Shown here one piece after another: positions 1 to 49,837 of a DNA stretch of 49,837 nt. The number at the start of each line of letters is the position of its first letter. Position 1 is the stretch's first letter. The notes under the pieces are model-generated. The model was not told the origin of the DNA. It ran no database searches and saw only the letters and a list, made by a program, of their open reading frames with translations. Location of the stretch: positions 1 through 49,837 of the IMG/VR virus record IMGVR_UViG_3300013101_000014. The stretch is one strand, 5' to 3'. The position numbers were made by a program, and so were the translations under genes. Origin of the DNA: a virus.

Positions 1-630
1 TACCTTCATGTACTTAAAGCATGTATATCTCCAAACATTACCATAAAGAGTATAGAAGCCATTTCTCTGCTCTCTTCCAATATTCTTCTGAATTACTCAT
101 AAAACCCCTATTTATTTGTATACCTAATACACACTAGACCCTGTTCCCTCTTTATCTTCATACTCCTCCCTAAGCATTACTTAATCAATACCACTTCTCT
201 ACTAATATATTGAATTGGTATTATCTATAAGTAGTTGATATCACTAGGGTCTAACTTCTCTAGGCCTCCTAGACTATGGTATGAGCCCTGCTCACACTGA
301 GCCAGCGGGTTTTTACTCGCAGGATAGAATATGAGATATATCTCGGTTCCCCTACGGTATACGGTTGTGTTCCAGCCCCTAATAGGTTTAGATATGGTTT
401 GAGATAGGTTTAAAACCTGATGTGAGCTGGATGTAGACTGGATAGATACCGATGTTGGACTGTTTCTCTAGGGCCTTTTGGCGTAATTATTAGATGGGAA
501 TGGAGTGTATTGACTCACATTCCATTGATCTATCATCGAAATTGCAACTGCATATCTATGAGTATGTAAGTCGGTAGGTGACCGGCGTAGCAGTGTCACT
601 CCAACCGAGTTAGGGCTGGAGTGAAGCCGA
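1..630. other. Gene-poor left edge
   Basis: No gene of normal length is visible. On the - strand two tiny ORFs have ribosome-site-like leaders: 108-161 (17 codons, behind GGGAGGAGT) and 38-100 (20 codons, behind AGGGG). A weak copy of the two-part promoter motif (ACCAATTC, 10 nt, TAGAGAAG) lies at 194-219 just upstream of them. Around 286-316 the + strand can form an imperfect hairpin followed by five T. I searched both strands for tRNA arms and found no T-arm, so no RNA gene is called. The tiny ORFs are possible at best. Confidence 0.35.
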
Positions 631-632
631 CT
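569..632 (-). terminator. Structured 3' end of the 631-828 gene, with repeat copy A
   Basis: On the - strand an outer 6-bp stem (569-574 with 627-632) encloses a 7-bp hairpin (597-603 with 617-623) and a diverged copy of the 20-nt repeat (581-600). It begins at the stop codon of the upstream gene. There is no clear U tract, so termination is an inference from position and structure. Confidence 0.35.
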
Positions 633-828
633 ATTTTCTAAGCATTTTCATGTGGACTTGATATATCTTTGTGAGCTTGAGTGACTCTTGGAAGGTGATG
701 GACTTCATTGTCCTATTTTGTAAGTCCATCCACCATTGATAGTAGTGTTTGTAGCCAAACCTATTAGCTAGTAGTAACTCATATAAAAAGCTTTCACTGA
801 AATGTGAGTATCTTTCTTTAACTAACAT
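631..828 (-). CDS. Small hypothetical phage protein, 65 aa
   Basis: I do not recognise this protein. It is rich in aromatic residues (FGYKHYYQWW in the middle) and basic towards the C-terminus, with no signal peptide or membrane segment. The ATG is preceded by AGGGGGA at good spacing. Upstream lies a copy of the two-part promoter motif at 852-877, and downstream is the hairpin structure with repeat copy A, so it looks like a single-gene transcription unit. Function cannot be inferred. Confidence 0.7.
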   Translation of the reverse strand: MLVKERYSHFSESFLYELLLANRFGYKHYYQWWMDLQNRTMKSITFQESLKLTKIYQVHMKMLRK

Positions 829-851
829 TGTTCCCCCTTGATAATTGTTTA

Positions 852-877
852 TTAATATACTTAGATATTTAATTGGT
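852..877 (-). promoter_or_regulatory. Two-part promoter motif, copy 1
   Basis: Reads ACCAATTA, 10 nt, TATATTAA on the - strand, with the second box 23 nt upstream of the 828 start. The second box is a poorer match than in the other copies. Confidence 0.5.
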
Positions 878-922
878 TGAATAAAAGAGAGTGAGGACTT
901 TCATCCCCACTCTTTGGGTAGA

Positions 923-1399
923 CTAGTCATTAATTCCTAGTGACTCAAGTAAGTCAGCTGGAATCGCTGTGAAATCTATTTCTACTTGAGCTTTACTCGC
1001 TTTGAGCTTAGCAATCTTAGTTGCTATTATCTCTTCAGCTACTGCTATCTTCTCAGCAGTAAGCCTACCAGACTTGATCAGCAACTTGAGGTTCTTTATT
1101 TCAGGGTCACTACTTCCAGCTCTAAGTCCTGGGTTGGCTGGGACATACTTAACACCTCCATTAAGCTCAGTCGCTTTCCTTAAGTGATTGCTCACCATTC
1201 CCGCTGTGTATTCCCTTACCAGCTTGGGTGTGCTATACTTAGCTTTAGCTTTATCACTAAAGACTGTTTCTTTCTCCAGGATAGAGTGAGTGACTATATC
1301 TATCACTTTCTTTCTATCTTCTGTAGATAAGACATACTTCTTTGTTTGCTTACCACACACACTATAAACTGCATTTATAACTGCTTGACTTTGCTTCAT
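923..1399 (-). CDS. Conserved phage protein of unknown function, 158 aa (paralogue of 3665-4165)
   Basis: Cytoplasmic and basic, starting MKQSQAVINAV. It shares with the 3665-4165 product the motifs FSDKAKAKY, AGMVSNHLRK, LNGGVKY, ANPGLRAGSSDPEIKNLKLL and a C-terminal VEIDFTAIPADLLESLGI. From memory this type of protein occurs in many T4-type and related phages without an assigned role. The start is supported by AAGGGGG upstream. Two copies of the two-part promoter motif precede it, at 1441-1466 and 1491-1516. The two copies in one genome suggest a gene duplicated within the phage. Confidence 0.8.
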   Translation of the reverse strand: MKQSQAVINAVYSVCGKQTKKYVLSTEDRKKVIDIVTHSILEKETVFSDKAKAKYSTPKLVREYTAGMVSNHLRKATELNGGVKYVPANPGLRAGSSDPEIKNLKLLIKSGRLTAEKIAVAEEIIATKIAKLKASKAQVEIDFTAIPADLLESLGIND

Positions 1400-1440
1400 T
1401 AAGCCCCCTTGGGTTTAATATAATAAGCTTTATTGCTTAT

Positions 1441-1466
1441 TATATATATTAATATATTTATTTGGT
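1441..1466 (-). promoter_or_regulatory. Two-part promoter motif, copy 2b (proximal)
   Basis: ACCAAATA, 10 nt, TATATATA on the - strand, 42 nt upstream of the 1399 start. Confidence 0.5.
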
Positions 1467-1490
1467 TTATATATATCTACTTACATTCAT

Positions 1491-1516
1491 TATTTATATT
1501 AATATATATAATTGGT
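1491..1516 (-). promoter_or_regulatory. Two-part promoter motif, copy 2a (distal)
   Basis: ACCAATTA, 10 nt, TATAAATA on the - strand, a perfect match. It lies 9 nt downstream of repeat copy B. Confidence 0.65.
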
Positions 1517-1525
1517 ATTGAGTGG

Positions 1526-1545
1526 GTCCAGCGTAGCAGTGTCAC
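1526..1545 (-). repeat. 20-nt repeat, copy B
   Basis: GTGACACTGCTACGCTGGAC on the - strand, between the hairpin at 1553-1576 and the promoter motif at 1491-1516. Other copies are at 581-600 (diverged), 2494-2513 and 3605-3623. The gap to ACCAA is 9 nt in copies B, C and D alike. Confidence 0.85.
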
Positions 1546-1552
1546 TAATAAA

Positions 1553-1576
1553 GGGGAGAGACTCTCGCCTCTCCCC
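1553..1576 (-). terminator. Intrinsic terminator of the 2391-1588 operon
   Basis: 8-bp GC-rich stem (GGGGAGAG with CTCTCCCC) with an 8-nt loop, followed on the - strand by TTTATTA. It sits 11 nt beyond the stop codon of the last gene of the operon. Confidence 0.75.
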
Positions 1577-1587
1577 TAATGGGGGAA

Positions 1588-1749
1588 TTATCTCATTGTT
1601 TGTTTCTTAACCCCTTTTGCTTGGCGAGTAGGACCTATCTTGATCCACACCTCCTGTCCTTGGACAGTCTCTCTCTTGGCTCCGATAAAACCATTGATTT
1701 GCTTATCGAATATAATAATAGTCGACATCTCTTTCTTTTGTCGCTTCAT
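1588..1749 (-). CDS. Small basic protein, 53 aa
   Basis: Starts MKRQKKEMSTIII and ends GVKKQTMR. It is strongly basic with a hydrophobic centre (TIIIFDKQINGFIGA), and no family is recognised. The ATG has AGGGG at 6-nt spacing. It overlaps the 1703-1870 gene by 47 nt in another frame and is the last gene of the operon before the terminator at 1553-1576. The ribosome site, position and terminator support it despite its size. Confidence 0.55.
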   Translation of the reverse strand: MKRQKKEMSTIIIFDKQINGFIGAKRETVQGQEVWIKIGPTRQAKGVKKQTMR

Positions 1750-1870
1750 TCCTATCCCCTTTATAAGCTTTGGTTTGTCTCTTAACTCTTGCTTCTTGTA
1801 CTCTCTTTAAGGAAGCGAGCATCTCTGCTTGCCTCTCATTTAACTCTTGTAACATCTCTCCTTTGTTCAC
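1703..1870 (-). CDS. Small helical charged protein, 55 aa
   Basis: Probably a single charged helix, with a segment rich in Glu, Arg and Lys (LNERQAEMLASLKRVQEARV), ending VDYYYIR. The GTG at 1870 has a perfect AGGAGG at 1875-1880, though only 4 nt away. An in-frame ATG at 1855 with AAAGGAGAG is the alternative. It follows the 46-aa gene by 15 nt and overlaps the 53-aa gene. Function unknown. Confidence 0.55.
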   Translation of the reverse strand: MNKGEMLQELNERQAEMLASLKRVQEARVKRQTKAYKGDRNEATKERDVDYYYIR

Positions 1871-1885
1871 ATATCCTCCTAGTAT

Positions 1886-2026
1886 CTACATATACTCATG
1901 TATATCTTCAACATCAATCTCCTCATAGGAGAGTCCCATGTTATTGTTAATGTAACTGACTGCATCAAACTTAAACATAAACACAGCAACCACTTCATTA
2001 TTTATGTTGCGGACTAGGTATCTCAC
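1886..2026 (-). CDS. Small acidic protein, 46 aa
   Basis: Starts MRYLVRNINNEVVAVF and ends EEIDVEDIHEYM, with an acidic C-terminal half. The GTG start overlaps the TGA stop of the 2023-2391 gene (GTGA), and AAGG lies just upstream, so translation is probably coupled. No family is recognised. Confidence 0.55.
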   Translation of the reverse strand: MRYLVRNINNEVVAVFMFKFDAVSYINNNMGLSYEEIDVEDIHEYM

Positions 2027-2391
2027 CCCTTCACCACCTTTATTAGATACTCATTCTTAGTTGATCTTTGTAGACTAGTTAACTCATACAACACACCATT
2101 TCTAGTATCATCATCTATATTGTCATGACATCCACATCTACTACTTACTTCACCATCTTTAGTGATATGTATTTCACAAGGTGGACAATCATCATTAGAG
2201 TACAACCAATCATTAGTATACTCTTCAAACCCAGGAACATCCTCAATTAACTCCATAATGGGATGACTTATGTAAGAATAACAATGACCTCCATCCCAAT
2301 CATAGTTAATGTGAGTAGTATTAACTTCCTTATCAAATCTACCTTTAAGAAGTAGAAGTTCTACATCTTTTATTAATTTTTTATCACTCAT
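2023..2391 (-). CDS. Hypothetical acidic protein with a cysteine cluster, 122 aa
   Basis: First gene of a four-gene operon. Acidic, with cysteines at DDCPPCEIH and SRCGCHDN, which could form a metal site (CxxC then CxCH). No domain is recognised. The ATG is preceded by AGGGGGA, and two copies of the two-part promoter motif lie at 2407-2432 and 2459-2484. The next gene starts inside its stop codon. The metal-binding idea is inference only. Confidence 0.75.
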   Translation of the reverse strand: MSDKKLIKDVELLLLKGRFDKEVNTTHINYDWDGGHCYSYISHPIMELIEDVPGFEEYTNDWLYSNDDCPPCEIHITKDGEVSSRCGCHDNIDDDTRNGVLYELTSLQRSTKNEYLIKVVKG

Positions 2392-2406
2392 ATTTATTTC
2401 CCCCTT

Positions 2407-2432
2407 TATTTATATATAAGTATATAATTGGT
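2407..2432 (-). promoter_or_regulatory. Two-part promoter motif, copy 3b (proximal)
   Basis: ACCAATTA, 10 nt, TATAAATA on the - strand, a perfect match, 15 nt upstream of the 2391 start. Confidence 0.65.
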
Positions 2433-2458
2433 ATATATATACTCACACATATGATTAA

Positions 2459-2484
2459 TAATTATATTAATATATATATTTGGT
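2459..2484 (-). promoter_or_regulatory. Two-part promoter motif, copy 3a (distal)
   Basis: ACCAAATA, 10 nt, TATAATTA on the - strand, 9 nt downstream of repeat copy C. Confidence 0.5.
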
Positions 2485-2493
2485 CTATGAGTT

Positions 2494-2513
2494 GTCCAGC
2501 GTAGCAGTGTCAC
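2494..2513 (-). repeat. 20-nt repeat, copy C
   Basis: Identical to copy B over 20 nt. Together with flanking bases (2482-2512) it is identical to copy D (3593-3623) over 31 nt, reaching into the ACC of the promoter motif. Confidence 0.85.
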
Positions 2514-2528
2514 TCCTCTTACGAGGAG
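2513..2528 (-). terminator. Hairpin downstream of the 3261-2540 operon
   Basis: 6-bp stem (CTCCTC with GAGGAG) and a 4-nt loop, 11 nt after the 2540 stop. There is no U tract, as the repeat follows at once, so termination may be weak. Confidence 0.4.
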
Positions 2529-2539
2529 CGACTGATGTG

Positions 2540-2719
2540 TTACTCAATGATACAGAACTGTCCCTTATCTGGCTCACTCTTACTCAACTCTTTACTTGTG
2601 AGTTCACGTATACACTCACCGTTATATACTGACGCATCCTCTTGTGCTTGCTCTTTAGACTCTGCTGGTAGTATGAATGTCTCTCCATCCTCTTGACATA
2701 AAAAGTATCTCTTACTCAT
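2540..2719 (-). CDS. Small acidic protein, 59 aa
   Basis: Starts MSKRYFLCQEDGETFILP and ends KGQFCIIE. The two cysteine-bearing ends flank an acidic, Glu/Ser-rich helix (AESKEQAQEDASVYNG). AGGGGAAT precedes the ATG at good spacing, and it is the third gene of an operon starting at 3261. No family is recognised; the leader and operon position make it a credible gene. Confidence 0.6.
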   Translation of the reverse strand: MSKRYFLCQEDGETFILPAESKEQAQEDASVYNGECIRELTSKELSKSEPDKGQFCIIE

Positions 2720-2744
2720 TTATTCCCCTTTGTTTAGTGTTACT

Positions 2745-2963
2745 CTATGACACAGAGCAGCGTTGCTCTAACCATTTTGGCATTGGTCCTTCGTGGTTAT
2801 TTTTAATGTATGTTATAGTTTCATCTAATACATCTTGTCCTACATTGTCTATGAACTCAAGCAACAACACACGCTTATTAACATGTGATATATTATGTAG
2901 GGCTTGGTAAACCCATGATCCACCCATATAGAAACATATTGCATTTAATGAATCATCACTCAT
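2745..2963 (-). CDS. Hypothetical small protein, 72 aa
   Basis: Starts MSDDSLNAICFYMGGSW. No signal or membrane segment is convincing. The ATG is preceded by AAAGGAGAAT. It is the second gene of the 3261-2540 operon, with short gaps to its neighbours. Function unknown. Confidence 0.7.
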   Translation of the reverse strand: MSDDSLNAICFYMGGSWVYQALHNISHVNKRVLLLEFIDNVGQDVLDETITYIKNNHEGPMPKWLEQRCSVS

Positions 2964-3006
2964 TTATTCTCCTTTGTTATTGTTTATAACATATCTATTC
3001 TGCTTA

Positions 3007-3261
3007 CTAATGGTTAGTTCTGATCTCCTCCCATGCTTCATAGTAACAGTCTATCCATAGGTTATTACTGTCTGCTGGATTGAGTAGTGGGTTGTGTTGT
3101 AACCCTTCATCAACTGCTTTCTGTACTAAGTCCTCATCACCATATATAGTAACGTGGAACATACAAGTCATCACACTACCAGCATGACAGTAACATATGC
3201 AGTCCAACTGTTGCTGTGCTGTTAAGCTGTTCCACACTTTAACTTTCTGTACTGTAGTCAT
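3007..3261 (-). CDS. Hypothetical small protein, 84 aa
   Basis: Starts MTTVQKVKVWNSL and contains a cysteine/histidine patch (CICYCHAG). Weakly acidic C-terminus. The ATG has AAAGGAG at good spacing, and promoter motif copy 4 lies 16 nt further upstream. It is the first gene of a three-gene operon. No family is recognised. Confidence 0.7.
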   Translation of the reverse strand: MTTVQKVKVWNSLTAQQQLDCICYCHAGSVMTCMFHVTIYGDEDLVQKAVDEGLQHNPLLNPADSNNLWIDCYYEAWEEIRTNH

Positions 3262-3277
3262 ATTACTCCTTTGTTAT

Positions 3278-3303
3278 TGTTTATAAATATATATTTAATT
3301 GGT
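3278..3303 (-). promoter_or_regulatory. Two-part promoter motif, copy 4
   Basis: ACCAATTA, 10 nt, TATAAACA on the - strand, 16 nt upstream of the 3261 start and directly downstream of the terminator at 3310-3327. No 20-nt repeat is present here. Confidence 0.6.
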
Positions 3304-3309
3304 ATAAAA

Positions 3310-3327
3310 GGGGAGCAATCGCTCCCC
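3310..3327 (-). terminator. Intrinsic terminator of the 3337-3552 gene
   Basis: Perfect 7-bp stem (GGGGAGC with GCTCCCC), 4-nt loop, followed on the - strand by TTTTAT, 9 nt after the stop codon. Confidence 0.8.
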
Positions 3328-3336
3328 TCTTCTTAC

Positions 3337-3552
3337 TTAGTTGAATCGATTGTTTAACTCTCTCACTAACTCTTGATTGTCAACTAAATAATCATAATCA
3401 TCACAGTTGAAGAAGAATCTGTAACTCCCTTCTAACTTCTCATACAACACATCACTATGAATAACACAGTTGTCTTTAACTAACAACTCACTGTTATCTC
3501 TAATGAACTCAGCAGACTCAGTGAACTGACTCTTCTTTGTGAATGTATTCAT
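3337..3552 (-). CDS. Hypothetical small acidic protein, 71 aa
   Basis: Starts MNTFTKKSQFTESAEF and includes a Phe/Asp-rich centre (FFFNCDDYDYLVDN). Probably cytoplasmic. AAAGGAGAAT precedes the ATG. It is flanked by its own promoter motif (3570-3595) and terminator (3310-3327), so it forms a single-gene unit. Function unknown. Confidence 0.7.
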   Translation of the reverse strand: MNTFTKKSQFTESAEFIRDNSELLVKDNCVIHSDVLYEKLEGSYRFFFNCDDYDYLVDNQELVRELNNRFN

Positions 3553-3569
3553 TCATTCTCCTTTGTTGA

Positions 3570-3595
3570 TTGTTATATATAATTATATAATTGGT
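3570..3595 (-). promoter_or_regulatory. Two-part promoter motif, copy 5
   Basis: ACCAATTA, 10 nt, TATAACAA on the - strand, 17 nt upstream of the 3552 start and 9 nt downstream of repeat copy D. Confidence 0.55.
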
Positions 3596-3604
3596 CTATG
3601 AGTT

Positions 3605-3623
3605 GTCCAGCGTAGCAGTGTCA
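3605..3623 (-). repeat. 20-nt repeat, copy D
   Basis: TGACACTGCTACGCTGGAC on the - strand, between the terminator at 3636-3657 and the promoter motif at 3570-3595. It shares a 31-nt identity with the copy C region. Confidence 0.85.
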
Positions 3624-3635
3624 ATTAATATAAAA

Positions 3636-3657
3636 GGGGTGAGCGCGAGCTCACCCC
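3636..3657 (-). terminator. Intrinsic terminator of the 3665-4165 gene
   Basis: Perfect 9-bp stem (GGGGTGAGC with GCTCACCCC) and 4-nt loop, followed on the - strand by TTTTATATT, 7 nt after the stop codon. This is the strongest terminator in the left arm. Confidence 0.85.
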
Positions 3658-3664
3658 CAATCAA

Positions 3665-4165
3665 TCACTCGCTGATGCCTAAGCTCTTGAGCAAGTCAGC
3701 TGGAATCGCTGTGAAGTCTACCTCTACTTTGTTCTTAGTAGAGAGTTCAGCTTTGCGCTCATCAATCCTTGCTTGCGCTATCACTACCTTATCTGCAGGT
3801 AGTTTGCCACTCGCTATCAGGAGTTTGAGATTCTTGATCTCAGGGTCACCACTCCCTGCTCTTATCCCTGGGTTCGCTATTTTATGCTTAACCCCTCCAT
3901 TGAACCGCTCATCCTTGCGATACCAGTTGCTCACCATACCAGGAGTATAATCCTTTCTAATTATCTCCTCAGTATGATATTTCTTCCTCGCCTTATCACT
4001 GAAGGCTGCTTCACCGGAGTGTAAGAGTGCAGACACTAACATAATCACCTGCTTTCTAAACTCGGTTGTCATCACACTCAAGATGTTGGTTCTATCTTCG
4101 AACTTAACACCGGCTTCCTTCAACACTGCATGTGTCGCTTTGTAAACTGCATCACTTTGCTTCAT
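3665..4165 (-). CDS. Conserved phage protein of unknown function, 166 aa (paralogue of 923-1399)
   Basis: Starts MKQSDAVYKATHAVL. It shares FSDKARKKY, PGMVSNWYRK, FNGGVKH, ANPGIRAGSGDPEIKNLKLL and the C-terminal VDFTAIPADLLKSLGI with the 923-1399 product. Its middle is slightly longer. The ATG has AAGGGGGAT upstream and lies inside the end of a 33-aa ORF, so translation may be coupled. Regulation is probably from promoter motifs at 4274-4299 and 4336-4361. Confidence 0.8.
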   Translation of the reverse strand: MKQSDAVYKATHAVLKEAGVKFEDRTNILSVMTTEFRKQVIMLVSALLHSGEAAFSDKARKKYHTEEIIRKDYTPGMVSNWYRKDERFNGGVKHKIANPGIRAGSGDPEIKNLKLLIASGKLPADKVVIAQARIDERKAELSTKNKVEVDFTAIPADLLKSLGISE

Positions 4166-4253
4166 AATCCCCCTTGTAAAAGTTGTTAATTATTTGTTGT
4201 TTTGTTATTGTATTATTTGAGTTGGTAAATAATTCAACCAACCATTTATACAT
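4152..4253 (-). CDS. Possible leader peptide or micro-protein, 33 aa
   Basis: Starts MYKWLVELFTNSNNT and ends NFYKGDYEAK. The ATG at 4253 is preceded by AAGGAGGAGTG, one of the best ribosome sites in the region but close (2 to 4 nt). The ORF runs 14 nt into the 3665-4165 gene, so its ribosomes would cross that gene's ribosome site. It could couple or tune expression of the downstream gene, or be a short protein in its own right. A weak promoter-motif copy (4201-4226) lies within it. Confidence 0.45.
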   Translation of the reverse strand: MYKWLVELFTNSNNTITKQQIINNFYKGDYEAK

Positions 4254-4273
4254 CACTCCTCCTTGTTAGTTAT

Positions 4274-4299
4274 TATTTATAAATATATATATAATTGGT
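4274..4299 (-). promoter_or_regulatory. Two-part promoter motif, copy 6a
   Basis: ACCAATTA, 10 nt, TATAAATA on the - strand, a perfect match, 20 nt upstream of the 4253 start. Confidence 0.65.
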
Positions 4300-4335
4300 A
4301 TTAAAACTAATAATTATATAATTTAATCTACTTAA

Positions 4336-4361
4336 TATTTATAAATAATTATAGAGTTGGT
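4336..4361 (-). promoter_or_regulatory. Two-part promoter motif, copy 6b
   Basis: ACCAACTC, 10 nt, TATAAATA on the - strand, at the left border of the GC-rich island. Confidence 0.55.
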
Positions 4362-4530
4362 ATAAAAACGGCCCGCTAACCTTGAAAAAAACAAGGAAGC
4401 TTCGAGTTGGTACTGGTACTATCGGCCCGCACGCTCTGACGGGAGCATTTTTGCATTTCGTTGCGGTTCACACAAGGGCCCGCGGCCTTCCACCCGGGAG
4501 GGGAAACGCAAGTACCACTACTTGCTCACA
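4362..4530. other. GC-rich intergenic island with hairpins
   Basis: No gene is visible. The block is much richer in G and C than its surroundings and carries CGGCCCGC twice (4369-4376, 4433-4440) plus a related GGGCCCGCGG (4476-4485). Hairpins include CCTTG/CAAGG around seven A (4380-4396), a 6-bp stem at 4486-4501 and a perfect 7-bp stem at 4508-4525. It separates the array (4535-7423) from the left operons. It could be a structured RNA, a terminator region or a replication site; none is proven. Confidence 0.5.
4508..4525 (-). terminator. Hairpin after the small-gene array
   Basis: GCAAGTA and TACTTGC form a perfect 7-bp stem with a 4-nt loop, 10 nt beyond the stop of the last array gene. 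The - strand continues GTTTCCCC, a poor U tract. Confidence 0.45.
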
Positions 4531-4534
4531 TTCC

Positions 4535-4711
4535 TTATAAATATAACTTTATGTATTCTTTATGATTACTATCTGGCATCAGGCGCATTACACCTATCTT
4601 ATCTAGGAGTCGCAAGAAGTCCATCTCTATATGGTCGCCGGCATTATACGTATCACACGACAACCTGAAGTATGGAACTCGTTCAGCTATTTTCACGCCC
4701 GGCGGTATCAT
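4535..4711 (-). CDS. Array micro-protein, 58 aa, last in the array
   Basis: Starts MIPPGVKIAERVPYF and carries the array pattern as HIEMDFLRLLDKIGVMRL, a hydrophobic helix ending Leu-Leu-x-Lys-Ile. The ATG overlaps the TGA of the preceding gene (ATGA), so it is probably translated by coupling. Function unknown. The pattern is shared with its neighbours 4950-5084, 5044-5205 and others. Confidence 0.6.
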   Translation of the reverse strand: MIPPGVKIAERVPYFRLSCDTYNAGDHIEMDFLRLLDKIGVMRLMPDSNHKEYIKLYL

Positions 4712-4953
4712 ATGTTCTTCCTGATCCTACGCATAACTTCACCGAAGTAACTAGGGTACTTGTGCCCAACAAGGATATCAGCCAACAAATGGGCGAAGGC
4801 CCACATAATGATTGCCTCATTCCCAGTGAGTCGCTTGTATTTCTGTTCCAACTTCACAACAGGATCTGACTCCCAAGGGTGGACACTAGAAGCCTTGTTG
4901 TTGTTGACAACACCCCATGCATTCCACATATGTTTGTTAGGTGGTGCGCTCAT
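4708..4953 (-). CDS. Array micro-protein, 81 aa, KYPxYF subtype
   Basis: Clear paralogue of the 5510-5803 product. Both have a WESDP/WENHESP stretch, then LEQKYKRLTG/IEKHKKFTG, then a hydrophobic helix ending in LLADILVGHKYPSYF or LLGRILIKNKYPDYF. The start overlaps the stop of 4950-5084 (ATGA) and its own stop overlaps the next start. Function unknown. The KYPxYF ending sets this subtype apart within the array. Confidence 0.65.
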   Translation of the reverse strand: MSAPPNKHMWNAWGVVNNNKASSVHPWESDPVVKLEQKYKRLTGNEAIIMWAFAHLLADILVGHKYPSYFGEVMRRIRKNI

Positions 4954-5084
4954 AGCAGTCCACCCATCCTTCTAAGGTTCAGTATTACATTCACCCACTC
5001 CGTGTGAGTCAAACACCTAATCTTCCTAAGTAGTGATATTAATTCACTCGCAATCGCATAATCTTCGATATCTATTATCGCCAT
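4950..5084 (-). CDS. Array micro-protein, 44 aa
   Basis: Starts MAIIDIEDYAIASEL and continues ISLLRKIRCL, the array pattern, ending NLRRMGGLL. AAGGAGGAGT directly before the ATG is an excellent ribosome site. It overlaps the end of 5044-5205 by 41 nt in another frame and ends in an ATGA overlap with the next gene. Function unknown. Confidence 0.6.
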   Translation of the reverse strand: MAIIDIEDYAIASELISLLRKIRCLTHTEWVNVILNLRRMGGLL

Positions 5085-5205
5085 ACTCCTCCTTCTGACT
5101 GAATAAGGACACCTTTAAGGATACAACCTCTTCGATGTTGATAGCACCTATCTTACGCAGTATATTTAAGAGTGGGAAGACAATGTTTAAATCTACAGTA
5201 GTCAT
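5044..5205 (-). CDS. Array micro-protein, 53 aa
   Basis: Starts MTTVDLNIVFPLLNILRKIG, placing the array helix at the N-terminus. It ends with a charged tail (SQKEEYGDNRYRRLCDCE). The ATG overlaps the TGA of the 44-aa gene upstream and follows GAGGGG. A longer reading from an upstream ATG (5247) is possible but would overlap that gene. Function unknown. Confidence 0.6.
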   Translation of the reverse strand: MTTVDLNIVFPLLNILRKIGAINIEEVVSLKVSLFSQKEEYGDNRYRRLCDCE

Positions 5206-5336
5206 ATACCCCTCGTCTGAATACAAGCCGCATTCCATGCCCACCATTGCAAAGGCACCACGCCCATTTTGCGCAATAAGTAGAGCATCCCCAAAGCAGC
5301 TTCGGCTTGCTCATCATCCCAATCACGTATCGCCAC
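5202..5336 (-). CDS. Array micro-protein, 44 aa
   Basis: Starts MAIRDWDDEQAEAALGMLY and continues LLRKMGVVPL, the array pattern, then a Trp-rich tail. The GTG start has GGAGG with 7-nt spacing. It overlaps the end of 5323-5508 in another frame and its stop overlaps the next start (ATGA). The longer ORF in another frame here (5153-5350) reads as non-protein-like and lacks the pattern, so I prefer this one. Confidence 0.6.
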   Translation of the reverse strand: MAIRDWDDEQAEAALGMLYLLRKMGVVPLQWWAWNAACIQTRGI

Positions 5337-5508
5337 GGCGGTACCTCCAAGGTATATACACTGTGAGTTGAATCCCTTCAAAGTCTTCAGTTTCCCAACG
5401 TAACACTTTTGTAATCAACTCTGCGAACTCCCATATACTATCTTGAGTGTCAGGATGCACATGGTCTTGGTCTTCGAAGGTTCTATATACGTAGTGTATG
5501 AAGTTCAT
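5323..5508 (-). CDS. Array micro-protein, 61 aa, VLRW subtype
   Basis: Clear paralogue of 6128-6292. Both carry WEF, a hydrophobic run, VLRW, then a strand-like end (LTVYIPWRY or VTLHIPERF). I start at ATG 5508 (MNFIHYVYRTFEDQ) because it sits just after the stop of 5510-5803 with GGAG upstream. An upstream ATG at 5532 overlaps the previous gene and is less likely. Function unknown. Confidence 0.6.
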   Translation of the reverse strand: MNFIHYVYRTFEDQDHVHPDTQDSIWEFAELITKVLRWETEDFEGIQLTVYIPWRYRRGDT

Positions 5509-5509
5509 T

Positions 5510-5803
5510 CTATCTCTTCTCCATCGCTGCAAAGTAATCAGGGTACTTATTCTTGATTAAGATCCGACCTAGTAAGTATACAAAATTAGATATGTCGGTT
5601 GTTCCATAGTGTGGGCGACCAGTAAACTTCTTATGCTTCTCTATTAGGCGAATGAGTGGAGACTCATGGTTTTCCCACTTCCACATGTTCAAGCTGCTAG
5701 CATTTAAAGCAACATACTTAAGTGTATCGTTTAGTGACTCAATGGTGACCGCACCACCTTTTGTTAAATCCACCTGTGTTCCCTTCCATGTATCATCACT
5801 CAT
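5510..5803 (-). CDS. Array micro-protein, 97 aa, KYPxYF subtype
   Basis: Paralogue of 4708-4953 (see the shared KHKKFTG and LLGRILIKNKYPDYF motifs). It is the largest product of the array, with an N-terminal stretch (TWKGTQVDLTKGGAV) missing from its paralogue. I choose ATG 5803, 8 nt inside the previous gene and preceded by GGAG. ATG 5815 is the alternative. Function unknown. Confidence 0.65.
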   Translation of the reverse strand: MSDDTWKGTQVDLTKGGAVTIESLNDTLKYVALNASSLNMWKWENHESPLIRLIEKHKKFTGRPHYGTTDISNFVYLLGRILIKNKYPDYFAAMEKR

Positions 5804-5996
5804 TGGCATCTCCAAAGAAATTCGTTATATTCGTATAGAGCACACCATCGTATAGCTTTTCATAGCTTTTATTTAAGTGTGCTTTGTTGAGGCCCATTCT
5901 GTTCAGTAAGAATAGAAGACTGCGTATTACACCCCTGTCTTCTAAATAATACCTATTAAATATTAAGTTATTTTGCTTTGGCGTTGATCCATTCAT
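5796..5996 (-). CDS. Array micro-protein, 66 aa
   Basis: Carries LEDRGVIRSLLFLLNRMGL, matching the array pattern at about residues 18 to 36. It starts 29 nt inside the preceding gene with only a weak AAAGAG upstream, so coupling is likely. It ends 8 nt inside the next gene. Function unknown. Confidence 0.55.
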   Translation of the reverse strand: MNGSTPKQNNLIFNRYYLEDRGVIRSLLFLLNRMGLNKAHLNKSYEKLYDGVLYTNITNFFGDANE

Positions 5997-6123
5997 TTAT
6001 AAACTCTTTATCATCTAAGCCAAATAGACCTATATGTCCAAGTACAGCAAATTTTGTTAACACATCCATCTTACTTAAAACAGATAAGAGGCCCACTATT
6101 ATTAATTTATCTTCTGTAGTCAT
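5968..6123 (-). CDS. Array micro-protein, 51 aa
   Basis: Starts MTTEDKLIIVGLLSVLSKMD, with the array helix at the very N-terminus, then FGLDDKEFINEW towards the end. The ATG lies 4 nt after the preceding stop with a weak AAAG, which fits re-initiation. Function unknown; the pattern match and tight packing support it. Confidence 0.55.
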   Translation of the reverse strand: MTTEDKLIIVGLLSVLSKMDVLTKFAVLGHIGLFGLDDKEFINEWINAKAK

Positions 6124-6127
6124 ATCT

Positions 6128-6292
6128 TTATTCTACAAACCTCTCAGGAATATGAAGTGTGACGACATCTAGCGATGCAACTCTTTCACATTTCCATCGC
6201 AACACCCTTATAATCATAAACTCCCAGAATTTCCCATACCGGTCACTTTGCATTTGTAAGATCTTATTAAATGATATAGGCTTATGATGCAT
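6128..6292 (-). CDS. Array micro-protein, 54 aa, VLRW subtype
   Basis: Starts MHHKPISFNKILQM. It contains KFWEFMIIRVLRW and VTLHIPERF, aligning with SIWEFAELITKVLRW and LTVYIPWRY of 5323-5508. Upstream is a 48-nt spacer with a GC-rich GGGGGCCC block (6311-6328), the largest gap in the array. The ribosome site is weak (AAGGTG, more than 10 nt away). Function unknown. Confidence 0.55.
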   Translation of the reverse strand: MHHKPISFNKILQMQSDRYGKFWEFMIIRVLRWKCERVASLDVVTLHIPERFVE

Positions 6293-6340
6293 AATTTTCA
6301 CTTACACCTTCGGGGGCCCTTTTAGGGGGTAAAACAACTA

Positions 6341-6592
6341 TTACATCCACCTGTTCAACCCTTGGACCTCAACGTAAGTAGGACAATTATTTGGTACACC
6401 CACTATACCACTTATGTTAAACATTGATGCCATTGGGGATAAAGTAACTGAACACACCTTGACATGTTCAAGGCTGCATGCCTTATTTAAAAGAATAGCT
6501 AAAAATGATACAATAAGCTGGCGTGACTCTTCAGGGATCGCACTGCTACTTGATAATACATATGCGCCATTGTGTGTTTTATAAATATTCAT
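6341..6592 (-). CDS. Array micro-protein, 83 aa
   Basis: Carries IPEESRQLIVSFLAILLNKA, the array pattern, near residues 19 to 38. The C-terminal half (VKVCSVTLSPMASMFNISG) looks like beta strands. Its start overlaps the end of 6589-6816 by 4 nt. AAAAGGG precedes the ATG. Function unknown. Confidence 0.6.
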   Translation of the reverse strand: MNIYKTHNGAYVLSSSSAIPEESRQLIVSFLAILLNKACSLEHVKVCSVTLSPMASMFNISGIVGVPNNCPTYVEVQGLNRWM

Positions 6593-6816
6593 AAATTCGC
6601 CCTTTTCATTAGTCTCATTGCTAGATTAAGAACCCAATTGTCATCTTCTATTTCCATCTTTGGATGAAGCTTAGCCATTAGAATTAGGAACTCTGTTATG
6701 GCTATAACCTCTGCATGATGATATCTATATGTATATTCAGTCTCATCCATTTCCCAATAAATATCCTCTGCCTCAGCTACAGAAATCCCACTTTTAGATC
6801 TTATATATGGTTTCAT
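6589..6816 (-). CDS. Array micro-protein, 75 aa
   Basis: Acidic N-terminal half (AEAEDIYWEMDETEYTY) followed by HAEVIAITEFLILMAKLH, the array pattern, and a basic end (MRLMKRANL). The ATG overlaps the preceding stop (ATGA). Function unknown. Confidence 0.6.
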   Translation of the reverse strand: MKPYIRSKSGISVAEAEDIYWEMDETEYTYRYHHAEVIAITEFLILMAKLHPKMEIEDDNWVLNLAMRLMKRANL

Positions 6817-7031
6817 ATCTTTTTAAATGCTTTCTCTATAGCCTTATATGAATCCGGTGATACGTATAATTTATCAGGAGTGCCAAGGTTGTGCAATATC
6901 TCATCCATGCCGAAACGTATTTTGAATCCGGCATGTGTTGCTACAGAGACACAATGGATGCGCTCAAGAAGATTTATAAAATCCATTATTGCTATGTCTT
7001 CTTCTACGGAGAAGAACTTAGGCCAAGCCAT
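6813..7031 (-). CDS. Array micro-protein, 72 aa
   Basis: Starts MAWPKFFSVEEDIAIMDF and continues INLLERIHCV, the array pattern, then a predicted mixed domain ending KAIEKAFKKI. It begins 14 nt inside the preceding gene. Function unknown. Confidence 0.6.
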   Translation of the reverse strand: MAWPKFFSVEEDIAIMDFINLLERIHCVSVATHAGFKIRFGMDEILHNLGTPDKLYVSPDSYKAIEKAFKKI

Positions 7032-7239
7032 CTAGTTTCTTCTTTTCATATTTCTTCATAACGTCTCCCCAAACTAATATTATTTTGTACTCATCACGAC
7101 TTGAGTCATAATGCCTTTCTACACCAAATCTACCATACTCTGTTGGAGAGCTTCTATGCTCTGGACAAAAAAGAGAACATACGACAATAAGGAACTTCCT
7201 TATCATATCTACCTCACTTCTTGTATATAGTTTTTTCAT
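7018..7239 (-). CDS. Array micro-protein, 73 aa
   Basis: Contains YTRSEVDMIRKFLIVVCSLF, a looser form of the array pattern, then a strand-rich end (YKIILVWGDVMKKYEKKK). I start at ATG 7239, with AGAGGTAGGT upstream; GTG 7242 is one codon longer. It overlaps 7214-7423 by 26 nt. Function unknown. Confidence 0.6.
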   Translation of the reverse strand: MKKLYTRSEVDMIRKFLIVVCSLFCPEHRSSPTEYGRFGVERHYDSSRDEYKIILVWGDVMKKYEKKKLDGLA

Positions 7240-7423
7240 CACCTACCTCTAGTATTGAATTAAGACCCTGATACTGTGGAGATGGTGAAGGGTGTGAACC
7301 TACAAACCCTTGCTCAATAGCTTTTAGTAAGCCATTTATGCCGACCATATCATCTATAAACTTCTTCTCACAGACTCTTCCTAATAATTTTATAAATTCA
7401 CGTTTTATTGTTATATCAACCAT
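7214..7423 (-). CDS. Array micro-protein, 69 aa, first of the array
   Basis: Starts MVDITIKREFIKLLGRVC, the array pattern at the N-terminus, then FIDDMVGINGLLKAIEQG. There is no ribosome site. The ATG sits 6 nt after TATAAT (7430-7435), which predicts a transcript starting at or next to the ATG. It heads the 15-gene run down to 4535. Function unknown. Confidence 0.65.
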   Translation of the reverse strand: MVDITIKREFIKLLGRVCEKKFIDDMVGINGLLKAIEQGFVGSHPSPSPQYQGLNSILEVGDEKTIYKK

Positions 7424-7429
7424 AGGTAT

Positions 7430-7435
7430 ATTATA
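7430..7435 (-). promoter_or_regulatory. Promoter -10 box of the small-gene array
   Basis: CGTATAAT on the - strand, exactly 6 nt upstream of the 7423 ATG, with no TTGACA-like -35. It is divergent from the + strand promoter at 7457-7462. Confidence 0.55.
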
Positions 7436-7456
7436 CGATCTGTATTAAAAATAAGG

Positions 7457-7462
7457 TATAAC
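7457..7462 (+). promoter_or_regulatory. Promoter -10 box of the 7469 gene
   Basis: GGTATAAC, exactly 6 nt upstream of the 7469 ATG. No ribosome site lies between. Confidence 0.5.
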
Positions 7463-7468
7463 TACATT

Positions 7469-7747
7469 ATGGATGTTGTAGTTTGGACAGGTATCACTTT
7501 TGGGGTTATTGCTCTATCATTAATTATGTACATGTGTAGAGAGGCCTACTACACATGGAAAGTAGTTACTAAAATAAGAGCACACGCCAAGGCAATAACC
7601 GACGTTAATAAAAAAGTAACATCTATTAAAGACTTTACACTACTGATGTGTAAACTTAAATTAATGAAGTATGAAAATGCCTGGTTAGTAGAAGTGAACT
7701 ACTTAAGCAAGGCTCAAGTTAAAATTGATAATATTAGAAAAATTTAA
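7469..7747 (+). CDS. Small single-pass membrane protein, 92 aa
   Basis: The only + strand gene of the left 8.8 kb. Residues 4 to 23 (VVWTGITFGVIALSLIMYMC) form a clear membrane helix, followed by a basic, probably cytoplasmic or periplasmic helical domain (TWKVVTKIRAHAKAITDVNKK). One N-terminal membrane helix and a charged tail would fit a spanin-like, holin-associated or superinfection protein, but no signature decides this. It converges with 7744-8007, overlapping by 4 nt. The start lies 6 nt after a -10 box. Confidence 0.6.
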   Translation: MDVVVWTGITFGVIALSLIMYMCREAYYTWKVVTKIRAHAKAITDVNKKVTSIKDFTLLMCKLKLMKYENAWLVEVNYLSKAQVKIDNIRKI

Positions 7748-8007
7748 ACCCCAATATTAAAATTACATATCTCATACGGATGATAAGGGTCTATCCCTAC
7801 TGCCAATGTTAACGCAACAATTGTATTAGCCTCTTTAATACCTATTCTTAACAATAAGCAAGAAAAGAGAGCAATATTATTTCTGTGGAGGGAGGGTAAC
7901 CATAGGCCATTCAGCTTTGAGTCTCTCTTTATTGATTGTATCCAAGTGCTTCTGGAATCTTGTTCTAGAGATGTTTCTCCACCCTGTTCCAAGGAGTTTG
8001 ACTTCAT
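7744..8007 (-). CDS. Array-like micro-protein with an overprinted N-terminus, 87 aa
   Basis: The last 48 residues (LHRNNIALFSCLLLRIGI onward) match the array pattern. The first part, from ATG 8007 behind AAGGGTG with 6-nt spacing, lies in another frame over the end of 7877-8215 for 131 nt. If this start is right, one stretch of DNA encodes two proteins. No in-frame ATG or GTG exists after the upstream stop; a TTG near 7855 is the only short alternative. Confidence 0.45.
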   Translation of the reverse strand: MKSNSLEQGGETSLEQDSRSTWIQSIKRDSKLNGLWLPSLHRNNIALFSCLLLRIGIKEANTIVALTLAVGIDPYHPYEICNFNIGV

Positions 8008-8215
8008 AGATTTCACCCTTTGTATGCTTTATCGTCGTATTGTCCGCTTTCGCCTGCTCTTTGTTTATTTTTTTAAAATAACCGCGTCTATCATTCACGT
8101 CGCATAACACCTCAATAAAAGTATTATTTTTTTCTTCTTCCGTGTCTAAGAACCGCATTCGCAATAATCTGGCCACCTGTGTCTCCTTTGTGTATTGGTA
8201 CGCTATAATGCTCAT
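7877..8215 (-). CDS. Hypothetical protein, 112 aa
   Basis: Basic, mixed alpha/beta, with a protein-like central part (TFIEVLCDVNDRRGYFKK, GEIYEVKLLGTGWRN). No family is recognised. The ATG at 8215 has AGGAA nearby, but the first 92 nt overlap the 8124-8300 gene in another frame; an in-frame ATG at 8158 would reduce this. Its 3' part overlaps 7744-8007. Confidence 0.6.
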   Translation of the reverse strand: MSIIAYQYTKETQVARLLRMRFLDTEEEKNNTFIEVLCDVNDRRGYFKKINKEQAKADNTTIKHTKGEIYEVKLLGTGWRNISRTRFQKHLDTINKERLKAEWPMVTLPPQK

Positions 8216-8300
8216 GGAGTTTCATTCCTAGAATCTTATCCCACAGCAATACAATAAATTTGGTTTTTACCACAAAACCGTAATCTCTAATCTTATTCAT
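8124..8300 (-). CDS. Small basic protein, 58 aa, probably leaderless
   Basis: Starts MNKIRDYGFVVKTKFIVLLW and ends VLRHGRRKK. The ATG lies 6 nt after TATAAC (8307-8312) with no ribosome site, the same arrangement as at 7423 and 7469. It overlaps the start of 7877-8215 and carries that gene's ribosome site within it. No family is recognised. Confidence 0.5.
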   Translation of the reverse strand: MNKIRDYGFVVKTKFIVLLWDKILGMKLHEHYSVPIHKGDTGGQIIANAVLRHGRRKK

Positions 8301-8306
8301 AGATAG

Positions 8307-8312
8307 GTTATA
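8307..8312 (-). promoter_or_regulatory. Promoter -10 box of the 8300-7744 unit
   Basis: CGTATAAC on the - strand, exactly 6 nt upstream of the 8300 ATG. Confidence 0.5.
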
Positions 8313-8323
8313 CGTTTTATATT

Positions 8324-8575
8324 TTAAGCTAGGTCTTCGCTATTTTTCATACTACGAAAGGATTCGACTCCAGAAGTGGAATCTATAAGGGCATTGTGTG
8401 TTAACACGTCTAAGGCCATTTCTAATCTTTGGTTTTGAGTTGGTGGCTTGGGATTTAAGAATTCAGGTAAGCACTGCGATTTAAAAGGACAAATAATGCA
8501 ACGAGTAGAATTCATGCATTTTCCATCCACGCTTACAATCTCTTCTAAAGTTTTTTCATCAATACTTGCTAACAT
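8324..8575 (-). CDS. Cysteine-motif protein, 83 aa (tandem paralogue)
   Basis: Carries VDGKCMNSTRCIICPFKSQC, a spaced C, CxxCP, C motif that could bind zinc or an iron-sulphur cluster. The upstream neighbour has the same motif, so they look like tandem duplicates. I start at ATG 8575 (MLASIDEKTLEEI), just after the stop of 8577-8819; GTG 8599 would overlap that gene. Function unknown. Confidence 0.6.
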   Translation of the reverse strand: MLASIDEKTLEEIVSVDGKCMNSTRCIICPFKSQCLPEFLNPKPPTQNQRLEMALDVLTHNALIDSTSGVESFRSMKNSEDLA

Positions 8576-8576
8576 A

Positions 8577-8819
8577 TTAAAGTAGGTACTCCTCAACACT
8601 AATATCTAATAATAATCTCATTGCAATATCTTTATACCTTGCATCGGCATCGTCCTCAGTTTCTCCGTCAATTCGCACAACTTCGGCACAACTCTTATAA
8701 GTGCCATCTTTTCGCTTTTTTAGCTTACTAAGCGGGCACTGCTCACATATTGTTGGATTACTCCAGCAGCAATTGCCCTCTTTATCTATTATTTTCTGTA
8801 ATATGTCTTTCTTATCCAT
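8577..8819 (-). CDS. Cysteine-motif protein, 80 aa (tandem paralogue)
   Basis: Carries EGNCCWSNPTICEQCPL and a later KSC, aligning with the motif in 8324-8575 (Gly, Cys, then CxxCP, then Cys). The rest is a helical acidic domain (GETEDDADARYKD). ATG 8828 lies inside the -10 box, so I prefer ATG 8819, 7 nt after TATAAT. Metal binding is inferred from the cysteines alone. Confidence 0.6.
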   Translation of the reverse strand: MDKKDILQKIIDKEGNCCWSNPTICEQCPLSKLKKRKDGTYKSCAEVVRIDGETEDDADARYKDIAMRLLLDISVEEYLL

Positions 8820-8826
8820 CTCATCC

Positions 8827-8832
8827 ATTATA
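8827..8832 (-). promoter_or_regulatory. Promoter -10 box of the 8819-8324 unit
   Basis: TATAAT on the - strand, 7 nt upstream of the 8819 ATG, back to back with the + strand promoter at 8873-8878. Confidence 0.4.
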
Positions 8833-8872
8833 TTATCGTATTGGTTTCAATTAAACTTATTATATCGTGCGG

Positions 8873-8878
8873 TATAAT
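8873..8878 (+). promoter_or_regulatory. Promoter -10 box at the head of the tail module
   Basis: GCGGTATAAT, 18 nt upstream of the 8897 start. No -35 match. Resembles the box at 37438-37443. Confidence 0.5.
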
Positions 8879-8896
8879 AAGCTTATAGGAGTTTTT

Positions 8897-9700
8897 ATGG
8901 CTAATATGAAAAAACCAGATGGATTGTTGGCACCCTCGAGTAGATCCACCCCATCTCCATTCCCCGATATACTTTCTGATGTAAGCATCAAAGGTAATCC
9001 ATTTGATCAGCAACTCAAAAATAGAGGTATTAGGCTGATACACAGGAGAGCTACTCTCTGTCCAAATATAAACAATATAGATGACAACACCCATGACCCA
9101 AGATGTAAGATCTGCGATGGAAGTGGGATATTTAGATATGAAGAGAAAGAGATAGTAGGCGTGTTTCAAGGAAACTCGCTGCAACGTCTGTTTGAGCAAC
9201 AGGGTATCTGGGAAATTGGCACTGCTACAGTCACACTGCCTACCCAATACGAGGACGGAACACAGGCCGACTTCAATACCTTTGATCACCTCATCATTCC
9301 TGATTATGAAATTAGAACGTGGGAGCTTAAGGGGTTTGAGCCTAGAGCCAATAATCGCCAAGCTGTCAGATATCCAATAACAAGCATTGACCATATGTCA
9401 TCAGTTGAGAATGGAGTGCTTAAGATATATACAGCGGGTGTAGACTTCAACATAGTAGATGGCGAAATTGAGTGGATAAGTGGTCAAGAGCCACCATATG
9501 ATAGTATTAATGAGAGAGGAACAGTCTTAACTATTAGTTATTTCTGTAATCCAGTCTATTCTGTCCTACAGAGTATGCGTGAACTTAGGGTTACGCAAGA
9601 ATATGTAGATGGCCAAAAAGTGGCTCGCAGACTACCGCAAGAAGTGTTAGTAAAAAGGGATTTCTTAGTTAATCCAGCTGAGAAACTCGCTGGAAGTTGA
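8897..9700 (+). CDS. Putative neck or virion structural protein with a Cys motif, 267 aa
   Basis: First gene of the + strand structural module. Residues 55 to 73 hold a possible zinc site (CPN at 55, CKIC at 70 to 73, with H66). The rest looks like beta-rich structural domains (DFNTFDHLIIPDYEIR, IYTAGVDFNIVDGEIEW). The start at MANMKKPDG has TAGGAG 6 nt away; an ATG 30 nt upstream overlaps the promoter. A head-tail joining role is inferred from being upstream of the sheath. Confidence 0.6.
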   Translation: MANMKKPDGLLAPSSRSTPSPFPDILSDVSIKGNPFDQQLKNRGIRLIHRRATLCPNINNIDDNTHDPRCKICDGSGIFRYEEKEIVGVFQGNSLQRLFEQQGIWEIGTATVTLPTQYEDGTQADFNTFDHLIIPDYEIRTWELKGFEPRANNRQAVRYPITSIDHMSSVENGVLKIYTAGVDFNIVDGEIEWISGQEPPYDSINERGTVLTISYFCNPVYSVLQSMRELRVTQEYVDGQKVARRLPQEVLVKRDFLVNPAEKLAGS

Positions 9701-9714
9701 GTAGGTCATTGAGT

Positions 9715-9720
9715 TATAAT
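9715..9720 (+). promoter_or_regulatory. Promoter -10 box before the HNH gene
   Basis: TTGAGTTATAAT, 38 nt upstream of the GTG at 9759. Confidence 0.35.
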
Positions 9721-9758
9721 ATAGATGTAAGTAACTCTACATATTAGGAGCTTTAGTA

Positions 9759-10313
9759 GTGCAGCAAAAGAATATAAAAGGCAGAATTTGCTATAGAGAC
9801 AACTGTTCTTTATGTAATAAAGACAGAGGTTTTGTACCTAAAGCAAGATTGGGCAAAAAATGTAAATCTTGCTCAGGTAGGTTAAATAAACTAGGAACAA
9901 CCTCTTCTAGAAAAGGCGTTAAGACTGGTAAGCCAGCTCACAATCGTGGTAAGTATTTTGACAACCCACTTAAGAAAAAGATTAGAAATAGGATGTCACG
10001 GAGAATGAGACATGCATTGAGTGGGCGAAATTTAAGTAAAAAATGGATTCATATCTTTAATATAGTTGGGTATTCTGTAGAGGATCTTCAAAAACATCTA
10101 GAGACTCGATTTCAGTCTGGCATGACTTGGGATAATATAGGCGAGTGGCATATAGATCACATAATTCCAGAGAGTAGTTTCAACTATAGTTCAACAGCTG
10201 ACGAATTATTCACTCAATGCTGGTCATTAGATAATCTCCAACCCCTATGGGCAAAAGATAATCTTAGTAAAGGTAGTAAATTACTAGGGGGTGTATCATT
10301 CCAAAACCAGTAA
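9759..10313 (+). CDS. HNH endonuclease, 184 aa
   Basis: A probable free-standing homing endonuclease. An N-terminal zinc-ribbon-like pair (CSLC at 16 to 19, CKSC at 35 to 38) is followed by a basic linker (LKKKIRNRMSRRMRHAL) and an HNH core, WHIDHIIP near residues 130 to 137 with CWSLDNLQPLWAKDN at 154 to 168. GTG start, TAGGAG 8 nt upstream. It sits alone between two structural genes with its own promoter-like box, and its 3' end overlaps the likely start region of the next gene, which suggests insertion. Confidence 0.85.
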   Translation: MQQKNIKGRICYRDNCSLCNKDRGFVPKARLGKKCKSCSGRLNKLGTTSSRKGVKTGKPAHNRGKYFDNPLKKKIRNRMSRRMRHALSGRNLSKKWIHIFNIVGYSVEDLQKHLETRFQSGMTWDNIGEWHIDHIIPESSFNYSSTADELFTQCWSLDNLQPLWAKDNLSKGSKLLGGVSFQNQ

Positions 10314-10324
10314 GTAAGAAGCAA

Positions 10325-11821
10325 ATGCGCTATATGCACGCCATCATGAATGGCGGCAAGGGTACATCATCACGTGGAGATAGAGTTCCAAAATCTGTAG
10401 CCAGTAAGTACTCAGGTGGCGATGGCGGAAAAGGTCTCCCAGAAAGCAAAGGCAAAGAACAAGAAGGCGGAGTGTGGGGCGAAAAGCACCATAAGACTGC
10501 TAAAGATAAGAAGAAGAAAAAGAGTATAAAGAAATCTTTTGAAAACTACTACTTTGGACGTGGAGCTGGAACTGTTGTCGTCGATGATAAGAGCAGGATC
10601 TTAATAGGAAAGAGAAGCGATGATAAGCTGTGGACAACACCAGGTGGACATGTAGAGACTGATGAGACCTATGAAGATGGAGCACTAAGAGAATTAAAAG
10701 AAGAAGCTAATATTACTGGGTACTCTCCTCAAATGGTTCATGAAGGTAAGTTTGGCGGCAATGAATGTCAACAGTTTGTAGTTACAGAGTTTAAAGGCAA
10801 AATTAAAAGTAATGGGGAACTAACATCTCTCAAGTGGTGTCATCCTGATGATCTACCTATGGATAAGATGAGATGGGAGGCCATAGCTGGAATTAAGTCA
10901 TATCTAACATCTAAAATGAGAAAATCTTTAAGAGACATGCTTGGAATTGAGGCATTAGAGAAAAACATTATCCGTGGGGGCGGAGTTGGTGGAGCCGGTG
11001 GTAATTCAGTTGGTTTTGATATGACCCATGGCGATAGCCTTAGATTAGTGGGAAACGGCACCTTTCGCTTTCTTAGAAACACAACTAAAGGAATGAACCC
11101 TGAAGATTTCAAAGATGTAAAAATAGATACAAGCACTTTAAGTATTAGAAAGCATATGAATGATGTTTACTCAGGAAGAATAACTGATGGACATAAAGTA
11201 ATTCATCAGTTTATAAATAGATCTCTTCCTCAACTGGCTGCTGAACTAATGAGCGTCTTTGAATGGTATATGCCAGAAGATGAGCCACATTTAGATAGCA
11301 TATTGGATGACGGTATCCCTGATGATGCAATTCATGGTGGATTCAACGAGTTAATAGATAAATATAAAAAACACAACATTGCAAATATATACGATGAAAT
11401 GGAGAACATAAGAGAAGAGGTTCGACATGGAATGGCAGTAGACTTGCAGCAAATTGAAATAAAGATAATGAAGCTGTTTGAAAAACTAGAAGGCGCTGTC
11501 CACGAAGTTGGCAGTAAGCATAATGTATTGACAGCACAATCCGGAAATGAAATAGATGAACTAGAAGCTAAGATTTTTCAACTTCAATCGAAAATAGAAG
11601 AATTGGGAAAGAAACCCGTAACTGTTGAGGCATATTCCTCTAATCCAGTTAGACCTGCTAATCTCCTAAGTAATGATTATTGCTACTTTACGAAACCTGT
11701 TATTGAGATCTCACCCAATGGTAAGATAAAAATTGTTTTTGCAAACGACTGGAACCATATGGACCAAGAAAACTTCTTACAGGACATGAGGGCAAAGACT
11801 ATCAAAAAGAGTAGGGGATAA
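10325..11821 (+). CDS. NUDIX-domain virion-module protein, 498 aa
   Basis: The N-terminus (MRYMHAIMNGGK) resembles KKQ-type phage protein starts. Residues about 78 to 190 form a NUDIX hydrolase domain with a box GHVETDE, REL, KEEANI at 109 to 130; the usual EExG glycine is Asn, but the catalytic REL and EE residues are kept. The last 300 residues are helical and coiled-coil-like (IDELEAKIFQLQSKIEELGK) with a C-terminal globular part. The ATG lacks a good ribosome site. An AGGGGG 6 nt before an ATT at 10298 would give a start MPKPVSKKQMRYM. The substrate is unknown; NUDIX enzymes cleave nucleoside-diphosphate-linked compounds. Confidence 0.7.
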   Translation: MRYMHAIMNGGKGTSSRGDRVPKSVASKYSGGDGGKGLPESKGKEQEGGVWGEKHHKTAKDKKKKKSIKKSFENYYFGRGAGTVVVDDKSRILIGKRSDDKLWTTPGGHVETDETYEDGALRELKEEANITGYSPQMVHEGKFGGNECQQFVVTEFKGKIKSNGELTSLKWCHPDDLPMDKMRWEAIAGIKSYLTSKMRKSLRDMLGIEALEKNIIRGGGVGGAGGNSVGFDMTHGDSLRLVGNGTFRFLRNTTKGMNPEDFKDVKIDTSTLSIRKHMNDVYSGRITDGHKVIHQFINRSLPQLAAELMSVFEWYMPEDEPHLDSILDDGIPDDAIHGGFNELIDKYKKHNIANIYDEMENIREEVRHGMAVDLQQIEIKIMKLFEKLEGAVHEVGSKHNVLTAQSGNEIDELEAKIFQLQSKIEELGKKPVTVEAYSSNPVRPANLLSNDYCYFTKPVIEISPNGKIKIVFANDWNHMDQENFLQDMRAKTIKKSRG

Positions 11822-11823
11822 AC

Positions 11824-12573
11824 GTGATTCATCCTCAATTTGAAGTTGATAGGTTAAAACAGACTCTAATTTTTAAAGGACTGTCTGAATCAGAAGCGAA
11901 TGAATTAAGCACCTTAGCTATGCAGGACATAAGCGAAGCAATGAACTCTTTGGCTTTTGATGCCGCAAGTCAAGCAGCTGAAGCTGGAATGTCTATGGGA
12001 GCAGAGAAGTTCGTAGAGCAAATACAGATTATTGATGTTGGTGGAATATTTAAGGTTGCGACATCTTCAGGTAAAACAGATTTTTCACTCCCACCCTTCC
12101 CAATGTTGCCTAGATTACTAAAGAATGCTAAGGTTGCAAAAGATGGGTCACTCTATAGGGTAATTCCTGTTGGAAGTAAAAGCGCTAGTCGTAAAAGAAA
12201 CTTAACTACTCTTTCCGATGTGCAGCAAGATATCAACAAGCAGCATGTGGTAGATTTAGAAACTAGAAAGCAGATATTAAAAGAAGCAAGAAGTATATCT
12301 CTTACAGGTGGATCTAGTGCATTCTCTGGATTACAGAAAGCTCAACAACTTTTATCTAGAAACAGGCAAACAGCAAAAAAAGCAGAAGCACCAGCGGCTG
12401 GGCACACTACATTTAGAACTGCATCAAGTAAACAAGATCCAAATCAGAAATGGGTGCTTCCAGAGAAAAAGTTAAATATGAGAGTTATTTTAGATGATAT
12501 AAATAGACAACTTGAAGTAGAAATACAGCACATGGTGCAAGATGTTGTAAATAGTTATGAGGAGTTAGCTTAA
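11824..12573 (+). CDS. Putative neck or tail-completion protein, 249 aa
   Basis: Helical N-terminal half (SESEANELSTLAMQDISEAM) and a C-terminal stretch TFRTASSKQD, QKWVLPEKK then a long helix, resembling the FRTVS and WIHPG signature of tail-completion proteins. GTG start, AGGGG upstream. It lies 2 nt after the NUDIX gene and overlaps the next gene as TAATG. The neck role is inferred from this signature and the position before the sheath. Confidence 0.5.
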   Translation: MIHPQFEVDRLKQTLIFKGLSESEANELSTLAMQDISEAMNSLAFDAASQAAEAGMSMGAEKFVEQIQIIDVGGIFKVATSSGKTDFSLPPFPMLPRLLKNAKVAKDGSLYRVIPVGSKSASRKRNLTTLSDVQQDINKQHVVDLETRKQILKEARSISLTGGSSAFSGLQKAQQLLSRNRQTAKKAEAPAAGHTTFRTASSKQDPNQKWVLPEKKLNMRVILDDINRQLEVEIQHMVQDVVNSYEELA

Positions 12574-13217
12574 TGAGTATGGTTATGCCAGAAATCATAG
12601 TTCAACGCGTACTACAGAAAGGAATCAAAGACTTAAGGAATGACCCGGATGCCTTTAATAAGATCTTTTCACAATTCCTATGCGATGAGCTAGATTTTGA
12701 TTACGGACAAACTCAAATTGATAAAGTTAGGGAGTGGTTTTTTGAAACTAAGATTCCAGTCTTACAGGCTTGGTCTCTAAACCCTGATAGGATTCCGTGT
12801 TTTAGTATCCATCTTGCGAGCGAATCTGAAGATGAAAACAAGGCAGCTATTGGTGATTACTATGGAGATGCGAGTGATTCTACTATATCCACTGGAGTTT
12901 TCACTGTACACGTGGATATAGGCATTCATGGTGATAAGAGTGGAGATACAGTCTTGTGGTTATACTATATAATGTCGTATATATTCTTTAAGCAAAAGAG
13001 AGTGGCAGAAAGACTTGGCTTACAATTGCACACCTGGCAAGCATCTGATTACAATAAGAATGATCAGTATGTGGCTGAAAACGTTTGGAGTAGATGGGTT
13101 AGATTTAGGTGCACTACTCAAAATTGGCTTGAAGATGAAGCCTTTACCGAGACAGATGACTTAAAGACAGAAGTGACCTATGAATCTATAGGCGACAACG
13201 GTGATGACCTAAGTTAA
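12573..13217 (+). CDS. Putative tail terminator or neck protein, 214 aa
   Basis: An alpha/beta protein with VFTVHVDIGIHGD and LWLYYIMSYIFFKQKR segments, which recalls the strand-helix plan of tail terminator proteins. The motif match is weak, so the call rests mainly on size and position just before the sheath. GGAG lies 8 nt before the ATG, in a TAATG overlap with the previous gene. Confidence 0.45.
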   Translation: MSMVMPEIIVQRVLQKGIKDLRNDPDAFNKIFSQFLCDELDFDYGQTQIDKVREWFFETKIPVLQAWSLNPDRIPCFSIHLASESEDENKAAIGDYYGDASDSTISTGVFTVHVDIGIHGDKSGDTVLWLYYIMSYIFFKQKRVAERLGLQLHTWQASDYNKNDQYVAENVWSRWVRFRCTTQNWLEDEAFTETDDLKTEVTYESIGDNGDDLS

Positions 13218-13232
13218 GGCAACCACCCACTA

Positions 13233-13238
13233 TATAAT
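13233..13238 (+). promoter_or_regulatory. Promoter -10 box before 13257
   Basis: CTATATAAT, 18 nt upstream of the 13257 start; AAGGAG lies between. Confidence 0.4.
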
Positions 13239-13256
13239 GGATTAAGGAGACTAGAT

Positions 13257-13526
13257 ATGGCTAAGAAAAAGAAACAATCCTCTAGCGGCTTAATGGAAGA
13301 CATCAAAAAGATGGAATCTGAAAAAAGAGACAAAGCTATGAAGAAAGTTGAAAAGAAAGAAGAAAAAGTTTCCTTTGATGCTTGGTGGATGACTCGCTCA
13401 GCGAGAATCCCTAGAAACCATATGAAAGAGATTATTAAAGCTGATTTCAGGGGACGCAAGTTGTCAAATGAAGAAAAGACTGAAGATTACGATAAAGCCT
13501 TAGCGGCTTATGGTATTAAATTATAA
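13257..13526 (+). CDS. Small basic protein before the sheath, 89 aa
   Basis: Lysine-rich helical N-terminus (KRDKAMKKVEKKEEK), then SFDAWWMTRSARIPRNHMKE and EDYDKALAAYGIKL. I recall similar short proteins in other phages, with no known function. AAGGAG is 7 nt upstream of the ATG. It could bind nucleic acid or act in assembly; neither is shown. Confidence 0.65.
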   Translation: MAKKKKQSSSGLMEDIKKMESEKRDKAMKKVEKKEEKVSFDAWWMTRSARIPRNHMKEIIKADFRGRKLSNEEKTEDYDKALAAYGIKL

Positions 13527-13554
13527 TGTGAGTGGATTGGCTCCAAAGTTGTGA

Positions 13555-13560
13555 TATAAT
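13555..13560 (+). promoter_or_regulatory. Sheath promoter -10 box
   Basis: TTGTGATATAAT, an extended -10 form (TGN before the box). The sheath ATG is 39 nt downstream, leaving a short leader with a conserved 10-nt motif. Confidence 0.5.
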
Positions 13561-13567
13561 TTTGAGA

Positions 13568-13577
13568 GTGAACCGAA
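13568..13577 (+). promoter_or_regulatory. Leader motif GTGAACCGAA (sheath copy)
   Basis: The same 10 bases occur in the leader of the tube gene at 16468-16477. It lies at the expected 5' end of the transcript, before TAGGAGG. Confidence 0.4.
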
Positions 13578-13599
13578 GAATATTAGGAGGCCTAAGAAA

Positions 13600-15795
13600 A
13601 TGGCAATTAATGTAAGTTTTAATGGCGCTACGATTTTTAAGCCAGGTGCGTACTCAAAGGTCAACATTGATCTTGGCGGAGGATTTCCATTAAGCCCAAC
13701 AGGGCTTATCGCTATCTTCGGTGAGTCTGATGCTGGTGCCCCAGGTGCAGATGAAACAGATATAAAAAATAACGTATTTAGTCCAGAGCAGATTCCAATC
13801 ATTCGTGATAAGTATCGCAAAGGAAATATAGTTGATGCATCTTCATTCTTGTTTGCTCCGGCAAATGATGGAGCGATTCCAAGTGGAGCACAAGCTGTTT
13901 ACATTTACAAAACAAATAACTCAACAAGAGCTTCTTTAGCACTAGCAACTGCATATGGTACAGCAAGAGCTTTAGAGTACGGTGTCGGTGGAAACTTAAT
14001 CACTGTTGAAAACACTTTAGTAGCAGAAACTGCTGCAGTTGAGGTTTCAAGTGCAACATTTGATGAAACAACTATCGCTGGTAGTGATAGTTTTAGTGTT
14101 CAAGTTCAAGGTGAAGCATTAAGCACATTCTTATTCTCAGGAGCTCCTGCGAACAATGCAGATCTTGCATCTCAACTATCCAATGCCGGTAACTGGTCAG
14201 CGGGTCTCCCTGCTGGAGTAACAGTAACTGTTGGTGGTGCAGACGGTGTTTCAACTGTTCAATTTGAAAGAGATGCAGACGCTAATGCTCACACATTGGG
14301 ATATGGAAGAAACTTTGAACTAACTGATGGGACTAATACTCCTTTAGCTGTTATGAATATGACTGTTGGCCTTAAGGCTGCAAGCGTAGAGCCTTCTGCT
14401 ACAGTTAAAGTTAACAACACAAGAGATCTTGTTATCGAAGAAGAGATTCTTGGTGGAAATGTAATTCTCAATGTCGGATCTACTGACGGGACTGCAGCAA
14501 CAGTAACTGTTGACGCAACAAAGGTTTCATTAATAAGAACTGGTGGAGCTAACCCTGGAACAATTGATCTTGCTAAAGATTCTTACCCAACGCTTTTAGA
14601 ATTAGCTAACGCTATCAACCTAAAAGCTGGATGGTCTGCTTCTCTTAGTAGCACTCTTTACAACTCCTTAAGTAGCTCATCTCTTGATGAAGTTGCAACA
14701 TTAGGTGCTCTAAGTGCTGGAAGTGAACCCGCTCAAGTTAAGCGTGATGCCTCTGAAGTTGCAGTGATGTTTGAAAACTCAAGCATTGCTTCTTTAGTTA
14801 ATGGCGCAAGCACTGGACTTCCAGATGCACTAGCTGAAACTGCTCTCGATGGCGGAACAAAAGGTGTTACTTCAACTGCTGATATTACAAATGCTCTTGA
14901 TAAGTTCACTAAAATCAGAGTTAACTCTGTGGTGCCTCTTTTCTCAAGAGACGCATCAGATGATATTGCTGACAATCTTTCTGAAGTTGGATCTACATAC
15001 TCAATCTTGGGTGTTCATCAAGCTGTAAAAACTCACTTGAGTCTAACTGCCACAACTAAAAAGAGATCTGAAAGACAGGGATACTTATCTTACAAAGATA
15101 GCTATGTTGATTCTAAGGAACAAATTGGGTTGTTGGCTTTTGAAAGAATTCAAATGTTGATTCAAGATGCTCGTCAAATCGATGGACAAGGAACAATTAA
15201 GTGGTTCCAACCTTGGGCAACTGCTTGCTTGCTAGCTGGTTCTAGAGCTGGTGCTCCTATCGGAGAGCCAATGACGAACAAGTTCTTGAACATGACTGGA
15301 ATTCGACATACTGCTCAACCAATGAGTACTCCTGAGCAAGATATCGTAATTGATTTTGATCCTGACTTGCAAGCTGACGATGCGATCCAATCTGGTGTTA
15401 CTTTCTTAGAAGCACCTCAAACTGGTGGATTTAAAGTAGTAGTTGATAATACAACTTACGGAAGAGATGGCAACTTTGTTAAGAATAGAGGAAACGTCCA
15501 GTACGCTGCCGATGTTCTAGCTTTTGACTTCAGAAGTCAATTAGAAGCAATCTTCGTTGGTCGTAAAAACACTCTTCAAGCTCAAGAGGTTAAGTCTGTT
15601 GCGGAAGCAATCTTGGCAACGTTCTTGAATCAAGGTATTACGGTTTCAACACCGGATGCCCCTGGCGGATTTAAACAGCTAACAGTTGAACTTGATGGAA
15701 ACACCATCTTAGTTAACGTAACTGTTAAATTAGTTGAAGGTGTAGACTTTGTGCTTACAGAGATTAACATGCAGAGAGCTTCTGGCGCTGCTTAA
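13600..15795 (+). CDS. Tail sheath protein, 731 aa
   Basis: Contractile tail sheath. The N-terminus (INVSFNGATIFKPGAYSKV, then SPTGLIAIFGESDAGAPG) and C-terminus (RNTLQAQEVKSVAEAIL, a swapped-arm-like strand VNVTVKLVEGVDFV) match sheath proteins, as does VNSVVPLFSRD in the middle. Residues about 145 to 400 are strand-rich and probably a surface insertion. TAGGAGG precedes the ATG. It has its own promoter box, leader and a strong terminator, so it is probably a high-output single-gene unit. The size is on the large side, as in other big myoviruses. Confidence 0.9.
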   Translation: MAINVSFNGATIFKPGAYSKVNIDLGGGFPLSPTGLIAIFGESDAGAPGADETDIKNNVFSPEQIPIIRDKYRKGNIVDASSFLFAPANDGAIPSGAQAVYIYKTNNSTRASLALATAYGTARALEYGVGGNLITVENTLVAETAAVEVSSATFDETTIAGSDSFSVQVQGEALSTFLFSGAPANNADLASQLSNAGNWSAGLPAGVTVTVGGADGVSTVQFERDADANAHTLGYGRNFELTDGTNTPLAVMNMTVGLKAASVEPSATVKVNNTRDLVIEEEILGGNVILNVGSTDGTAATVTVDATKVSLIRTGGANPGTIDLAKDSYPTLLELANAINLKAGWSASLSSTLYNSLSSSSLDEVATLGALSAGSEPAQVKRDASEVAVMFENSSIASLVNGASTGLPDALAETALDGGTKGVTSTADITNALDKFTKIRVNSVVPLFSRDASDDIADNLSEVGSTYSILGVHQAVKTHLSLTATTKKRSERQGYLSYKDSYVDSKEQIGLLAFERIQMLIQDARQIDGQGTIKWFQPWATACLLAGSRAGAPIGEPMTNKFLNMTGIRHTAQPMSTPEQDIVIDFDPDLQADDAIQSGVTFLEAPQTGGFKVVVDNTTYGRDGNFVKNRGNVQYAADVLAFDFRSQLEAIFVGRKNTLQAQEVKSVAEAILATFLNQGITVSTPDAPGGFKQLTVELDGNTILVNVTVKLVEGVDFVLTEINMQRASGAA

Positions 15796-15823
15796 TTTCA
15801 GCTTAATATTCCAAAATTTAAAA

Positions 15824-15848
15824 AGCCGACCCAGTGTCGGCTTTTTTT
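15824..15848 (+). terminator. Strong intrinsic terminator after the sheath gene
   Basis: AGCCGAC and GTCGGCT form a 7-bp stem with a 5-nt loop, extended by AAAA/TTTT, then a run of seven T, 29 nt after the stop codon. Confidence 0.9.
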
Positions 15849-15869
15849 ATTTTTAACCATTTTTTGGAG

Positions 15870-15875
15870 TAAAAT
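15870..15875 (+). promoter_or_regulatory. Promoter -10 box, leaderless arrangement
   Basis: GGAGTAAAAT, exactly 6 nt upstream of the 15882 ATG. The GGAG itself is 12 nt from the ATG, too far for a normal ribosome site. Confidence 0.5.
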
Positions 15876-15881
15876 AAGATC

Positions 15882-16409
15882 ATGGCTAATACAAAACAAT
15901 ATTCTGATTTAGCAGCAGCAATTAATAAATCATTAGTTACAGCTAACATTACCACATTAACTTTTACTGCTAAAATGGATGAAGTAGTTAACACAGTGAC
16001 TTATTCAAATATTTTAGATTTTGAGGGATACCATTTGCAATCAAGTGCAGATAGTGTAGAGAAGATATTAGATGAAGCCTTTGCTAAAATTGGAGCATTC
16101 AGTGTTGTTAAAAGCCCATCTAGATTAGTTAGTCCACCTGCTGATCCAGCTGATGACCATTACCAAGTTACATATGGATTTTACTTAGATAATAAAGATT
16201 TGCCACCCGGTGAAGCTGAAGAAAATAAACTCAATGCTGACGTTCAAAAAATAGCTCAATCTAATTCTAGTTCTATAAAATCTACAACTAGAGCACTCAA
16301 GTACACTACAAAGTCAGATTCATCTATATTCAATATCACAGATCCTGATGGGATAGGTGATAGGACAATTACCATAAACACCACTGTAGTCATTAATAAG
16401 CCAGTTTAA
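15882..16409 (+). CDS. Hypothetical tail-region protein, 175 aa
   Basis: Lies between sheath and tube. Beta-rich (TLTFTAKMDEVVNTVTYSN, RTITINTTVVINKPV) with a proline-rich middle (SPPADPADDHYQ). I do not recognise it; tail chaperone, tube-cap or terminator roles would fit the place but have no sequence support. Its start 6 nt after a -10-like box suggests a leaderless mRNA. Confidence 0.6.
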   Translation: MANTKQYSDLAAAINKSLVTANITTLTFTAKMDEVVNTVTYSNILDFEGYHLQSSADSVEKILDEAFAKIGAFSVVKSPSRLVSPPADPADDHYQVTYGFYLDNKDLPPGEAEENKLNADVQKIAQSNSSSIKSTTRALKYTTKSDSSIFNITDPDGIGDRTITINTTVVINKPV

Positions 16410-16421
16410 GTAAGATTGTGG

Positions 16422-16427
16422 TATATT
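16422..16427 (+). promoter_or_regulatory. Tube-gene promoter -10 box
   Basis: TTGTGGTATATT, similar to the sheath box (TTGTGATATAAT). A leader of about 60 nt follows before the 16494 ATG. Confidence 0.45.
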
Positions 16428-16467
16428 AATACTCGAACCGCTGTGGTTTAAAAAAATTCAAGGTAAG

Positions 16468-16477
16468 GTGAACCGAA
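16468..16477 (+). promoter_or_regulatory. Leader motif GTGAACCGAA (tube copy)
   Basis: Identical to the sheath leader motif at 13568-13577. It precedes AAGGAG of the tube gene. A small hairpin AACC/GGTT lies at 16436-16448. Confidence 0.4.
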
Positions 16478-16493
16478 CACCAAGGAGTACGAT

Positions 16494-17033
16494 ATGAGTG
16501 GAATTAAACCCTCATTTATAACTGGCGCTAATGCCAAAATTAAAGCAGGTGATATAACTATCGCCTATGCTCAGGATGTGGCTTATAACACCACTGTTAC
16601 AACTGTTCCTATCGAAACTATGGGTCGATATGAAGTAGTTACTAACGAACCTGTTGCTTACTTCGTAGATGGTTCGCTATCTGTGATTCGCTACACGAGC
16701 GTAGCTGCTGGACTTGCAGGAACATCGAGTGACGGAAACGGAGTTGGTAATTGGAACTTTGCTGATCCAGCGGGTTCAAATGGTGGACAACACTTTAATC
16801 CAGCTGAGATGTTAGCTTCTCAAACTTGGGATCTTGAGATTTTTCAAAAATCTGATAATGCCGGTGCGATAACTACAACTCGAGTGATTAAAGTTAAAGA
16901 TTGCAGATTTACTCGTAAGGGTGGCTCAATCACTAAACGTGGAGTTCTTGTAGAGCAATTCTCATTTAACGCTATTTTGGCCGACGATGACAGCTTGACA
17001 GCCGAACGTTCAGGAGACACAGACCTAGCATAA
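16494..17033 (+). CDS. Tail tube protein, 179 aa (paralogue 1)
   Basis: Shares with the next gene SFITGANAKIK/FFITGANAKIK, then AYAQDVAYNTTV and MGRYEVVTNEPVAYFVDGSL, then a strand SVIRY. This matches the simple beta-barrel plan of contractile tail tubes. The C-terminal QFSFNAILADDDSL also aligns. AAGGAG lies ahead of the ATG. With its own promoter and leader it is the most likely main tube subunit. Confidence 0.75.
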   Translation: MSGIKPSFITGANAKIKAGDITIAYAQDVAYNTTVTTVPIETMGRYEVVTNEPVAYFVDGSLSVIRYTSVAAGLAGTSSDGNGVGNWNFADPAGSNGGQHFNPAEMLASQTWDLEIFQKSDNAGAITTTRVIKVKDCRFTRKGGSITKRGVLVEQFSFNAILADDDSLTAERSGDTDLA

Positions 17034-17051
17034 CGACTGTGAGGTTATTAA

Positions 17052-17708
17052 ATGGCAGGACTTGCCCCGTTCTTTATTACTGGAGCGAACGCTAAAATTA
17101 AGATCAATGATAAGACGATGGCGTTCGCACAGAACTTTTCCTATTCAATTACTGTAAAGCATGTAAAACCTAAGGTTCTTGGGCGATTTGAAGTTGATAG
17201 CATTGAACCCGTATCCTATGAGGTTACAGGCTCTTTCTCCATTATTCGATATGCCAAAGGTGCAGCTGGAGCTATAAGTAGCACTAAGGCTGGTGGTAGC
17301 TTTCAAAGAGTTGTAGATGGAAAAGTTGTACAGCAAGAAGGAGTTAGCAACCTTAAAGCCCCAAATGGAGTTTCAGATAAAGGTAATGGTGTTGGAGCAT
17401 GGGGCGACGATGGTAAAGACTTCTTCAACTCCGGTAGAGCAAATGAAGCCTTTAATCCTGCATCTTTTAAACTGGCAACATTTTTTAATATAGAAATTTG
17501 GCAAAAACTTGCTGGTGGCAATCAATGTGGCATAGCAAGAATAAGAGACTGTAGAATAGAAAGAGCAGATTTCAATATAGCAGGTAAAACTGCGCCAGCA
17601 ATTCAAATTTTTAACTTTACTGCGATATATGCCGATGAGGATAGTTTCTTAGCAGATTTTTCTAGTACAAGTCCTGCCGGTAGCGCAGGTAACCAGGTGA
17701 GAGCATAA
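17052..17708 (+). CDS. Tail tube-like protein, 218 aa (paralogue 2)
   Basis: Paralogue of the 16494-17033 product: FFITGANAKIKINDKTMAF, LGRFEVDSIEPVSYEVTGSF, SIIRY and IFNFTAIYADEDSF. It carries about 40 extra residues in a loop near 80 to 120. GAGG is upstream; the stop overlaps the next start. It may be an alternative tube subunit, or a tube-baseplate or tube-neck adaptor ring. Confidence 0.7.
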   Translation: MAGLAPFFITGANAKIKINDKTMAFAQNFSYSITVKHVKPKVLGRFEVDSIEPVSYEVTGSFSIIRYAKGAAGAISSTKAGGSFQRVVDGKVVQQEGVSNLKAPNGVSDKGNGVGAWGDDGKDFFNSGRANEAFNPASFKLATFFNIEIWQKLAGGNQCGIARIRDCRIERADFNIAGKTAPAIQIFNFTAIYADEDSFLADFSSTSPAGSAGNQVRA

Positions 17709-18343
17709 TGGCTAGTGATTTTGGTACAGGCCAATCATTTGGCCAAACTCTTTTAGATAATGTTTCCGGTGGAATAGCTCCTATATTTAGTGCTAAGCCA
17801 TCAGCTAAGTACACAAGTGGTGCTCGCTGTGTAATTAGAGTAAACAATAGAATTGTCGGGTTTGCATTCCAAGCTTCATGGCGTATAAACACAGTACAAG
17901 AAGAGATATTCACGATTGATGACTATCTTCCTTATGAATTAGCACCCCAAAGAATTTCAGTTGAGGGTACATTAGGTATGTGGCATATACCTGGCCAAGG
18001 TGCCTCTGCCGAATACACTCAATCAAATGTTTTATCTTTTATGACTCATCGTTATATATCTATAGAGATAAGAGATTCAGCAACCAATGATTTGCTGTTT
18101 CAAACCTCTAAAGCTGCAATAACTTCTAGAATAGAAGATGTTAAGACTGATGAGCTTAACCGCATCACCCTTAGCTTTAAAGCAATTGGCTGGCAAGATG
18201 AAAAAGCGCCAACTCCACAGAAAACTCAAGAAGTTAAGCAATTTCAAGACGATGGTAAGGGTATCACCCCAAATACATCTGTTGTTTTTGACACCCCTCC
18301 ATATAAGATTCCAGGAAGTTTTGATCCAAGCTCTATAGCATAG
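17708..18343 (+). CDS. Tail tube-like protein, 211 aa (putative paralogue 3)
   Basis: Weaker relative of the two upstream tube genes: CVIRVNNRIVGFAFQASW, then YLPYELAPQRISVEGTLGMW in the same positions as their NAKIK and YEV segments. The C-terminal third is longer and hydrophilic. TAATG overlap at its start. A tube-initiator or adaptor role is inferred from tandem position. Confidence 0.55.
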   Translation: MASDFGTGQSFGQTLLDNVSGGIAPIFSAKPSAKYTSGARCVIRVNNRIVGFAFQASWRINTVQEEIFTIDDYLPYELAPQRISVEGTLGMWHIPGQGASAEYTQSNVLSFMTHRYISIEIRDSATNDLLFQTSKAAITSRIEDVKTDELNRITLSFKAIGWQDEKAPTPQKTQEVKQFQDDGKGITPNTSVVFDTPPYKIPGSFDPSSIA

Positions 18344-18348
18344 TTGGG

Positions 18349-18354
18349 TATAAC
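18349..18354 (+). promoter_or_regulatory. Promoter -10 box before the chaperone genes
   Basis: TTGGGTATAAC, 25 nt upstream of the 18380 start; ATAGGAG lies between. Confidence 0.4.
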
Positions 18355-18379
18355 ATAAGTAAGACAATAGGAGAACTTA

Positions 18380-18793
18380 ATGGATTTACCTAAAAAGCAA
18401 GATATATTTGACTTTGACTATACTTCATTTGAATCAGGAAAAAGATACGAAGGCGCTTTTACAGTCTTATGTAGTTTAAATATTGAGCAAAGGCATGCAC
18501 TTGAATTAGAGAAAACAAGATTAATGGGTGGTCATCTTAATCCATCTGATGGACTTTCAGGTCTTGCAACTATATTATCAAAACTTAGAACTCACATGAT
18601 TGATGGCCCACCTTGGTGGACTCAAAGTATGGGTGGCTCTAAGATAGAAGACGAAGATACTATTGTGGCTCTTTATGATAAGATCCTGGAGGCTGAAGAT
18701 AAATGGAAGGAAAGCCTGAGAACGAAGGGCGAAGAGGCGAAGAAAGAGAACGAGAAAGAAGCAGAGAAGACGGAGACACTGCCTCAGGAATAA
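18380..18793 (+). CDS. Tail assembly chaperone, 137 aa
   Basis: Occupies the position of lambda gpG-type chaperones, directly before the tape measure, and would bind it during tail assembly. A globular N-terminal part (TSFESGKRYEGAFTVLCSLN) is followed by an acidic and lysine-rich tail (KKENEKEAEKTETLPQE). ATAGGAG precedes the ATG. It overlaps the next ORF by 91 nt in the -1 frame, which is typical of these gene pairs. Confidence 0.7.
   Translation: MDLPKKQDIFDFDYTSFESGKRYEGAFTVLCSLNIEQRHALELEKTRLMGGHLNPSDGLSGLATILSKLRTHMIDGPPWWTQSMGGSKIEDEDTIVALYDKILEAEDKWKESLRTKGEEAKKENEKEAEKTETLPQE
18688..18793 (+). other. Overlap region with possible -1 frameshift or internal start
   Basis: The -1 frame opens at 18703, just after a TAA in that frame (18700-18702), and GGAGG lies at 18688-18692, 10 nt before an ATG at 18703. 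I see no standard XXXYYYZ slippery heptamer in the zero frame here. Either a non-standard frameshift or independent initiation makes the second product. Confidence 0.5.
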
Positions 18794-19269
18794 CGCTTTT
18801 CGATGCAATTCAAGAAATCACTAAATATAATGCAAATGCCCCACTTGATAACAATAGGCAACTAGAGCTTTATTTAAAATCATGGTGGTCTAAGATCTAT
18901 AATAGGCCACTTAAAGACCCCTTATTACAATCATATACATTAGAAGAACTTCTATATGAATTCTACGATAGAGTTGAGCGTAAGCAAGCAGAAGAAAAGA
19001 ATTCTGGTGAACTTAATGATAGAATAGATGGAGAGCGCTTTAAAGAGAATCTAGATTGGGCAGAAGAAGAAGAGCTCAAAGAGATAGAGGCTCTTAAGAA
19101 AAAACAAGAAGAAGAGAGAAAGCTTCAAGAAGCAATTGAAGATAAAGCAATAGATCCCTTGGATGATGAAGATGCTAAGTGGATGAAAGATCAGGTTCAA
19201 AAAGAGATTGAAGAAGGTAAAAAGCTTTACGGTGATGACTTTGGTGAAGATATTGAAGAGGAATTCTAA
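18703..19269 (+). CDS. Tail assembly chaperone second-frame product, 188 aa
   Basis: Matches the gpT part of lambda-type gpG-T systems in place. The first 28 residues are highly charged and probably only the reading of the overlap. The conserved-looking core begins near GITLFDAIQEITKYN and runs through LELYLKSWWSKIYNRPL to YTLEELLYEFYDRVE. The C-terminal half is a Glu/Lys-rich coiled coil. It ends in a TAATG overlap with the tape measure gene. Confidence 0.65.
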   Translation: MEGKPENEGRRGEERERERSREDGDTASGITLFDAIQEITKYNANAPLDNNRQLELYLKSWWSKIYNRPLKDPLLQSYTLEELLYEFYDRVERKQAEEKNSGELNDRIDGERFKENLDWAEEEELKEIEALKKKQEEERKLQEAIEDKAIDPLDDEDAKWMKDQVQKEIEEGKKLYGDDFGEDIEEEF

Positions 19270-22214
19270 TGGCAGATGATGTAAACAAGTCGAGTAAACC
19301 AGTAAATGCTATTGATGCTGTTGGCTCATCATCTAGTTCAAGATCTATTGAAGATGTGGTAAGTCGTGCCAGGCAGTCTATTAATAAGCCGATAGCGGAA
19401 ATAAGAAAATTACAGCAAAAATTACAACAAGTAAGATCTATGCGTACTCAGCTTGCTGCTGAGTATAGATATAAGAAAGAAGACGAAGACCTCAATGAAG
19501 AGGGCATATCCCCAGCTCAAAGAAATGAGGATATGACCAAAATAGCAATAGATATTGCTGAATTAACTCCTGCAAGAGATAAGACACTAGGTCAACTTAG
19601 ATCACTAAGACATGTAACAAATGAAAGAAGTGAGGCAGGCATAAACCGCGCTGTATCTAGATTTGTTAGTCCAAAAGAACAACAATCAAGAATTAGAGGT
19701 CTCTCAAGAAGTGTTAATACATTAGAACCTGCTATACATGAAGCTGATCAAAGAGGTTATTTAGGACTAGAGCAAATAAAAATGCAAAAGCATAGTCAAG
19801 CTGCAGGTATAGCTGCACAAATTGAAGATGCTCAAAAAACAGGTAATAGTAGTTTAGTTAATAAATTAGGTAAGCAGCTTGGCAAGGTTGAGCAAGATGC
19901 AGCCGTAGCAGAAAAAGGTCAACAATACCTCAGGCAACAAGGTTTAGATCCTCAAAGTAAATTAAATAACATTAATAGGGTTTCGTTAAAGGCACAAGAT
20001 AGATTGAAGATGGATGAGCTATCTAAGACTACTGCCGACACAGGTGGTAGATCAGTTAGAGACATATCGGCAGAAATTTCTGATGTAGCTAGTGCGTTAA
20101 AGGAATTAAAGGAAGGTTTCAACGAAGGGGCCATTTCATTAGAAGAATTTAATGAAAAAGCTGGAGAAGCTTCACAGAAATTTGAAGATTTAACAGATGA
20201 AGAAAAAGCATCTGCAGCAGCTGGTGGTGGTGGAAGAATGGGACGAGCTAGTCGCTTCTTTCAGGGTGCAGCAATAATAGGCGGTGCGGCTGTCAACATC
20301 GGTCAAGCACTAGCTGTCGATCATAAACTTGCTCAAATAAATAATGCTGCAGCAGTTGGCGGTCAAGCTAACGAGAAATATGACTCGTTAACTAGAGCAA
20401 TCCAGGGTGACATGATGGCACAGAACATGATCCTTGGTGGCGGTTTCGCATCCGCAGATGAAATGCAAAATAGACTAGGTAGTAGACAAAAATATATAAA
20501 AGAAGGTCAAATAGCAACCGATACATTAACAGGTGGTGCTGCTGGAGCTACTGCATGGGCAACTGGTGGATTATCGCTGTTAGCTGGTGGCGCATCAACA
20601 ATAGCAGATAGTGCTTCAAAGGTTGCGATTGGTGGATCTGATGTTATAAATAGAGTTTCTGAAGGTCAAACAGGTGCTAATGCATTTGCTGCACAGATGA
20701 ACATGATGCGACAAATTGCTCATGTTCCTGCTAGGCAGCAACAAGCATACTCTGACTATGTAAAGGGATTATCTGTTGCTGGACGTGAATCTGGAAGTTA
20801 TAACACAACTGACGAAATGAATAAAAGTGACTTCATTCAAAAACTAATAGATAATCGTATTTCTACTAGTCGAGCTATGGAAGCTGCACAAACAGGAATA
20901 GCAGCACAGGGATCTGATGTATTCTCATCTAGTCAGGTTGTATACTCAAGAGGCTTAGAAAAAATGGGCCTTGGATCTATGGAACAGCAAATGCAACGCA
21001 TGGGCACATTAGCACAACAAGGATCTAAAGATCCTATGCAAGACCTTGAGAGAATCATGGAAGAGGCAGTGTCACGAGGTTTTACTAATTCTAAGGGAGT
21101 TCAACTGATGGTTGACTCTGTTCAGGGATTAGCTCAAGCCGGTGGGTTGACCGCATTGGGTATTGATGCAGCCGGTGGAATGACTGCACTAATCGGTAGA
21201 ACACTTGGGAAAAAAGATCCATCTAGTTCAACTATAGCTGAAATGAATGAGGCCAATACTGCAATAAGTGGGGTCAATGATGTACTGATGGATGATTCAG
21301 TATCTTTGGCCAATGTAGCTAGAGATATTGGATTACGTAAAGTATTAAAAGATCCTTTGATGGCTAAGAATGCAGCACGACTAACTGCACAAGACTTATC
21401 TGTATTACAGAGTGATGATGAAGATGCAAAAGTAAAACTACTTAAAAGCAAAGGATTAGTTGGAGCAATTGGCAAAGATATGAAAGCTGATGAGTCAATG
21501 ATCAATGGCATTGTGAAAGTACAACAAGGATTCTTGGGATTAGGTGGATCTACAATGGCTGGTGCTTTTGCCCCAATAGAAGTACAAAAAGCTGCTGCAA
21601 GAATTAGAGAAGATGGAATATCTGATGAAGAGTTTAAGAGAATCCATACCAGTGGCACTCCGACTGAAAGAGCTGCCTTACAGCATATTTTCTCTGTTAA
21701 CAGTATTGCTACTGGTGGAAAGGGAACAACGAAGGGGATGAATGCCCTCTTTGGGGAAGATAAAGAGCGATTTGACATTCCTGAATCTATAAGAAGACCG
21801 ATTAATGTAGAGAGATCTTCAGATCAAGATATAGGTGATAAGCTTATTTCAGATATAGTGTCTGGAACCGAAGCACAAGCAGGAAATAAAGGCACTGGAG
21901 GTATAAAAGCTTTAGGTGGAAGACAGAAAGTTTTAGAAGACAGTCTTACTAAGAATATAGATGCATGGTCAACTGCTGCAGCTAATGCTGCCAAAACAAT
22001 GAACACAGAAGTTAACACTGAGCAATTTAAGAAATTAGGAACAACTACTGATGAGGTAAACACTTCGCTTAAGAATTTTGGAACAACATTAGATGGTTTG
22101 AATAAGAAATTCGGAGAAGGCGTGGAAGCACCTGGACCTAAATACATAATGCATAAAGGTGTTAAATACCCCACTGGCTCTCAGAAAATTAATGGACCTA
22201 AGGATAGCAGATAA
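19269..22214 (+). CDS. Tail tape measure protein, 981 aa
   Basis: Sets tail length and is threaded through the tube. Long helical N-terminal region rich in Gln, Glu and Arg (residues 30 to 320, e.g. IRKLQQKLQQVRSMRTQLAA), glycine-rich hydrophobic segments near 317 to 345 and 415 to 450 (GGAAGATAWATGGLSLLAGG), then further helices. No lytic domain is seen. At about 1.5 angstrom per residue it predicts a tail near 145 nm. It follows the chaperone pair. Confidence 0.85.
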   Translation: MADDVNKSSKPVNAIDAVGSSSSSRSIEDVVSRARQSINKPIAEIRKLQQKLQQVRSMRTQLAAEYRYKKEDEDLNEEGISPAQRNEDMTKIAIDIAELTPARDKTLGQLRSLRHVTNERSEAGINRAVSRFVSPKEQQSRIRGLSRSVNTLEPAIHEADQRGYLGLEQIKMQKHSQAAGIAAQIEDAQKTGNSSLVNKLGKQLGKVEQDAAVAEKGQQYLRQQGLDPQSKLNNINRVSLKAQDRLKMDELSKTTADTGGRSVRDISAEISDVASALKELKEGFNEGAISLEEFNEKAGEASQKFEDLTDEEKASAAAGGGGRMGRASRFFQGAAIIGGAAVNIGQALAVDHKLAQINNAAAVGGQANEKYDSLTRAIQGDMMAQNMILGGGFASADEMQNRLGSRQKYIKEGQIATDTLTGGAAGATAWATGGLSLLAGGASTIADSASKVAIGGSDVINRVSEGQTGANAFAAQMNMMRQIAHVPARQQQAYSDYVKGLSVAGRESGSYNTTDEMNKSDFIQKLIDNRISTSRAMEAAQTGIAAQGSDVFSSSQVVYSRGLEKMGLGSMEQQMQRMGTLAQQGSKDPMQDLERIMEEAVSRGFTNSKGVQLMVDSVQGLAQAGGLTALGIDAAGGMTALIGRTLGKKDPSSSTIAEMNEANTAISGVNDVLMDDSVSLANVARDIGLRKVLKDPLMAKNAARLTAQDLSVLQSDDEDAKVKLLKSKGLVGAIGKDMKADESMINGIVKVQQGFLGLGGSTMAGAFAPIEVQKAAARIREDGISDEEFKRIHTSGTPTERAALQHIFSVNSIATGGKGTTKGMNALFGEDKERFDIPESIRRPINVERSSDQDIGDKLISDIVSGTEAQAGNKGTGGIKALGGRQKVLEDSLTKNIDAWSTAAANAAKTMNTEVNTEQFKKLGTTTDEVNTSLKNFGTTLDGLNKKFGEGVEAPGPKYIMHKGVKYPTGSQKINGPKDSR

Positions 22215-24043
22215 TGGCAAATACCGTTAAAATTAAAACTCCCCATGCTGCTGTTATCATCTGGAACTATAATGAGAAATTAGGAACTGGAAAGAGTGGT
22301 AATGTAAATGCAGTCAATGAAGTTGTCATCAGCACCATATCGCTAAAGAGCATCTCTACATCTAAGAGTAAAGGTTCTCCTGTTGGTAAATTTCAGTTAA
22401 CCTTAGCTCCAACTAAAAACTGGGTTGCAACTTTAACTCCTGGAAGCTGGTTGTGCATCATGATGTCTCAGACACCTATTACAAAAGAGGATATTCCTGG
22501 AGTAGGATCAGCTAAGCCGAATAAGATTAAGATGATAGGTAAAATTGAAGGAGTTAAACTGGACGCAGCTCCAGATCCTGTGACTGGAGCAAGGCAAACT
22601 GTATATACCGTATCTGGAGTAGACTGGGGTTATATATTTGAAAACTTCATATATCTAGATCCCTTTATAGATCCCAAAAGTGGAATCATTGGGTCAACCA
22701 CATACCTTGAGTTATTTAAGATAATGGAAGGCGAAAATGGAACACCACAATTTAGCACAACAGATCAACTAATTCGCGGAATAATTGACATAATTGGTAA
22801 GCCACTAACTAAAGGTGTTGAAGATGTAGCAACCGCTTCAAATAGATTAGGTAAATCTACATTTGCATTTAAGATTCCTAGAGAAATGACTAGATTTTTA
22901 AAAATAAAAAGATATGGGCAAAAGAAAAGCGTAGATAAGACTAATGTAGCAGACTTACTGTCTTTCATATCTGGAAAACTCACAACCTTCGATGATCCTA
23001 AAAAGAACTTAAAAGCATATAGTAGAACTGCAGAAGCAGTAGGGTTTATAAACCCTACCGTGTTTAAAGGCACTAATACACTCTGGCAATTACTTATCGA
23101 CAACAGTAATCCAGCTCTAAATGAAATGTTTACAGGTATGAGGTGGAATGCCGATGGAACCATGAGTTTAGCTCTATATAATAGAATAAAGCCCTTTATA
23201 TTCAAAGGCGATGAAAGTACAAATAAAACTATTGGCAGTAGGTTAGATGGAGATAGTGCATTAACAGGCGCAAATAAGAAAAAAATAAAAGCAGAAACAA
23301 AAAACTTATTTTCTAAATTTCAAAATGTTAGAAGGTTTACAATACCTCTTGAAGACGTTATTACTATAAGTGCTGGAACCAACTGGAGAGATAAATATAA
23401 TTTTATAGAGATAAAACCCAGTTTCCAAAATCCTCAATTCTTAAGTACGACATATAAAGCATTAGTACAGACAGCTGATGAATCTGCTTTTGCCCGTGAA
23501 GGATTTAGACCTCTGATAACATCTACAAAGCAGTTACCATCTAGTGCTTCTAAATCCTTAACACCGGGTGAGCCACAAAGTTCACTAGAGTTAGATGTGT
23601 ATGAATTTGCTGGCTGGAAGGAACTTCTTAGACTTTGGTACTTCGATACGCACAAAATGCTTAACGGAACGGTGTCTATATCTGGTCAAAATGAGCATAT
23701 TGAAGTTGGGGATAATATACTAATTGACATTAAAGCATTAGGCATTACACCCAATATTAGCCATGCCACTAGAAATAAAAAGGGTAAAGGCATATTCATG
23801 ATGGTACACGTGGAAAACATAAGTCATGAGTTCAATATTGGAGATAATGGTGCTAGAAGCTTCATTACAAATATACAGTTTGTCCGTGGAATAATTACAA
23901 ATGAGAATGGACAACTTGTCGGACGCGGAACCTTAGATAGTTTTGCTAGCTCTCTGTCTCCAGCTGATGAATTGAATTCAGTTAACACATTTGGAACATC
24001 TGCTGGTGCAGACCCTGATCCACAAAAGTTGAGAGGTAGTTAA
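22214..24043 (+). CDS. Baseplate hub protein, 609 aa
   Basis: Probably the gpD/gp27-like hub that joins tube and spike. Strand-rich N-terminus (KFQLTLAPTKNWVATLTPG), then a typical VYTVSGVDWGYIFENF segment, a central helical insertion and a C-terminal barrel (IEVGDNILIDIKALG). It lies between the tape measure and the spike, with TAATG overlaps on both sides. The call rests on order and these motifs. Confidence 0.7.
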   Translation: MANTVKIKTPHAAVIIWNYNEKLGTGKSGNVNAVNEVVISTISLKSISTSKSKGSPVGKFQLTLAPTKNWVATLTPGSWLCIMMSQTPITKEDIPGVGSAKPNKIKMIGKIEGVKLDAAPDPVTGARQTVYTVSGVDWGYIFENFIYLDPFIDPKSGIIGSTTYLELFKIMEGENGTPQFSTTDQLIRGIIDIIGKPLTKGVEDVATASNRLGKSTFAFKIPREMTRFLKIKRYGQKKSVDKTNVADLLSFISGKLTTFDDPKKNLKAYSRTAEAVGFINPTVFKGTNTLWQLLIDNSNPALNEMFTGMRWNADGTMSLALYNRIKPFIFKGDESTNKTIGSRLDGDSALTGANKKKIKAETKNLFSKFQNVRRFTIPLEDVITISAGTNWRDKYNFIEIKPSFQNPQFLSTTYKALVQTADESAFAREGFRPLITSTKQLPSSASKSLTPGEPQSSLELDVYEFAGWKELLRLWYFDTHKMLNGTVSISGQNEHIEVGDNILIDIKALGITPNISHATRNKKGKGIFMMVHVENISHEFNIGDNGARSFITNIQFVRGIITNENGQLVGRGTLDSFASSLSPADELNSVNTFGTSAGADPDPQKLRGS

Positions 24044-25050
24044 TGCCTTTTGACGACATTATAAAAGACAGCAGCGTATGGAGAGATAACTATAGCTTTC
24101 AAGAGCATGGACAATTAGATACAACAATCCGTATTGGTATCGTAAGAGCTGTAAACTTCAATAAGATTGATCAAGAGGCTAAGTACATAGTAGAAGTGCA
24201 AAGTGAAAGTGATAGGTTTGTTGTTTCATGTAAGTTAATGACACGTCTTGGTGGAGTATATAACAGTGAAGAGTACACCCTACAAACTTACAAATTCGAC
24301 AAGACTAATGATAGGATTGGGAAGTTTGATACAAAAGCAGGAGACATGGTTTTAGTCACCTTTCTCAATGGTGACCCAAGAGAGGGTGTGATATTAGGTG
24401 GTATATCGCACACGGCAAGAAAGGCAAAATTTGATCCAGCAGATGGACCTCAGCATTTCGTATCTACAAACGGAATAGAACAGGAGATTAATAAAGAAGG
24501 TGAGTATATACTCACTTTCCGCGGCCAACCAACCAATGCTAAAGTACTAACTGACAAACCCAATGATAAACCTATTCCTGAAGCAGAATATGATGATGAG
24601 GTTGGGACGACCTTTATGAAGTTTGACTTAGATGGCGGTTGGACAGTATCAGACAATGCAACAGAAAATCCACAGTCCATACATGTAGATAAGGTAAGTG
24701 GAACTATTACAATAACATCTGGTGCCGTAGTTTTAAGCATAGCTAAAGAGGGTGAAGCAGTGTCTCTAACATCTAAGACGCTCAATATTAATGCTACAGA
24801 TAGTGTGGATATAAAAACCAAAGAGTGGTCAGTAGAGGCATCAGAGACAGCAAAAATGAAGTCACCTAAAATAGCAATCGGCGGAGATGGAACAGAGTTA
24901 CTTGATCAGATTGTTCAATTAATAGATGCCTTAGGGTCTCAGACAATAATTACACCAGTTGGACCTGCTTCTCCAGTTATGGCTTCTCCACAGTGGGCAA
25001 AAGTAGAAAAAATAAAATCAGCTATAACAGGCATTAAAGGAAGTTTATAA
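24043..25050 (+). CDS. Baseplate spike protein, 335 aa
   Basis: Likely the gpV/gp5-type central spike. An N-terminal OB-like domain (GIVRAVNFNKIDQEAKY, GDMVLVTFLNGDPREGVILGG) is followed by repeated short strands (ITITSGAVVLSIAKEGE, LNINATDSVDIKT), as in a spike beta-helix. The C-terminus (KIAIGGDGTELLDQIVQLI) resembles other baseplate spikes. No lysozyme domain is present, so peptidoglycan hydrolysis must come from elsewhere. Confidence 0.75.
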   Translation: MPFDDIIKDSSVWRDNYSFQEHGQLDTTIRIGIVRAVNFNKIDQEAKYIVEVQSESDRFVVSCKLMTRLGGVYNSEEYTLQTYKFDKTNDRIGKFDTKAGDMVLVTFLNGDPREGVILGGISHTARKAKFDPADGPQHFVSTNGIEQEINKEGEYILTFRGQPTNAKVLTDKPNDKPIPEAEYDDEVGTTFMKFDLDGGWTVSDNATENPQSIHVDKVSGTITITSGAVVLSIAKEGEAVSLTSKTLNINATDSVDIKTKEWSVEASETAKMKSPKIAIGGDGTELLDQIVQLIDALGSQTIITPVGPASPVMASPQWAKVEKIKSAITGIKGSL

Positions 25051-25068
25051 GATTAAGAGTTATCGCTA

Positions 25069-25074
25069 TATAAT
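25069..25074 (+). promoter_or_regulatory. Promoter -10 box before 25093
   Basis: TATCGCTATATAAT, 18 nt upstream of the 25093 start; GTAGGAG lies between. Confidence 0.45.
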
Positions 25075-25092
25075 CTTATAGTAGGAGTAATT

Positions 25093-26115
25093 ATGGGACT
25101 TTTTCCAGATTTAAAGCAGGCTTTCGATAACTTAACGAAACCTAATAAAAAACCAGCTATCCAAGAGCCTGATCAAACTAAGGACACCTTTACTGCACAG
25201 TTAGATGCTACCTGGTATAGTCCTGAGAAAGAAAACTGGTTTAAGGCTATGCCTTATGGTTTTAAATTTAGAAATCGTAAGGGTGTAGAGCGTGTTATGT
25301 TTCTACCTATCTCTCCTCAAAATCTCACAATAACCACTCACTATGCTACAAATGTGATAACAACACTATATGGAACAGTAGAGGAGCACTCTGAGCAAAG
25401 ATACTTCGACATCCTTATTGAGGGAACTACAGGAATCATGCCAAGATATACTGCACCTATTCATAAAGATAGCGTGGAGAATATAAAGAGTAACTCTAGT
25501 ACCGGTAGAGCTCGCTATGATGACTCTACAGGGCATCAATTGAGCATTAGTGCCAACTTAGCAGGCGGATTCTTTTCAAAAACAATCGGTACTATAAATA
25601 ATGTTCTTGGTAAGGCTCAAGACATCATAAATGGCAAAGATTCAATGGATATAAGTGGAGTTAATGATCAAAATAAAACTGGATATATGGCTTTTCATAG
25701 ATTGAATAAGTTCTTTCTTGAATATAAAGCTGATGCATCTGGAGTTCACCCTTTAGCACTTGAAACATCCAATGATAGAAGGATTAGAAGTGGAGCAGAC
25801 TCCTCTTCGCATCCACTTTCATTTTTAAACTATAAAGATGGAAACATGTATGATGTTGCTATACAAAAATTTACACTACGTAGATCTGCAAACAGTCCAA
25901 TGCTCTACAATTACTCTATAGTACTTAGGGCTTACAACTTGAGATCTATAGCAAACGCAGGAGCGCAAGCGGGAGATTTACCCGGTAGACTCTCAACCCT
26001 TGGGTTAGATGGAGTACAATCATCTACACTACTTAGTGAGATTAGTGAGACAACCAGTGGAGTAAAGCAAGTAGTGGGTGGATTACTTGGTGGAATTAAT
26101 ATACTAGGCGGATAA
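25093..26115 (+). CDS. Putative baseplate or hub protein, 340 aa
   Basis: A segment FLPISPQNLTITTHYATNVI followed by TLYGTVEEHSEQRYFDILI recalls the strand pattern of XkdP-like tail proteins, which often sit beside the hub and hold a LysM domain; no LysM is seen here. The C-terminal part (MLYNYSIVLRAYNLRSI) is strand-rich. GTAGGAG lies 6 nt before the ATG. It ends in a TAATG overlap with the wedge gene. Confidence 0.5.
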   Translation: MGLFPDLKQAFDNLTKPNKKPAIQEPDQTKDTFTAQLDATWYSPEKENWFKAMPYGFKFRNRKGVERVMFLPISPQNLTITTHYATNVITTLYGTVEEHSEQRYFDILIEGTTGIMPRYTAPIHKDSVENIKSNSSTGRARYDDSTGHQLSISANLAGGFFSKTIGTINNVLGKAQDIINGKDSMDISGVNDQNKTGYMAFHRLNKFFLEYKADASGVHPLALETSNDRRIRSGADSSSHPLSFLNYKDGNMYDVAIQKFTLRRSANSPMLYNYSIVLRAYNLRSIANAGAQAGDLPGRLSTLGLDGVQSSTLLSEISETTSGVKQVVGGLLGGINILGG

Positions 26116-27731
26116 TGGCAACAATTAGCAGTGGTTCTTATAAAAAAATAGCTGATTTATCTCTGTTTCTAAAACAAACAAACGGAGATGAACTGGTATT
26201 ATCAGATATATCTCAAATTATATCCCTTAGATGGACCTATCTTAAAAATAACTGGGATTTTGTTAAATCTCTAGTTGAAGACAGAGTTGAAGATTACAAT
26301 GAGCCTGATTTTTTAAGAATTCAAATTGAAGACTTTACAGATTTCTTAGAGGCACAGAGAAGTTCAACAAAAAATATAAACCCACTATCCTCTAATGAGA
26401 CGCTATTTAGATACTATGGCGTTTGGGATAACATTCCTATAAACAGCATTGAGCTCACAAATCAGGAGCGAGATATAGTAGATGCAGAACTTCTTAGAGT
26501 GTCAAACTTCAATAGGAAAGACTTCTTGGATATAAGAAGCCAATTAGAACAGCAAAGAGATGGTATTGCAGACAATATCGGACTCACAGATCCAGATTAT
26601 AATTCTGCGGTTAAGAGAAGTCCAACCGATGCCCAACTGAGCGCATCCATTACAGATTTATCAGTTATGCAGAAAATACAAGACGCAATTGGCTCTGTTG
26701 ATTTCGTACTTGCTAATATATTCTCACTTGAAAATAACTTCATAGATCCTTTTGCGCTTGCTAGATCAAATGCCAATAACCCTGAGATAGAAATAGCAAG
26801 TTATCAATCTGGCAACTTAGTTAGACTTAATCAGGGAGAGAGCTTGCAATTGTTAGCTAGACGATACCTTGGAGATGCAGATAAGTGGATAGATATAGCT
26901 ATCGCAAATGGTTTAAAACCTCCATATATCGATGAGATAGGCGAAAAATTGTTTCTTATAGCTAATGGTGACAAGAATCAAATGAACCTAGCGAACACAA
27001 ACACAATGGGTGAGCTAAATATAGATAAGCTAAATATAGATAAGCTATATATAAACCAAATAATCTTACTTCAATCAGATACACAAAAGTTTCCTGAACA
27101 AAGAAAGATCACAAATATTAAACAAGTTCCCGTAAGTGGAGAATTAGTGTTAGAATTAGATGGCTTATCAGATTTAGATAGATATAGAATCGACGAGAGT
27201 GCTCACATAAGGGTATTTAAGCCAAACACTATAAATAGTAGCTTCTTTATCCTCATTCCTTCAGAAGAGGTATTGCCAGATGACAGAAGAGAAGAAGTTC
27301 CATTCTTTCTGCAAGGTAAGGCTGAAGATGAAAAGAAACAGAAGGTTGATTTAGCTATAGATAACGACGGTGATTTAATATACACACCGGCTGGCGATTT
27401 ACAGTTAAGTTTTGGAATTGCCAACGCGATACAAGCGATTAAGTTTAAAATGCAAGTTAAACTGGGTGAACTTAGAAAACATCCAACATTTGGCTTAGTT
27501 AATGTAACAGGGCGAAAAAATATAGGGATAGGAGCAATGAGAACACTCTTGACAGACTCCATTAATGAGCAGATTTCCTTAGATCCCAGATTTGATCGCA
27601 TAGAGAATTTAGATGTTAGATATGGTGTCCCTTCAACTGGCCAAGGTGCCTCAGTGTTCGCCATAACTATGCAAGTCAGGTTAGCAGGGGGAACACAAGT
27701 TCTTCCAATAAGTTTCACTGTTGCTGCGTAA
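26115..27731 (+). CDS. Baseplate wedge protein with LysM-like and gp25-like domains, 538 aa
   Basis: Three parts are visible. A helical N-terminal domain (1 to about 225) comes first. Next is a LysM-like domain near 233 to 290 (LVRLNQGESLQLLARRYLG, WIDIAIANGL). The C-terminal domain, about 410 to 538 (DLAIDNDGDLIYTPAGDLQL, IKFKMQVKLGELRKHPTFG), matches gp25/gpW-type wedge proteins. In T4 a LysM-like gp53 and gp25 are separate; here they appear fused. A 15-nt unit is repeated within it (27014-27050). Confidence 0.75.
   Translation: MATISSGSYKKIADLSLFLKQTNGDELVLSDISQIISLRWTYLKNNWDFVKSLVEDRVEDYNEPDFLRIQIEDFTDFLEAQRSSTKNINPLSSNETLFRYYGVWDNIPINSIELTNQERDIVDAELLRVSNFNRKDFLDIRSQLEQQRDGIADNIGLTDPDYNSAVKRSPTDAQLSASITDLSVMQKIQDAIGSVDFVLANIFSLENNFIDPFALARSNANNPEIEIASYQSGNLVRLNQGESLQLLARRYLGDADKWIDIAIANGLKPPYIDEIGEKLFLIANGDKNQMNLANTNTMGELNIDKLNIDKLYINQIILLQSDTQKFPEQRKITNIKQVPVSGELVLELDGLSDLDRYRIDESAHIRVFKPNTINSSFFILIPSEEVLPDDRREEVPFFLQGKAEDEKKQKVDLAIDNDGDLIYTPAGDLQLSFGIANAIQAIKFKMQVKLGELRKHPTFGLVNVTGRKNIGIGAMRTLLTDSINEQISLDPRFDRIENLDVRYGVPSTGQGASVFAITMQVRLAGGTQVLPISFTVAA
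27014..27050 (+). repeat. 15-nt tandem repeat inside the wedge gene
   Basis: GCTAAATATAGATAA occurs twice in a row, followed by a diverged third copy. It encodes LNIDKLNIDKLYINQ in the linker between the LysM-like and gp25-like parts. Confidence 0.8.
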
Positions 27732-27748
27732 CTATAGCTAGTTCGTAG

Positions 27749-27754
27749 TAAAAT
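27749..27754 (+). promoter_or_regulatory. Promoter -10-like box before the J-like gene
   Basis: TTCGTAGTAAAAT, 19 nt upstream of the 27774 start. Weaker than the others. Confidence 0.3.
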
Positions 27755-27773
27755 AGTCTAAAGGGTTTTATAT

Positions 27774-30700
27774 ATGGCTATACAAATTAAATCATTTAAT
27801 CAGTTCTTAGGGCAATTGATCCGTAAGATTAAAGCTGATACACCTATCAATGACATAAATGATGGTTCTGCATATTTTTCACTTTTAGAAGCTGTTGCAG
27901 CAAATGATTTTGAAAACAACACCGCTATTCTTAATGTATTAGAATTACTCAATATTGATGCATTAAGGAACAATGATCTGGATGCAAAAGCTGGAGATTT
28001 TGGCCTTGAGCGACGAACTGCAGTACAAGCTAGTGGCTTTATAGAAATCGGCGACTCTAATATCACCAAAAGAAGTACCTCTCTATTCCCAATAAAGCCT
28101 GTTCCAATCATAGGCTCAATGCAGCTGTTTGTCAATGATGCAAGTGGTTGGGAGACAACCGGTGAGCTTTATATAGCTAGAGGTCAAGATAATAGATTTG
28201 AAGGTCCAATTTCATATACCAATATCGTGGACAATGGCACATTCTTCACAATTGAATTAGCGTCAGCTCTTCAGAAAGATCATTTAATCACTGATGTTAT
28301 TGTTGATGGGCAAGGAACAGTTGATAGACTTATCACTGCTGGAACTGGAGTTAAAATCCCTGCCAATAATCAATCACCTGCTATAAACTACACGACGCTA
28401 AGAGATGCTGTAATCCCTGCGGGAGAAGACGTCGTCATTAATGTAGAAGTGCTGGCCGCACTAGCTGGAAGCATCAGTAATGCAGGAATAAGTACAATTG
28501 CTCAATTTGATACGGTTCCATTTGCCGGTGCAACAACAACTAACACTAGTTCTTTCTCAAATGGTAAAGCTATAGAATCAGATGATGAACTTAGAGATAG
28601 AATTAAAGCATTTGCACAGACATTAGCTAGAGGAACGAAAGCTGCAATTTTAGCAGCAGTAATCGGGATATCAGATCCAGACGACAATAAACAAGTTGCA
28701 TCAGCTGTAATAACTGAACCTGTGAAGGTCGGAGATCCATCTATTATATATATAGATGATGGAAGTGGGTTTCAACCATCATTTGAAGGACAATCAGTAG
28801 ATTCCCTATTAAAGAATGCATCCGGTGACGAAGAATTCTTACAACTTGCTAATTTTCCTCTTCCTCGCCCACAGGTTATCAACACTGCCTCTGGTCCTTA
28901 TGAATTAACTAATGGAATGGAACTTCGTGTAAAGATTGACGACGGAGAAGAGACAATCGTGCTAAGCACAGGTGATTTTGCAAACATATCTTCTGCAACG
29001 CTACCTGAAATTGTAACAAAGATTAACGATACCTCTACTATATTTAAAGCAAGACTTACAGATAATTCCACTAGGTTATTACTATATGCATCAGCATTTG
29101 ATGCTGAGATTATTCAAGTAGTTCCTATTAGAGCAACAGATGATCCAAACTTATTTGCAAATAGCGTTTTAAAGTTTCCAACTAATGAGTTTTCTCATAT
29201 CACATTGTTTCAAAATGCCGACCTGCTTAGAGAAAAAGAAAAATCAGGTGAACTAGAGACTACTCCATTCTCTACATGGAATATAATTACAGATGAGAAT
29301 ATTATAATCTCAGTTGATGGAACTCCACCTCAAGATAGAACATTTGCTTCAACTGACTTTGGCGGAGTGTCTTTTGCAGCATTGACATTGCAAAACTGGG
29401 TTGATGTCTTTAATACGAAATTTGCTGGACTGAAAGCGGAAGCTCTATCTAGCGATGCTATGAGGATTACATCTAATAAATCAGGAGATGAATCTTCTGT
29501 AGAGATACTTAGTGGAAGTCTTCTTACTAAGTGGTTTGCAGATTTACCTACATCTAACACTGGGCAAACTGCCGACTTTGAATTAAATAGACAAAATGGA
29601 AATATAAGAATACTTAGAGATATAAATGCAGGAGATGATATCTCTTCAGGTGTAGAAGATGCTAAAGGATTTTTAGCTTCTAATCCAACCACAACTGGTA
29701 ATTATAATTTATCTTCTGATGCCAATGGTCGACCCGCAACCATGGTTGTAGTTGCTGATGCAGCTGAGGTTACACCGAGACCTGTCAACATGCCAGTTGG
29801 ATCTACATTAACCATATCCGATGAGGGAAGCAGTGTCATGAGAATACTCTCAAGTACATTGACTGCTTTCAGAGGAGTACACCCTACAACTGAAGATTAC
29901 ATTTTCATAACAGATCGAACTCTTGATCCAGGCTGGGTTGATGTAGCTAACACTGGCTTATTTAAAGTGATTGCAAAAGGTCCACATACCGATGTTGGAG
30001 TTGATAGTTATATTGATGTGTTAAACCATAATGCGATTGTACCTGGGGTTCACACTGTGAATGACGCCGGTGATTTACAAGCTTTTTTCTCTAGTGCATA
30101 TCCTCAAATATGGAAAGGATCATTCTTAGATAATCCTCCATCTTCTGCATTACAGGATATAGTAGGTTCTTTAAATAACACCCTATCTAATGTGTCGGCC
30201 TCTGTGTTCAAAACAGATAAGATTAAACTTACATCATCTACAGAAGATAGTGGAAGCATTGCAATACCTGTTTCGATAGGTAATGCAGAGTTGCTATTTG
30301 CTGGATTAACTACCCAACAAGACGGCAATCCTCCACTAGTTGCGAATAGAGTCCCATCTGTAGAGACAGTTACATGGTTTAAGAGAACAACACCAACTGG
30401 TGCTAATGTCTTTCTGGGTAGGTATATCTATTCAGACCTTAAGGGTGCACTTACTGCAACATCAACTCCAGGAATTGAGGGTATTGATGCTTACAGTGAT
30501 GTCTTAGAGTCTACTGGAATATTGACCGATGTCAACTTAGATAATGACAATGTTATCTCTTTTACTAAAGGAAACAATGAGGGACACTATAGATCAGTGA
30601 GACAAATCTTATCTGGTGACAGGGTTGGTACTCAATTTGGCAACCCAAGGACAGCACTTGGTCATATACTGGGAAATGATGAACTTCAAGTATTGCAGAG

Positions 30701-33700
30701 CATTAACTTATCAAACGAAGATAATATCGTATTTATATTAGATAAGGACTCTGTTAGTAAGACTATTGACATTCCTCTATCTAGAACTGGTAAGGTTAAC
30801 TCTGGTTCACAAGCTTCAAGCTTTCTACCCACCAGCTTAGCGCTATCTGCCAATGATTCAGATAACGAAACCGGTATTGATTTCGGTACTCCACAGTTTT
30901 GGAGCAAAGAACTGAATGGAACAGAATTTAGAGATTACAAGATGTGGTTTAGAGCCAGAAATTGGTACTCATCTGGTGGAGTAAGTGGAACTGCTGGAAA
31001 AATGCTAGTTAGATCTTCTAAGTATGGCCCAGTTGGCGGAAATATTAGATTTGCATTAGATTATCCTTCGTTTCCAAATAAAACAAGCACCGTTGTTCAT
31101 CTTAACAATCCCTTCTTTAGTCAATGTACATACTTTTTTGGATCTGATGTAGGAAGAACTACTAGCATAACAGGTGGAACGATAATAGATGTCACTGACT
31201 TAGGCAATAGTGAATTCAAGTATACATTTTCTATCGGTATCGATTTATCAACTGTTCAGATTGGAGATGTCTTTAGTGCCCTTGATGACTCTGGAATTTC
31301 AATAAGCAACAGAGGACAATTTAGAGTTAATGCAGTTGACTCTGTGGCTAGAACAATAGATATATATAATCCAAATGGGTCACCGACTGGAGCTGGCGCA
31401 GCTGAAGTCACTGATATTCAAACTGTTGCAGATATTATTGGATCCACATCGCAACATCAAATAACAACAGTTGCCGATGTTGGTGGGTCATTAGATGGTC
31501 TATATTTCATACTTCCAGATCTAAATGGTGACGTAGCTTTTTGGATTGATGTGGATAATTCTGGAACTCCAGAACCTGCACATGGTGCTGCAAGATCTGT
31601 TGAAGTAACATCTATAGTGACAGGTGACAATGATAGCACGGTTGCTTCTAAGATTGCAACCGTAGTCAATGATGATCCTGAATTCACTGCCTCTAGTTTA
31701 GGTGCGATAATTACTGCTGACAATGTGGGGATTGGCTTAGTGCCAACTGGACTTGCTGGAACCTCTGGATTTACAGTTGTACAGATACTACCAGGTGTTG
31801 ATACAGATTCACTAGATGGTGAGTACTTTATATTACAAGATCAAAATGGATCAGTTGCTTACTACTTTGACGTAGATAATACAGGAACTCTAGAGCCAAT
31901 CCATGGTGCAGATAGATCTGTAGTTATTGGAACAGTGGTATCTGGAGATAACGCAGATACTGTTGCTGGAAGAGTTCATGCTACAGTGAATGCTGATATT
32001 CAATTTACAGCATCAGTGCTTACAGATACAGTAACCGTAACAGATATAATAAATGGCAACAGAACTAGTCCAAATGCTGGAACTTCCAACTTCTCATTAT
32101 CTACCATAACCAATGGATCAGATGGTATTCCTGAAACAGTAACAATAGGTACATCTGTTAGTATTTTTCCACTTCTTGAAAATAAAGTTAGCGATGTGGT
32201 TACTGCAATTAACGCTAAAGACACCTTGACATTAGTTGCAGTTGGAGATGATTCTTTAACTTTTGACTTTGCAACAAGAGATGAAAGATATGTACCAGCT
32301 GGTGCAGGAGACTTTAGCCTATCATTAGGTTATGATCATGATCCAGAACCAACAAGTGGCAAAAATGAGTACATATCACTACACGATAGTGAAACTTGGG
32401 TATTAGATTTTAAAAATACAAATCCAAACTTTACATTAAAATCTGAACTAGCACTTGTTGGCGTTGCACCAACTATGTATACAATGGATGTTGCACCCAA
32501 CTCTGAAACAGCTGAAGTTGGTGAGTTTTTTAAACTTATACCAACGAGTGTTGAAAATGTACTACATCATTTAACACAGAAAGCACTATCTCAACTACCC
32601 ATTGTATCTAGTGTTGATATTGCAAATGAATCTAAAAGAATTCAAGTAACATCTAATGAATTAGGCTCTGATGGAGCTATTGAAGTTATTGGTGGACAAG
32701 GAAATGGATTTACGTTTCCAGTTATTGGAGATAGCCAGAGTCTGTTAGATTCTGGTAAGGAATTCTTAACACTAAAAATCAAATCATTTCCAGATACATT
32801 AAACACTGGTGATATTGTTAAACTTCAAAACACAGCGGGTGTACAGAGAAAATCTCAACTCCTATCTACTGACTCAGTAGATGTTGTTAAGATTTCAGAC
32901 ACAAGTTATGAATATAGATATAATCCTAAGAGTATTTTCTTCACAGATTTTGTAGATATAGCTATTACAGATGTTTCTGCATCTTATGGAAGACCTGCAG
33001 GTTTTGTTTGGAGATGGACTCACTCAGATGGTGGTTCGTTCTTTAGAATAACAGAGCAGACGAATGGTATTCCTGGTGCTGCTCCAGATGATGAGTTGGC
33101 AGCAGGTGGCTTAGATGCTCCAGCTTTAGAGGTGATAATAGATGATGGCGGCTCTGCAGGGACACCTCTTGATTTTAGGTTAACTATTAGTGCTCTACCT
33201 GTACAGGCAGACTACTTTACCTTTGAAAGCCAAAGTGGTGTGACATTTGCTGTAAATATAGATATAGATGGTAACGGATCTGTTCCAACAGGTGGGACAT
33301 ACACCGCAGCGACAAATAAAATTGAAGTAGATGTGCTAAGTTCAGATACTCCAAATCAAATGGTATCTAAAATAGCAACCACTCTAATTGCAAATGGTGC
33401 CTTTGCGGCAGAGTTTACATCTGAGCAAACTCAGGGAGCATCACTCAGTGATGTTAAAGAAGGAGATGTGCTAAATGCTTTCGGTTCACTTCCTTCTAGC
33501 TGGGAACAGGTTAATAAGGTATCTAACAATGGTGATAATGCAGTTTCTGGATTTCCGATAGTTGCGGTGAATGAAGTATCTAAGTACGTTGATGTTGTTA
33601 ACCCTTTTGGTCAAGCAATGACTTCAACAGGTATCAATGGGGGTTCAGTAGAAATTGTCCCTTCTTCGCTATTAGATTGGAAGTTGACTCATAAATCTAG

Positions 33701-35276
33701 AACAAACCTAATTCAGGTAGACGTTATTGGTGGCACTGCTTCAGCTGTAACTGAACAAGCTCACAACTTACGCGCAGGTGATACATTTAACATGTTAAAT
33801 AGTGGAGCAGCACCATCTGTACCAGGGGTTGGAATAGGGACTGTTGACAGCGTACTCTCATTTAATCAGTTTACATACACCACTGTAGTTGGGGATAACA
33901 CCTACCTCGGTGGAACAATCTTAGACAATACAAAGACAGAAACTAGATATAAAATAGAAAACCTAAGATTTAAAAACTTAATGAGGATTTCTAGGGTAGA
34001 TGGTGAATCACCTGCCTTTACTGATTCAGGTGTAGCAGTTGATGATTTGCTAATCTTAGGCGGATCTACATTTAATAGCAATAACAATGGCGTATTCATA
34101 GTTAGAGGCGTTGATGATAATTCTATTATTTATGAAAATATAAATGGTAAAGAGGAAGTAAACACTGATGCAATTCCGTTTAATAACAGTAATACATCAG
34201 TAGATTGGATCTCCAATAGTGCAATCATAACAGGCAATGCAGGTGATTTTGAAAACTTATCAATTGGTGACTCTATTAAAAAGTTAGAAGATGCAGATAC
34301 TCTATTTACTCAAATACTGTCTTTTGACACCGGTGTTGCTGCAACAGCGACACAGGTGAATCTAAATACGGAATACAAAGGAGCCACATCAACATCTTTA
34401 GGTATCAGTTTTGATCAAGCTAATGATGTCGAAAAAGGTGTAATACTTAAACTAGAAACAGATTTAAGAGTGTTTGAAGGCGATGCGGTTAGAGCAGGTG
34501 ACTCACTATTTATTGCTAACATCGTAGACCCTAACTGGTTCGCTCCTCAAAACGTTGGAACATTTGGAATAGTTCAAGTTGGAACTGGCACAGATTACAA
34601 ACCCTACCTAAGAGTTACCAATGCCGTAGGTGTTGCAGAAACAAATAAACTTATATCTATAAACGATAATGGGCTTATTATCACAGAAGACGATGACAAT
34701 AGATTTAATACTATCCGCAAGATAGAACACATTGCCATAGATGAATTCAACGATAAGAGACGCATAATATACATGACTCCAGGAGATAGATCTTATAAAT
34801 TCTCTGAATCTAATAATACTCAAGTTACTCCAGTTGGGAAACTTAATTACTCTAATGATGTAACTACTGGTATCGATGGGTATAGTTACTATACTGGCTT
34901 ATTGAGAACAGTGCAAAGAACTATAGATGGTTTTGAGCCTGAAGCTGATACATTCAGTGGAAGAAGAGCAGTTGGTGGAATAATAGAACCTCTACCTCCT
35001 CTTATTAGAAGAGTTGTAATGTCAATAGACGTTACGACCAATGAGGGTGTTAATTTAGGTGAAATATCAAACGAAATCAAATCTGTAATTATTAACTATG
35101 TTAATAATAGAGGTGTTGGTGAAGATGTTATTCTTTCTGAGATAATCTCTAGAATAATGAGCATTAGAGGAATTGAAGCTGCGACATTTAATATTCCAGA
35201 TGCAAACACTGAAAGAATCTCTATTTCAGATATTGAAAAGAGTTTCATTGAAGCTTCAGATATAAGCATAGCATAA
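27774..35276 (+). CDS. Giant baseplate J/gp6-like wedge protein, 2500 aa
   Basis: The first 320 residues look like a baseplate J protein (LAGSISNAGISTIAQFD, then AIESDDELRDRIKAFAQTLA). The last 90 also match (VVMSIDVTTNEGVNLGEI, VGEDVILSEIISRIMSIRGI). Between them lie about 2000 residues of strand-rich domains, while P2 gpJ has about 300 residues and T4 gp6 about 660. Two insert copies near 1230 to 1335 and 1337 to 1440 are clear duplicates. A looser motif (NxGxFxV then YIDVxNP) recurs about five times. The inserts probably project from the baseplate as fibre-like arms. Confidence 0.75.
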   Translation: MAIQIKSFNQFLGQLIRKIKADTPINDINDGSAYFSLLEAVAANDFENNTAILNVLELLNIDALRNNDLDAKAGDFGLERRTAVQASGFIEIGDSNITKRSTSLFPIKPVPIIGSMQLFVNDASGWETTGELYIARGQDNRFEGPISYTNIVDNGTFFTIELASALQKDHLITDVIVDGQGTVDRLITAGTGVKIPANNQSPAINYTTLRDAVIPAGEDVVINVEVLAALAGSISNAGISTIAQFDTVPFAGATTTNTSSFSNGKAIESDDELRDRIKAFAQTLARGTKAAILAAVIGISDPDDNKQVASAVITEPVKVGDPSIIYIDDGSGFQPSFEGQSVDSLLKNASGDEEFLQLANFPLPRPQVINTASGPYELTNGMELRVKIDDGEETIVLSTGDFANISSATLPEIVTKINDTSTIFKARLTDNSTRLLLYASAFDAEIIQVVPIRATDDPNLFANSVLKFPTNEFSHITLFQNADLLREKEKSGELETTPFSTWNIITDENIIISVDGTPPQDRTFASTDFGGVSFAALTLQNWVDVFNTKFAGLKAEALSSDAMRITSNKSGDESSVEILSGSLLTKWFADLPTSNTGQTADFELNRQNGNIRILRDINAGDDISSGVEDAKGFLASNPTTTGNYNLSSDANGRPATMVVVADAAEVTPRPVNMPVGSTLTISDEGSSVMRILSSTLTAFRGVHPTTEDYIFITDRTLDPGWVDVANTGLFKVIAKGPHTDVGVDSYIDVLNHNAIVPGVHTVNDAGDLQAFFSSAYPQIWKGSFLDNPPSSALQDIVGSLNNTLSNVSASVFKTDKIKLTSSTEDSGSIAIPVSIGNAELLFAGLTTQQDGNPPLVANRVPSVETVTWFKRTTPTGANVFLGRYIYSDLKGALTATSTPGIEGIDAYSDVLESTGILTDVNLDNDNVISFTKGNNEGHYRSVRQILSGDRVGTQFGNPRTALGHILGNDELQVLQSINLSNEDNIVFILDKDSVSKTIDIPLSRTGKVNSGSQASSFLPTSLALSANDSDNETGIDFGTPQFWSKELNGTEFRDYKMWFRARNWYSSGGVSGTAGKMLVRSSKYGPVGGNIRFALDYPSFPNKTSTVVHLNNPFFSQCTYFFGSDVGRTTSITGGTIIDVTDLGNSEFKYTFSIGIDLSTVQIGDVFSALDDSGISISNRGQFRVNAVDSVARTIDIYNPNGSPTGAGAAEVTDIQTVADIIGSTSQHQITTVADVGGSLDGLYFILPDLNGDVAFWIDVDNSGTPEPAHGAARSVEVTSIVTGDNDSTVASKIATVVNDDPEFTASSLGAIITADNVGIGLVPTGLAGTSGFTVVQILPGVDTDSLDGEYFILQDQNGSVAYYFDVDNTGTLEPIHGADRSVVIGTVVSGDNADTVAGRVHATVNADIQFTASVLTDTVTVTDIINGNRTSPNAGTSNFSLSTITNGSDGIPETVTIGTSVSIFPLLENKVSDVVTAINAKDTLTLVAVGDDSLTFDFATRDERYVPAGAGDFSLSLGYDHDPEPTSGKNEYISLHDSETWVLDFKNTNPNFTLKSELALVGVAPTMYTMDVAPNSETAEVGEFFKLIPTSVENVLHHLTQKALSQLPIVSSVDIANESKRIQVTSNELGSDGAIEVIGGQGNGFTFPVIGDSQSLLDSGKEFLTLKIKSFPDTLNTGDIVKLQNTAGVQRKSQLLSTDSVDVVKISDTSYEYRYNPKSIFFTDFVDIAITDVSASYGRPAGFVWRWTHSDGGSFFRITEQTNGIPGAAPDDELAAGGLDAPALEVIIDDGGSAGTPLDFRLTISALPVQADYFTFESQSGVTFAVNIDIDGNGSVPTGGTYTAATNKIEVDVLSSDTPNQMVSKIATTLIANGAFAAEFTSEQTQGASLSDVKEGDVLNAFGSLPSSWEQVNKVSNNGDNAVSGFPIVAVNEVSKYVDVVNPFGQAMTSTGINGGSVEIVPSSLLDWKLTHKSRTNLIQVDVIGGTASAVTEQAHNLRAGDTFNMLNSGAAPSVPGVGIGTVDSVLSFNQFTYTTVVGDNTYLGGTILDNTKTETRYKIENLRFKNLMRISRVDGESPAFTDSGVAVDDLLILGGSTFNSNNNGVFIVRGVDDNSIIYENINGKEEVNTDAIPFNNSNTSVDWISNSAIITGNAGDFENLSIGDSIKKLEDADTLFTQILSFDTGVAATATQVNLNTEYKGATSTSLGISFDQANDVEKGVILKLETDLRVFEGDAVRAGDSLFIANIVDPNWFAPQNVGTFGIVQVGTGTDYKPYLRVTNAVGVAETNKLISINDNGLIITEDDDNRFNTIRKIEHIAIDEFNDKRRIIYMTPGDRSYKFSESNNTQVTPVGKLNYSNDVTTGIDGYSYYTGLLRTVQRTIDGFEPEADTFSGRRAVGGIIEPLPPLIRRVVMSIDVTTNEGVNLGEISNEIKSVIINYVNNRGVGEDVILSEIISRIMSIRGIEAATFNIPDANTERISISDIEKSFIEASDISIA
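31463..32115 (+). repeat. Tandem 107-codon duplication inside the J-like gene
   Basis: The segments SLDGLYFILPDLNGDVAFW and SLDGEYFILQDQNGSVAYY, each followed by VDN, GxxEP, HGA, RSV, GDN, TVA and FTAS motifs in the same order, are 321 nt apart (31488 and 31809). A third, more distant copy may lie near 33200 (FTFESQSGVTFAVNIDIDGN). Confidence 0.75.
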
Positions 35277-35283
35277 GGTAAGC

Positions 35284-37422
35284 ATGGCTGAAAATAAAAA
35301 TAAAACTGACTTACTCCATGACCAGATGCCTGAGGTATTGAATACCAAGCATAATAGTAATTGGAAAGCATTAATAGAAGCAGTAGGCCAAGAGGATCAG
35401 TTTGTGGCTGATCTCATTGAATCAGTACGCTCTCAGTTTTTCACTAAAACAGCTAATAGACCATACCTTGATAGGTTAGGCGCTAATGTAAAAGTTGATA
35501 GACCTAGATTCATAGGAATGGATGATCCAACATTTAGACGCTACATTCCTGTTCTTGCCTATCAGCCAAAGCAAGTGAAACTCATTATAGACACACTACT
35601 AGATCTATTCTTCTTTAAGGAGTCAACTACTGCTTTTATAGAGACTGAAGCATTTGAGCCATTCAACCTAGATGATGAATGGGAGTTAGAATATCTAGTA
35701 GACAACCTAAAGACAGAGCGAATAGAGTTTAATGCCACTGCATTTGTAGATATCTCTAATGCATCTGCTAATGAGATAGCTGGCGTAATTAATCGGCAGG
35801 CTAAGGAAAGTTTCGCTATTGTTTTTGATAATAGTGTTACTAAGCGTAAAACTATAAGATTGTTCACAAACACCTTTGGATCCAAGGGCTCAATTGAAAT
35901 AACTGGCGGAAGAGCAAATACAGCACTTAGATTTGATGGTTTTATAGATGACGCAGGTAATGGTGTGAACACAGAGTGGACTGTTACTAAAATAGGTGAT
36001 ACAACTACGTTCCAATTTACTGGAGGTAATAATCCCGGAATTGAATTCTTAACAGATGGAGATATATTCATCAGCGATATTCCTGGCAATAAGGGGTCAT
36101 TCACTATTAGTGATGTGGTTATTAGTGAAAATAAGTTCTCATTTATTAATTTGTTCTCTACCGTGGGGGTATTTACTCAAACTTCAGATAGGGATACTAA
36201 CTTCATTCGCCCATTTAAATCAGTAGTGTATACAAGATCTAGAAGAGCCTTAAGTTGGGAAACAGCACCTGGGAAAATCACTATTGAAATGCCAACCTCT
36301 CCACCAGTTGTTAGAAGAACATTAGGTGGATCAGCCCACGTCAATGGGTTGTTTGACAATTCTATAAATAGAGTAAGTGATACTTCTTTAGAATTAGAAG
36401 ATGCCAGCAATTGGCCAAATAGTGGGACAATACTATTACAAACTAAAAACAATATAAAAACAAAGATAGAAACTATTTCAGAAAGCACGACAACCGATTA
36501 TGAAACAAACAGCAGAATACAGGGTTTTGACCAAAAATACACTTACACTGGTAAATCTGGAAATATACTTACAGGTATATCTCCTAACTTACCCTTACTC
36601 GCAGATGTGAATGAATCAAATATTACAACTATTGCTAGGAACACCAGCAATATAATTACGGTAAATACAGCAACAGATCATGGTTTTTCAACTGGAGAAG
36701 CTGTAATCATTGCGGATAGTGTTCCAGGTATTGGACCTCCAAATATAGAAATGCTAGTTTCTGCAAATGGAACATGGAATATAACTGAAATTGTGAACTC
36801 TACCCAATTTAAGGCCTTCTCTTTCGGAGATGAAGGAACTGCAACAGGCGGGACATCTAGAGTGGAAAGAGTGGGCATGGCCAATGCCGGATCTCTTGTA
36901 ATTTTATATACTGCCGTTGGTAGAGAAGACACCGGAATAACTGGTCCCTATATATGGGACACAAGTGCTTCTTTTGTACTTTCATCTAAGACGGGTACAA
37001 TTGCTGAAGAGATTAGTGCAGGACAAGTAAAGAAAATACTCCCACTTAATACTAATAATATCCCAGCAGCTGCTGGAGAAGTTATATTTGATTTTGGGAC
37101 GTCCAACCAAGAAGGCCCAATAAGATACTTGTTTAAGCCTTCTGATAATACTATAGCCTTAGATCCTGCTTATATTTTTCAAAATGATCATGAATTGAAC
37201 TCACAGATCACTATGATTAATACACGTGGAGCCCATGTATTAAGTGGGAGCGGGACAGAATTTGCACCATATATCACAGATACAGCGATAGCGAGAGAGA
37301 TTTTACAAGAGTTGATACTTGATGTGAAGAGTGTAGGTATTTTTGTTGAGTTTTTGATAAGATTCCCTGAGCAACTTTATGCAACATTAGATGTTTACAG
37401 AAGTGGAATTGACCCGGGTTAA
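35284..37422 (+). CDS. Baseplate I-like protein with insert domains, 712 aa
   Basis: The N-terminal 110 residues (FFTKTANRPYLDRLGANVKV, DDPTFRRYIPVL) match the gpI-type protein that follows gpJ in P2-like baseplates. It is much longer than P2 gpI (about 180 residues); the rest is strand-rich and includes an HGF-containing domain near 460 to 530 (TATDHGFSTGEAVIIADS). AAGGT lies before the ATG, 7 nt after the J-like gene. It probably links wedge and fibres. Confidence 0.65.
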   Translation: MAENKNKTDLLHDQMPEVLNTKHNSNWKALIEAVGQEDQFVADLIESVRSQFFTKTANRPYLDRLGANVKVDRPRFIGMDDPTFRRYIPVLAYQPKQVKLIIDTLLDLFFFKESTTAFIETEAFEPFNLDDEWELEYLVDNLKTERIEFNATAFVDISNASANEIAGVINRQAKESFAIVFDNSVTKRKTIRLFTNTFGSKGSIEITGGRANTALRFDGFIDDAGNGVNTEWTVTKIGDTTTFQFTGGNNPGIEFLTDGDIFISDIPGNKGSFTISDVVISENKFSFINLFSTVGVFTQTSDRDTNFIRPFKSVVYTRSRRALSWETAPGKITIEMPTSPPVVRRTLGGSAHVNGLFDNSINRVSDTSLELEDASNWPNSGTILLQTKNNIKTKIETISESTTTDYETNSRIQGFDQKYTYTGKSGNILTGISPNLPLLADVNESNITTIARNTSNIITVNTATDHGFSTGEAVIIADSVPGIGPPNIEMLVSANGTWNITEIVNSTQFKAFSFGDEGTATGGTSRVERVGMANAGSLVILYTAVGREDTGITGPYIWDTSASFVLSSKTGTIAEEISAGQVKKILPLNTNNIPAAAGEVIFDFGTSNQEGPIRYLFKPSDNTIALDPAYIFQNDHELNSQITMINTRGAHVLSGSGTEFAPYITDTAIAREILQELILDVKSVGIFVEFLIRFPEQLYATLDVYRSGIDPG

Positions 37423-37437
37423 TTAGCTTTTCTGCGG

Positions 37438-37443
37438 TATAAT
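37438..37443 (+). promoter_or_regulatory. Promoter -10 box before the 1527-aa gene
   Basis: TTCTGCGGTATAAT, 18 nt upstream of the 37462 start. It shares GCGGTATAAT with the box at 8873-8878. Confidence 0.5.
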
Positions 37444-37461
37444 TGATTAGTAGGAGAAATT

Positions 37462-40400
37462 ATGGCAGTACTTGGAAGACTTTTAATTGCGAGCGCAGAG
37501 CGACTAGATTTACCAGATCTATTAAGCATTGACTCGTTTGCAGCAGGCGATTTTAAGTTTCTATTAAAAGCGTTGATGAATGATGATAAACCTTATATAT
37601 TAAGAGGGTTTGATGTCATCAATCCACAGGACGCTATAGGTAGCGAAAATGTATCAATTCGTGTCTCAGATTCAGTCGTATTCTATCCAGGATCAACAGT
37701 TGGATCATTCTATCATGGCCTTGAAGAAGGCAACCCCAATGCTCAACCAATAGTACCTGAACTTAGAAAGAGTGCCACAAATTATGTATACTGTACATTA
37801 GATACATTTGAGACCTCTAGAGACACTAGAGCATTCTGGGATCCAGATCTTGACGGTGGAGTTGGTGGAGAATTTACTCAAGATATAGACACAGAATCTG
37901 TATTGAGTGTAAATGTAAATGTATCTGTATCTTCTTTTCCTGAAAACACTATCCCTATAGCAATTATTAAAGTTGGGGCAACAATTATTGAAAGTATCGA
38001 AGATGCTAGAGATTTGATGTTTCGACTTGGATCAGGTGGAATCAACCCTGATCCATTTTCAAAGTATTCTTTCAGAAACGACCCATCTTCTGCTTATTCT
38101 CGTAAAGAACCTCCTACAGAGATGTCTTCTGCTCTAGATCCAAATGCATTCCAGGGAGCTGATAAAAATATCAAATCTCTTAAGGAGTGGATGGATGCAA
38201 TAATGACCAAGTTAGCTGAACTTGGTGGAACGACTTTCTGGTATGAAGATGCTAGTACATTTAGTTTAATCAATCTATTCCTTGATGCAGTAGGAACCTC
38301 GCTATCTTCTAAAGGTAGATGGGAGCATAATTCTGCTATCCCTGGTCTTCTTGCTTGGTCTGAAGATATAAAAATTAAAAACATTCCAGATCCCCGTGAG
38401 ATCATTGTTAGACAAGGTAATAAGTCCCTCACTGATAATGACATCATGTATATCGATCTAACTCGCGAAGAACCTATTAACACAGGAAATATAGAGGTCG
38501 ATTGGTTTAATACACTTGATTTTGTAAATGGTACTCTTGGAACTTTTCAAAATCTAAACAAGGGTGATTGGATTAAGAAGAGCGATGACAGAAATGATCT
38601 ATATCTTAGGGTTGAAGAGTTCTATGCACTAAGCGGTAAACTAGGTGGTGTAACATCACCTGCTCTTGCTAAATCTATTAAGTTGAGTGCGAACTATGCA
38701 GGCATAAACCAATCGCAACGCGGTGTTTACACAAAAGGTCAATATACTGCAGCTGAAGTCTCTTTAGCACAGCGTGGATCTTCTACATTAGCAGATCTTG
38801 GCGGAAACTTGATGTGGCTAGCTACTCGTCAAGATACAGTTCAGGGTATTTCAGATATCACTGCTACAACTTTAGCTTTAATTAATATTACAGAGGCTGA
38901 TGGCATAACTGCAAAAATTACATCAGTGGCTCATGGGTTAAATGACAAAGACTGGGTAACAATTACAGATTCTGTAGTTGGCTACGATGGGACATATCAA
39001 GTACAAGTAGAAGATAATGATATCTTTTACATAAACACGACACAGATTGGTGACGAAAATGGAGTAGCTAATGCATATTATGCAATAGTTACCACCGCAG
39101 CAGTGTCAACAGATGACGGATATCAATTAGAATCTGCGAACCATAATTTTAACACTAACGACACTATTGCTATAGCTGACACATCTAGTTCATTTGATGG
39201 AACATATCAAATAGGTACAACTACAAACACAACTTTCCAAATAGCTGTTGGAAGTGCAATCCCATCTGTGTCAATTGGAACATCAACGCTAGCTAAAATC
39301 AATGTTAGATCAGAATTTGGTAATGTAACAATTGTCCAAGGTGAAACCACAGGAATTGGCAATGAAGATAATCAAAACATCAGACAATTTATTGGTATGG
39401 TTTCATCTTCTGAAACTCATCCTACCTACAATATTCCTCTTAGCTATAATACTCTAGATGGTTCACAGAATTACAATGGTGAAGTAGATGACAACTTAAC
39501 AGTTCGCGTATCTAAATTAACATCTATGATGGCTGATAAGGCACAAGATAAAACTATTAAGCTCTTGCCTTCTGGATATCAATCTGTCAGTAACGCTCTA
39601 AATGGAACAGCTAGAGAGATATCATTCAATCCAGTTCCTGCTGGAATCCCAAGATTAGATGTAGCAATGCCAAGCAGTGCCAATAACGGGTTTGTAGGAT
39701 TAACTAGTTCATTCTTAGTAGAACAAAATCAAGCCGCATACATAACAGTAGATAGAAATGCGGCATTCTCAGTTGCAAACTTATCATTGGTGACAATAGC
39801 TAATATTGAAGATATTCCCTTAGAAGAGAACACCTTAATATTAGCTATTAGATTAGGTACAGATGAAGTGTGGATGTGGGATGGTTTCCCAGTATCCCCT
39901 GGTGTAGCTCCAATCCCTAGTTTCCTAGATCAGATTGTTCAACAAGATAGAAATGCAAAAATGGTCCGTGGTGGAACATGGAATTGGGATCTTCCAACTA
40001 ACACTTTAGTGTTATCTTCTGATGCATTTATTCAAATATCTGGCATATCTGAAAGTAGAAACACGATTCAAGCTGGGAACATAGTACTGGCAAATGATGG
40101 AGATGTTGCTAGTGTCGAAATAGTAAGATCTTCAGGTGTTGCAACTAATTTAGTAGTAACGGTGGGACCGATAAGCTCTTTAGCGGTAACCACTAGTACT
40201 CTAGTTATTGCCAGAAGAATAGGTAATGATGTTTTAGTTGGTAATGGTACATTTTTACTTAAAGATCAAGAATACCTAGAACTAGATGGCGCTTTAGCTG
40301 CAGTTAACAGATTCTTTAGTCAATTGCAGATAACTCCAGAAAATCCAAACTCTACAAAAGCTAAAATATCTAGCTCTGATGTAGTTAAATTAGATGCTAA

Positions 40401-42045
40401 GACACTTGGTCAAGAACTATCTGGATTATTAATGAAGTTTGATGGGGCTTTAATAGATTTCAGTACAGGTGTAATAACCGAATCTAATGGCGTTACAGCA
40501 TTGGGCGTTAATTTTACACCCTCCACTATCACAGCTAATCAGTACAAGTGGTACTCTGTTTCTTTAATAGCTAACAATGTAACGGCTGACAATAGAATAA
40601 ATGCACAAGTGTTGGTAATTCCAGCAGACGGAGAAGGAGCCACGGCTGATGCTGCCCCTAAAGCTGCGTTTGGTGGCTCCAAAAGATTAGGTCAAATTGT
40701 TGTCAAAGATGATGGTGCTGGTGGTGCAGGAACTATCAATGATATCTCTATGAGCAATATTGTTCAATTGGGTGTTGGAGCAGGTTCTGGCGGTGGAAAT
40801 GGATTTATAATCTCAGAGTACATAGAAGAAGTGTTAACTACACGTCCAGCAACTAATGCCACATTAGTAGATGGGAGTGTAGTTCAAAATGGTGATATAG
40901 TATTATTTACTAACCTCGCTATTCCTTCAGAAAACAATAGATTATATAAAGCATCTATTGTTGGTATTAATATAACTTGGCAACTACAAAGATTAGGACA
41001 AGATCCTTCAGGTACACCAGCAGATGGCGATGGCGTATATGTAACACAAGGTGCCAGTAAAGCAGATAGAGTATTCTTTTTTGATGGAACAATATGGTTT
41101 GAATTTGTCGGTGCGCTGTTTAACTTATTAGGTTTTAATCCACATATAGCTACCACTGTTCCATATGGAACTCTCCCTGATGGATCATTGTTTTCAAACC
41201 TATTTACCACTTCAGATTCATTAGTTACAGCCATATCTACCAACACAGCTAACATAAATGATATCGGCACAACACTGGCGACCAATGCATACTCAGAGCT
41301 GCTCACATTAGTTGCTGGGGCACCAGCGGATGATAATGAATTAACTGGACCAATTGCTGGAGCAACTGTAATATCCCTACCATTAGATAGCCGTGACAGT
41401 AACGCAGTTAGAAACTATATCGTAGGGGACGGACTATTAAAAATCTTCCTTAATGGTCAACTGATAAATTCAGGAAAAGATTATGCGGAGGTTGGTGTAG
41501 CAGGCAGCATTAGCACACAGATTCAAACAGTTAACATACTTGAAATAGACGATGTTATCACATTTAAGATTGATTCACTTGGTGGATTTTTAGTTAGTGG
41601 CGCTGGAGCTGGGGATATCACCAATGGTGCAAACGTTGGTGGTGAAAAAGAAGTCTTTAAAGTAAAATCTGGATCTAACTTAACCTTTAGAACTCTTAAA
41701 GCTGGAAATGGAATATCTTTAACTCAAAACACTGATGATGTTGAGATTAGCTCTACGAGTGCTGCACTAGTTGTAAACTCAACCTCTATTAGTAGAGTGT
41801 TGGTACTAACAGAAGATGTTGTATTGGTAGATGCCAATGGTGGAGATGTAACATTGACACTGCCTCCAGCTGCAACCTCTAATGGTAAAAAATTCTACAT
41901 AAAGAAAATTGATGCAAGCGGAAACTCTGCCATAGTTGATGGCGATGGATCTGAAGTGATAGACGACCTTTTGACTCAAAGTACAGATCAACAATATGAA
42001 ACATTAATAATGGTGTGTGATGGCACAGCATGGTATATGCTATAA
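37462..42045 (+). CDS. Large baseplate or tail-fibre protein, 1527 aa
   Basis: A baseplate-attached fibre or wedge protein by position and composition. The N-terminus (LLIASAERLDLPDLLSIDS) is unlike known enzymes. Two domains near 480 to 535 and 550 to 605 are diverged repeats (SVAHGLNDKDWVTITD with YDGTYQV; SANHNFNTNDTIAIAD with FDGTYQI). Residues about 1295 to 1380 resemble the separate 44311-44640 product. The C-terminal 90 residues (VTLTLPPAATSNGKKFYIKK, then YETLIMVCDGTAWYML) are typical of fibre tips. GTAGGAG is 6 nt upstream. Confidence 0.65.
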   Translation: MAVLGRLLIASAERLDLPDLLSIDSFAAGDFKFLLKALMNDDKPYILRGFDVINPQDAIGSENVSIRVSDSVVFYPGSTVGSFYHGLEEGNPNAQPIVPELRKSATNYVYCTLDTFETSRDTRAFWDPDLDGGVGGEFTQDIDTESVLSVNVNVSVSSFPENTIPIAIIKVGATIIESIEDARDLMFRLGSGGINPDPFSKYSFRNDPSSAYSRKEPPTEMSSALDPNAFQGADKNIKSLKEWMDAIMTKLAELGGTTFWYEDASTFSLINLFLDAVGTSLSSKGRWEHNSAIPGLLAWSEDIKIKNIPDPREIIVRQGNKSLTDNDIMYIDLTREEPINTGNIEVDWFNTLDFVNGTLGTFQNLNKGDWIKKSDDRNDLYLRVEEFYALSGKLGGVTSPALAKSIKLSANYAGINQSQRGVYTKGQYTAAEVSLAQRGSSTLADLGGNLMWLATRQDTVQGISDITATTLALINITEADGITAKITSVAHGLNDKDWVTITDSVVGYDGTYQVQVEDNDIFYINTTQIGDENGVANAYYAIVTTAAVSTDDGYQLESANHNFNTNDTIAIADTSSSFDGTYQIGTTTNTTFQIAVGSAIPSVSIGTSTLAKINVRSEFGNVTIVQGETTGIGNEDNQNIRQFIGMVSSSETHPTYNIPLSYNTLDGSQNYNGEVDDNLTVRVSKLTSMMADKAQDKTIKLLPSGYQSVSNALNGTAREISFNPVPAGIPRLDVAMPSSANNGFVGLTSSFLVEQNQAAYITVDRNAAFSVANLSLVTIANIEDIPLEENTLILAIRLGTDEVWMWDGFPVSPGVAPIPSFLDQIVQQDRNAKMVRGGTWNWDLPTNTLVLSSDAFIQISGISESRNTIQAGNIVLANDGDVASVEIVRSSGVATNLVVTVGPISSLAVTTSTLVIARRIGNDVLVGNGTFLLKDQEYLELDGALAAVNRFFSQLQITPENPNSTKAKISSSDVVKLDAKTLGQELSGLLMKFDGALIDFSTGVITESNGVTALGVNFTPSTITANQYKWYSVSLIANNVTADNRINAQVLVIPADGEGATADAAPKAAFGGSKRLGQIVVKDDGAGGAGTINDISMSNIVQLGVGAGSGGGNGFIISEYIEEVLTTRPATNATLVDGSVVQNGDIVLFTNLAIPSENNRLYKASIVGINITWQLQRLGQDPSGTPADGDGVYVTQGASKADRVFFFDGTIWFEFVGALFNLLGFNPHIATTVPYGTLPDGSLFSNLFTTSDSLVTAISTNTANINDIGTTLATNAYSELLTLVAGAPADDNELTGPIAGATVISLPLDSRDSNAVRNYIVGDGLLKIFLNGQLINSGKDYAEVGVAGSISTQIQTVNILEIDDVITFKIDSLGGFLVSGAGAGDITNGANVGGEKEVFKVKSGSNLTFRTLKAGNGISLTQNTDDVEISSTSAALVVNSTSISRVLVLTEDVVLVDANGGDVTLTLPPAATSNGKKFYIKKIDASGNSAIVDGDGSEVIDDLLTQSTDQQYETLIMVCDGTAWYML

Positions 42046-42053
42046 GGTGAAAT

Positions 42054-42497
42054 ATGGGATATAATCCAAACTTTAGAGGCAAACGGGGCACAGCAACATT
42101 AAGATCAGAATCAGACCTATTAAACAACACTGGTGCAACGATTAACTCACTGAATTTAGTATATGTGAATGTAAGCGGAAATATAGCCGTAGTTGATGCG
42201 TCTGATGAAACAAAAGCTTTAAATATTATAGGGATATCTAAGGTTTCTATATTAAATGGAGATACTGGTACGGTAGTTCACTCTGGGAGAATAGAAGGGA
42301 TCACGACATTAACCGGGTTTGGCGATACGGTGTACGTCTCTAAAACAGGAGAACTGACTAATATTAAACCCAGCATTGGGGTTAATAGCTTTACAATAGG
42401 TGATTTTGTCATAAAAATTGGCGTTATAGCTAAGAATGAACTCAATCCTGCTGAGAAGGATTTAATAGTGAACATAGAAATTGAGGGTCAATTATGA
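42054..42497 (+). CDS. Small fibre-associated beta-barrel protein, 147 aa
   Basis: Strand pattern GRIEGITTLTGFGDTVYVSK, then GDFVIKIGVIAKNE is like the short beta-barrel domains found at fibre ends and on capsid decorations. AAGGTG precedes the ATG and the stop overlaps the next start (ATGA). The C-terminus of 42719-44299 carries a similar arrangement (GKITATAHGFTIGAPIYLGS). Role as a small fibre or attachment subunit is inferred. Confidence 0.5.
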   Translation: MGYNPNFRGKRGTATLRSESDLLNNTGATINSLNLVYVNVSGNIAVVDASDETKALNIIGISKVSILNGDTGTVVHSGRIEGITTLTGFGDTVYVSKTGELTNIKPSIGVNSFTIGDFVIKIGVIAKNELNPAEKDLIVNIEIEGQL

Positions 42498-42706
42498 CAG
42501 AAACAAAGGGTTTAATGCCGTTAGATGATAGAATAAGAAGAGTTAATGTTGATAAGTTAAAAAATAAGCAAATTGACATGTTAAGTGAACAAATTGGAGA
42601 CAAATTAGGTAAGATTTTACAGTCTGCCTCAAACGATGCTAATAAGTTATTGAATGTTTATGGCCTAGAGATTAAGGTCGATTACAATATTATTGAAAAA
42701 AAATAA
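42494..42706 (+). CDS. Small helical protein in the fibre cluster, 70 aa
   Basis: Predicted amphipathic helix (LKNKQIDMLSEQIGDKLGKI) and a short end (YGLEIKVDYNIIEKK). GAGGG precedes the ATG in an ATGA overlap. It may be a fibre chaperone or trimerisation partner; no motif shows this. Confidence 0.6.
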   Translation: MTETKGLMPLDDRIRRVNVDKLKNKQIDMLSEQIGDKLGKILQSASNDANKLLNVYGLEIKVDYNIIEKK

Positions 42707-42718
42707 TAGGAGAAAGGT

Positions 42719-44299
42719 GTGGCTAATATATTAAGAGTATCGCGGTTAGTAAACGGCATACAAAGACAAGTTGATTTATCGACCAACAGTGTGGTGATGC
42801 TAAGTCTGAAGCTATCTACAGATGGTGGAACATCTAGTTCAGAGTTAACAAAAGCAATTTTAGATAAATTAATTACAATGCAAGGTGTTGCTGATGTCGA
42901 TGGCAGTTATGATACTAGATATCATTTAAAAACTGATCTTGCTTCTGTTACTAATGCAAAAGGTGCTGCCCTAATTGGCATCGAAGATGCCGTATCTCAA
43001 TTCACTGCAACAACTGTTGAAGGTGCACTAACTGAATCAATTGATGCAGCTCAAGCAGCGCAGGCATCTATCGACGACCACAAAGACGGTGGAGCAAGTA
43101 AGCACGATGCGACAGAGGTTGATTATGAAAGAGGCGACGGCTCTAAGAAGAATATTCAAGCAGCAAGCGATGCGGTTGAGGCTGCATTAACAGACTTAGA
43201 TGATGCAATTGGTGCAATGGTTCAGGGGGCTAGTTACACTGCTGGTAGTGTGGGTATTGCAGCTAGTCATTTTGCAGCAATTGATGCTGCTTTAACTGCT
43301 TTAAATAGTACGGTTAGTAATTTTGAGTGGGCCAACTCTGCATTAAGTTACATAGTTGATAATACTTTAGTTCCCGCAACTGAAGTTTCTGGAAATCGTT
43401 ATGTCCTATCTCATGATGGTGGAGCACCTCACGCAAATTGGGACGGAGCATCTGCTGGAGACACTGTTGAATTCGATGGGGCCACATGGGTTGCAACAAC
43501 TCCAACAACCGGAATGTTTATCTCAGTAGATGATGACACAACTGGGTTGTATCAATGGGGCGGATCTAGCTGGGCATTTAAGGCATTTGAGGCAACAACT
43601 GCTTCTGGTGGTTTAGAGAAAACCGGTTTTGATATTGCATTAGCAGCCGGTGTTGCTGGTGCTGGTATTGCATTAGCAGCTGGTGTATTGTCAATTGACT
43701 TTAGTGAGTTCGATTCAGATAGTATCACTGAGGGTTCTTCTAACCTATTTATGACTACAACTGAGCGCTCAAAGCTCGGTGGAATAGAGAATAATGCTAA
43801 AGATGATCAAACTGCTGCCGAAGTTACCTATGACAATGCAACTTCTGGACTTTCTGCATCTGATGTCAAAGCAGCTCTTGATGAGTTGGCTGCGGGCGCA
43901 GCAGATACTGAGTCTCTTAGTGAAGATTTAGTAGCTGGTGAAACACTTCCCGCTGGACTTAAGGCATTGCGTTTTGCAAGAGCGGCTGAGACAGCAGGTA
44001 GAGCGTATCTTGCTGATAAAGATGCAACAACTAATGATAACTTTTATGTAGCAGGATTAGTTGTTGCTGCAGGTGAAGTTGCTGCAGCAGCTATTAATAA
44101 TGTTGTTAAGGCGGGTAAAATAACTGCAACAGCACATGGATTTACTATCGGTGCTCCTATTTATTTAGGCTCATCAGGGGTATTGACAAATACTCCACCA
44201 GATGAAGCTGTAGATTTTGATGATGCTTCAGTTAAGGTTGGAATAGCAAGAGACGCTAATACAATCGAAGTTCAAATTCAATTCTACGGTATCGTATAA
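42719..44299 (+). CDS. Tail fibre protein, 526 aa
   Basis: Alanine-rich, strand-poor shaft segments (GAALIGIEDAVSQFTATTVE, DHKDGGASKHDATEVDYERG) with repeated KDDQTAAEVTYDN and LSASDVKAALDELAAG units, as in many fibres. The C-terminal domain is a short beta-barrel. GTG start with AGGAGAAAG ahead. It is the second main fibre candidate after the 1527-aa protein. Confidence 0.65.
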   Translation: MANILRVSRLVNGIQRQVDLSTNSVVMLSLKLSTDGGTSSSELTKAILDKLITMQGVADVDGSYDTRYHLKTDLASVTNAKGAALIGIEDAVSQFTATTVEGALTESIDAAQAAQASIDDHKDGGASKHDATEVDYERGDGSKKNIQAASDAVEAALTDLDDAIGAMVQGASYTAGSVGIAASHFAAIDAALTALNSTVSNFEWANSALSYIVDNTLVPATEVSGNRYVLSHDGGAPHANWDGASAGDTVEFDGATWVATTPTTGMFISVDDDTTGLYQWGGSSWAFKAFEATTASGGLEKTGFDIALAAGVAGAGIALAAGVLSIDFSEFDSDSITEGSSNLFMTTTERSKLGGIENNAKDDQTAAEVTYDNATSGLSASDVKAALDELAAGAADTESLSEDLVAGETLPAGLKALRFARAAETAGRAYLADKDATTNDNFYVAGLVVAAGEVAAAAINNVVKAGKITATAHGFTIGAPIYLGSSGVLTNTPPDEAVDFDDASVKVGIARDANTIEVQIQFYGIV

Positions 44300-44310
44300 T
44301 TGGAGAATAA

Positions 44311-44640
44311 ATGGCTAGAAAATTAGCTCTTGTAAGTGGTATACCTAGGATGGTCGATGAATCGGCCAGTCCTACTATATACGATGAGACATTAGATATA
44401 GTTGCTAGTTCCCCTGGCGCTGGAGAAATCGTAGGTCCGATAAGTACTGGTACCCCAATTACCTTACCAAGCAGTAAGACCTATAATAGTGACGAATTAG
44501 AGGTCCGCCTTGATGGTCAAAAAATGGATGATCTCTTTGATTACATCTACGAAGGAACTATCCCTAGAACTCAAATCTCTTTTGCTTTTGATATATGGGT
44601 TGGGGCCAGAATAAATTTTAGAATTGACCGAGGAATATAA
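44311..44640 (+). CDS. Small fibre-domain protein, 109 aa
   Basis: Resembles a single domain of the 1527-aa protein: GPISTGTPITLPSSK and LEVRLDGQKMDD here, GPIAGATVISLPLD and LKIFLNGQLINSG there, and a matching ARINFRIDRGI / DVITFKID end. GGAG is 7 nt before the ATG; the stop overlaps the next start. It may be a free copy of a fibre joint domain. Confidence 0.55.
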   Translation: MARKLALVSGIPRMVDESASPTIYDETLDIVASSPGAGEIVGPISTGTPITLPSSKTYNSDELEVRLDGQKMDDLFDYIYEGTIPRTQISFAFDIWVGARINFRIDRGI

Positions 44641-47600
44641 TGGCAAGTACAAAAATAGATGCAAGACAAGTTATATCTAGAGATACATTGCAACAACTTG
44701 CTCCATATGCAACCGACAAGGAAGTAGATGACCTATTAAGGTCTATCAATAGTGATACCACTTCGCCTCTTAAACTGGATGCTTCTAATCCAGCAGATCG
44801 AACTATAAATGTTGGACCCGCAATAGTGTCTAATGCAGAATCTAATAGGCAAAAAACTATTCCCCACATTGGAAGTTTACTTCCAAATGATTTCACATCT
44901 GGAACTGTCGTGTTTCCCTCTGCATCAGGTGGAGCAATCACCGTAACACCAGGTAATGACAATACACTAACAGTAACTAGTAATAACTATATCAAAGTGT
45001 TAATATACATGGACGTAAATGGTGATTTAAACGTATTACCAGGTATAGAAAATGCTGTTGAGGTTGATGCCACAGTCTTGCCGGCACCATCTGGATCACT
45101 ACCAATAGGCTATGTAACATTGTTCAATAACGCCGGAACTATAGATACTATTATCCAATCTAAGATATTTCAGTTTGGATCAGGTGCAGGAGGTGGATCA
45201 GGCGGCGGAGATGGCGTATTAGAACCAGCTCCAGGTTTTCAAGCTTTAGAGATTGATGATTTTTCAGAATTACCATCTTCAGCTGATTCTAAAGTAGATT
45301 CTTCAACATCAGCAACTCACTCTGTAGCTGATGCTATGTTTGAGTTAAAATGTGACAAGACAAGGAGTATGTCTACTACAGGAACTAGTTATTTTTTAAA
45401 TGGTGCAACTACAGGGTTTACTCTAGCTGTTGGAGATATTATCTGGCATAACGCTGGTTCAGTTTGGAGAAAAGTTGTTGGTATTACAAATGCCACTAGT
45501 GGAACTCTTGATGCAGTCTTTCCAGTAGACCTTATACTAACACCTGTAATGATTTCACAAGCAGTTCATACAAAAGATATAGTTAATCTTGGAGATGCTA
45601 GTCAAAAAACAAGACCAAGAGACTTTTTCAGTGGAAATGTTTCACCTATCTTTGTAGATTATCAAGATTCCTTAGATTCTGGTGATGAAATTGCTGATTT
45701 TACTGATGAAGCTAGGGTAGTATTTGCTGCTTCAAACTATGGTGACATTGATGATGTTGGTTTTCCAAACTCATATAGGTTTGAGCCTATTTTTGCTAGA
45801 CCCCAAGCACCAGCCCAAATAGACAATTATATATTACCATCCACAACTTTGGATTTAGTTCCAGAAGTTATAGAAGAAAATCAAATTACTGATTCAGAAG
45901 TGTCTACCAATTCTGTTCTAATGAGAGGTCAATCTTTTACTTGGAATTCAAGTAAATCATTACACTCTGTAACTGGATACATGAGAACTACTGACAGTAC
46001 AGCTACTGGTAACATGGTTTTAAAAGTTAACACAATAGGGTCAGCCGGTAAAATATACAACTCAGTAATAGCAACATCAGACCCTGTTGATGTAACAACA
46101 GTAGGAAATTCTATTGTTCCAGTAACTTTTACATTTTCAACACCATTAATATTAAGCCAAGGTGTTTCATACGGTTTATATTTTGATAATACAAGTTTAA
46201 CTTTTAATACTGATACAATAGAGTATGAAATTAACTCATCAGGGAATGTATATTCTGATGGGTCTAGTCAGTTTACTTCAGATGCTGGAGTGACTTGGAC
46301 TGTATTGACTGGAAATGACTTAAGGTTCCAAGCTCTTGGTATTGATTCAAAAACTGGTGTTGCTGAAGAAAATTTAGCCACTGGGGTAACAACTGCTATA
46401 GGTACAAGCTTTGCAAACCAACTAAAAGGGCAAACTTTTATATGGAATTCTGATAAGCTTTTAGATTCCATTATTATTCAAATGGTTACATCATTGGGCA
46501 CAATGTCTGGTAACATGACTGTAGATATATATGAAACTAATTCTACTGGAGTAATAACAGGTTCACCTATAGCTGTGTCAAGTACTTTAGATGTGTCCAC
46601 TGTACCAGGTATAGGTTCACCAGTTCCACCAGACATGCCACATTTTACTTTTACATTTTCAACACCAGTAGATTTAGTAGAAGGAAGAAAATATGGAGTA
46701 TCGTTTAACACAGCTAGTTTAACCTTTAACAGTAACTTTATAACCTTTACAGGTGAAACACCAGGAAATTACTCTAATGGTTCTGCACAAATCTCTAATG
46801 ACTCAGGGGTTTCTTGGTCAAACAATTCAGCTGATTTTAAATTTACAACAATAGGAACAAGCCCTGATCAAGAAAGGTTACATCAAACATTTTTCTGTAA
46901 TCCAAACAATGCTTCAGTTACTGATCAGGCAAACCTTATCAAATATGAAACTTCTTTTTATGATGAACCAACCATTGAATCAGGTGGAATTTTAGAAGAT
47001 GCTTATTGTATGAGTGATTCTTCAGCCACTGCAAGACAATGTACTCCTTCTGTAGTATCTAGTAAAACTAGGGTATCCTTAGATAACTGGAGCTATGTAC
47101 CTGGAGTAAATTCTGGTGGAACCAAGGGTCAATTGTCTATTTTTGTTGATGGTTTAGAAATACCTAGATTTGTTTCTGGAACAACGGTTGATGCTTATTA
47201 TATTGAAATAGATAGCTCTAATATAGAATTTCACACTGATCTTTCAGGGTCACCATTATCTATAAAAGTTCTTAAGTCTGAAGGTGTAGTTGATACCAAT
47301 AATCAAAATACTACCCACATCAATGCAGTAAACGGAATCTTTGTAGGGAATCAAGCTCAAGTTGATGCTGGTGTGGCAACTTACACTACTATTCAAGCAG
47401 CTATTAATGGGGCTAACAATGGAGATGTCATCACAATTCTTGGTGGAACCTTTGATGAAAACCTAACAATAGATAAAAGTGTAATGATTAAGGGTATTGG
47501 TAGAAAAACAATTATAAGTGGAACAGTAAGTTTTGATTCTGGGAGTGACTTTAGCTCTTTAAGGATGGTCAGGGTAACTGATAATATTACTATAAACACT

Positions 47601-47693
47601 GATGGCAGTTTTTTAACAGAAATGTGGTTAGCAACTGCTAAATCAATAAGTGATTTTGGAACAGGAAATAGTATAAATGTGGTGGGTGAATAA
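44640..47693 (+). CDS. Tail fibre or spike protein with duplicated domains, 1017 aa
   Basis: N-terminal 200 residues look like an attachment region with a glycine-rich hinge (GSGAGGGSGGGDG). Residues about 430 to 567 and 597 to 740 are a tandem duplication (QSFTWNSSKSLHS, VTFTFSTPLILSQGVSYGLY; QTFIWNSDKLLDS, FTFTFSTPVDLVEGRKYGVS). The last 120 residues show a pectate-lyase-like beta-helix start (YTTIQAAINGANNGDVITIL, then TIDKSVMIKGIG). It could bind or degrade surface sugars; no catalytic residues are identified. Confidence 0.6.
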   Translation: MASTKIDARQVISRDTLQQLAPYATDKEVDDLLRSINSDTTSPLKLDASNPADRTINVGPAIVSNAESNRQKTIPHIGSLLPNDFTSGTVVFPSASGGAITVTPGNDNTLTVTSNNYIKVLIYMDVNGDLNVLPGIENAVEVDATVLPAPSGSLPIGYVTLFNNAGTIDTIIQSKIFQFGSGAGGGSGGGDGVLEPAPGFQALEIDDFSELPSSADSKVDSSTSATHSVADAMFELKCDKTRSMSTTGTSYFLNGATTGFTLAVGDIIWHNAGSVWRKVVGITNATSGTLDAVFPVDLILTPVMISQAVHTKDIVNLGDASQKTRPRDFFSGNVSPIFVDYQDSLDSGDEIADFTDEARVVFAASNYGDIDDVGFPNSYRFEPIFARPQAPAQIDNYILPSTTLDLVPEVIEENQITDSEVSTNSVLMRGQSFTWNSSKSLHSVTGYMRTTDSTATGNMVLKVNTIGSAGKIYNSVIATSDPVDVTTVGNSIVPVTFTFSTPLILSQGVSYGLYFDNTSLTFNTDTIEYEINSSGNVYSDGSSQFTSDAGVTWTVLTGNDLRFQALGIDSKTGVAEENLATGVTTAIGTSFANQLKGQTFIWNSDKLLDSIIIQMVTSLGTMSGNMTVDIYETNSTGVITGSPIAVSSTLDVSTVPGIGSPVPPDMPHFTFTFSTPVDLVEGRKYGVSFNTASLTFNSNFITFTGETPGNYSNGSAQISNDSGVSWSNNSADFKFTTIGTSPDQERLHQTFFCNPNNASVTDQANLIKYETSFYDEPTIESGGILEDAYCMSDSSATARQCTPSVVSSKTRVSLDNWSYVPGVNSGGTKGQLSIFVDGLEIPRFVSGTTVDAYYIEIDSSNIEFHTDLSGSPLSIKVLKSEGVVDTNNQNTTHINAVNGIFVGNQAQVDAGVATYTTIQAAINGANNGDVITILGGTFDENLTIDKSVMIKGIGRKTIISGTVSFDSGSDFSSLRMVRVTDNITINTDGSFLTEMWLATAKSISDFGTGNSINVVGE
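45926..46860 (+). repeat. Tandem 167-codon domain duplication inside the 1017-aa gene
   Basis: Copies start near 45927 and 46428, a period of 501 nt. Protein motifs align in order, and short stretches such as TTTACATTTTCAACACCA are identical in DNA, so the duplication looks fairly recent. Confidence 0.7.
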
Positions 47694-48742
47694 TGGCTAG
47701 TGTAATAACAAATAAAAACAAAAAAAACTACATGATTAATGGAAACTTTGATTGCTGGCAAAGGGGAACAACTTTGACACCAACCCCAAATGGGTTCGTT
47801 AGTTATTTGGCAGATAGGTTTGCTTTATATGAAGATGGTACAAGTGTTTTAAATTATGATCAAAGTACTGATGTACCAAATTCTAACTCTTTATATTCTG
47901 CAAAGGTTACTGTGGGTACTGCTGGGACTTCATCAGCTGCCCAATCAGCTTTCTTTCTTCAAAGAGTTGAAGGAAAAGACTTTAAGCCCTTGATAGGAAA
48001 AACTTTTACTTTAAGCTTCTATGTAAAAAGTTCTATAACTGGAATATATTGTTTAAATTTTAGAAACAATGCTAGTGATAAAAGCTATGTAGCAGAATAC
48101 ACTATAAATTCAGCAAATACGTGGGAAAAGAAAAGTATAACAATAGTTCATGAAGGTACTGGAGTTTGGGAAAAAGATGAAAATGTAGGAATAAGAATTG
48201 GGTGGTTTTTGTCAGTAGGGTCTAATTACCATACAACAAAAGATGCATGGCAAGATGGGATATTTTTAGGAACTTCTGCACAAACAGATTTTATAAATAA
48301 TGCAGCAGCAACTTGGCAGATTTCTCAAGTAATGCTTAATGAAGGAGCTGTAGCAGGGCCTTTTCAAACAGCTGGAGTAAACACTGAAGGTGAAATAGCA
48401 TTGTGTCAAAGGTATTATGAAAAAAGCTATTATTCTGAAGATGCTCCAGGGACTGCAACACCTGTAGGTGCTACTATGTGGAAAAATTCAAACGGTGGAG
48501 CTGCAGGGATTGAAATAAGACATACACAATCTTTTCTAGTAGAAAAACGAACCTTTAATCCAACCATGAGCTGGTGGGACTTGGGGGGTGGCAGCGGACA
48601 ATTTACTGTAGACATTATAAATGGTAGGGTGATTGGTGGTGGAGCTTTTTCAACAAGTAATAAGGGCTTTATAGGAGATTTAAACACCAATGTAGCAGGT
48701 GTTAAGACTCAATTTCACTGGGCAGTAGATGCTGAATTATAA
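47693..48742 (+). CDS. Carbohydrate-binding-type receptor-binding protein, 349 aa
   Basis: The N-terminus (YMINGNFDCWQRGTTLT, then YLADRFALYE) and centre (FTLSFYVKSSITGIYCL, TWEKKSITIVHEG) match jelly-roll sugar-binding fibre proteins, and ALCQRYYEKSY before the last third is common in phage receptor-binding proteins. Its start overlaps the preceding stop. It probably binds host surface glycan at a fibre tip; specificity is unknown. Confidence 0.65.
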   Translation: MASVITNKNKKNYMINGNFDCWQRGTTLTPTPNGFVSYLADRFALYEDGTSVLNYDQSTDVPNSNSLYSAKVTVGTAGTSSAAQSAFFLQRVEGKDFKPLIGKTFTLSFYVKSSITGIYCLNFRNNASDKSYVAEYTINSANTWEKKSITIVHEGTGVWEKDENVGIRIGWFLSVGSNYHTTKDAWQDGIFLGTSAQTDFINNAAATWQISQVMLNEGAVAGPFQTAGVNTEGEIALCQRYYEKSYYSEDAPGTATPVGATMWKNSNGGAAGIEIRHTQSFLVEKRTFNPTMSWWDLGGGSGQFTVDIINGRVIGGGAFSTSNKGFIGDLNTNVAGVKTQFHWAVDAEL

Positions 48743-48752
48743 GGAGCTTTAA

Positions 48753-49310
48753 ATGAGTAAATTAAAACAAATAAGAACAGGTTCAGTTATAAAGGTTCCT
48801 ACTCAAAATTCTGGAGCTAGTATTGGAGACAATTCTATAGCTACCAGCCATGTTCAAGACCTGGCAATTACTGAAGCTAAGTTAGCTAATGACGTTGTTA
48901 ATAAATGGGATATCCCAACAGAGCTAGTTGAAGCTTCAGGAGTTTCAAATATTGCTCATGCAAGCGTTGGTGTATGGCAAGATTTAGTAACGGTGGAGCT
49001 AACTCCTGGTGAATGGGATATGGTAGGGTTGGTTACTGCATATAATAATGGGACAGTGTCACAAACCAATTGGTTGATTGCTATTTCTGAAAATTCAGCT
49101 AACACAACAACTGATCATACGGATGGTATTAATGAATTAACAGATACTGTACCAACAACAGTCAGCGGTTACTTATACAATCAGGTGATACCCATGTACA
49201 GGGTAACTGTTATTACAACAAAAACATACTATTTAAAATTTAATAAATTTTTCACATCAACAAACTTTCAAGCTAGTAATTATAGAATTTCAGCAAGAAG
49301 GGTAAAATAA
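48753..49310 (+). CDS. Small fibre-type protein, 185 aa
   Basis: An N-terminal attachment-like repeat (GASIGDNSIATSHVQDLAIT, then EAKLANDVVNKW), followed by a beta domain (VWQDLVTVELTPGEWDMVGL). AAGGAG lies 7 nt upstream of the ATG. It looks like another fibre or receptor-binding subunit with a short attachment shaft. Confidence 0.55.
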   Translation: MSKLKQIRTGSVIKVPTQNSGASIGDNSIATSHVQDLAITEAKLANDVVNKWDIPTELVEASGVSNIAHASVGVWQDLVTVELTPGEWDMVGLVTAYNNGTVSQTNWLIAISENSANTTTDHTDGINELTDTVPTTVSGYLYNQVIPMYRVTVITTKTYYLKFNKFFTSTNFQASNYRISARRVK

Positions 49311-49837
49311 TGAAATATTATGTTGTAAAAAGCCTAAGTGACCCAAGTGCATATCAAATAGAACGTAGGACCCATCCCCCATTAGAGCATTTTGGCCCAC
49401 CTCCAATGGATAATAATGGTATTTTTTATACTGATGCATCTATTTTTGAAGTAAAAGATATATGGCTAGATAACTCTGACCCCAATAATGTTGTAGAAAA
49501 AGATGCTGCTATAGATGACCCAGGTGTAGAAAAAATTTACAAAAAGACCTTTATAAGTGCTTTGCTTCAGACAGCACGTAATATTGAGATTATTCAAGAG
49601 GGTAGGGATGTTAAATTAGCTAAATTAAGAGATCTAAGAAAAGAAAAACTAGGGCAAGTCGATTTACTAATAAATGACTTGGTTGTTGGAGATAGAAGTG
49701 ACACTTCTGTAATTCAGACTTATAGGACTAATCTTAGAAATATAACAAACTCTTATAAAGATACTGACCCAATGGTTGGAACTTCAGGTCTTGATGCCTT
49801 TGCTGAAGATATGAGTGATTTTTCTGGCTGGCCTACA
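49310..49837 (+). CDS. Tail-fibre assembly chaperone-like protein, partial (176 codons to window end)
   Basis: Runs off the right edge, so the C-terminus is missing. The ATG overlaps the stop of the previous gene (TAATG). It begins MKYYVVKSLSDPSAYQIER. The part near residues 107 to 150 (KLRDLRKEKLGQVDLLINDL, then TYRTNLRNITNSYK) matches the LRdxRnxxL, D and YRxxLR pattern of Tfa-like fibre assembly proteins. Its place after the fibre genes fits a fibre chaperone. Confidence 0.6.
   Translation, partial: MKYYVVKSLSDPSAYQIERRTHPPLEHFGPPPMDNNGIFYTDASIFEVKDIWLDNSDPNNVVEKDAAIDDPGVEKIYKKTFISALLQTARNIEIIQEGRDVKLAKLRDLRKEKLGQVDLLINDLVVGDRSDTSVIQTYRTNLRNITNSYKDTDPMVGTSGLDAFAEDMSDFSGWPT

Follow-up and report, generated by a model that had tools for sequence, protein, structure and literature searches.

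The middle (MotA) promoters of phage T4 have an upstream box in place of the −35 element, set at a fixed distance from the next box, and in the PeSL cassettes of T-even phages each small gene is preceded by a terminator hairpin and then an early promoter. A literature search on PeSL cassettes returned nothing. The late promoters of T4 are associated with the octamer TATAAATA and gp55 (PMC5259590). For phage phiEco32, promoters of the sigma factor gp36 are reported to consist of a single element, tAATGTAtA, with no −35, and to serve middle and late genes; the sigma lacks region 4 and works with the host core polymerase (PMC8948821).

We analyzed a window of 49,837 nucleotides of viral DNA, in which a repeated minus-strand signal probably marks promoters that the host core RNA polymerase reads in the small-gene arm of a large group of myoviruses. 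The likeness to phiEco32 lies in a single element with no −35 and in the sigma without region 4 that some relatives encode; the element itself is a different one, it serves the small-gene arm whereas that of phiEco32 serves middle and late genes, and the sigma is RpoD-like, with the window itself lacking one. With the T4 late promoters the window shares the octamer, found in its second box, and some relatives a sigma without region 4; however, the box here would lie over the predicted start site, relatives have YRTRA in its place, and the arm is a non-structural one. As in the MotA promoters, an upstream box replaces the −35 and keeps a constant spacing to the box after it, but here it sits directly on the −10-like part. 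The order of hairpin and promoter before small genes recalls the PeSL cassettes, to which an exact 14-mer, conserved across distant lineages, is added here. The element occurs across a large group of myoviruses that is itself apparently undescribed so far; in a literature search, the 14-mer and core sequences were absent from any relevant paper.

Paired boxes in the window

The pattern ACCAAWWA-N10-TATAAATA has nine minus-strand matches in 852–4361 at up to 3 mismatches (three with none, six with at most 1, eight with at most 2), always with exactly 10 nt between the boxes; these are not fully independent, because three of them sit in a 58-nt repeat shared by 1487–1544, 2455–2512 and 3566–3623, each holding one copy. 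The initial annotation had proposed at least eight such ACCAA/TATA pairs, four of them with a perfect TATAAATA, and proximal copies 15 to 23 nt before start codons. All three points were borne out: four sites (1491, 2407, 4274 and 4336) carry the perfect octamer, and in the five start-proximal copies box 2 ends 15, 16, 17, 20 and 23 nt before the start codon. TATA falls at one common offset in 9/9 sites; when the 40 nt downstream were shuffled 2000 times, no offset was shared by more than six. On the plus strand, or near the tail genes, the window has no copy at up to 1 mismatch, and its extra matches at 2–3 mismatches are at chance level, in agreement with the earlier statement that the tail genes lack the signal.

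The intergenic DNA of the window is A/T-rich and partly repeated, and might by chance produce such pairs; we nevertheless give this explanation a negligible probability. The comparison with shuffled sequence that had been suggested gave a clear answer: none of 1000 dinucleotide shuffles of 801–4400 reached the observed count at any mismatch threshold (with up to 3 mismatches allowed, the mean was 0.59 and the maximum 4, versus nine), shuffling the A/T-rich intergenic blocks alone gave a mean of 1.31 and a maximum of 6, never nine, and the strict strand bias is conserved in relatives.

The copies, all on the minus strand, stand before small genes. The motif match at 852–877 (predicted RNA start near 858) precedes the gene at 631–828, with a terminator-like hairpin upstream (888–913, minus strand), and the motif matches at 1441–1466 and 1491–1516 form a tandem pair, proximal and distal, before the gene at 923–1399. 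A second pair consists of 2407–2432, proximal to the gene at 2023–2391, and the distal copy 2459–2484; a third lies at 4274–4299 and 4336–4361, its proximal member preceding a short ORF (4152–4253) and the gene at 3665–4165. The copy at 3570–3595 precedes the gene at 3337–3552. The distal copies at 1491 and 2459 and the one at 3570 each follow, by 14 nt, the 14-mer TGACACTGCTACGC (minus strand, 1531–1544, 2499–2512 and 3610–3623), and terminator-like minus-strand hairpins lie upstream of two of these 14-mers, at 1552–1577 and 3635–3658. The copy at 3278–3303, before the gene at 3007–3261, is without a 14-mer and directly follows a terminator hairpin (3309–3328), whose T tail was read directly on the minus strand. 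The last 14-mer of the array (585–598, minus strand) has no element after it, and a weak tenth copy, ACCAATTC, with a poor second box, is seen at 194–219 (minus strand). The GC-rich non-coding stretch at 4366–4520 showed nothing special when folded (z 0.15).

A 24-bp element in relatives

Judged by sequence, the window boxes are the A/T-rich form of a single 24-bp element common to relatives, with the rough consensus [A/C/T]C[C/A]GAYYC[G/T]ATA-n-n-TA-n-n-YRTRA. The conserved part in the window, ACCAA joined to ATATA, is equivalent to CCGAYYC[G/T]ATA of the relatives, in 15 of which the exact ACCAA-type motif gave a single match, with 3 mismatches. Counted from the A of ACCAA (position 1), the strongest columns are C2, A5 and A10, the last being 99% conserved. 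Expectation maximization (EM) recovered the motif after 79 of 85 14-mers, the core being absent after the other 6. When the 14-mer was left aside and the regions before 145 genes of G016, a near-complete relative, were analyzed, it found the motif again, in the small-gene arm only; CCGATTCGA lies on one strand there in 15/15 cases. EM in the small-gene arms of G001 and G017 yielded no such motif, though the element model scored sites there.

Because the sites are related by descent, their counts are not independent, but the strand bias is directly observed throughout: with a leave-one-lineage-out model and a cut-off of 15 bits, matches in the order small-gene sense, small-gene antisense, structural sense and structural antisense were 16/0/0/0 in G016, 4/0/0/0 in G017 (where two antisense matches reach 13 bits), 10/0/0/0 in G001 and 2/0/0/0 in the window. 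In a held-out set of 20 loci, fetched solely via the neighboring protein family, the element model gave 62 sense and 0 antisense matches and a box-1-only model 70 and 2; YRTRA stands at positions 19–23 in 17 of the 70 box-1-only sites, and at no other offset in more than 4. Five of the 20 loci were without a core at 13 bits and nine without [TC]GACACTGCTACGC. Conservation and spacing, too, are direct observations, and the repeated signal is, judged by these sequences, a real and widely conserved gene-start switch. The promoter-like, two-part character with fixed spacing and the separation of the regulon from the structural genes, claimed for the window, all hold in relatives. The element offers a tested sequence rule for finding a probable takeover-gene regulon in a large group of uncultured myoviruses.

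The predicted RNA start

A ribosome site is present at 65 of 107 element sites and at 32 of 70 held-out ones, and its first base is directly observed never to precede position 20; it begins at 20–30 in 27 of the former and at 20–28 in 17 of the latter. At site 2432 (copy 2407–2432), AAGGGGG stands immediately after TATAAATA. Since ribosome sites begin at position 20 or later, never earlier, we infer that transcription most likely begins at the YR (19/20) within the conserved YRTRA of the second box. The octamer of the window (positions 19–26) would then most likely be a message start site and not a −10 box of the T4 type, and the true −10 is more likely ATATA joined to ACCAA. Such a promoter would comprise a box CC[G/A]AYYC at positions 2–8 (about −18 to −12) and a −10-like part [G/T]ATAWN at 9–14, with no −35 element. 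Against this account count the YRTRA box, more conserved than is normal for a start region, and the second box of the window, stricter (TATA in all nine) than a start region needs.

In a T4-like geometry, TATAAATA would be the −10, ACCAATTA would be an activator box held near −30 (a MotA-like position), and the start would lie 5–8 nt after TATAAATA. In its favor, TATA keeps its common offset in every window site, box 2 is TATAAT in some relatives (e.g., the L289, L300 and L301 cores) and the fixed spacing is conserved. We consider this geometry unlikely, because in many copies, including the 27 and the 17 just mentioned, a start at 31–34 would cut into the ribosome site; moreover, box 2 is degenerate while A10 is nearly invariant, and structural-arm promoters of these phages have the form TGnTATAAT. 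The naming of TATAAATA as a T4 late box in the initial annotation thus found no support: relatives have YRTRA there, the ribosome-site bound would put the octamer over or after the start and not at −10, and the sites lie mainly in the small-gene arm and presumably do not drive structural genes.

It also seems improbable that a regulator or leader-RNA element overlaps a promoter here, the conserved 24 bp serving chiefly as an operator, or as a signal at the RNA 5′ end, and not as a polymerase contact. Conservation does extend past the presumed start, to +2 to +4, and a small protein family adjoins the element in the records examined; yet the strongest columns lie upstream of any possible RNA start, A10, T11 and A12 have −10 character, and copies without box 2 are still followed directly by ribosome sites. 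Three further readings were dropped by eye against consensus sequences: an archaeal TATA on the distance to the start codon and ribosome site, sigma54 on a spacing one base short, and a sigma28-like −10 (GCCGATAA) on the lack of TAAA at the expected distance.

Genome arms, polymerase and candidate activator

The element marks the small-gene arm of two-armed genomes, in the same orientation as its genes, and this arm is probably the early, host-takeover one. In the window, the element has no match at 11 bits or more on the sense strand of the structural arm. Structural arms feature putative extended −10 promoters, TGnTATAAT, first read in gaps and then counted; in that of G016 there are 14 sense and 11 antisense copies, which are not strand-specific overall, so that the intergenic copies alone are suggestive. 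EM on structural arms gave no clear motif. A scan of 1–9500 for a sigma70 pair (TTGACA 16–18 nt before TATAAT) found 31 against 35.0 expected, and the nine columns −8 to 0 upstream of the core carry at most 0.27 bits; over these columns the element is, like that of phiEco32, a single-element promoter without a −35 signal.

The element resembles T7-type promoters in its length of 23–24 bp, the CGACTC core and the conserved start. Core forms such as CCCGACTCTATATA and conservation of the whole element would accord with an unrecognized phage-encoded polymerase of this type, but PF00940 was absent from 11 records while the T7 control matched at 1e-110, no multisubunit polymerase, including beta-prime, was matched (14/14 controls positive), and the small-gene arm of G016 has no ORF longer than 600 aa. 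We rejected the T7-type promoter for want of a polymerase gene, and regard such a reader as very unlikely.

A host core polymerase may instead be directed, in the lineages having one (about one in three), by a phage RpoD-like sigma without region 4, and elsewhere by a sigma of the host together with an activator encoded by the phage. Searches covering sigma region 2, region 4 and the A3 sigma family identified an RpoD-like sigma, which keeps regions 1.2, 2 and 3 without region 4, in 10 of 36 records; each of the 7 distinct sequences inspected stops within region 4.1. G016 carries such a truncated sigma at locus L172, 1420–2106. None was found in the window, G001 or G017, and a separate region-4 protein gave three half-domain matches, all below cut-off. 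Position 9 of the element is G in 8/9 sigma-positive records and T in 7/8 large sigma-less ones, a correlation (Fisher P 0.003, or 0.03 with records of identical cores pooled, kinship ignored) whose sigma-less side (1 G, 7 T) leaves out 3300019487_23, a record outside the search for this sigma, and G046 (weak region-2 match) and includes three of eight records (G018 aside) that repeat or nearly repeat another's cores. For the sigma-less group of G044 and G045, the search used PF04542 in place of the sigma alignment. The tie to a phage sigma that has RpoD regions 1.2–3 and has lost region 4 would make these phages a natural test of the purpose of −35 recognition.

The exact 14-mer often stands upstream of the element at distances clustering at 5–7, 12–17 and 24–28 (period-10 resultant 0.49, matched by 0/2000 null draws). 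Because this distance is helically phased, the 14-mer is probably an activator site, its protein presumably bound on the same face of the DNA. Promoter, spacing and possible activator site would then be a case of joint evolution over many lineages. More tentatively, and with some doubt, the sites may form a promoter class of their own, so far undescribed. Its 24-bp element, reaching from about −19 to +5 and with no −35, would be activated by the exact 14-mer, a distinct site that works at one-turn steps, about 6, 14 or 25 bp away, in the manner of a bacterial enhancer; the host polymerase would read the element with either a phage sigma that has no region 4 or an activator made by the phage. 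That activator could possibly be the small ‘NQKxAVY’ protein family, which had no convincing match in Pfam, PHROGs or PDB. Its genes lie beside the element in the records examined, often in several copies, and the window has two on the minus strand, at 3665–4165 and, 55% identical, at 923–1399.

Paired boxes in the window and their counterpart in relatives

The 49,837-base virus record codes for contractile tail genes on its + strand, including the tail sheath (13600–15795) and a baseplate gene, and for a block of small genes on the - strand at the left end of the window, for which no convincing match was recovered in PHROGs or Pfam. Among named phages, Myxococcus phage Mx1 has the closest sheath (identity of 34% across 81%). 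Paired ACCAA and TATA boxes with exactly 10 nt between them, reported in the initial annotation as the apparent mark of a separate regulon, are present at nine - strand sites, with an identical offset of TATA in 9/9; the observed counts were never reached by local or intergenic-only shuffles. The perfect second box TATAAATA occurs at four of these sites, and the gaps at the start-proximal copies are 15–23 nt, both as described. The initial annotation was right on two points: the pair does mark a regulon, and its spacing is exactly as given. Direct reading along the - strand shows units in which a gene is followed by a hairpin, in some cases by a 14-mer, and then by the element, the ribosome site and the next gene. 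Terminator-like hairpins precede several copies of the element.

The ACCAA motif as such was not found in 15 relatives, save for one match with three mismatches. The 14-mer TGACACTGCTACGC, located upstream of three element copies in the window, is found exact and clustered in distant relatives, namely in 5/16 records including the window (relatives fetched by protein similarity, plus the window itself). Scanning viral contigs for it yielded at least 118 stretches. EM on the 70 nt following 85 copies from 31 hand-chosen loci (those with at least two copies and some single-copy loci from these contigs) returned a single motif, ACCGATtCTATATATA, assigned in 79/85 cases; among the six 14-mers lacking it are copies that end an array, such as window 598, L011 660 and L019 243. 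The window's ACCAATTATATA is the A/T-rich member of this motif.

A source-weighted alignment of 107 cores, numbered from the A of ACCAA, defines the element by C2 (100%), G4 (94%), A5 (100%), C8 (78%) and G or T at position 9, followed by A10 (99%), T11 (80%), A12 (69%), T15 and A16, and finally Y19 (88%), R20 (85%), T21 (64%), R22 (80%) and A23 (75%). Thus, the second box of the earlier description is conserved in position, but in the form YRTRA, TATAA being the window's version. The element is also seen on two bacterial MAG contigs, labelled Cytophagales and Oligoflexales, which may be mis-binned phage DNA.

Two further features of the window were observed. Long one-strand runs of very small ORFs, alike in style, are found at window 4535–8828 (-) and at 3900–9500 of the relative locus L009. 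In the head gene region, an endonuclease VII-like ORF adjoins a protein with a Nudix-like domain (9759–10313 and 10325–11821, +).

Arm and strand bias of the element

The near-complete relative G016 (166.6 kb) has its structural and small-gene arms on opposite strands. EM on the DNA upstream of 145 of its small-gene-arm genes recovered AACCGATTCG without recourse to the 14-mer, and no such motif emerged from its structural arm; CCGATTCGA occurs 15 times in this genome, 15/15 on the small-gene-arm strand. A model built with the tested lineage kept out gave 16, 4, 10 and 2 matches of at least 15 bits in four genomes, all in the sense of the small-gene arm. At 13 bits, the exceptions were two antisense matches in G017 and two structural-arm matches in each of G016 and G001.

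Proteins of about 150–190 aa, often several per genome, form a family (alignment A4, 'NQKxAVY') represented at window 923–1399 and 3665–4165, for which no known relatives were found. Of 71 loci fetched by this neighbouring family alone, 20 on 19 contigs were previously unseen, a few being near-copies (e.g., L293/L295 and L300/L301). These held-out loci contain 62 sense and 0 antisense cores at 13 bits or more, with at least one core in 15/20, and [TC]GACACTGCTACGC is found in 11/20, always in sense. Positions 1–14 scored alone gave 70 distinct sense versus 2 antisense matches. YRTRA stands at 19–23 in 17/70 of these, against at most four at any other offset, and Y19R20 in 46/70.

The upstream 14-mer

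The spacing between 14-mer and core (77 sites) clusters at 5–7, 12–17 and 24–28 nt, with a period-10 resultant of 0.49 that was equalled by 0/2000 smoothed null draws (0.46 when each distance is counted once per locus). A protein sitting on the same helix face would produce this pattern, making the 14-mer a putative activator site. Hairpins just upstream of it (mean z -2.0; z < -1.5 in 48/87 versus 15/85 controls) fit a terminator belonging to the preceding gene. In a rival reading, the 14-mer alone is a 3′-end signal; in its favor, CCCTAGAG[A/G]AAC, possibly part of a non-coding RNA, follows a 14-mer by 57–127 nt in non-coding DNA of three lineages, the window, G016 and L228 (sites at window 475 (-), L058 2480 and L228 14297), and the 14-mers concerned in the window and G016 have no core. 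A literature search did not find the 14-mer in print.

Other repeats were also noted. In G001 (L194–L202), G016, G017 and the window (24752, 29825 and 39095, -), GACACTGCT ranks among the most over-represented 9–10-mers. It is not confined to the intergenic 14-mers, as the coding form GACACTGCTTCG is repeated on either strand. AGCTGGACCG, which looks like a coding repeat, occurs ten times in G016 140248–159034 (-), partly at 84-nt steps.

Probable RNA start and candidate reader of the element

Among the 65/107 first-set sites with a clear ribosome site, its earliest first base is position 20, and 22 begin at 20–27; in the held-out set (32/70 with a ribosome site) the minimum is again 20, reached four times. 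As ribosome sites never begin before 20, an RNA start near position 19–20 would fit, YR at that place being the usual bacterial initiator. The likening of the second box to the T4 late promoter does not hold on this evidence: a start 5–8 nt past the box, as at T4 late promoters, would cut the ribosome sites of a large share of copies, including that at window 2432, where AAGGGGG directly follows TATAAATA. This argues for placing the -10-like part at positions 9–14 (its versions in the window include TATATA, TATAAT and AATATA), with A10 taken as the -11 base.

No T7-like polymerase was found in 11 records (T7 as control) and no beta-prime-like polymerase in 12 (controls 14/14); hence, the element is probably transcribed by the core polymerase of the host. 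Judged by sequence, the element would belong to a known kind, the phage-specific promoters read by host polymerase, its unusual part being the upstream 14-mer.

An RpoD-like sigma is encoded in 10/36 records. Five that were scanned have regions 1.2, 2 and 3 and lack region 4; seven distinct versions with inspected ends (L172, L173, L174, L175, L023, L134 and L154) and the Mx1 protein all stop in region 4.1. Promoters that have no -35 are suited to a sigma lacking region 4, the case described for phiEco32 gp36 (PMC8948821). Position 9 is G in 8/9 sigma-bearing records and T in 7/8 large sigma-less ones, descent not being factored in. G001 and G017 are sigma-less yet carry the element. The structural arms of sigma-bearing and sigma-less phages alike have extended -10 promoters of the form TGnTATAAT between genes, with no good -35 (G016, G017 and G001, and window 13552); a sigma lacking region 4 could read these just as well. 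A stretch resembling sigma region 2 is also present in other proteins, at G016 158178–158570, G018 114339–114515 and G042 129331–129555; in one of these, 503 aa long, it lies close to the end.

Follow-up and report, generated by a model that had tools for sequence, protein, structure and literature searches.

A row of overlapping micro-genes in a contractile-tailed phage: a recurring helix joined to virion-protein fragments, possibly as decoys

What fifteen tiny, overlapping genes do side by side in a phage genome, and whether they belong together, are the questions raised by a locus in IMG/VR record IMGVR_UViG_3300013101_000014. The window, which is the whole stretch of DNA analysed, covers positions 1-49,837 of that record and is a 49,837-base fragment of a virus genome. 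The phage is large and contractile-tailed. Among named relatives, Myxococcus phage Mx1 alone has a sheath that aligns with that of the window phage over most of its length, at 34% identity. The 482-residue protein is the major capsid protein (PHROG 752, E 9e-60; SPO1 Gp6.1, PDB 9vel, E 1e-56). Relatives were gathered from viral contigs by searches with the sheath and with the conserved neighbour gene of the array, with sheath identities of about 50-65% for most of them. Nearly all the sequences compared are metagenomic fragments, gene calls were taken from open reading frames (ORFs), and the helix motif and virion fragments described below are short. Comparing the DNA of the array locus directly with named phages gave no match, a search via g14 recovered no relatives, and no strain close to the window turned up. 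The host scan returned only two contigs, both metagenome-assembled, from bins assigned to Cytophagales and Saprospiraceae.

The ORF listing confirmed what an earlier sequence-only reading had described, namely 15 small minus-strand genes of 44-97 codons in a tight row at 4535-7423, most of them linked by ATGA or longer overlaps. Eleven of the 14 junctions overlap, five by the 4-nt ATGA type and six by 8-41 nt, and the other three are gaps of 1, 4 and 48 nt. That range proved too narrow, because the helix also occurs in an ORF at 7744-8016 (minus strand) and perhaps in another at 7469-7747 (plus strand). The features are as follows, with helix p-values and shuffle counts from the test described below.

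7469-7747, plus strand: possible divergent member; N-terminal hydrophobic segment and FTLLMCKLKLM, read by eye
7744-8016, minus strand: ORF outside the range first reported; FSCLLLRIGIK (helix score 9.3) and C-terminal VGIDPYHPYEICN
g1, 7214-7423, minus strand: 69 aa; first array gene; annotated frame best by codon score; helix look-alike FIKLLGRV, not significant against shuffles
g2, 7018-7242, minus strand: 74 aa; ORF; no match to the helix profile
g3, 6813-7031, minus strand: 72 aa; helix FINLLERIHCV (p 0.022) and C-terminal capsid mimic ILHNLGTPDKLYVSPDSYKAIEKAF
g4, 6589-6816, minus strand: 75 aa; ATGA overlaps; weak helix look-alike FLILMAKLHPK
g5, 6341-6592, minus strand: 83 aa; ATGA overlap; no match to the helix profile
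g6, 6128-6292, minus strand: 54 aa; paralogue of g10; no match to the helix profile
g7, 5968-6123, minus strand: 51 aa; helix LLSVLSKMDVL (p 0.006)
g8, 5796-5996, minus strand: 66 aa; helix look-alike LLFLLNRMGLN (p 0.27)
g9, 5510-5803, minus strand: 97 aa; capsid mimic GTQVDLTKGGAVTIESLNDTLKYVALNASSLNMW and putative helix FVYLLGRILIK
g10, 5323-5508, minus strand: 61 aa; paralogue of g6; no match to the helix profile
g11, 5202-5336, minus strand: 44 aa; GTG start after GGAGGT; helix MLYLLRKMGVV (0/500 shuffles)
g12, 5044-5205, minus strand: 53 aa; helix LLNILRKIGAI (0/500 shuffles)
g13, 4950-5084, minus strand: 44 aa; helix LISLLRKIRCL (p 0.05); AAGGAGGAG before the ATG
g14, 4708-4953, minus strand: 81 aa; paralogue of g9; probable capsid mimic WESDPVVKLEQKYKRLTG
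g15, 4535-4711, minus strand: 58 aa; helix FLRLLDKIGVM (0/500 shuffles)

A TATAAT-like box was seen by eye immediately upstream of g1; promoter and terminator scans of the array locus gave nothing beyond shuffles. A codon model built from the late genes ranked the annotated frame first of six in 10 of the 15 array genes (2.5 expected). Between relatives, homologous micro-gene pairs mostly gave pN/pS values of 0.28-0.8, their synonymous sites being nearly saturated, and this range is what translated proteins should show; the pooled value of 0.57 comes from a set that includes a few chance ORFs and is not to be over-read.

The shared helix follows the motif [LMF][LIV]xLLx[KR]L[GDEN][VI][IVL] and is enriched in the array locus (Fisher p 5e-18). 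In this test, a profile trained on two phages (G001 and G004) and applied to nine other contigs found the helix in 33 of 648 small ORFs at the locus (5.1%), compared with 18 of 4393 elsewhere (0.41%) and about 0.1-0.15% of shuffled sequences. Motif counts made later are descriptive only, since the profile then included members of the counted sets. The window genes were tested with a profile built only from another phage (G001) and compared with shuffles, and six of the 15 passed (g3, g7, g11, g12, g13 and g15). The earlier statement that most of the genes carry the helix is confirmed only in part, for these six; g1, g4, g8, g9 and g14 have look-alikes that fall below the shuffle threshold, and g2, g5, g6 and g10 do not match the profile. 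Within one phage, helix residues resemble one another more than they do across phages (p about 0.003 by permutation). The helix was also considered as a copy taken from some conserved long protein; this was rejected, as no long protein scored near the micro-genes in the phages examined. Recurrence of the helix across arrays, together with the lack of any long phage protein that scores comparably, suggests that it has a dedicated partner. The predicted structure of A7, the most conserved helix-bearing member (mean pLDDT 73), had no Foldseek match at E <0.5, and a resemblance to RNA polymerase alpha subunits (Z 3.7, rmsd 3.8, 57 aligned) was not above background. The g3 family is predicted, at low confidence, to form three helices. 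Cysteine-rich micro-proteins with paired CxxC motifs and the same helix behind them were seen in the arrays of G010, G011, G040 and G025. Small proteins with MEYLTFAQNGQWTLHKA-like starts occur in the loci of G002, G009, G011, G016, G029, G040 and G045; these and several longer phage proteins have a common N-terminal GQWxLxK segment, perhaps a sorting signal.

In many micro-proteins the helix, typically one motif per gene, is joined to a piece of one of the phage's own virion proteins; some start out like the sheath or the tube. Such fragments were seen in 14 phages including the window, and the same segments recur: capsid residues 36-74, 133-167 and 230-267, sheath 1-21, tail tube 7-33 and a fibre segment; a capsid spine segment is named among the recurring pieces. 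A set of 171 micro-proteins was searched against the family's long ORFs; 11 of them matched at E <=0.03 and five at 0.001, compared with 3.5 and 0.05 for shuffles. Small ORFs matched the listed virion classes at 0.001 in 17 of 2,741 cases at the locus and in 4 of 1,546 outside it. Two of these four outside matches look like ordinary tail homologues, and a further match outside the locus, to a helix-bearing micro-gene of a second array in G011, reached 0.002. Although the search covered all long ORFs, the significant helix-bearing matches were all to virion proteins. Profile-profile comparison of the mimic families gave E 1e-9 for capsid 36-74, 6e-8 for sheath 1-21, 4e-7 for tube 7-33 and 2.8e-5 for capsid 230-267; because the mimic alignments consist of sequences chosen as mimics, these E-values describe match quality, and significance comes from the shuffle and locus controls. 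In G013, six of about nine array genes are recognisable as mimics, and in one protein of G029 (sheath and tube) and one of G019 (two capsid pieces) separate fragments lie on both sides of the helix. A PGESD segment of G010 and G021 was assigned no source.

In the window, g9 matched capsid residues 37-71 (16.6 bits, 0/200 shuffles; BLASTP E 1e-5 to 7e-5) and its family matched capsid 36-74 at E 1e-9, and g3 matched capsid residues 242-266 (1.8 bits, 0/200 shuffles) and its family, from seven phages, matched the capsid at E 2.8e-5. Judged by these alignments, g9 and g3 are capsid mimics. The g9 paralogue g14 is a probable capsid mimic: alone, it was not significant against the capsid profile, and its likeness, at about residues 71-90, was read by eye. 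The C-terminus of the 7744-8016 ORF gave a suggestive match (3/300 shuffles) to residues 74-86 of a tube-like profile, and this ORF probably mimics the phage's own tube-like protein at 17708-18343. The remaining array genes of the window had no recognised source.

Two fragments could be traced at the DNA level. The capsid mimic of G004 matched its own capsid gene at 56 of 84 nt and 20 of 28 third positions, whereas the other phages' capsid genes (five genes compared in all) matched at 37-48 nt and 4-12 third positions. Similarly, the sheath mimic of G010 matched its own sheath gene at 45 of 54 nt and 14 of 18 third positions, against 31-41 nt and 5-11 third positions for 13 other sheath genes. 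Since the own gene is the best DNA match in both cases, third positions included, the simplest reading is that these fragments were copied from the phages' own virion genes. In older mimics the copying signal is gone, and at the protein level the own virion protein is not always the closest.

Comparison of all array genes with one another by BLASTP joined g9 with g14 (E 3e-9) and g6 with g10 (E 6e-6) as clear paralogues; g7, g12 and g13 have weak mutual links, and links beyond the two pairs are weak and helix-based. Many sheath-sharing relatives, members of a family of large myoviruses, have similar rows of tiny genes at the same place, flanked by the neighbour gene on one side and the late operon on the other, the largest with about 35 genes (G004). 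G011 has a second group of helix ORFs (L102-L110), at about +67.7 to +70.6 kb relative to the sheath, and one ORF of this group carries a fibre mimic, WDPSANGGVGGEL. The paralogous pairs, the within-phage likeness of the helix and the arrays in related phages support the idea of a tandem family that diversified through duplication. The earlier reading had overlooked the virion fragments joined to the helix, which add fragment capture to duplication; the set is built by capture, duplication and divergence.

The surroundings of the array are also conserved.

3665-4165, minus strand: flanking gene, conserved, with an NPGxRAG motif; second copy at 923-1399 (minus strand)
4370-4540, minus strand: conserved non-coding element of about 170 nt, directly downstream of g15, between the array and the neighbour gene
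8324-8599 and 8577-8828, minus strand: two conserved cysteine-motif genes, between the array and the late genes

Relatives of the NPGxRAG gene were found at 51 viral loci, often in several copies per phage, and the family had no match in PHROG. The non-coding element had nhmmer matches at the same place in about 12 relatives (e.g. L131:9160-9340, L157:7700-7885 and L161:6480-6666). It had no match in Rfam, its fold in the window was not better than shuffles (z -0.77), and this alignment gave no supported consensus structure. The cysteine-motif genes belong to a cluster of 32 ORFs from 22 phages at the same place.

A search with 57 micro-proteins against Pfam, PHROGs, NCBIfam and PADLOC gave no convincing match, only isolated weak ones, the best being PADLOC Cas2_II (7e-4, one member); one weak match was to the SU10 capsid (0.046), and a concatenated micro-protein query had no match in named phages. 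The view that no described system resembles the array agrees with these databases, with the named phages and with the open-licence literature. The window shows both features by which we propose to define the family, the helix in several genes and a significant virion fragment (g9 and g3). The array looks like an unreported kind of decoy or blocking kit, described systems of this kind not having been found in the open-licence literature.

How might such a kit work? Anti-defence activity or host modulation would be a plausible role for the array. Virion proteins are known to trigger bacterial defences. Known activators are a capsid protein for CapRel (PMC9712102), a major head protein for staphylococcal Thoeris (PMC11312562) and the tail tube for DSR2, which is in turn blocked by the phage protein DSAD1, a competitor for the tube-binding site (PMC11087589). 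Because virion proteins act as triggers and a phage competitor of one sensor exists, we place first the reading that the micro-proteins are competitive decoys made from captured fragments of the phage's own virion proteins and the shared helix; it is a first guess, with a probability of roughly 0.38. Each micro-protein would present part of a virion protein (capsid, sheath, tube, baseplate or fibre) to which another factor responds, most likely a host defence sensor triggered by virion proteins. It would fill the site of that factor without the remaining part of the protein needed for activation. The helix would be the common functional part, which might dock to one partner, let the proteins self-associate or mark them for degradation, and the many different pieces could cover many sensors or epitopes. 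A trigger fragment could also activate a sensor instead of blocking it, and since most micro-genes have no recognisable source, mimicry may cover only part of the set. A more doubtful extension is that the array acts as a changing repertoire of protein decoys, each an own virion piece with a docking helix, directed against factors that recognise virion proteins, which would be like an immune array in logic, not in descent. CRISPR-like memory would hold pieces of foreign invaders, and the two traceable pieces come from the phages' own genes.

The main rival, which we regard as rather unlikely, is that the fragments are dominant-negative and spoil the assembly of virions by related phages or satellites that share the cell. 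They would then be expressed early or in a dormant state, with timing or a counter-factor sparing the phage's own assembly. The recurrence of the sheath N-terminus and of capsid segments speaks for it, as we take these to lie at or near subunit contacts in these folds. Tab, a prophage-encoded protein, blocks tail assembly while an anti-Tab protects the phage itself (PMC10884400), which is why interference is placed second; Tab, however, is not described as a virion fragment. Moreover, fragments taken from a phage's own genes should harm its own assembly too. It is less probable still that the micro-proteins bind nascent virion proteins of their own phage and delay or shape assembly, or enter the virion as passengers. 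The match of fragments to own virion proteins and the two proteins with separate fragments around the helix would agree with such a role, but up to 35 fast-diverging genes go far beyond what an assembly regulator needs, and array content differs strongly among related phages.

Similarly improbable is a gene nursery, in which recombination places genome pieces beside the helix module, a few products gain unrelated host-directed functions and virion likeness is mainly a by-product. Rapid turnover and the joining of unrelated cysteine-rich and beta-rich modules to the helix fit this view; the recurrence of the same segments of a few virion proteins in independent phages, and the confinement of significant helix-bearing matches to virion proteins in a search of all long ORFs, argue against it. 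That the row is merely dense ORFs with ordinary hydrophobic helices is very improbable: the mostly weak pairwise scores inside the window speak for it, but locus enrichment, shuffle controls, profile matches, the codon signal and DNA-level copying contradict it.

Bacterial defences often sense virion proteins, and we know of no general phage answer to many such sensors. If the decoy reading is true, an array of own virion pieces would be such an answer; otherwise it may be a new form of interference with virion assembly. The array also shows small genes arising through capture of coding fragments beside a reusable module, and it singles out segments of capsid, tube and sheath that probably matter as recognition sites.

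The array resembles the early-region clusters of small genes in large lytic phages, which likewise hold numerous tiny, poorly conserved genes that overlap and run divergently from the late genes; we know of no such cluster that shares one helix or consists of virion gene fragments. DSAD1 comes close to the proposed mode of action, as a small phage protein that competes with the tail tube for a sensor site, although the available part of that report (PMC11087589) does not describe it as a copy of the tube and describes no array or shared helix. Tab, from Pseudomonas prophage JBD26, is likewise phage-encoded, acts on virion proteins and comes with self-protection, but it is a single gene that acts on the tape measure of other phages and is described without virion fragments or an array (PMC10884400). 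The Gol peptide of the T4 capsid, which acts with Lit, is likewise a short internal capsid segment that on its own acts on a host defence protein (cited in PMC9712102); Gol is an activator and part of the full capsid protein, whereas the array would offer such segments as separate genes.
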